The notes under the pieces are model-generated. The model ran no database searches, was not told the origin of the DNA, and saw nothing but the letters and a program-made list of their open reading frames with translations. Both the position numbers and the translations under genes were made by a program. This document shows positions 1 through 27,583 of a stretch of 27,583 bases of DNA, in pieces (the first letter of the stretch is position 1; each line of letters starts with the position of its first letter). The DNA comes from a virus: IMG/VR virus record IMGVR_UViG_3300010354_000493, positions 1 to 27,583 of that record; one strand, written 5' to 3'.

Positions 1-2
1 AC

Positions 3-50
3 AAGAAACCCGCAGCATCTGCACCTGGAAAGGATCCCTGGGATGACTAA
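3..50 (+). CDS. 3' end of a truncated gene with an SSB-like acidic tail
   Basis: The third forward frame is open from the window edge to TAA at 48-50 and gives a 15-residue tail, KKPAASAPGKDPWDD. A Pro/Ala/Lys linker ending in a short acidic tip with an aromatic residue is the usual C-terminus of phage single-stranded DNA-binding or annealing proteins, where the tip docks partner proteins. It overlaps the next gene by 8 bases, which fits the tightly packed operon downstream. The identity is an inference from 15 residues only. Frame 2 is also open to TGA at 44-46 but gives a less protein-like tail. Confidence 0.45.
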   Translation, partial: KKPAASAPGKDPWDD

Positions 51-297
51 TACCATTACTGTATCTGCCCGCCCCAAGCGTGGCCGTCCCCGCAAGAGCC
101 CCGTGACTGACTGGGAGAAGCTGGCCAAGCAGCTACAGGAGGCCCTGGAGTCCAGCGTCAAGGAGAACAACGATCTGACCAAGGCAAAGGCACGCATCAT
201 CAAGATGGCACATGAGTTGGAGAAGCAGGTCGTCGGCCTGACCGCCGTGGTTGAATTACTGGAGGAAAAACTTGACCGAGCCAACGATTCAATTTGA
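43..297 (+). CDS. Small AT-hook-like, coiled-coil protein
   Basis: This 84-residue protein starts at ATG 43, with AAAGGA about 8 bases upstream. Residues 12-18 read KRGRPRK, a textbook AT-hook core (basic-GRP-basic) that binds the minor groove of AT-rich DNA. The rest, about residues 24-80, is highly charged, lacks Gly and Pro, and has heptad-like Leu/Val/Ile spacing, so a coiled coil is likely. A DNA-binding accessory or nucleoid-like role is inferred from the motif. The gene follows a possible SSB tail and precedes the other small operon genes, which suits DNA metabolism. Only the AT-hook is recognised; the family is not. Confidence 0.75.
   Translation: MTNTITVSARPKRGRPRKSPVTDWEKLAKQLQEALESSVKENNDLTKAKARIIKMAHELEKQVVGLTAVVELLEEKLDRANDSI
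261..265 (+). promoter_or_regulatory. Shine-Dalgarno that fixes the start of the next gene
   Basis: GGAGG at 261-265 lies 6 bases before TTG 272. The in-frame TTG at 251 is upstream of this site and has no comparable ribosome-binding sequence, so 272 is the preferred start. Confidence 0.7.
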
Positions 298-697
298 AGG
301 CGTCAAGGCTGGGTTGAAACAGTCTAAGGATGGATATATCCTGACTTTGGCTGTTCACCCAGATGAAATCCCTGACGATCTAGTTCGTGACTTTGTTGGC
401 TCCCGGTATGTTGTTGTAATGGTACGACTCGACGAGAATGAGCAACCCATGAACCGCAATAACGAGTTCCCGGGAGACCATGCTGTCAAGATGGCTGGTA
501 TCCTGTGCCGTGACCCAGACTTCTGGGAATGGCTCCACGCCAAAGAATGGTTATTTGAGAAGAACGAAAAGGCTTGCACTGAATGGCTGATCTCTTACCT
601 GGGCATTGAGTCCAGGAAGGAGCTCAAGACAGATCAGGAAGCACGCGAGCTATTTGTAAAACTAAAGAACAGTTTTGACGCATGGAGGCGTTCATGA
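272..697 (+). CDS. Conserved phage protein of unknown function (141 aa)
   Basis: The frame is open from 251, but GGAGG at 261-265 points to TTG 272, giving a 141-residue protein that overlaps the previous gene by 26 bases in another frame. The N-terminal half (about residues 5-50) looks like a beta-rich domain (GYILTLAVHPDEIPDDLV). The C-terminal half is helical, rich in Trp/Phe and charged residues (DPDFWEWL, then CTEWLISYLGI). There are no membrane segments or metal ligands. Proteins of this look occur in the recombination/nin-like regions of phages beside HNH nucleases, as here, but I recognise no biochemical function. It ends at TGA 695-697, overlapping the next start as ATGA. Confidence 0.8.
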   Translation: MTEPTIQFEGVKAGLKQSKDGYILTLAVHPDEIPDDLVRDFVGSRYVVVMVRLDENEQPMNRNNEFPGDHAVKMAGILCRDPDFWEWLHAKEWLFEKNEKACTEWLISYLGIESRKELKTDQEARELFVKLKNSFDAWRRS

Positions 698-966
698 AGA
701 AACTCATCCCCTACAGCGTGTACTTGCCGCCCGAGTACCACGACCAGATCAAGGAACTGGCCAAGGAGCGCAAGGCATCGAGCACTGTACGTGATGCTAT
801 CCAGATGATCTTGGATGGTGACGGCAGCTATGACGCCGGCTACCGCAAGGCCGTGAAGGACTGCATCAAAGTGATTGACGCCTGCAAGGAGATCGAGCAC
901 ATCGCTATCAAGGGCAAGTACTTGAGCGAGGTCTTGGTTGACCAGTTGGAACAACTAGAGCCGTGA
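694..966 (+). CDS. Ribbon-helix-helix-like small protein
   Basis: An ATG at 682 is in frame, but GGAGGC at 684-689 sits 4-5 bases before ATG 694, and 694-697 (ATGA) overlaps the previous stop; I therefore choose 694, giving 90 residues. Residues 3-40 fit a ribbon-helix-helix (Arc/MetJ/CopG) layout: a short beta strand (LIPYSVYLPPEY), a helix (HDQIKELAKER), a turn with small/polar residues (KASS), and a second helix (TVRDAIQMIL). The C-terminal half is a helical extension with several Cys and Lys. A DNA-binding regulator is likely by family resemblance. The target is unknown and no operator could be identified. Confidence 0.7.
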   Translation: MKKLIPYSVYLPPEYHDQIKELAKERKASSTVRDAIQMILDGDGSYDAGYRKAVKDCIKVIDACKEIEHIAIKGKYLSEVLVDQLEQLEP

Positions 967-1169
967 ACAAAGAGAAGTACGCCTATAAGTTTGTCCAGCT
1001 TATCAATGAACATGATGAGCAGGAGATGATCCCACTGCTGGCCGGGATGTACCTGGCAGTAGTTGGGACATCGCTAGAGCTTGGCATGTCAGACAACATG
1101 ATCCGGGCGCATATGGAGCGTGCTATCGATTACTTTGAGGCTCAGAACATGGACACGACGAGGCACTAA
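963..1169 (+). CDS. Small helical protein, unknown function (68 aa)
   Basis: It starts at GTG 963, overlapping the previous stop as GTGA, and ends at TAA 1167-1169. The 68 residues are predicted helical by composition, with an amphipathic stretch near residues 20-45 containing several Met residues (GMYLAVVGTSLELGMSDNMI). That stretch is moderately hydrophobic but too interrupted to call a membrane segment. No family is recognised. Coupled translation with its neighbours is the main evidence that it is real. Confidence 0.65.
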   Translation: MNKEKYAYKFVQLINEHDEQEMIPLLAGMYLAVVGTSLELGMSDNMIRAHMERAIDYFEAQNMDTTRH

Positions 1170-1360
1170 TGACTGAACACGAAGAAAACCTACGAGACCT
1201 GGCTGCTATGTTCGCCTTGTGTGGTTTGCTTAACAAGAACGGCTTCTATGACACAGCCGCCAAGGATGCCTACGAGCAGGCAGACATGATGATGGACGCC
1301 AGGAAACCCGTGGAAGAGGCTGGCATTGTAGCCATCAAGAAGAGAAAGAAGGCGTCTTGA
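1169..1360 (+). CDS. Small helical protein, unknown function (63 aa)
   Basis: ATG 1169-1171 overlaps the preceding TAA by one base (TAATG), a classic coupling arrangement. The 63-residue product is mostly acidic and helical at the N-terminus (HEENLRDLAAMFALCGLL) and ends in a strongly basic tail (KKRKKAS) that could contact nucleic acid. It has a single Cys and no recognisable domain. The gene ends at TGA 1358-1360, overlapping the next start codon. Confidence 0.65.
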   Translation: MTEHEENLRDLAAMFALCGLLNKNGFYDTAAKDAYEQADMMMDARKPVEEAGIVAIKKRKKAS

Positions 1361-1653
1361 ACTACCGCAACTCCAAGCTCACCGAGGCCGTGCGCCAGCT
1401 ACCCTGCCAGCAGTGTGGCATTCAGGATGGCACGGTGGTAGCCGCGCACTCAAACCAACTAAGGGACGGCAAGGGTAAGGGCATCAAGGCCCACGATTAC
1501 AGGATCGCGGCTCTATGCTATCGGTGCCATGCAGACCTGGATCAGGGCAGCAAGATGAGCAAGGAAGAGCGTAAGGAAGTATGGGAAGAGGCTCACCGGG
1601 GGACTATAGGTGAGCTCTTCTCTCGCGGTCTTATTGACGTTGTAAAGCCTTGA
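1357..1653 (+). CDS. DUF1364/YbcO-like zinc HNH nuclease
   Basis: The start is TTG 1357 (TTGA overlaps the previous stop), with AAGG just upstream; the product is 98 residues. Two zinc-knuckle pairs, C17-x2-C20 and C54-x2-C57, flank a conserved AAHSN segment with H31, and H58 follows directly in CYRCHADLD. This spacing is that of the DUF1364 (YbcO-like) group of small HNH-type endonucleases of lambdoid recombination regions. They are related in style to NinG/Rap, which cut branched or D-loop DNA. Metal binding and nuclease activity are inferred from the motif. The gene ends the + operon, and its last 23 bases are antisense to the end of the giant gene. Confidence 0.8.
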   Translation: MNYRNSKLTEAVRQLPCQQCGIQDGTVVAAHSNQLRDGKGKGIKAHDYRIAALCYRCHADLDQGSKMSKEERKEVWEEAHRGTIGELFSRGLIDVVKP

Positions 1654-4600
1654 TACGTTCATTGAAGTTATTCATCATCCGTTGCTTTTGTTCTTTGTAG
1701 CGCTCGATCTGGGCCTTGGTCTGCTCAGTCTCCGGGCGCTTTTGTATTTCCTTGATCGTCTTGTTGATCTTGGAAATCTGATTCTCCAGGTTGTTGGCGT
1801 TCTGGATGAATCGGTACTCGGGATTATCCTTCATGAACTCTGAGAGATTCTCACGCTTCTCCCGCATGCGCTTCATCTCACCCTCGAGCTCAGCCAGCAT
1901 CGTGACGTTCTTGTAGAACTTGTCCGACACAGCTGACGGGGTCTCCGTCTCACCATAAGCCTTGCCCAGGATCGGCACCTTGTACGGCGGCGTCTCTTCA
2001 CCCTCGACCTTGGCCTTGACGAAGCCGGCAGCTTTGGCAACCTCACGACCCAGGCCACCCACGTACTGGGAGAACACATAGTCAATGTCGTCAGCGGTCG
2101 GGCTGTATGCACCGATGCCGTACTTACCACCACCCGTCAGGTAGTTGATACCGTAGGCCAAACCCTGGCTGATGGCAGATGCATTGTCCCGGCTACGCTC
2201 CCATCCAGGCGATGGGTTGGTAGCACGGTTCTCTTTGGAGATCGGTCGGCCAAAAGCATCCTTGTTCTCAGCGATAGCAACAAACGGATCTACCAGGGTA
2301 GGCGACAGGGTCTGGATCAGGCCGCTGGAACCTAGCGGGTTGAAGGCATCCAGCACAGCAGAGGCAATGCTCAGGACCGTCTTGGGCAAATCCCGCTTAC
2401 CGGTCATAGCCCCGGCCTGGGTCAGCGCATACTCGGTCACCAGGCGTGCAACGTTGGGGAACACGTTTAGACCCAGTGGCATGGGAATGATTGCGTAGCC
2501 CTGGCCAAACGGATTGGGGATGATCAGGTTCTTGTTCTTCAGGAACTCAGGGGGCTCGTCTGCGTCAAAGCCTGCGAAGGCCAGCAACGCAGCTTGCATT
2601 GCCCCAATCATCATGCCGCCGGCGATAACTTTTTTACCACCAGGAGTCAGTCTAACTTTGCCGTTTTCATCACGCTTAAAGATTAACTCCGCCATACGGG
2701 CAGAACCCTGTACAGAGGCGTTCAGGAAAGCATAGAAGGCGTTGGCATTGGTGGTCCATGCACCCTTGCGGTTGAAGTTAACCGTTAGGTTCTTAGCCAG
2801 CTCAGCAGCCCGGTCCTCGGAGAGGCCAGACTCCAGGGCAGCTTTGAACGCTGACAGACGCACAGCGTTTTCCATGGCGTCGTTGTAGTCAGACAGCCAG
2901 TCAGCCACAGCCTGGGCAGCACGGCGCACATTGGAACGGTCCAGACGGGCCATCTCACGTTGGACCAGGGTTGCCTTGTCCTTGGCGCGGGTGAACTGCT
3001 CGCGGTAACCAGTCTGGCCACCAGCGTTAGCGAAGCGCTCGTACAGGTCGATCCACTCCTTAGCCTCGGCATCCTTCGGGGTCTTGCCGCGCAGGTCACG
3101 GTAGATAGCTTTGAGCGCAGGGATAGCCCCGGCCACAACTTCCATGCGCTTGTCTGCGATCGGAGTGCCAGTCAGGTTAACGGCTGCAGACTCCACGTCA
3201 CGCACAAAGTTCCAGGCACCGAACACAGGGTTGAACTGGGTGTTCATCGCTGCGATCAGGCGGGTCAGCTCAGCAACCGTGTCCAGCCCGTTCTCAAGCT
3301 GGTTGGCGTCCAGGTTCTTCAGAGCCTTGACCATACGTTTGGCACGCTCATCAGCCGGGTTAAAGATGATGAACCGGTCTTTGCCATTGATACGAACCGG
3401 GAACACGTTCTCTGCATTAAGAACGTTGGGATTGATTCGGTATTGAACCAGTCCTGTTTTCTTATCGATGCTAGGACTGCGTGGTTGCTGGAAGATGTTC
3501 TCTGCCGTGTCAGGATCCAAGCCCATAGCCTGGAGCTCGGCGATCAGCTTCTTCTTGTTCTTGACCGCATCAGGATTGATGGGCATCCAGAACTCAGGGT
3601 TGGGAGCCTGCAGAGCCATGCCGTACAGAGCACGACCCACGCGGGCTTTCTCAGACCTGACGATCGCCATCTCACGCTGGAGGGCAATGTTGTTTAGGAT
3701 ATCCACAACCGTCTTCAGCGAGCCGGTAGCCGTACGGGAGAAGTCACCCTTGATGGCAAAGCCCTTACCCATGCCAAAGCTCGGGTTCACAAAGTCCAGC
3801 TCGTTGGGATCGCGCTTGAGCGGGACGTAGTGCTTGAACATGTCACGCCAAGAATCGATACGCTCCTGGGTCTCAAGCCCGTTGGCCACCAGCATGTCCT
3901 GGGTTCCTTCGACAAACTTGTCGATGTCCTTGGCCAGCTCTTCGTACTTGGCTTTCTCTTCCTTGCTCAGGCCGTTGAGATAAGCAATTGCATCATCCGT
4001 GGGGATGCCAGAACCAGCGTCAGGCATGCCAGGGTTACGGGCCGCGATCAGGTCGTTGTATTCCTGGGCGTGGCGGTTCTGCAGGTAGAACTCAAACTCG
4101 TCAACCTTGACGCCCATCTTGTCCATCTTCTCGATGAACGGACGGAAGTCACGCTTGAGGAAATCCATGGTCTGCTTTGAAACACGACCGTGGTACAGCG
4201 TCTCTTTCAGGTAAGCATCAAAGCGGTCAGCAATCTCGCCAATGCCTTTGACCACAGCCTGCACAACACGCTTGGTATCAACGTGCTTGTCCTGCCAACG
4301 GTATGCCCAGTCGTCCATCTTGGACTTCTCAGGAGAATCCCACACAGACAGAGGAGCAGGCTTGCCCTTGTAGTTGCGGCGCGTGTTCTCATCCAGGTTG
4401 AGCATGCCCATCACGCTGGCTTCAACGTAGTCATTCAGGGCCGCTTTGGTAAAACGTTCACCCTTAGACGTCATGATGTCGTTGAAGATCCGATGCACAA
4501 CGTACTGGTTGTCGAACCCGAACATGTACTTCAGACCTTCAAACAGGCGCTTAGCGGCCAGGACGAATTTGTCCCAGCCAGTACCCAGCTTGCGTGCCAT

Positions 4601-7600
4601 CAGCTTCTCAGCATTGACAGCCCAGTACTCAGACGGGTTGATGTACTGGTAATAGTCGTAGCTAGGCATCACGCTCATGGCGAAGTTGTATAGCTCAATC
4701 GATGGTTTGTTATAGAACTCCAGGATGGCCGCAAAATAAAGTTGAGCCTTGGGAGACTTCTCTTTCTTAATGGCTTTGCCTAGCTTCTCAGACCAGTCCA
4801 TGATCAGGTCTGCCACAGCATCAGCAGTCATCATCTGCTCGAGGCCGTGGGTAATCTCGTGGCGGATGGTCACAGGATCTTGGACCCCGGTGGTTCCTTT
4901 ATACAGGCGAACCAAACGAGCCATGGCAAAGAACTGTCCAGCCGCATCACTGAATTCAGCGCCCTGTTTGACAGACAGGTTCAGCCCTTCCAGAACAAAG
5001 GGGAACTTCTCGTACATCGTCTTGATGGCGGCGTACACGTCATCGCTGATGTTGCCTTCGTTCCACTGCTTGGTGGCCTGGGCAAAGAAGTTCTTGGCGT
5101 CCGTGCGCTTGACCTTGCTTGCAGCGATCTCGTCCTTGAGCTGGCTAGCAACATCGTCAAGCGTATTGATTGCCTCTTGTTCATCCAGGCCGGCTTGGCC
5201 TTTCTTAAACTTACGCAGAATCATGCCGCGCTTCTGACGCATACTCTGGTACTTGCGGATCAACGTCTCACGGTCAGCAACAAAGTTGGCCGTTGTGTTG
5301 AGACTCTCACGCTCAACATCAGGCTGGACGTTAGCCAGAGGCATCTTGGGAGCAAACATCTCCCGAGCTTCGTCCTTGTGGTTGTAAGCGATCAGAGTCT
5401 CGCCCCGGTCAGCCAAAAGGTACTGGATAGCTTCGTTGGCTTTATCCTGGTCATAGACCGTCGTACGCATGATCTGGCCAGACTTGTACAAGTCACCAGT
5501 AATGTCGGTCAGGCCCTTGTCCAGATAGAAAGAACCGCCCTCACGCTTGGAGCTGGGTGTAACAAAGCGGTACTCAGTCCCGCCCATGTAGGCAATTCTC
5601 AGATTCCCATCCGGCGTGCTGACCTCAGCATTACGGCCAAATGTGTTGAAGAAGTCCATTACCGCGGCAAGGTTCTTCAGGCGCACATCTGCGTTCTTCT
5701 GAGCTTTCTCAAAGTCAAACGTGCGGGGCATCAAGATACCCTGAGCCGTGGTGCCATCATCCTTGGTATAGGTTTTGATATGGCCCATGTTGTTGACAGC
5801 AGCAAACCCAGCCAAGATGTTGCCGGTCACCATCCAACGATTTTCGCGGCGCACAGTTGCACCCTTGTCGAACAGATCCAGCATGGGGATGTATTCGAAC
5901 TTGTCGGTCTCTTGGTTGAACCAAGGCGTCTCGAGCTCTCGCTTCAGCTGGTACACGCTACCAATCTGAGAGAACGGCATCGAGGTGGACTTGGATTCCC
6001 CGTCAGCCAGGGCAATCGTCATCTGCCAATCAGAGCCGGCCGCAGGGTTCTTGGTCTTCTGCTTGTTCTGGATGTCGGTCACAACGCCCTTGACCAGCAT
6101 GCCCTTGGAGTTCTTGGCCACCACTGGAGTACCGATCGGAAACTCAGTCAGGACCGTCTTGATGTGGGTGTACTGGGCGTTGATCTGGCCCTTTATAGAT
6201 TCGATCTTGACCCGGTCTGGCTCAGCCTCGGCTTCCATCTTCTCGATAATAGACTTGCCATATGCTTTGGTGCGGTCGCTCAGGTCGTGCCACATACGAG
6301 AAGACTTCTCGCTGGGTTTCTCCCCGTTCAGGCTGTTTTGAACCTGGCGCTGAACCTCTTCCTTGGAGTAAGGCTTGACCGTGCGCTTGACGTCCACCTT
6401 CTCCATGATGGCAGGCTTGGCAAAGATAGACGGATCACCCTTGTCCTCGGTGATGGGCACAGAAGCAAGGGTCTTGGCGTCCAGGTCAGCAGCCTTGGAT
6501 TCCAGCTTGTTGCTGCCCATGCTATCTTCGCGCTCAATCAGATCGTTGTAGCGCTCAACCAGATCCTTGTATACCTCTTCCTGCTGCTTGATCGGCAGGA
6601 TTGGGATATACCCAGTCAGCTTGCGAATGTCTTCTTCGCCGGCCTCGGACGGATTGTCTGCAATCTCCAGGATCTTCTTGCCACCCAAAGCCTCGTAAAC
6701 CTCTGGGTTGTCACGCAGGTATTCCTGGGCAACCTGACCACCATACTCGTTCATGAAGTCAACGGTGCCCTCAGCTGTAACAGCGGACTTGCGTGAAGCC
6801 GTGGTGTTGGCGTTCAGGCTGGCCATTTTCTTGAGTAGGACGGCGGCAGGGCGCATCTCAGCAGGGATGTCAGCCATCATCTGAGAGTACGCAGGCGGGA
6901 TTACCTGGCCAGTACGCAGAGGACGGCCCAGCATCTGCATGTGAATGTCGATGTTACCCTCAGCCTGGACAATGATCATGTGACGCTTACGCTGATCCTT
7001 GAACTTGCTAGAGGCGTGCAACGACAGTCCGGTAGAACCAGCTTGGTTCAGGATAATTACGTCAACTGCGCCGCTGTTAAAAGCCTTGACGGCATTCACA
7101 CGTTGCTTGATGTTGGCAGAGCGGCTAGTCAGAATGGGACGGCCACTCTCGTAGTTCAGGGTCATAGTGCGACCCGTGATTTCTTCCGTCTTATAGCCTG
7201 CCTTACGCAGTTCTGCATGCATGTAGTCAATCGGAGACATTGGTGCAGAGCCAAAGCCAGCATTCTCAATAAACTTTTTGATATCGTTGTATTGCTGAGT
7301 CAGTGCAGGCCCTAGATCATTGTCGGTTAAACGATATTCTTCTTTTGCACCATTGGGTCGTTTGATTGTGACCTTGCGCTGTTTTTCCAAGTAACGAATG
7401 TACAAATCTTTGAATGAAAGATCCACAGGATCTCCAATATTCAAATTCATTTCTTTGGCATATCCTTGAAGGAAAGATCCCATGGTGTTAGACACGGTCA
7501 ATATAACCTTCTCGTTTGCTTTCAACCGCCCGATAGCGTGACGCACAGAGTCCTGAACCTTCAGAGATAACAGCATCTGGTCAATCAAGGAGTGCATGTT

Positions 7601-10600
7601 TGATCCAAAGTTTGCACTTTGAACCTGGGTCTTTTCCCCTTCCATGCCTAACTTGGCACCCTGCTTGTCATATTCTTTTTGCAAACTCTTTACAACCACT
7701 TCCTTGGCGCGTGAGAACGCCAGGATGTCGCGCATAGACGTGGCCATATTCTCGGCTGTCTCTTTGTTTACATTGGTCTGCTGCGTGTTGTAAGCAACGC
7801 CAGCAAATGTACGTTCGCGGCGGATATACTGGCCAACCTGAGTCAGCATACGGGCCACGGTCTGCTGCATCGGAATTCCACCAGCCTTGATGGCTTCTGC
7901 CAGATCAGAAATGTTATCCACAGCCAGGCTCATGTCCGTGCTGGAATACAAATCCATCACATCAGGGCGCTTGGCATACGTGGCTGATGAGAAGAAAGTG
8001 CCGTAAGCGTTTTGCACCAGGTTACGCACGAATGCTGCACGCCCGGTAGCCAAACTTTCTCCAGCTTTAGCCTTTTCTCTTTGTTCTTTAGTGCGAGCTT
8101 GGGTTTCTCCACTACCGCCAGCGTTGTGGCTCTCGTCAAAGATCAAGTAGTTTTGAGCGCCAAATTGCTTGATAAAACGCTGACGTTCAGTTTCTTTCCC
8201 CTTGACGGTCTGCAGCTGTTTGTACGTGGTGAAGATCACCTTGTAGTCGCCCAAACTTTCCTTCTGACTCATGGCCTTCATGAGCCCATCCATGGCAGAA
8301 ACATTAGATTTGGCAGACTTCAGCGTCAGGTTGTTCTCAGTAATTTCTTCACCCTTCTTGCGAATCAGGGTGTAAGGAATGGCTTCTCCGTTGTTGGTAA
8401 TAAAAATCTTGGGATTGGCAGTGTCAAGCCCCAGCTCTTTCGTCATACCAATATCGTCCAGGTCCCGGATCATGTCCGAGTACAGGTTGGGCGCTTCGGT
8501 TACAAAGATTGGAATCTTGTCATGGACCAGGGCATAACGGATCATGGCGGCAACAACACGACCCTTGCCAACGCCGGTCTGGTCGCCAATGATGAAGCCT
8601 TTGCCGGCCTCTGCGTTGTAGATGGCCAGGGCTATAGCATCAACCTGTTCCGCCGAGAACAGCTCACGCACCGTCTCAGGATCCATGTCCAAAGACTCTG
8701 CAACGTAGTTATCCAGATCTCCGATCGAGCTCTCAATCTTGGCTAGAGAGTTCTCGATTGAATCAGCCATAGCCTTAGGAACCAGGGTTCCAATAGAGCT
8801 GGCTTTAGAGTGGGGATAGTAAGCAACCTGGTTTTCTGTCTCGGTCTCCAGGCCACGGCGCTCTGCTAATCCAGACTGGACACGCTCACCTGAGACAACG
8901 CTAACTCCACCCAGCTTGGGAAGTCCACGTCCTTCAGCACCTGCTTCGCGTTCTCGTTTGGCCCGCTCACCTGCGCCGGCCACTGGTTCTCCCTCTGCTG
9001 CACGTTTAGGGACGTTAGCAGGTTTAGGTTGTTGCTCACCAGCGCCTCGCCCACTTGGTTCGCGTTGTCCACGCCCGGTAGGTCCAGCCTCCGACACGCC
9101 TCGTTCGCCGCCTCCAACGGGTTCTCTTCCTTCAGCACCAACCACATCACTCGGTTGCTCAACGCCTCGACCCACTCGTTCTGGCTCAGCTTCCCGCTCG
9201 GCACTAACACCGACGTCAGCTCCGGCGGGGCCACGATCTTCTCGGGATACCATGGGTTCATTTAGCTTCTCCTTCAGTTGTTCGTATGTGGTGATGAGCT
9301 CTGGCAGGTCAGCTGCAGGCAGATCGCGAGATGACTTGCCAACCCCATCAATCACGATCACATCAACGGGATAGGTGGTGCCCTGCTTGGCGTACATGTT
9401 GCCGCCGGCAGTAAAGTGATCCACAACGTTGTACAGGTTGTACAGCTCGTAATAGAAGTCACGCTTGGCACGGCCTCTGTAGCCCTCGCGGCGTCCCTCT
9501 TCGGTCGTTGCCTGGACACCGCCCACAATCAGTACAGCACGGCCGTTTTCCTTCATCCCAACCAAGGACTTCAGGACAATGTCGTGGTCGATGTTGCTGA
9601 TCTCACCAGCCTTGCCAAACGGCGGGTTGGCAATCACAACGTCAAAGGCATTGTTTTCAATGTCCATCTCCAGAGCATTCTCTTGAGAGATGTCCGCCCC
9701 AGACATGATGCTTTCCAGCATACGAACCCGGTCAACATCAAGCTCGTTTGCTCGCACCTTGTCCGGGTTAGCCGCGATCAACAGCATGCCGTTGCCTGCA
9801 GTAGGCTCGAGTACGCTGGTTTTGTTGGTGATGCCGGCCAGCTCAGACGCCACATAGGCCAGGGGGGCGGGCGTGGAGTAAGCCTGGTTGGCTACGCTGG
9901 TTGAGCTACGCACAGAAAGGTTTGGCTGGCGACTGTACAGGTCAACCAGATCGTCATAGATTTCCTGGGTAGATTTCTTATTAAACCTGCCCTCTTCGAT
10001 GATGTTGCGAGCGGCAATGATGACGCCTGCTTCAATCGCTTCGTCAGCGTCCTTTGCGGCTTTGGTCCCTGGCTCAATCTTCTGGCCAGTCATTTTGCTG
10101 ATCTGATCTCTGGCCTCAACGATTGTCTTGAAGCTAGCTCCTTCTGAGAGCTTGCCTCCAATCTTTCCCGCCATTTTTGCTTTGTTAGAAAACTGTGTAG
10201 CTTGTGCTACGCCGGCAGGCTCTTCAGCTTCTGCCAGACCTTCCATAGACTCAACAGCGATGACTTCTTTCTTGGAGCTAGCGCCTTGATCCTGGTACTT
10301 GCCGGCCATGCCAATGTAGGCACCCTGCAGGTGATCCAGAGTGATCTGGTCAGCAGCTTCGTCACCCAGCTTGGAACGGATCGTGTCCATCACAAACCGG
10401 GCAGCTTCCTTGAATTTGATCTTTCCAAGGCGGAAGGCTGCATCCATAAGCCGGGTCAGGATCGGCATGAGCTTTTGCTCGTCCTCAGGGACAATGTTCA
10501 TGCGACCAGACTTGGTCAGCAACATGGACAGATCGCCCAGGGCGTCTTCTAGATCTTGCTTAGCCTTGGCTTTCTCGTCGGCTTCGGCCGGCTTGGCAGG

Positions 10601-12817
10601 CGTTACAGGGGCGGCAGGAGTGACGGCAGGTGCCTTTGCGGCAGGCTGCAACACGTTTTCACGAATCATCGCCTCGGCTTCTTCGCCGGACGGTTGTCTT
10701 GCACTGAGCCCGGGTGGCTTAATTTTGGTAAGCAAATCACGGCCAGATGGCGTCAAGATTCCTCTGCCGTTAATCATGCCACTCGCTAACAACACATCCT
10801 TGACAGGGCCATCTTTCAACGACTCGGTTGAAGCATCTTCCAGACCCATGTAGACCTGGATTGGTGTCGGGGTTACTGCTGCAGGCGGGGTAGGTGCAAC
10901 CTTGGCTACTTCAATTCGGCGCTCTTCAAATGCACCATCGGCAGACTTAACGGTAATTTGATTTCCGGTATGGCTAACAGCGGTAACAATCCATGTGCGG
11001 CCATTAAGTTCAACTTTTTGCCCTGGTTTGTATTCACCAGCCGGGGCAATAATATTCTCACTTTTTATTTCTGGAAGTTCATTCCACCAGTCTTCAGCAG
11101 CCGCTGGCTTGCGCTGTTGTTCTAGAAGTGTTTTTGCGTATTCTTGTTGTTCTGGTGTTTTTAGGATTAAAGCGTTTGACGCGCCAGCAATTTTTTGCGG
11201 ATAACTAAGTTCATTTTTATTCAATCTTGCGCCAGGAATCTTAGCAATAGCGTTAATTGCATCTCTAACTGTAGATGCCCGCGTAATACCGATTTCTGAG
11301 TCTGCAAATGCGCCGCCTAGCAGCTGATCCAACGTGTTTGTTGGCGCAGCAGTAGGCGTTACTGCAGGCGCGGTAGGAGGAGTAGTTGGTTGCTCAGGGG
11401 CAGGCGTTACCGCAGGCTCAGCCGCTGCAACAGGGGGCTGTGGAGTTCGTGTAACTTGTTTCACTTCTGTCCCAAAAGTACTCACTTCTGGGGGTGTAAC
11501 AGGCCCTGGTGTTACCTTTGGTTCTACGGGTTTACCAGTAGAAACAGGCGGTTGTGCAGCAGGTCTTTCCTCTGTTTGAGCCAGGATCTCCCTCAGCATT
11601 TCGGAAGTATCTTGGGCCTCTGACGGGGCTGCTTGTGCCATGGGTTCGGCAGGCGGAGCAGGCGGGGCCGCAGAAGGCTCTGTGGGAGGCGCAACAGCCT
11701 CAGGAGGGGTAACGGTAGGTGCAGGCTGTTTAAGCGCCCCAGGAAGGCCAGGAGTACGCAGGGAGCGTGCTGCCAAGGGAACTTCAACAGCCGCCCCTCC
11801 AAGCTCGCCCAACATCTCCAGAGCAACATCTTCCAGATCCACCTTGCCATAGGCCGCGAGCTGGCCACCGGCTTCAGAGATGCCACCGCCGGCAATGTCG
11901 ATGCCAGCACCACCCAGGCCACGGCCAACCTTTTGGGCAAGCGTGCGGCTAGCCATGATCTCGTTAGCCCGGCTGGCCACTTGAGCCAGATCAGCGCCAG
12001 CACCAAGCTCAGTACGAGCTGCCTTGATAGCTGCGTTCTTAGCCCCGCCAGCAAACCTACCGCCGGCAAGCGTAGTAGCCGCGTCGATAGCGGCAGTTGT
12101 AGCGCCTTTGGTACGGGCGTCAGAGATGGCTTGTTGCACGAACGCCTTGTCCTGCATCAGGGCCTGGACGTTACGCTCGGTGGGTTCTAGCCCACGTTTT
12201 TGAAGCTCTTTACCAATCAAGCCAATGAACTCAGAGCCAATCTCAACAGGGGCTTGGCCAGTGAATGCGCCGCCGATAGCTCCAATACCAGCACCAATGG
12301 CCGCACCGCCGGGCCCACCCAGCGCGCCAACAGCAGCACCGCCCTTACCGCCAGCCAGCATGCCGACGATAGAGGGAACCATGTTTGCCGCCTGCTCAGC
12401 GGTCATGTACATCAAGCCCTTGGGATTGGTGATGGCCTGACGCCCCACCTCATAGAGCATCTCGCCAATAGCCTTGGAGCCCTGCATGAACCCTTGAGCT
12501 TCTTCCCAGGCTTTGCCCTCTTCTTTGAAGGCACCCTTGATGTCTTTCAGCTCTCTAGGCTCATTGGCTGTGGGCGTGGCCAACTGCTCGGCAATCACGC
12601 GAGACTTGGCCGCAACATCACCACCAGAGATGACGGCCGGGGCAACCTCAGCTGACGTTAGGGCTTGCTTGCCGCCCTTGACTAAGAGCTCTCCTACGTT
12701 GGATAAGAAGCCTGGCTCCTTGACTAAAGTACCACCGTACTGTTTGGCCAAAGCATCCAGATTCTCTGGCTTTGTTTCGACCCCACCGAACTGTTTTGCC
12801 AGAGCGTCGTAGTCCAT
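1631..12817 (-). CDS. Giant polyvalent virion protein: methylase, SBNO helicase, zincin-like, LPD38
   Basis: 3,728 residues from ATG 12817 (AGGA 8 bases upstream; TAATG overlap with the gene before). Layout by approximate residue: 1-30, two copies of DALAKQ(F/Y)GG; 151-187, a Gly/Ala zipper likely to meet membranes; 354-500 and 640-755, Pro/Ala linkers around a KOW/SH3-like module (590-640); 940-1160, an adenine-type methylase with motif I EPTAGNG (1004-1010) and motif IV NPPF (1064-1067); 1186-1316, a Gly/Glu/Arg linker; 1325-2030, a Strawberry-notch superfamily-2 helicase with GDQTGVGKG (K1418), DESH (1561-1564) and GRPLRTGQ (from 1964); 2653-2657, HEITH, a zincin signature; 3180-3600, an LPD38-like region with a hydrophobic patch near 3390-3416; 3640-3728, a coiled coil. 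Such fusions are known as proteins packaged in the capsid and ejected with the genome in Bcep22-like podophages. Virion location and DNA protection here are inferred. No lytic transglycosylase motif was seen. Confidence 0.93.
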   Translation of the reverse strand: MDYDALAKQFGGVETKPENLDALAKQYGGTLVKEPGFLSNVGELLVKGGKQALTSAEVAPAVISGGDVAAKSRVIAEQLATPTANEPRELKDIKGAFKEEGKAWEEAQGFMQGSKAIGEMLYEVGRQAITNPKGLMYMTAEQAANMVPSIVGMLAGGKGGAAVGALGGPGGAAIGAGIGAIGGAFTGQAPVEIGSEFIGLIGKELQKRGLEPTERNVQALMQDKAFVQQAISDARTKGATTAAIDAATTLAGGRFAGGAKNAAIKAARTELGAGADLAQVASRANEIMASRTLAQKVGRGLGGAGIDIAGGGISEAGGQLAAYGKVDLEDVALEMLGELGGAAVEVPLAARSLRTPGLPGALKQPAPTVTPPEAVAPPTEPSAAPPAPPAEPMAQAAPSEAQDTSEMLREILAQTEERPAAQPPVSTGKPVEPKVTPGPVTPPEVSTFGTEVKQVTRTPQPPVAAAEPAVTPAPEQPTTPPTAPAVTPTAAPTNTLDQLLGGAFADSEIGITRASTVRDAINAIAKIPGARLNKNELSYPQKIAGASNALILKTPEQQEYAKTLLEQQRKPAAAEDWWNELPEIKSENIIAPAGEYKPGQKVELNGRTWIVTAVSHTGNQITVKSADGAFEERRIEVAKVAPTPPAAVTPTPIQVYMGLEDASTESLKDGPVKDVLLASGMINGRGILTPSGRDLLTKIKPPGLSARQPSGEEAEAMIRENVLQPAAKAPAVTPAAPVTPAKPAEADEKAKAKQDLEDALGDLSMLLTKSGRMNIVPEDEQKLMPILTRLMDAAFRLGKIKFKEAARFVMDTIRSKLGDEAADQITLDHLQGAYIGMAGKYQDQGASSKKEVIAVESMEGLAEAEEPAGVAQATQFSNKAKMAGKIGGKLSEGASFKTIVEARDQISKMTGQKIEPGTKAAKDADEAIEAGVIIAARNIIEEGRFNKKSTQEIYDDLVDLYSRQPNLSVRSSTSVANQAYSTPAPLAYVASELAGITNKTSVLEPTAGNGMLLIAANPDKVRANELDVDRVRMLESIMSGADISQENALEMDIENNAFDVVIANPPFGKAGEISNIDHDIVLKSLVGMKENGRAVLIVGGVQATTEEGRREGYRGRAKRDFYYELYNLYNVVDHFTAGGNMYAKQGTTYPVDVIVIDGVGKSSRDLPAADLPELITTYEQLKEKLNEPMVSREDRGPAGADVGVSAEREAEPERVGRGVEQPSDVVGAEGREPVGGGERGVSEAGPTGRGQREPSGRGAGEQQPKPANVPKRAAEGEPVAGAGERAKREREAGAEGRGLPKLGGVSVVSGERVQSGLAERRGLETETENQVAYYPHSKASSIGTLVPKAMADSIENSLAKIESSIGDLDNYVAESLDMDPETVRELFSAEQVDAIALAIYNAEAGKGFIIGDQTGVGKGRVVAAMIRYALVHDKIPIFVTEAPNLYSDMIRDLDDIGMTKELGLDTANPKIFITNNGEAIPYTLIRKKGEEITENNLTLKSAKSNVSAMDGLMKAMSQKESLGDYKVIFTTYKQLQTVKGKETERQRFIKQFGAQNYLIFDESHNAGGSGETQARTKEQREKAKAGESLATGRAAFVRNLVQNAYGTFFSSATYAKRPDVMDLYSSTDMSLAVDNISDLAEAIKAGGIPMQQTVARMLTQVGQYIRRERTFAGVAYNTQQTNVNKETAENMATSMRDILAFSRAKEVVVKSLQKEYDKQGAKLGMEGEKTQVQSANFGSNMHSLIDQMLLSLKVQDSVRHAIGRLKANEKVILTVSNTMGSFLQGYAKEMNLNIGDPVDLSFKDLYIRYLEKQRKVTIKRPNGAKEEYRLTDNDLGPALTQQYNDIKKFIENAGFGSAPMSPIDYMHAELRKAGYKTEEITGRTMTLNYESGRPILTSRSANIKQRVNAVKAFNSGAVDVIILNQAGSTGLSLHASSKFKDQRKRHMIIVQAEGNIDIHMQMLGRPLRTGQVIPPAYSQMMADIPAEMRPAAVLLKKMASLNANTTASRKSAVTAEGTVDFMNEYGGQVAQEYLRDNPEVYEALGGKKILEIADNPSEAGEEDIRKLTGYIPILPIKQQEEVYKDLVERYNDLIEREDSMGSNKLESKAADLDAKTLASVPITEDKGDPSIFAKPAIMEKVDVKRTVKPYSKEEVQRQVQNSLNGEKPSEKSSRMWHDLSDRTKAYGKSIIEKMEAEAEPDRVKIESIKGQINAQYTHIKTVLTEFPIGTPVVAKNSKGMLVKGVVTDIQNKQKTKNPAAGSDWQMTIALADGESKSTSMPFSQIGSVYQLKRELETPWFNQETDKFEYIPMLDLFDKGATVRRENRWMVTGNILAGFAAVNNMGHIKTYTKDDGTTAQGILMPRTFDFEKAQKNADVRLKNLAAVMDFFNTFGRNAEVSTPDGNLRIAYMGGTEYRFVTPSSKREGGSFYLDKGLTDITGDLYKSGQIMRTTVYDQDKANEAIQYLLADRGETLIAYNHKDEAREMFAPKMPLANVQPDVERESLNTTANFVADRETLIRKYQSMRQKRGMILRKFKKGQAGLDEQEAINTLDDVASQLKDEIAASKVKRTDAKNFFAQATKQWNEGNISDDVYAAIKTMYEKFPFVLEGLNLSVKQGAEFSDAAGQFFAMARLVRLYKGTTGVQDPVTIRHEITHGLEQMMTADAVADLIMDWSEKLGKAIKKEKSPKAQLYFAAILEFYNKPSIELYNFAMSVMPSYDYYQYINPSEYWAVNAEKLMARKLGTGWDKFVLAAKRLFEGLKYMFGFDNQYVVHRIFNDIMTSKGERFTKAALNDYVEASVMGMLNLDENTRRNYKGKPAPLSVWDSPEKSKMDDWAYRWQDKHVDTKRVVQAVVKGIGEIADRFDAYLKETLYHGRVSKQTMDFLKRDFRPFIEKMDKMGVKVDEFEFYLQNRHAQEYNDLIAARNPGMPDAGSGIPTDDAIAYLNGLSKEEKAKYEELAKDIDKFVEGTQDMLVANGLETQERIDSWRDMFKHYVPLKRDPNELDFVNPSFGMGKGFAIKGDFSRTATGSLKTVVDILNNIALQREMAIVRSEKARVGRALYGMALQAPNPEFWMPINPDAVKNKKKLIAELQAMGLDPDTAENIFQQPRSPSIDKKTGLVQYRINPNVLNAENVFPVRINGKDRFIIFNPADERAKRMVKALKNLDANQLENGLDTVAELTRLIAAMNTQFNPVFGAWNFVRDVESAAVNLTGTPIADKRMEVVAGAIPALKAIYRDLRGKTPKDAEAKEWIDLYERFANAGGQTGYREQFTRAKDKATLVQREMARLDRSNVRRAAQAVADWLSDYNDAMENAVRLSAFKAALESGLSEDRAAELAKNLTVNFNRKGAWTTNANAFYAFLNASVQGSARMAELIFKRDENGKVRLTPGGKKVIAGGMMIGAMQAALLAFAGFDADEPPEFLKNKNLIIPNPFGQGYAIIPMPLGLNVFPNVARLVTEYALTQAGAMTGKRDLPKTVLSIASAVLDAFNPLGSSGLIQTLSPTLVDPFVAIAENKDAFGRPISKENRATNPSPGWERSRDNASAISQGLAYGINYLTGGGKYGIGAYSPTADDIDYVFSQYVGGLGREVAKAAGFVKAKVEGEETPPYKVPILGKAYGETETPSAVSDKFYKNVTMLAELEGEMKRMREKRENLSEFMKDNPEYRFIQNANNLENQISKINKTIKEIQKRPETEQTKAQIERYKEQKQRMMNNFNERIKALQRQ
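8866..9261 (-). CDS. Candidate overprinted ORF inside the giant gene (131 aa)
   Basis: A 131-codon frame, shifted relative to the giant gene, runs from ATG 9261 to TAG 8866. AAGGAG at 9269-9274 lies 7 bases before the ATG, an ideal ribosome-binding site. The product has ordinary composition with several Trp and hydrophobic helices (for example QNEWVEALSNRVMWLVL), whereas the giant protein is low-complexity Gly/Glu/Arg/Pro across the same bases. About nine in ten of its third positions are G or C by eye. The counter-argument is that the linker uses few codons with T in the second position, which alone makes this frame open. No homologous family is recognised; it is listed as a candidate only. 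Confidence 0.35.
   Translation of the reverse strand: MNPWYPEKIVAPPELTSVLVPSGKLSQNEWVEALSNRVMWLVLKEENPLEAANEACRRLDLPGVDNANQVGEALVSNNLNLLTSLNVQQRENQWPAQVSGPNENAKQVLKDVDFPSWVELALSQVSVSSLD
9269..9274 (-). promoter_or_regulatory. Strong Shine-Dalgarno inside the giant gene
   Basis: AAGGAG on the minus strand, 7 bases upstream of ATG 9261 of the overprinted 131-codon frame. In the giant gene's frame the same bases encode Lys-Glu, so the match could be chance. Confidence 0.4.
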
Positions 12818-14862
12818 TATTTGATTCCTGCTTGAGCCTTAAATTTATCAGCAGCGGCTTGATTTGGGAAGGAGTAAGTTTTACCCCCAGCAGTAACTGT
12901 AACTGGTTCATAACCACCAACTTCTGCCCCACCCATTTGCGCCATTATTTTGGTCAATTTAACTAAATCTTGAGCAGCTTGCTTCTGACCTTCAGGATCA
13001 AGAGGGCTCTTGCTAGGATCTGCCAAAATTGCTAATTTGTCAGCAGCAGACTTAATGGTTGCAAGGTTTTGCTTGTCTGATGACAAATAAGAAGTCGGGT
13101 TAGTAACGGCCAGAAGAGCCTCGTCATAGGTCATCTTCTCGTTGCCAGGCTTCTTGAGCATAGCTTGAATTGCCCTTTCAGTACGAGCGTTAGCGGCCTG
13201 TTGCGGGCCGGCATAAATGTTCGCAACTTTAACGGCATTAGCTTGTCTGTCAGCCTCAAGCACAGCCTCTTGGGCCAGCTTTTTGGCTTCAGAATCAGAT
13301 TTACCCAAAGCAAGTGCTGCTTCAAGATTGTCTTTGTACACTTTGTCAAACTCTGCTTTGCCAATCGTAAACAGGTCTTTTCTCCAGCCACGCTTGACGT
13401 CAGAGATCTTGGTTTGGGTCTCAAGCATGCTCTTGAGAGTCTCAAAGTCTTGAGCCTCCAGAGCTTTGGCACGGTTACGCTGAGCCTCTGCTCCATACGT
13501 ACCAGCAGCCGCAGACGTCAGGCCACGGGGAGCCAGGGCAATCTGACGCATGTATTCACTAAACCCTTGGTTTGCCTCTTGCTCCTTGGCAAGACGTTTA
13601 CGCTTTGCAGCCAACTCTTCAGCCAATGTTTGTAGGCTAGCCGTATCAGGAGCGCCAACAAACTTCTCAGCCTCTTCCCGAGCCAAACGTTCACGCTCAT
13701 ACGGATTCAGGTTCAGGCGGTCCAGTTGAACTTGTTTAACCTGAGATGCCTGCTCCGGAGTCAAAATGCCCATGGGCGAAGGCCGGGGCTGAGGAGGAGC
13801 TGCGGGAGCTTCTTGGCGAGGTGCTGCGGCACGAGGAGGGGCAGAAGAAGGCGCGCCAGGACCAACATCAGGCGAGGCAGAAGGCGGTGCTTTCGTGGTA
13901 GACGGAGGCACAATCTTTTCTTGCGACAGGAACTTATTCATCTCACGCTGAGTAAACAAAGCCCGGGCTTCAGGAGACATCTTGCGACCAGCCTGGCGTT
14001 CCAAATCATCAGCACGCTGGGCAATGATGGCCTCAATACCTTGAGGCTCAGGAGCTCTTGTTGGCTCAGACCGTGGAGCATCTTGAGGCGTTGCTTGCGG
14101 AGCCGGTTCTTTGCCCATGCCTAGATATTCACTACGGATATCTGAAACAGGAGTCAGGCTGGCCCTGGGAGATTCATCCATGGGATTGCGGACATAACGG
14201 CGCAGTATGTTGAGCGGCAATGTTGCAATGTCAGCTGCGGCAGCAGGTAGACCAGCAGCAAAAGCCAACGCTTTCTTAATTGCAGGCGCGTCAGAGACTT
14301 CTTCTTTTGGGGCCGTGCGATCTTTTATTCGCTCAAGAATATCTTTAGCTTCTTCCGGCGTTAGTTTTTCATCCGGGACATCACTACGCTCTTCACCATT
14401 AAAAGCAATGATTCCACCACCAGCATAGTTACCCACATTCGATGGCAATTGATCCAAGCCACCCTTACCCTGGGCTTGCAAAGCAGCCAGTTGTTGCAAC
14501 ATCTCAGGGCTAGCCTCAGGCTGGTCTGCCGGTGGAGCCGTCGGGATAGGCTGTGGTTGGGGCGGTTGCTGAGCTTGCTGCTGAGCCTGCATCATGCGCG
14601 CTTGCAAAGCCTGCTTAGCCCGCTCCTGCAGGGTCTGAGCCACTGTAGGCATGTTGGCACCACCAGCCTGTTGGAGCTGGTTCATGGCCGCTTGTCTCTG
14701 GGCTGCGTCATTCTCCTCAGTCAGGATCTGAAGAGCCATCAACTCTGTCAGGTCAGGAGGCAAGCCAGGCTTGGCCTGTTGCTCTTTTTGAACACGTTGC
14801 TGCAAGGCCGCAGGATTCCCTTGAAACAGGGAGGCAATGCCATTTGCGCTGGGTTGCATCAT
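12817..14862 (-). CDS. Gln/Pro-rich putative internal virion protein (681 aa)
   Basis: Starts at ATG 14862 with AAGGAT upstream, and ends one base into the giant gene's ATG. Residues 40-135 are a Gln/Ala-rich helical region followed by Pro-Gln runs. About 143-157 is a Gly motif, GNYAGGGIIAFNGEE. Residues 195-222 are Ala-rich and hydrophobic, a possible membrane-active helix. Residues 240-365 are Pro/Ala/Ser-rich and disordered, and 385-640 are charged and helical. The C-terminal 30 residues contain GKTYSFPNQAAADKFKAQAG, a short domain I have seen ending structural proteins of related phages. No enzyme motif is visible. Its place directly before the giant gene suggests an ejected core or scaffold partner, which is inferred. 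Confidence 0.8.
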   Translation of the reverse strand: MMQPSANGIASLFQGNPAALQQRVQKEQQAKPGLPPDLTELMALQILTEENDAAQRQAAMNQLQQAGGANMPTVAQTLQERAKQALQARMMQAQQQAQQPPQPQPIPTAPPADQPEASPEMLQQLAALQAQGKGGLDQLPSNVGNYAGGGIIAFNGEERSDVPDEKLTPEEAKDILERIKDRTAPKEEVSDAPAIKKALAFAAGLPAAAADIATLPLNILRRYVRNPMDESPRASLTPVSDIRSEYLGMGKEPAPQATPQDAPRSEPTRAPEPQGIEAIIAQRADDLERQAGRKMSPEARALFTQREMNKFLSQEKIVPPSTTKAPPSASPDVGPGAPSSAPPRAAAPRQEAPAAPPQPRPSPMGILTPEQASQVKQVQLDRLNLNPYERERLAREEAEKFVGAPDTASLQTLAEELAAKRKRLAKEQEANQGFSEYMRQIALAPRGLTSAAAGTYGAEAQRNRAKALEAQDFETLKSMLETQTKISDVKRGWRKDLFTIGKAEFDKVYKDNLEAALALGKSDSEAKKLAQEAVLEADRQANAVKVANIYAGPQQAANARTERAIQAMLKKPGNEKMTYDEALLAVTNPTSYLSSDKQNLATIKSAADKLAILADPSKSPLDPEGQKQAAQDLVKLTKIMAQMGGAEVGGYEPVTVTAGGKTYSFPNQAAADKFKAQAGIK

Positions 14863-14877
14863 GATTGATCCTTACTT

Positions 14878-16695
14878 TTAGGGCGTGCCCTTGATACCCA
14901 AATTATTCAACAAACTCTGCAAAGCCGTATAGCCCTGCGAGAAGTTTGTAAGGCCAGAACTCTGAGGCGTGATCGGGGCCTGCGTCTGTAACGGCAAGCC
15001 ACTGAGCAGCGACTGCTGGTACTGAACCATCTTGTACGGGTAGTCGCGGGCCTCTTCGAATTGAGCCTTGTCTGCGGCGATGCCTTCGGACTCGATGCCA
15101 CGCTGGGTCTGGCCAAGAGCAGCCTGCTGAGCCAGGTTCTGCAATCCGATCTGGCTTTCCTGAGCCCCCAGAGAACCTTGAGCCTGGGTGCCACTCAAAG
15201 CACCTTGCAAAGCCTGGAGCTTACGAGCCTGGTCAGCGTTGTACTGAGCCATGGCTTGTTGGTAGGCGGTGTTGTAACCCTGGCCCGTAATGTTGGCCAG
15301 GTTAGTAGCCAAGTTACGATCGGCTTCAGACTGCATAATTGCCTGACGACCACCGCCATATGCCCCAGCTTGAGTCAGCTTGGACATATTGGCCATGTTG
15401 GTGATCTGAGCTTGACGACGAGCCTCTGCGATCTGCGGATCAAGCGACGCCTGCAGATACGGGTTCATGTACTGTTTGGCCTGATCTGCACCAAAGGCAG
15501 CACCAGCCAAGCCCTGCATCTGACCAGTAATGTTGCCTGCGGTCTGAGCTGCTTGGGTCACAGCGCCAGGAACCTGAAGGCCACCAGCGGTCTGGAAAGC
15601 CTGTTGCTGCAAGCCAGAAGTGCCGGCAGTCAGTGGCCCCTGATAAGCCTGGTAAGGCATCTCAGACAGAGCCTGCCCCTTACCCAGCATTCCGGTCACA
15701 TAAGGACCAGCCCAAGTAGACAGGTTGGATTCGTAGGAAGTGCCAGCCGGCCTGGTAGAAGTATCAACCAAATTACCTCCGGAATAGCCTTTGATGCCCC
15801 CGCCAGCGGCATAGCCCACCGAGCCGCCAGGCATGTACTTGTCTGGGTTGATCTGCTTGCCTTGTTGCTTAGTCCCAGTACGAGCCATACGGATCTTGTC
15901 CATCATCTGATAGAGCTTCTTGGCACCAGCATCAGAATTACCGTTACCCAGGTGAGATACAACGTCAGCAGGCACAACAAACTCCCCATGACTTAAAGCG
16001 GCCGGTTGATCTCCATCGATTTCAGCCGGTAGTTCATCCGACATTCCATCAGTAGATCCTTGCAGGTAACGACCCTTGGCCAAAGCCATCAAGCCACCAT
16101 GAGCAGCCTTTACGGGTTGCGCGGCAATTTGCTTAGCCTGCTCCACAGCCTGCTGTTGAGCGGCTGCAGCGTTGCCAGGGGCGGTGTATTGCACATCAGT
16201 AAAGTACTGACGGCCCGCACTGCCAGGACGACGATTGGGATCGTTCTGGTACGGCACAGCAGCTCGAGTGGCCGTCAACTGAGGGATAGAACCTTGATAA
16301 CCAACCCGGTTGTACGTGGGCTGGGTGTTCAAATTCATCAAACCACCGACCAGACCAGCGGCCTGAGCAGGGTTTTGCGAGATATATTTTGAAACTGATG
16401 CAGCAGACAGATTGCCTTTGCTGATCTGAGAAACCAGATCGTTGAGCGTTGCCCTGTTGGGGTCATAGACAGGCTGCCCTTGGTAAAAGTACTTGCCTTC
16501 AGGAGAAATGGCTGTGCCGTCAGAATAGTACTTCCAGTTATACCCAATCTCGCCAGGCTTGGTCGTATTAGGGATCTCTGTTACATAATCGCTTGTTGAA
16601 GTATCAGGGGTGGTTGTGATCGGGGGATCTTCTTCATAAGACCATAACGGTTCCCCAGTCTCGGGATCAAACTCACCAGTCATTACGAGTGCCAT
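14878..16695 (-). CDS. Putative internal/ejection virion protein with GDQPAALS-GEFVVPADVV domain (605 aa)
   Basis: Starts at ATG 16695 with AAGGAGC at ideal spacing. Three parts are visible. Residues 1-190 are polar, Thr/Pro then Ala/Gln-rich. Residues 200-306 contain GGLMALAKGRYLQG, a conserved block (about 216-269) built on GDQPAALSHGEFVVPADVV and LGNGNSDAGAKKLYQMM, and AAGGGIKGYSGG near 296-307. Residues 380-600 are a long Gln/Ala/Gly-rich helical region with periodic ANITGQG- and LGQTQRG-like phrases. The central block recurs in structural proteins of aquatic podoviruses and other phages, where it is uncharacterised. The helical, Gln-rich C-terminal half resembles ejection-pore proteins in style. 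Its role in the virion core is inferred from content and neighbours. Confidence 0.8.
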   Translation of the reverse strand: MALVMTGEFDPETGEPLWSYEEDPPITTTPDTSTSDYVTEIPNTTKPGEIGYNWKYYSDGTAISPEGKYFYQGQPVYDPNRATLNDLVSQISKGNLSAASVSKYISQNPAQAAGLVGGLMNLNTQPTYNRVGYQGSIPQLTATRAAVPYQNDPNRRPGSAGRQYFTDVQYTAPGNAAAAQQQAVEQAKQIAAQPVKAAHGGLMALAKGRYLQGSTDGMSDELPAEIDGDQPAALSHGEFVVPADVVSHLGNGNSDAGAKKLYQMMDKIRMARTGTKQQGKQINPDKYMPGGSVGYAAGGGIKGYSGGNLVDTSTRPAGTSYESNLSTWAGPYVTGMLGKGQALSEMPYQAYQGPLTAGTSGLQQQAFQTAGGLQVPGAVTQAAQTAGNITGQMQGLAGAAFGADQAKQYMNPYLQASLDPQIAEARRQAQITNMANMSKLTQAGAYGGGRQAIMQSEADRNLATNLANITGQGYNTAYQQAMAQYNADQARKLQALQGALSGTQAQGSLGAQESQIGLQNLAQQAALGQTQRGIESEGIAADKAQFEEARDYPYKMVQYQQSLLSGLPLQTQAPITPQSSGLTNFSQGYTALQSLLNNLGIKGTP

Positions 16696-16732
16696 TTTTA
16701 GCTCCTTGGGGGCATTTTATTCAATTGGTCAT

Positions 16733-19027
16733 TTATCGGGTACGGATATTTCCGAACATGTCTTTGTACGCCTCTGTTCCTCTGGGCTTGCTGCCCGTGG
16801 ACAAAAGGTACTTCAATAACGAGTTGACAGTTTCACTTCCCGCCGTACCCGCCAAGCCTGCGTACTCCTGCAATTGCTTCAAAGGATCAACAGGCGCATT
16901 GGCTTGAGCAGCAAGAGCCGGAGCTGCGGGAGCTGCAACAGGTGCCACAGGAACCGGCAACCCAGTGGGCTTAACTGGAGGTGGGATCCGACCAATCGCC
17001 ACAGGGCCCTGAGCATTCAGCAATCGCTGGGTCTCTGCATTGCTTTGATCTTGTAGACCGGCGGATTGCAAAGTCTTGATTATGTCAACGCCACCACTGG
17101 GAAGCCCATATTGGCCAGCCCCAGCTCCGCCACCAATCGGCCCCATTGGGCCGCTGCTGTAGTACCTGTCAAACCCAGCACCGCCCCCGCCAACTCCAAC
17201 AGGAGGACCGAATACTGCCCCGCGAGATGCAGCACCGGCATCTTTGCCAGGCTCAACCTGGGCCCCCTCAGTAGGCTGACCCTTCTCCAAAGATCCCAGA
17301 TAACTTGGTCTTTCACCCAGGTTGGCCAAGTAGTTAATGTCAGAATCCTCAGGACCGCCAACTTCAACCTTAGCAAGACCGTCTTCACCTTCTTCTGTAA
17401 CCTGCTGTTCAGATCCGTCTCCCAAAAGCAGGGGGATCAGGCCGGCAATATCTTCTTGAGTAACTTGGTAGCCTGTCTTGTTAAGAGGGCTAGCCTTCAT
17501 GCGCTCGCTGGCGGCAATTGTTGCCTCGTTAATACCACCTTGCTCACTCTTTTGGGTAATAGCCCGGTTCTGAGCAGCTTGTTTAATCAGACTGGCATAA
17601 GAAACCGACGGTTTCTTTTGTCCGCTTGGGAGGTATTGATCCTCCGGTGCTTCCATAGCAGAAACGGTGCCATTGGGATTTATGGTAATCGTGCTTCCAT
17701 CATCTCCGCGCAAAGTGTATCCACCTGAACGAGCTGCTTTAGCAACCTCTTCGGTCAAATCAACCTGATTCTCACCAGTGCCATAGGTGTACTTGACAAC
17801 GTTACCCTCGTTATCAATTGTCAGTTCATCGCCATTTGCACCCTGGATTGTGTTGGTCGATGCTATCTCAGTACCGCGCCCAAGGAAATCTGAATATTGA
17901 TCTAACGTGTCTTTGTCTGTAATGCCATATTGCTTGGCAACATTCAAATCAGTTAAGTCCTGAGCTCCAACTTGCTTGGCAAAATTAAAGTCTTCAGCAT
18001 TATTAACGCCCAAGTTTCTGGCATAACCAAAGTCCTGGGACGTATCAATACCAAGCTGCTTTGCAAAGTCAATATCAAGTGCGTTTTGAGCACCAATATC
18101 TTTGGCTAAGTCAAAATCTTCTTTGTTACTAACACCAATTTGCTTGGCATAATTAAAATCGTCAGCAGTGCTAAGACCAATGTCTTTAGCCAACTGCAAA
18201 TCAAAGTTATCTTTGGCTCCAATTGCTTTGCCAACCTGAAGATCGTATGGGTTATCTGCCCCGATCTCTTTTGCATATTGGTAATCTTTTAGATCAGTAA
18301 CTCCAATTGCCTTAGCGTCTTTCCAAGCGGCGGCATCATAACCAAACCCGTTATTGTTAGCTTCTTTGTAAGCGTTGTACTCGTCCTTGGCAAACTTGAC
18401 TCCAAAGTCAATGGCCGCATTCAGAACGCCGGTGCTGTTACCCTGGATCGCAGCTGCAGTAGCACGGGTAATCTGCTCTTGAGTGGTCTTCGGAAGTTCT
18501 GTAAACCCAGGGATCTCCTGAGCAATAACTTGGGCGCAAGCGTTAGCACCGCCAGTTAGCAAAGCAACCGTCGGATCCTTGCCTTGAGCGGCTTGGATAG
18601 CTGCATAGGTCGTCGTAGTTCCTACGTTCTTGGCAAAGGCATCAGGGACAAGATCGGCGTTCTTAACAATCTCGGTCAGCTTTTGAGAGCCCACATTACC
18701 AACGTACTGCAGAGCCGTGGTCTTAACAGCTTGTCCAACATCGCCACCGTTCATGGCTGTGTTGAGACACATATTACCCACAGCGGCTGCAGCGGCCGGA
18801 TATGCAGCGGCTAGCTCAGCGCCAAGAATCCAATTACCAATAGACGGAGCAGCGGCCGGGAATGCCATGCTAATGGCAACGGCAGCAAGTTGTTTAGGAT
18901 TCTCAAGAATAGACTCTACGGTATTACCGACTTTCTGAGCAACTTTTCCAATTGCGTCATAAGTGCCGCCAGTAACCTCGCGTACTACCTCAAATCCCTT
19001 TTTTACAACATTTACTGCAGCGCTCAT
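16733..19027 (-). CDS. Putative internal virion protein with ten 14-residue repeats (764 aa)
   Basis: ATG 19027 overlaps the previous stop as ATGA. Residues 45-90 are Ala-rich and hydrophobic (LAAVAISMAFPAAAPSIGNW and more), a likely membrane-interacting segment. Residues 100-235 are a mixed helical domain. Residues 238-377 contain ten uninterrupted 14-residue repeats of the form A-K-x-I/L-G-x-x-x-x-x-D-Phe/Leu-x-Phe/Tyr/Leu. Residues 385-455 look beta-rich and Thr/Gly-rich (ITINPNGTVSAM). The C-terminal 220 residues are Gly/Pro-rich, with a Gly run near 645-680 and an Ala/Pro stretch near 705-735. I know no named domain for it. Position between the tail and giant-protein genes suggests a core or ejection protein. 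Confidence 0.82.
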   Translation of the reverse strand: MSAAVNVVKKGFEVVREVTGGTYDAIGKVAQKVGNTVESILENPKQLAAVAISMAFPAAAPSIGNWILGAELAAAYPAAAAAVGNMCLNTAMNGGDVGQAVKTTALQYVGNVGSQKLTEIVKNADLVPDAFAKNVGTTTTYAAIQAAQGKDPTVALLTGGANACAQVIAQEIPGFTELPKTTQEQITRATAAAIQGNSTGVLNAAIDFGVKFAKDEYNAYKEANNNGFGYDAAAWKDAKAIGVTDLKDYQYAKEIGADNPYDLQVGKAIGAKDNFDLQLAKDIGLSTADDFNYAKQIGVSNKEDFDLAKDIGAQNALDIDFAKQLGIDTSQDFGYARNLGVNNAEDFNFAKQVGAQDLTDLNVAKQYGITDKDTLDQYSDFLGRGTEIASTNTIQGANGDELTIDNEGNVVKYTYGTGENQVDLTEEVAKAARSGGYTLRGDDGSTITINPNGTVSAMEAPEDQYLPSGQKKPSVSYASLIKQAAQNRAITQKSEQGGINEATIAASERMKASPLNKTGYQVTQEDIAGLIPLLLGDGSEQQVTEEGEDGLAKVEVGGPEDSDINYLANLGERPSYLGSLEKGQPTEGAQVEPGKDAGAASRGAVFGPPVGVGGGGAGFDRYYSSGPMGPIGGGAGAGQYGLPSGGVDIIKTLQSAGLQDQSNAETQRLLNAQGPVAIGRIPPPVKPTGLPVPVAPVAAPAAPALAAQANAPVDPLKQLQEYAGLAGTAGSETVNSLLKYLLSTGSKPRGTEAYKDMFGNIRTR
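17897..18316 (-). repeat. Ten tandem 14-residue (42-base) coding repeats
   Basis: Residues 238-377 of the 764-residue protein divide exactly into ten 14-residue units, such as AKEIGADNPYDLQV, AKQIGVSNKEDFDL and AKQLGIDTSQDFGY. Lys2, Gly5 and Asp11 are near invariant, with aliphatic residues at 4 and 6 and aromatic or aliphatic ones at 12 and 14. The DNA copies have diverged at synonymous sites, so this is an old protein repeat kept by selection rather than a fresh DNA expansion. A short helix-plus-turn solenoid is a plausible fold. Confidence 0.9.
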
Positions 19028-19428
19028 GCCAACCTCACTTTGGTCAGATAGGTTCTTCCTTGCCCACCATCTAGCTTCTCAGTTGTTACCTGGAATATGG
19101 GGAGCTTACTAAGAATACCGGCAAACTCTTTTTTGTCGTAAGGAATCTGCACTTCCTTGTATCCGTCCTCGCGAAGCTGCATCAACGCCTTAAATAGGTA
19201 GTTAATTCCCTTGATGATCGAGACGCCTCCGTTAATAACGTGAGCCTCAGCCACGCCTTTGGAAATATCTTTATAGATCAACAAGGCATCGCCGGAACGA
19301 ATAATCTTCATCCCGTTTTGTATTGCATCCTCTAAGCCAGCCGCATATTGCTCCAAAGTAAACTGGCCATCTGGATAATTATTCTTCAGGTCGTTACTGA
19401 GAATCTCTTTGATGCTCATCTCTGCCAT
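19024..19428 (-). CDS. GNAT-like phage protein (134 aa)
   Basis: Starts at ATG 19428, with AGGAT 8-9 bases upstream that overlaps the end of the previous gene's stop region; it ends as ATGA with the next gene. The order is an N-terminal helix (SIKEILSNDL), beta hairpins near residues 45-65 (DALLIYKD, then AEAHVINGG), a long helix (KGINYLFKALMQLREDGYKE), the strand VQIPYD, and a final helix and strands. This is the order of a compact acetyltransferase (GNAT) fold, and such proteins sit next to internal core genes in T7-like and marine podoviruses. A clear acetyl-CoA loop is not visible, so it may be a structural descendant without catalysis. Confidence 0.6.
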   Translation of the reverse strand: MAEMSIKEILSNDLKNNYPDGQFTLEQYAAGLEDAIQNGMKIIRSGDALLIYKDISKGVAEAHVINGGVSIIKGINYLFKALMQLREDGYKEVQIPYDKKEFAGILSKLPIFQVTTEKLDGGQGRTYLTKVRLA

Positions 19429-19437
19429 GTTTAATCC

Positions 19438-20829
19438 TTACTGCGTCAGATCGTAGAAAGAGATGGACCCCAATCCATCCCCCGTTGTTGCGCCAGACAC
19501 CGTGCGTACAGCAAGCGTGTAGATATCGCTCACTCCAGCCAAGGACACCCCCAGCTGCAAGTCCCAGTTGTACCCGGTCGGAGCACTTGTCTCGCTAACG
19601 CCAGCACTACCTGAGGAAGTGACATAGTCTGTTTGCACGATTGTCCCAACATTGCTGATGGCTGTCGCCGCAACGTCATACTCTACGTTGCTGTCAGATG
19701 GAACTGTAGCCGCCCAGGTTGCTCCCGTCAAAGTCGGGTTCTTCAGCAAAGCCACTTCGTAGTTCTGGCTGGTTGTGGGAAGAAACTGCACCCGGTTTGG
19801 TAGTACCACCGCGCCAGTCCGACCAGAAGCCAATCGAATAGACACAATCGGGTAGAACGTAGCCGCCGTGTTAATGGTCGTAAAGATTGTGGTGCGTCGC
19901 GCCACATGGTCAATTGACGTCTGCTCAAACCCGCCCTCAGATACAACAGAGCAACAGATCTGGGTCAACGTTGCGGCCACCGCCGAGGTCGTGGTTGTAA
20001 TCTCATACCTTACAGGCAGGATGGCCGTGGTCATGTAGACCGTGGTGCCATAGACGTTTGCAGTATTAAATGTGTGGCAAACAATGTACTCACCGTTAAT
20101 GATGAAACCACAACGGACCGAGCCTACACCCAACCATTCAAAGTCCATCCACAGAATCTGCGGTTTTGTTAGGTCTAAGGTATACCCACTGGTGCCCGTC
20201 CCATCTAAGGGGTCGCCGTTCCAATCAGCCTGGTTGACTGTCCGGGCATCGCTGGGAGTTCCTGAGGTGTTAGAACGCAAGACAAAACTGTTTACACCAT
20301 CTACCTTCTGGAAGAACACGCCGTTGTCAGTGTTGAAGTAGCCCACGCGTTGGGTCAGGTTGACGCTGTTACTCGCATCCATCACAAAGGTAGCAAGCAC
20401 CAAAAGCCCTTTGCCGGGCTGATATGGGAAGCTCCGGTAGGTTTGACGCACTACAGAACCCACGCCACCGGCCGTCACGCTCATGCTGACGCTGGCCTGG
20501 TTTGTATTGAACGTGGTGGACCCTGTGCCTGTCGTCGAAGAGTCAAACTGGTTATCAGCAGCGTAACGGTTCTGGCTATCAAACAGGGTATAGGGCTGGC
20601 TCACCCGCTGGCGACCAAACGCATCCAGGGCTGTGGGCGGGAATGAGATTGGTACTTCTGTATTGGAGGCCATAAGCTGTCCTACGATCTTATTGAGCTG
20701 GTTGAAGTAAAGACGCAGAACATTGTTGAACTGCTCTTGGTATTGGGAGCTGTATTGTCCCGGGGCAAGAGGCAAGTTCGGGGGAGTAACCCGTAGCAGT
20801 TCAGCATCTGATGTGACAATCAACGTCAT
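19438..20829 (-). CDS. Virion structural protein, beta-rich, tail-associated (463 aa)
   Basis: Starts at ATG 20829, overlapping the previous stop as ATGA, and ends at TAA 19438-19440. Residues 15-50 are an amphipathic helical N-terminus (LPLAPGQYSSQYQEQFNNVL), likely for attachment to the particle. Residues 68-95 carry DAFGRQRVSQPYTLFDSQNR, a motif shared by many phage structural proteins that binds or precedes the beta domain. Residues 110-310 are rich in beta strands with WMDFEWLG and GFIINGEYIVCHTF, resembling a jelly-roll or concanavalin-like sheet. The rest is Thr/Ser/Val-rich beta structure. A decoration, fibre-anchor or adhesin role is inferred; no enzyme residues are recognised. Confidence 0.75.
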   Translation of the reverse strand: MTLIVTSDAELLRVTPPNLPLAPGQYSSQYQEQFNNVLRLYFNQLNKIVGQLMASNTEVPISFPPTALDAFGRQRVSQPYTLFDSQNRYAADNQFDSSTTGTGSTTFNTNQASVSMSVTAGGVGSVVRQTYRSFPYQPGKGLLVLATFVMDASNSVNLTQRVGYFNTDNGVFFQKVDGVNSFVLRSNTSGTPSDARTVNQADWNGDPLDGTGTSGYTLDLTKPQILWMDFEWLGVGSVRCGFIINGEYIVCHTFNTANVYGTTVYMTTAILPVRYEITTTTSAVAATLTQICCSVVSEGGFEQTSIDHVARRTTIFTTINTAATFYPIVSIRLASGRTGAVVLPNRVQFLPTTSQNYEVALLKNPTLTGATWAATVPSDSNVEYDVAATAISNVGTIVQTDYVTSSGSAGVSETSAPTGYNWDLQLGVSLAGVSDIYTLAVRTVSGATTGDGLGSISFYDLTQ

Positions 20830-23195
20830 GAGTTGCCTCTACGACCATCAGGCCGGATGTCAATACGAGGCGCTCCAAGCTGCCACTGCAATCCCAACTG
20901 GTTACCCTGAACCTTAAACACCAGCTGACGCCCGCGCACACGCACATAAACCTGGCCAGTGAACTCCTCAACCGGGGCCGATGCAATACGGCTGATCGTA
21001 GCGTTGTCTGAACCACCAACAGAGGCTGGATTGGTATATCCCGACCCAGAGTTCTGCAACGGGATCAAGGTCATAGTGACCTGAGGAGTCGTCTCCCCAG
21101 TAGAACTTCTAAACGTCAAGTCAGGCAGGATACGCCAGATAAAGCCAAAGTTATGGCCGTCGCTGATGTCAAATTCTGAGGACGAGATATACGAGTCAAT
21201 GGCCGCAGGCACCCCAGTTGTGTTGTCGTCATTACCGTTCTCGTGGTACACCAGATTGTTAGACGTTGAATTGATGTACGGAGCAGCCAGCGGATAGTCC
21301 AAGGAACCAGAGTCTAGCCACGCCGTGCGAGCCATGTTGCCGTAGTACCAAATATCCTCAAGATAGTTGTAAACCACGTACTTATCTATCTGGGTTGAAT
21401 TAGCCGAGCAGTAGAACCACCAGACCTCGTTAAAGCCCTCGTTAGTCCCGCTATACACCTGCTGAGCCTGAGCCAGGTTGATATTGCTATAGATATACTG
21501 ACGCAGGTCACAACGCAAGGTAGAGACACGGCCGTCGTATTTATAGAACTTGTCCACACCCATCCAGTACACCACACCAGATGCAACAGACGTAGCGTTC
21601 TGGCCCATGATGGAGATGTTGTCTCCCAGGATCTGGCTACCCCAGACAGTCGGAGCGCCCAAGTACTGCAATGAATACACCGAGGAGTCCGTGAACACCA
21701 CAATCTCTTGGCGGGTCTGCAAGCACGTCACAATCTCTGAGCCATGGGATAGGCGCAAACTGCCAGCCTGGTTGGTAGCGGCAGGAGTCCACTCCACCAC
21801 AGATTCTTGGTCCGACCAGCGGATCAACATGGGGTCTTGGGCGGTAGCCCCGTAGTCATTACAGCCAAAGGCAAATACAAACCGGCTGATGTCAGACACA
21901 AAGATCAAATTCTGAATCGTTGGAACACCAGACGCGCCAGACAGAGAGGTGACCGGGATCCCCCGGGCCGCAATAGTATGCGTGCCAGACTGAGAGCCAG
22001 AAGTAGTGATTGGCGTACCACCAGCTGTAGCCGCAAGGTTACATGTACCACTAGACGCATTGACAACGTAATACACAGTGCCAGGAGTCAGACCAGTCGG
22101 CAACGCCCCGGTCGTGGTCAGCATGATGGCGTCCCCGTTGGCAAAGTTCACACTGGCCGTCAGCACGCCAGGGGTGGCTATGGTGATGGTGACAGGAGCG
22201 CCATTCACGTTGTAAGTGGCATTCCAGTAGTACATAGCCCCACCACGGGGACCAAATACTAGATCTTCACCAAAGTTAGACTGGCTCCACAGGCGCAACG
22301 CATCTGTACCAGTAGCTCCAACGCCCCAGGCTCCTAAGCCCCAACCGCCTGCACCCCATCCCGTCAAGGCCACCGTGTACTCAGGGCCGGTATTGATTTG
22401 GTACATAGCGTACACCGTGCCTCCCCCGCTAGCCGTGGTAGACGTGGCTTTGGCAGTGGCCGTATGGATTCCAGACTGCGTGCCGGTCGGAACGATCGCC
22501 GTGCCCCCAGAAGTGGCAGCAAGCTGGAATGTGTACCCTGAAGTATTAACAACGTAATAGGTCGTACCTGCCACAAAACCTGTAGGCAAAGCGCCCGTGG
22601 TGGATAACACCACTTCAACGTTGTTGGCCAGCTTAAACTGGGCCGTAAATACGCCTGTCGAGAGGACCAGGCTTACCGTGGATTCTGCAGTGATGTTGTA
22701 GGTAGTGGCAGACTGCAAGGAGATCTTGTATTCCCCAAGTAACGTCAGGCCACCTATGGCAGAAGAGCCGTTAAACGTTACATACGCGCCGTCAGCAAAC
22801 CCACCGGCCGCATCAGTCACCAGGACTGTAGAGGAGTTTAGGATAGTCCCAAACGGGTTTGTCAGGGTGGTAGTAGCCCTAATAGGCGTAATGTCGTAGT
22901 ACGCACCGCCGTTGGATATGTAGAACTTTAGGTTTGTACCAACGCCAATCAGGTTAAGCGAGGTAAGCGTCACCCAGTTCCACAGAGACCGGCACACGCC
23001 CTTAAAGTAATTGGCAGAGATCTGAACCCAACCGCCCAATTTTTCAGGGGTTCCAGCACGGAAGCGAACCTTCTCAGAGTCGTACCAACCACCAACTACC
23101 TCGGTGCCAGCATTGACCGAACCCAGGGCCTCAGAAGCGTATCTGGTGTTTTCTTTGTTCACGCCCGGCCTAAACATGATCTTTTTTAACGGCAT
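20826..23195 (-). CDS. gp10-like tail hub / DNA stabilisation protein (789 aa)
   Basis: Starts at ATG 23195 and ends as ATGA with the next gene. The N-terminus carries FRPGVNKENTRY and GGWYDSEKVRFRAGTPEKLGG (about residues 8-55), typical of the P22 gp10-like packaged-DNA stabilisation or tail-hub proteins of podoviruses. These bind below the portal and are mostly beta-propeller. Trp/Gly-rich GWGAGGWGLGAWGVG (279-293) and later segments with KYVVYNYLEDIWYYG fit propeller blades. Two related modules of about 58 residues (190-248 and 352-409) interrupt this core. The family call is from motifs; whether it acts as gp10 or as tubular protein B cannot be told here. Confidence 0.75.
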   Translation of the reverse strand: MPLKKIMFRPGVNKENTRYASEALGSVNAGTEVVGGWYDSEKVRFRAGTPEKLGGWVQISANYFKGVCRSLWNWVTLTSLNLIGVGTNLKFYISNGGAYYDITPIRATTTLTNPFGTILNSSTVLVTDAAGGFADGAYVTFNGSSAIGGLTLLGEYKISLQSATTYNITAESTVSLVLSTGVFTAQFKLANNVEVVLSTTGALPTGFVAGTTYYVVNTSGYTFQLAATSGGTAIVPTGTQSGIHTATAKATSTTASGGGTVYAMYQINTGPEYTVALTGWGAGGWGLGAWGVGATGTDALRLWSQSNFGEDLVFGPRGGAMYYWNATYNVNGAPVTITIATPGVLTASVNFANGDAIMLTTTGALPTGLTPGTVYYVVNASSGTCNLAATAGGTPITTSGSQSGTHTIAARGIPVTSLSGASGVPTIQNLIFVSDISRFVFAFGCNDYGATAQDPMLIRWSDQESVVEWTPAATNQAGSLRLSHGSEIVTCLQTRQEIVVFTDSSVYSLQYLGAPTVWGSQILGDNISIMGQNATSVASGVVYWMGVDKFYKYDGRVSTLRCDLRQYIYSNINLAQAQQVYSGTNEGFNEVWWFYCSANSTQIDKYVVYNYLEDIWYYGNMARTAWLDSGSLDYPLAAPYINSTSNNLVYHENGNDDNTTGVPAAIDSYISSSEFDISDGHNFGFIWRILPDLTFRSSTGETTPQVTMTLIPLQNSGSGYTNPASVGGSDNATISRIASAPVEEFTGQVYVRVRGRQLVFKVQGNQLGLQWQLGAPRIDIRPDGRRGNS
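21969..22142 (-). repeat. Duplicated beta module, copy 2
   Basis: Residues 352-409 of the gp10-like protein, built around LTTTGALPTGLTPGTVYYVV and GSQSGTHTIAA. It is equivalent to copy 1 and separated from it by about 100 residues that include the Trp/Gly segment. Confidence 0.85.
22452..22628 (-). repeat. Duplicated beta module, copy 1
   Basis: Residues 190-248 of the gp10-like protein, built around LSTTGALPTGFVAGTTYYVV and GTQSGIHTATA. It matches copy 2 at roughly half to two-thirds of positions with no long gap. The module type is widespread as an insertion in phage tail proteins. Confidence 0.85.
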
Positions 23196-23238
23196 GGTAC
23201 CCCGCCATCAACAAGGAGAACACTAGCTAAAAAATTCA

Positions 23239-23244
23239 TGTCAA
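23239..23244 (-). promoter_or_regulatory. Possible promoter -35 element before the gp10-like gene
   Basis: The minus strand reads TTGACA, a perfect -35 hexamer, overlapping the lysozyme stop and about 44 bases before the gp10-like start. The only -10-like match is poor (TAGTGT at 13-base spacing), so this is weak. It sits in one of the few gaps of the late unit, between the lysis and tail genes. Confidence 0.2.
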
Positions 23245-23687
23245 CCCCCGAGTAACGCGCACTCTGCTGTACGCCGTTTAACAAGGCCGGGGAGAACGCG
23301 CCCGCCACCTCTGGTCCAGAGCATCAATTGTTCCTTGGCTCCGTCCCAGTCTTGGGCGTTGATTTTCCTCTTTAATGTGCTTGTCTGCAAGCGTCCAACG
23401 CCCAGGTTATAGCAAAAATCTACGATGGCATTACAGCGCTTTTCATCCGTCAGCAGGCCAGGGCAGTTACGCAAAACCCCGGGGAGGAAGGTGTGCTGCA
23501 GCTCATGCATGAGGAGGGCAGATGCCCGGGCGTCGTCTATATGGGGATCCTGGAGGGTGACTTTGCGGCCATCCTCGTAATAGGTGGATCCATAGCCAAT
23601 CGTGGGAATCCCAGCCGGGCATAGGTAGGGGGCGGACCGAAAGCCCTCAAATCGCTTACACAGCCCCGCCGCCAGTTCCAGATTCAT
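23241..23687 (-). CDS. Endolysin, GH24 (T4-type) lysozyme
   Basis: The 148-residue protein starts at ATG 23687, overlapping the holin stop as ATGA. It is a glycoside hydrolase family 24 muramidase that cuts the glycan strands of peptidoglycan. Visible catalytic residues are E14 (RFEGF), C23 and T29 (PTIGYGST), spaced E-8-C-5-T. This is the known variant in which Cys replaces the Asp of T4 lysozyme. Later RNCPGLLTDEKRCNAIVDFC and LWTRGGGRVLPGLVKRRTAE match the conserved C-terminal lobe with the GL..RR signature. Length is normal for the family. There is no signal or anchor sequence at the N-terminus, so export through the adjacent holin is expected. Confidence 0.95.
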   Translation of the reverse strand: MNLELAAGLCKRFEGFRSAPYLCPAGIPTIGYGSTYYEDGRKVTLQDPHIDDARASALLMHELQHTFLPGVLRNCPGLLTDEKRCNAIVDFCYNLGVGRLQTSTLKRKINAQDWDGAKEQLMLWTRGGGRVLPGLVKRRTAECALLGG

Positions 23688-24187
23688 AGCCCACGCTTAG
23701 CCAAGGTGCGGTCGAGGAACCAGTAGTTGATCGTGCCAGAGACCAGCGCCACGAAGTCAGGCGACATAATCATCTTGAACACCTCAGCCACAGGCACGTT
23801 GTGAAGCCACGCATTCCAGCACAGCCAGACATGGGCCAGCGACCAGACCAGCATGACCCAGTACGTGACCACCGGACGGACCGAGGCGGACAGGGAAGCA
23901 ACCCAACCACCGGCAGCTTTGACCATCTCGGCCTGCTGCTGGATCGCAGAGTTCAGGGCATCCATCACCCCAGTGTCTACGGCAAGCTCCCGTTGCGCGG
24001 CAATCTCAGCCAGCTTCTGCTGGCCCCGGACCTTCTCCAGGTCGCACTGCTTGTCGAACATGGCCAACTCGTGCTGGCGCTCGTTCTTTTTGTCCAGGAA
24101 CTTGATCACCTCCGGGGCAAGCCGGAAGAACCCACCAAACAGGGAGCCGAATAAGCCGCCCCCAACCACGCTAAGAATATCGCCCAT
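23684..24187 (-). CDS. Holin, 3TM (GTA-type) family
   Basis: The 167-residue protein starts at ATG 24187, directly after the previous stop (TAAATG). Residues 1-25 are Gly/Phe-rich and hydrophobic; 30-90 form a charged coiled region (FLDKKNERQHELAMFDKQCD); 102-128 form a strong membrane segment (RPVVTYWVMLVWSLAHVWLC); 144-160 form a second one, ending in WFLDRTLAKRG. This layout, with the R-P before the first helix and the basic C-terminus, is that of the holin superfamily first described from gene transfer agents. Such holins open the inner membrane and release the endolysin, whose gene follows with a 4-base overlap. Confidence 0.8.
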   Translation of the reverse strand: MGDILSVVGGGLFGSLFGGFFRLAPEVIKFLDKKNERQHELAMFDKQCDLEKVRGQQKLAEIAAQRELAVDTGVMDALNSAIQQQAEMVKAAGGWVASLSASVRPVVTYWVMLVWSLAHVWLCWNAWLHNVPVAEVFKMIMSPDFVALVSGTINYWFLDRTLAKRGL

Positions 24188-24802
24188 TTAGTAACTCTTT
24201 TTGGTTAACATTGATGAAGCAATCGACATAAGGGATTGCACGTCTTCTATGCTCTCAGGTCGATCTTTGAACCCGATGGTGATCTGTCCGATGAAACGCG
24301 TTGCGTCGGGTGGTACAGAGATACGACAACCGTAGGTGACACCAACTTCGACGTACCACAGGCCGATTTCGCTTTGTGGCTTATGGTAGTCTCCACACGG
24401 CGTTTCTCCTGCCATGAGTTTGACAACGTCCGCATTGTTCGCCTGATTAGTTGTGAAGAGACCAACATCAATACCCTCCAGTCGTTTATCCCGCCCATCC
24501 TTGGTATACGCCCGGTAAAGAACACGAGTCCCAAACAACGGGTTTACCTTGAATATAGACACAGTCTGGGCACCGCCGTACTTAATCAGCACTGCCGCAG
24601 CATCCTCCACCCTGGCCTCGTTAATGCTCGGTAGCTTCTGGCTCTCTTTGTAAGCCCCGACCAATAGGTCATGGTTAGCATAGACAAACCAGGCACAGAA
24701 ACCAAACACAAACATGATGAGCAAGGCAATTAGCTTGAACGGGCTATCCACGTAGGTCAGCACCCTGTCCAGTACTCCCAGCGTCTTGTCCTGCTCACTC
24801 AT
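24188..24802 (-). CDS. Single-pass membrane protein next to the holin (204 aa)
   Basis: ATG 24802 overlaps the previous stop as ATGA and has AAGGA at good spacing, so I prefer it over the in-frame GTG at 24829. A single membrane segment lies near residues 23-45 (LIALLIMFVFGFCAWFVYAN). Short basic and acidic flanks suggest the N-terminus is cytoplasmic and about 155 residues are periplasmic. The soluble part alternates strands and helices and ends with RFIGQITIGFKDRPESIEDV and a terminal helix, somewhat like a GAF/PAS-type sensor domain. It has two Cys residues. It could modulate lysis or exclude superinfection; neither is shown. It does not look like a classical spanin. Confidence 0.75.
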   Translation of the reverse strand: MSEQDKTLGVLDRVLTYVDSPFKLIALLIMFVFGFCAWFVYANHDLLVGAYKESQKLPSINEARVEDAAAVLIKYGGAQTVSIFKVNPLFGTRVLYRAYTKDGRDKRLEGIDVGLFTTNQANNADVVKLMAGETPCGDYHKPQSEIGLWYVEVGVTYGCRISVPPDATRFIGQITIGFKDRPESIEDVQSLMSIASSMLTKKSY

Positions 24803-25347
24803 CTCCACAATCCTTTTGAAATCCCCCACTGGACCAGCCAGTACATCGCTAGACTAAACGCCGCAATGATCGCCACTGAGAGCTGGATGTCCTGGATCAT
24901 CTCCTTGCGGTCCTGGGCCTTGGCGGCATCAATGATCTTTTGCTTGACCGCCTCAGCCTCTTCCTTGGCAATCTGCCGCTTCATGCTCTCTCTGAGCTTG
25001 ACCATGTCATCCCAGATCTTCCCCTGGCCAGACCACACCAACATCTCGTACAGCTCGTACTCTTGCCTCTCTAGCTCCCGTCGCTTCAGGACAATCTCCA
25101 TCGCTTCTGACGTTAGCTCTGCATCCGTTTTCTTGGGCTTGACCCCGTTGGCCTTGTCCCACAGCGCCTCGCGCTTCTCTCGCTCCTTGACCGCCTCGGC
25201 CTTCTCAATGATGGCCTTCTGGTCAAAATACCCGACGATACTCTTGGTTAACTCATTGGCGTCCTTGCCGAGCTTGATAACCTCCTTGATGGTGGCTACC
25301 GCCGCTTTGGCCCCGGCAAATGCAACGCCAATGGTTATCGGGTCAAT
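24799..25347 (-). CDS. Membrane-anchored coiled-coil protein, apparent AUU start (182 aa)
   Basis: The first ATG in frame is 25101, which would give only 100 residues, but the frame is protein-like for 82 more codons upstream: DPITIGVAFAGAKAA, then Lys/Glu/Ala-rich helix. No ATG, GTG or TTG occurs there. ATT at 25347 lies 5 bases after GAGG (25353-25356), directly beyond the previous gene's TGA (25355-25357). This would yield a protein starting M-DPITIG, a start I associate with related phage proteins. Residues 40-150 are a long charged coiled coil, and 153-175 are a membrane helix (LSVAIIAAFSLAMYWLVQWG). The role is unknown; it lies in the lysis cluster. A frameshift from the upstream gene is the alternative. 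Confidence 0.65.
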   Translation of the reverse strand: MDPITIGVAFAGAKAAVATIKEVIKLGKDANELTKSIVGYFDQKAIIEKAEAVKEREKREALWDKANGVKPKKTDAELTSEAMEIVLKRRELERQEYELYEMLVWSGQGKIWDDMVKLRESMKRQIAKEEAEAVKQKIIDAAKAQDRKEMIQDIQLSVAIIAAFSLAMYWLVQWGISKGLWR

Positions 25348-25352
25348 TTCAA

Positions 25353-25356
25353 CCTC
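25353..25356 (-). promoter_or_regulatory. Shine-Dalgarno for the apparent AUU start
   Basis: GAGG on the minus strand, five bases before ATT 25347 and overlapping the TGA of the 56-residue gene. Its position is the main reason for choosing AUU over later or frameshifted starts. Confidence 0.5.
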
Positions 25357-25525
25357 ACTGAACCGGGGCTTCTTCCGGCTTGGTCTCAGGCATCGGCACC
25401 TGGGGGATTGCCTGCTCCTGAATGGCTTGAACCAGCTGGAACACCTCGCCGTACGGGCGCGTACCCAAATACTGCAGAGTGGCGTTCACCAGGCTCAGGC
25501 TCAACTCAATCTTCTTATCTTCCAT
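25355..25525 (-). CDS. Small conserved phage protein, unknown function (56 aa)
   Basis: An upstream in-frame ATG at 25543 exists, but GGAG at 25532-25535 is 6 bases before ATG 25525, so the product is 56 residues. It is a two-helix protein (VNATLQYLGTRPYGEVFQLV) with a Pro/Glu tail. Similar small proteins with a Leu-Gly-x-(R/K)-Pro-Tyr turn are common beside phage lysis genes but have no assigned function. It ends at TGA 25355-25357, next to the apparent AUU start of the following gene. Confidence 0.7.
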   Translation of the reverse strand: MEDKKIELSLSLVNATLQYLGTRPYGEVFQLVQAIQEQAIPQVPMPETKPEEAPVQ

Positions 25526-25543
25526 GGATATCTCCAAATGCAA

Positions 25544-25563
25544 CCGCTGAGATGGGGCAGCGG
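25544..25563 (-). other. Short stem-loop in the gap after the DUF7936-like gene
   Basis: CCGCTG and CAGCGG form a 6-base stem with an 8-base loop, and GGGG/CCCC next to it allows a competing pairing. There is no T-run on the minus strand, so it is not a standard terminator. It may slow the polymerase or shield the mRNA, or be chance. Confidence 0.25.
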
Positions 25564-25579
25564 CGAAACCCCTTATTTA

Positions 25580-25930
25580 TTATGCCGCCCAAGGCAGCGG
25601 GGGAGTCACCACCGGCGGGTTGATCTGGTTTGCAATTTGTTGAGCCACAGCGGCTTCCGTTGCAGTCTTGTCCACGCCGTTGGCCCAGATCCAGCCCAGC
25701 ACCTGTTGCTCGGTCAGATTAGCGTAGGGGGTGAACGAGCCGCCTGTTGGGGCGGGGATGGAGCATGTGGAGTACACCGAGCCGGTGTAAGTGTTGCCGC
25801 CGCTTACTTGCTGGCCAGAGCAGGTCCAATGCACCACGAATACAACGTCAGTTTCGCCGTCAGCCTGCGGGTAGCAGTCCATAGCGGTCACGTCCCAGGT
25901 CATGGTGATGGAGGTTAGGGTGTCGGTCAT
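25580..25930 (-). CDS. DUF7936-like phage protein (116 aa)
   Basis: Starts at ATG 25930 with AAAGGAA about 6 bases upstream, and ends in tandem stops (TAATAA). Residues 1-65 are beta-rich (TSITMTWDVTAMDCYP, then DVVFVVHWTCSG and TYTGSVYSTCSIP) with three Cys. Residues 70-100 are helical (LTEQQVLGWIWANGVDKTAT) and the end is Pro-rich (NPPVVTPPLPWA). This strand-then-helix pattern, with V-x-W-x-x-x-G in the middle, is typical of the DUF7936 phage family, found next to tail-fibre genes. The function is unknown; a fibre-associated or assembly role is plausible from position. Confidence 0.7.
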   Translation of the reverse strand: MTDTLTSITMTWDVTAMDCYPQADGETDVVFVVHWTCSGQQVSGGNTYTGSVYSTCSIPAPTGGSFTPYANLTEQQVLGWIWANGVDKTATEAAVAQQIANQINPPVVTPPLPWAA

Positions 25931-25948
25931 GGTGATTCCTTTCAGGGG

Positions 25949-27583
25949 TTATTTAGTTTCAAGTTGCGCCACACGAGCGCGGAGAGATTGCAGTTCAGCA
26001 ATAATGTTGGCAATGAATTCAGCGGAGCCGTACTCCATCTGCTGCATCTTTTCACCATCCTTTTCGCCCACCACACTGCCTGGGCTGACTTCTTGTACTT
26101 CATGTGCAATAAAACCAACGCCCTGAACACCCGTTTCCTTCCAAACCCAGGTTTTAGGCTTGAGTGCGTCAATGAATGCACCACTGCCGGTAAGAGGTTG
26201 CGGGTTGTCCTTGAGTCGGTAATCAGATGAGGTATTAAAGGCGGTATTGGCCCCGTCCGTTGTAATCGATCCTCGCGCACCACCAGTGCCATCTCTAAAA
26301 TAAACCTGATATCTTGTTCCACTCGTTGCGGAATTCCAAAGATCAAGAGCCTCAAAACCTGCGCTGTTTGTCTTAAATAACGGGCCAAACGTCCCAGATG
26401 CATCTACGGTTAATTTAGGCGACCAACCAATTCCTGCACCAGCAGTTGTAGTCCCGATCAAGAAATTCCCGCTGGTGTCGATACGGGCGCGTTCTGTGTT
26501 GCCATTAGTAGCAAACAACAAATTAGAAGAAGAGCGAATGGCAAATTCTCCCGTGCCGCCACCAGAAACCAAGCTGCTTGCTTTTCCGATCAAGCCTTCA
26601 TATGAGCCATCTCCAAGGGTCTGGTAAGAGCCATATACACGCAGTCGAGAACCGTCAGAGGATGTTGTGCCAATAAGCAAGTTACCGCTGGAGTCGATAC
26701 GGGCGCGTTCTGATCCGTTTGTATAAGTGGCTACGTAATTTGCGCCGCCAGCTGATAAAAATAAAGGGCGACTGTCAGCTACAAGCTCAAAATAACTTCC
26801 GGCCACAGACCAAAGATATCCCTGCCTTGTAGTTCCTCTATATAAAGAAACTATTGGATAGTCTGATCTTTCAACAAATAAATCTCCACCACTAACATTC
26901 AACCTAGCAGACGGACTCGTCGTCCCAATACCCAAATTCCCACTCGCATCCAGCGTCATTGCTTGGGTGAACGTTATGGCGTTACCTGCTGTGCCGGAGG
27001 GGGCGTTGTACCACTTGTGAGCGCCAGCAAAAGACTGGTATTGAGTTGCTTCAGCAGAAGTACCGTAACGCCAGTTCGTTCCGTTGTACCAAGCGTTTGA
27101 CGAAAGGAACAGGTTGTTGTTAGATGCGCTTGCAAGGCTTGAACCAACTCCAGCAATCTCAAATGCTTTCAGTCCACTCCAAGCACTCGGCGTAACCCCC
27201 AATCCGAGGTTGCCGGAGGAGTCGATAATTACTTGTGCGCCGTTACCGAGCCTGACGCTTGAGCCAAAAAGAGACAAAGGAAGATAAGAGCTTTCCGCTG
27301 TATTGGTGGACTCAAAGACTGCGCCGTTGGTTGCGTCCACATAAGGCCGTAGGCGCAAGCGGCCCGTTGCAGCAATCCACCGTGTTGCTGTTGCCGCATC
27401 TGCGACAGACACCTCTAGTTTTGTGCTAGGAGAACTCGTCCCAATACCCAGGTTACCGGAGGAGTCAACTGTTAAACGGCTAGAACCAACTGCATTGTCA
27501 TAAAGATTTATGGCGTTTGTTCCCGCCACCGTTTGCCATTGGTAATCAGAAGTCGTATTACGCAAGCGCAAAGCAGAAGTGCC
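25949..27583 (-). CDS. Tail fibre with C-terminal S74 intramolecular chaperone, 5' end outside window
   Basis: The frame is open to the right window edge, so the start and N-terminal shaft are missing; at least 544 residues remain. The visible part has five repeats of the type DSSGNLGIGT followed by a short beta segment, a common trimeric fibre scaffold. The last 92 residues form an endosialidase-type chaperone (peptidase S74): SDYRLKDN holds the catalytic Ser and Lys (codons at 26225-26227 and 26210-26212), then GVGFIAHEVQEV and a terminal coiled coil (AELQSLRARVAQLETK). In this family the domain trimerises the fibre and then cuts itself off before the Ser. The fibre is expected to bind the host surface. 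Confidence 0.9.
   Translation of the reverse strand, partial: GTSALRLRNTTSDYQWQTVAGTNAINLYDNAVGSSRLTVDSSGNLGIGTSSPSTKLEVSVADAATATRWIAATGRLRLRPYVDATNGAVFESTNTAESSYLPLSLFGSSVRLGNGAQVIIDSSGNLGLGVTPSAWSGLKAFEIAGVGSSLASASNNNLFLSSNAWYNGTNWRYGTSAEATQYQSFAGAHKWYNAPSGTAGNAITFTQAMTLDASGNLGIGTTSPSARLNVSGGDLFVERSDYPIVSLYRGTTRQGYLWSVAGSYFELVADSRPLFLSAGGANYVATYTNGSERARIDSSGNLLIGTTSSDGSRLRVYGSYQTLGDGSYEGLIGKASSLVSGGGTGEFAIRSSSNLLFATNGNTERARIDTSGNFLIGTTTAGAGIGWSPKLTVDASGTFGPLFKTNSAGFEALDLWNSATSGTRYQVYFRDGTGGARGSITTDGANTAFNTSSDYRLKDNPQPLTGSGAFIDALKPKTWVWKETGVQGVGFIAHEVQEVSPGSVVGEKDGEKMQQMEYGSAEFIANIIAELQSLRARVAQLETK
26400..27480 (-). repeat. Five DSSGNLGIGT-type repeats in the tail fibre
   Basis: Units lie near 27475-27410, 27235-27160, 26965-26900, 26700-26630 and 26490-26400. 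Each has D-(S/A/T)-SGN-(L/F)-x-(I/L)-G followed by variable residues. At the DNA level a 20-base stretch is identical at 26478-26497 and 26693-26712, enough to support recombination between repeats. Confidence 0.8.

Follow-up and report, generated by a model that had tools for sequence, protein, structure and literature searches.

The DNA analysed here is a 27,583-base virus record; 'the window' denotes this whole stretch. Most of its first half is taken up by the gene for a single giant protein, which starts with ATG and runs from 12817 to 1631 on the minus strand, with a length well above chance expectation. A first-pass annotation had placed a 3,728-residue ORF at 1631–12817; its coordinates are right and the strand, missing there, is minus. 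The features of the giant and of the late genes around it, with the evidence for each, are as follows.

1631..12817, minus strand: giant polyvalent protein gene, 3,728 aa (ORF and translation; homologues at L002–L009 and 70+ other loci)
12719..12817, minus strand: N-terminal tag, residues 1–33, tandem DALAKQFGGVETK / DALAKQYGGTLVK (duplication tests, relatives)
11828..12430, minus strand: Gly/Ala-rich hydrophobic region, ~residues 130–330 (sequence)
11138..11740, minus strand: Pro/Ala/Thr-rich linker, residues 360–560 (sequence)
9209..10132, minus strand: DNA adenine methylase module, residues 896–1203, with STPAP at 981, EPTAGNG at 1004 and NPPF at 1064 (phrog_3820, homologues)
6494..8797, minus strand: Strawberry-notch-type (SNO) SF2 helicase/translocase, residues 1341–2108 (Pfam and motifs)
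5327..6487, minus strand: module adjoining the SNO helicase in closer relatives, residues 2111–2497 (segment profiles)
4328..5260, minus strand: zincin-like metallopeptidase candidate, residues 2520–2830 (invariant residues, Pavtok gp27 homology)
4847–4861, minus strand: HEITH of the zincin candidate (motif)
1649..4294, minus strand: C-terminal chassis, residues 2842–3723, mostly helical, including LPD38 (profiles, model)
1967..2560, minus strand: LPD38, residues 3420–3617 (Pfam, 2e-34)
12817..14862, minus strand: upstream late protein, 681 aa, overlapping the start codon of the giant (ORF; C-terminus varies with the tag)
14878..16695, minus strand: late protein with a 'DNA ejection protein' match (phrog_4287, 4e-8)
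16733–19027, minus strand: late protein of 764 aa in which a degenerate unit of ~15 aa, DxxxAKxIGAxxxxD, recurs about ten times (sequence)
19438..20829, minus strand: virion structural protein (phrog_1645)
20826..23195, minus strand: virion structural protein (phrog_3287)
23241..23687, minus strand: phage lysozyme (endolysin) (PF00959, 6e-34)
25949..27583, minus strand: tail fibre with a Peptidase_S74 chaperone, running beyond the window (profile matches)

Profile searches gave no family match for the 764-aa repeat protein. A small ORF on the plus strand (1357–1653), with CxxC followed by CxxCH and resembling a small HNH-type nuclease, is convergent with the giant gene and overlaps its 3′ end. 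A wider view of the genome is provided by a relative (L005/G004) on a 61,418-base contig; the first 127 bases of this contig are repeated at its end, which suggests a complete, circular genome of ~61.3 kb. Its genes run from terminase, portal and major head protein through virion and tail proteins to the same late proteins, with the giant last, and its replication genes encode a helicase, a primase, an Erf-like protein and an exonuclease. The giant is the final gene of the late, structural run of a ~61.3-kb podovirus-like phage. Between 23241 and 24187, the lysozyme and its adjoining gene show 21–34% identity to their counterparts in this relative (L015–L018), whereas the flanking structural genes are 95–99% identical; judged by these identities, the lysis module is swapped between the two.

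The giant is found, whole or in part, on six more contigs with identities of 84–100%. The copy at L002 is nearly without difference from that of the window, those at L003, L005, L007 and L008 are 84–92% identical over most of their length, and a single giant ORF is also open in many relatives at 40–60% identity. The N-terminal module with the Gly/Ala-rich region, which is possibly membrane-active, is common to the close relatives and to L069 and L094. P/A-rich and G/E-rich stretches separate the segments, in agreement with the low-complexity linkers described earlier.

The methylase module matches the PHROG DNA methyltransferase family phrog_3820 (7e-10), with sub-threshold matches only in Pfam (N6_Mtase, 0.004), and most of its motif residues, those of the TP motif (STPAP) and NPPF among them, are invariant in five homologues. 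Pfam assigns AAA_34 to residues 1385–1688 (1e-21; 77.5 bits, curated cut-off 27) and Helicase_C_4 to residues 1879–2101 (2e-21; 77.1 bits, cut-off 30.5), and the helicase motifs are intact: Walker A (K1418 in GVGKGR), Walker B (DESH at 1561) and motif VI (GRPLRTG at 1964). The first-pass claims of a methylase, made from EPTAGNG and NPPF, and of a complete Strawberry-notch helicase are thus both borne out by profile searches. The two enzymes stay paired in the relatives. A PDB sequence search with the methylase–helicase segment found no match.

In the zincin candidate (HEITH at 2653), the two histidines and the glutamate of HExxH are invariant in 23 sequences, as is a downstream PSE-WA-N block, in which E2730 (PSEYWAVNA) is the candidate third ligand. 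Erwinia phage Pavtok gp27 carries a clearly homologous module (hhalign, 99.9%), so the presence of a zincin does not set a DarB-like giant apart. The AlphaFold2 model of the segment is of low confidence (pLDDT 63), Foldseek returned no PDB match for it and a PDB sequence search with the segment was likewise negative. The metallopeptidase proposed in the first-pass annotation gains support and is kept as a candidate, assigned from the invariant motif pattern and from homology to another phage giant. A profile comparison with the HEAFH region of the Bcep22-type giants was not significant (0.9%), and equivalence with that region is not claimed.

The chassis was modelled confidently (pLDDT 81). 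Its fold matched no PDB structure at E ≤ 0.001, the structural matches being predicted viral homologues only, which bear different cargo; a PDB sequence search with the chassis gave no match. The Pfam match also confirms the LPD38-like region reported earlier. A profile search of IMG/VR with the C-terminal ~900 aa hit at least 573 places, of which 80 loci were read. A first scan of genome contigs for relatives found none, and the chassis search of bacterial and archaeal genomes gave 79 loci, many of them in Betaproteobacteria (e.g. Zoogloea, Nitrosospira, Cupriavidus, Delftia and Comamonas). Segment profiles reveal a fixed plan: the N-terminus and the cargo behind it vary, and the protein closes with the chassis and its LPD38; the chassis is always C-terminal, and LPD38 lies 20–187 residues from the C-terminal end in 89 of 89 giants. 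Among 15 sampled giants the cargo includes ADP-ribosyltransferases (8), ddrB-ParB (3) and acetyltransferases (2), and the full order of methylase, SNO helicase, zincin and LPD38 chassis is present in 12 further IMG/VR contigs (L041, L042, L043, L044, L056, L088, L103, L105, L003, L005, L007 and L008). Since L130 encodes a 1,492-aa chassis-type ORF after a separate 2,728-aa ORF, the chassis seems to be separable from its cargo and able to occur as a gene of its own. Chassis ORFs of ~1,290–1,770 aa without large cargo were observed at L045, L061, L075, L120, L121 and L130.

The giant begins with DALAKQFGGVETK at residues 4–16, followed by DALAKQYGGTLVK at residues 21–33, forming the tandem motif pair DALAKQFGG/DALAKQYGG. 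Tandem duplication was scored in the first 70 residues of dereplicated giants (shuffle p ≤ 0.02), with start codons assigned mechanically. Such a start is present in 35% of chassis-bearing giants compared with 3–4% of controls: 13/42 giants against 4/126 internal segments in the viral-contig and phage set (Fisher 3e-6), 14/35 against 4/105 controls in a second, independent set drawn from bacterial and archaeal genomes (Fisher 5.5e-7) and 12/313 for other late ORFs of the same loci (combined Fisher 9e-13), values that overstate the number of independent events, the sequences being related by descent despite dereplication. The 12 duplicated late ORFs include one, at L055, that forms the front portion of a giant split in two. 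A hairpin-like start forms a second class that is common in the viral set; the β-hairpin class was seen in 0/43 N-termini of the hold-out set, so that replication applies to the tandem-motif class only. A comparison of the end of the window's upstream gene with a hairpin tag was not significant.

The tag motifs vary by phage (NPFDQFD, FDPDAYL, DLFEEAGI, GYRFVGGDP and others). The tag of the window is common to L005 and L008, whereas L003 and L007 carry an unrelated tag of ~33 aa; beyond residue 33, the L007 protein is 94% identical to that of the window (over 33–468). The C-terminus of the upstream gene switches along with the tag, the junction being an overlapping start/stop versus a 7-base gap. 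Sharing of tag motifs by upstream-protein C-termini is striking in L060, L163 and L132, while overall it is weak and inflated by Pro/Ala-rich sequence. In these three loci the C-terminus of the upstream late protein resembles N-terminal tags that giants carry in other phages, for example GFRFKGGNPADQSNWEKV vs GFRFRGGDPSDEASWEPV.

In phage P1, DarB is located in the head and its N-terminal 30 residues are sufficient for loading; no consensus signal was found among the packaged Dar proteins (PMC9024508). The simplest reading, by comparison with this N-terminal signal, is that the tag is a candidate virion-loading signal that can be swapped. A broader proposal, which we hold tentatively, is that LPD38-chassis giants are loaded via short exchangeable N-terminal tags, many of them tandem, which are swapped as a cassette that includes the end of the upstream protein, making up a plug-in delivery system of tag, variable cargo and fixed chassis. 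A literature search on LPD38 and packaging tags found nothing specific. Should the tags prove to be loading signals, a sequence rule could be used to predict which proteins are injected by phages, and chosen cargo could be steered into phage heads.

Taken together, the giant is likely to be a DarB-like, LPD38-containing polyvalent protein that is made late and would be loaded into the head and then released with the DNA. A methylase, an SNO helicase, a zincin candidate and LPD38 lie in one polypeptide, which is encoded among late and virion genes, and the related JC1 gp69 was detected in purified virions with the second-highest score and 51 unique peptides (PMC9144972). Domains, context and these virion data support entry with the phage DNA, as the first-pass annotation had envisaged; for the window protein itself this is by inference. 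In the model of Iyer et al. (2017), methylase and translocase modify the injected DNA, which evades restriction, and zincins process the chain (PMC5512222). Applied here, the N-terminal tag would direct the giant into the head, the methylase and SNO translocase would scan the incoming DNA and methylate adenines, sparing it from restriction enzymes, the zincin may cleave the chain and free its parts before or after entry, and the chassis would be the structural or ejection part. P1 DarB matches the methylase segment only, and an antirestriction role for the window giant is therefore transferred by analogy.

An unlikely alternative is that the giant is mainly a structural ejection protein, in which the chassis and the Gly-rich region help to build the inner core or a conduit for DNA delivery, with the enzymes as passengers in minor roles. 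The chassis is the sole constant part, with cargo that varies or, as at L130, is encoded separately, and an upstream neighbour matches an ejection-protein profile. Against this, the catalytic motifs of the methylase and peptidase are kept across large divergence and the helicase is intact, which indicates selection on the enzymes. We consider it improbable that the giant is instead a late intracellular enzyme that stays unpackaged and methylates replicated phage DNA before packaging: the methylase and helicase could equally act on progeny DNA, but the relatives JC1 gp69 and P1 DarB are virion proteins, and the LPD38 architecture and the position at the end of the late operon suit packaged proteins. 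Fusion or misassembly of separate ORFs, which the very long chain and the occurrence of its parts as two ORFs in L055, L184 and L130 might suggest, can be dismissed given the one open frame conserved across the independent relatives described above.

The preferred reading, a packaged polyvalent protein, places the giant among the phage-type polyvalent proteins of Iyer et al. (2017), which it resembles in its multiple unrelated enzymes, late context, methylase–helicase dyad, zincin candidate and LPD38; it differs in using the rarer Strawberry-notch helicase, reported in such proteins 'in a few instances' (PMC5512222). With the Bcep22-type giants (BcepIL02 gp70, DC1 gp67 and JC1 gp69) and Pavtok gp27, annotated as 'DarB-like antirestriction' with the note 'methylase, helicase, lytic transglycosylase', it shares a methylase, a helicase, a late position and genomes of 60–63 kb. 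BcepIL02 and DC1 also have the LPD38 chassis of the window (26–27% identity over ~825 aa). The domains, the gene context and the virion proteomics published for JC1 gp69 (PMC9144972) support the parallel with Bcep22-like polyvalent proteins that the first-pass annotation had drawn. Unlike the window giant, these proteins carry a lytic transglycosylase at the N-terminus and use a helicase of the SNF2/HepA type: a profile search of BcepIL02 gave weak SNF2/Helicase_C matches, no AAA_34 or Helicase_C_4 and SLT at 77–168, and a HepA helicase is reported in the JC1 paper (PMC9144972) and the CSP3 paper. BcepIL02 further has LPD3; the window giant lacks it and differs from these proteins in beginning with a duplicated short tag. 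P1 DarB (2,255 aa) likewise combines an adenine methylase with an SF2 helicase in one fusion; its methylase segment is homologous to that of the window (1e-16), the SNO, zincin and chassis profiles of the window find nothing in it, and the relationship falls short of orthology.

Bacteroides phage BS-TP4 gp3 (5,391 aa) has the same order of methylase, SNO helicase and LPD38 chassis; it differs in being longer, in carrying an InPase domain and in starting with a hairpin-like segment. For the chassis, the nearest annotated phage record located, ahead of every bacterial phage record in the collection, is a 3,002-aa protein of Methanosarcina virus MetMV (MK170447.1, 33685–42693), which has no methylase–SNO cargo; the chassis crosses the bacteria–archaea divide, since MetMV shares it at 38% identity. 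No transglycosylase was detected in the window giant at Pfam sensitivity, as the first-pass annotation had observed, or in 15 sampled relatives, and its absence is usual in this clade. The suggestion that this absence, combined with a zincin, defines a distinct variant is not supported: among polyvalent domains, zincins occur most often (PMC5512222), the zincin has a homologue in Pavtok gp27 and the domain order recurs in the 12 contigs listed above. What is novel in the window protein may instead lie in its N-terminal tag. The giant is an additional member of the known polyvalent class, related to the DarB-like giants; it adds one more documented case to that class and shows that the Strawberry-notch form, described as rare in 2017, is found repeatedly in phages from the environment.
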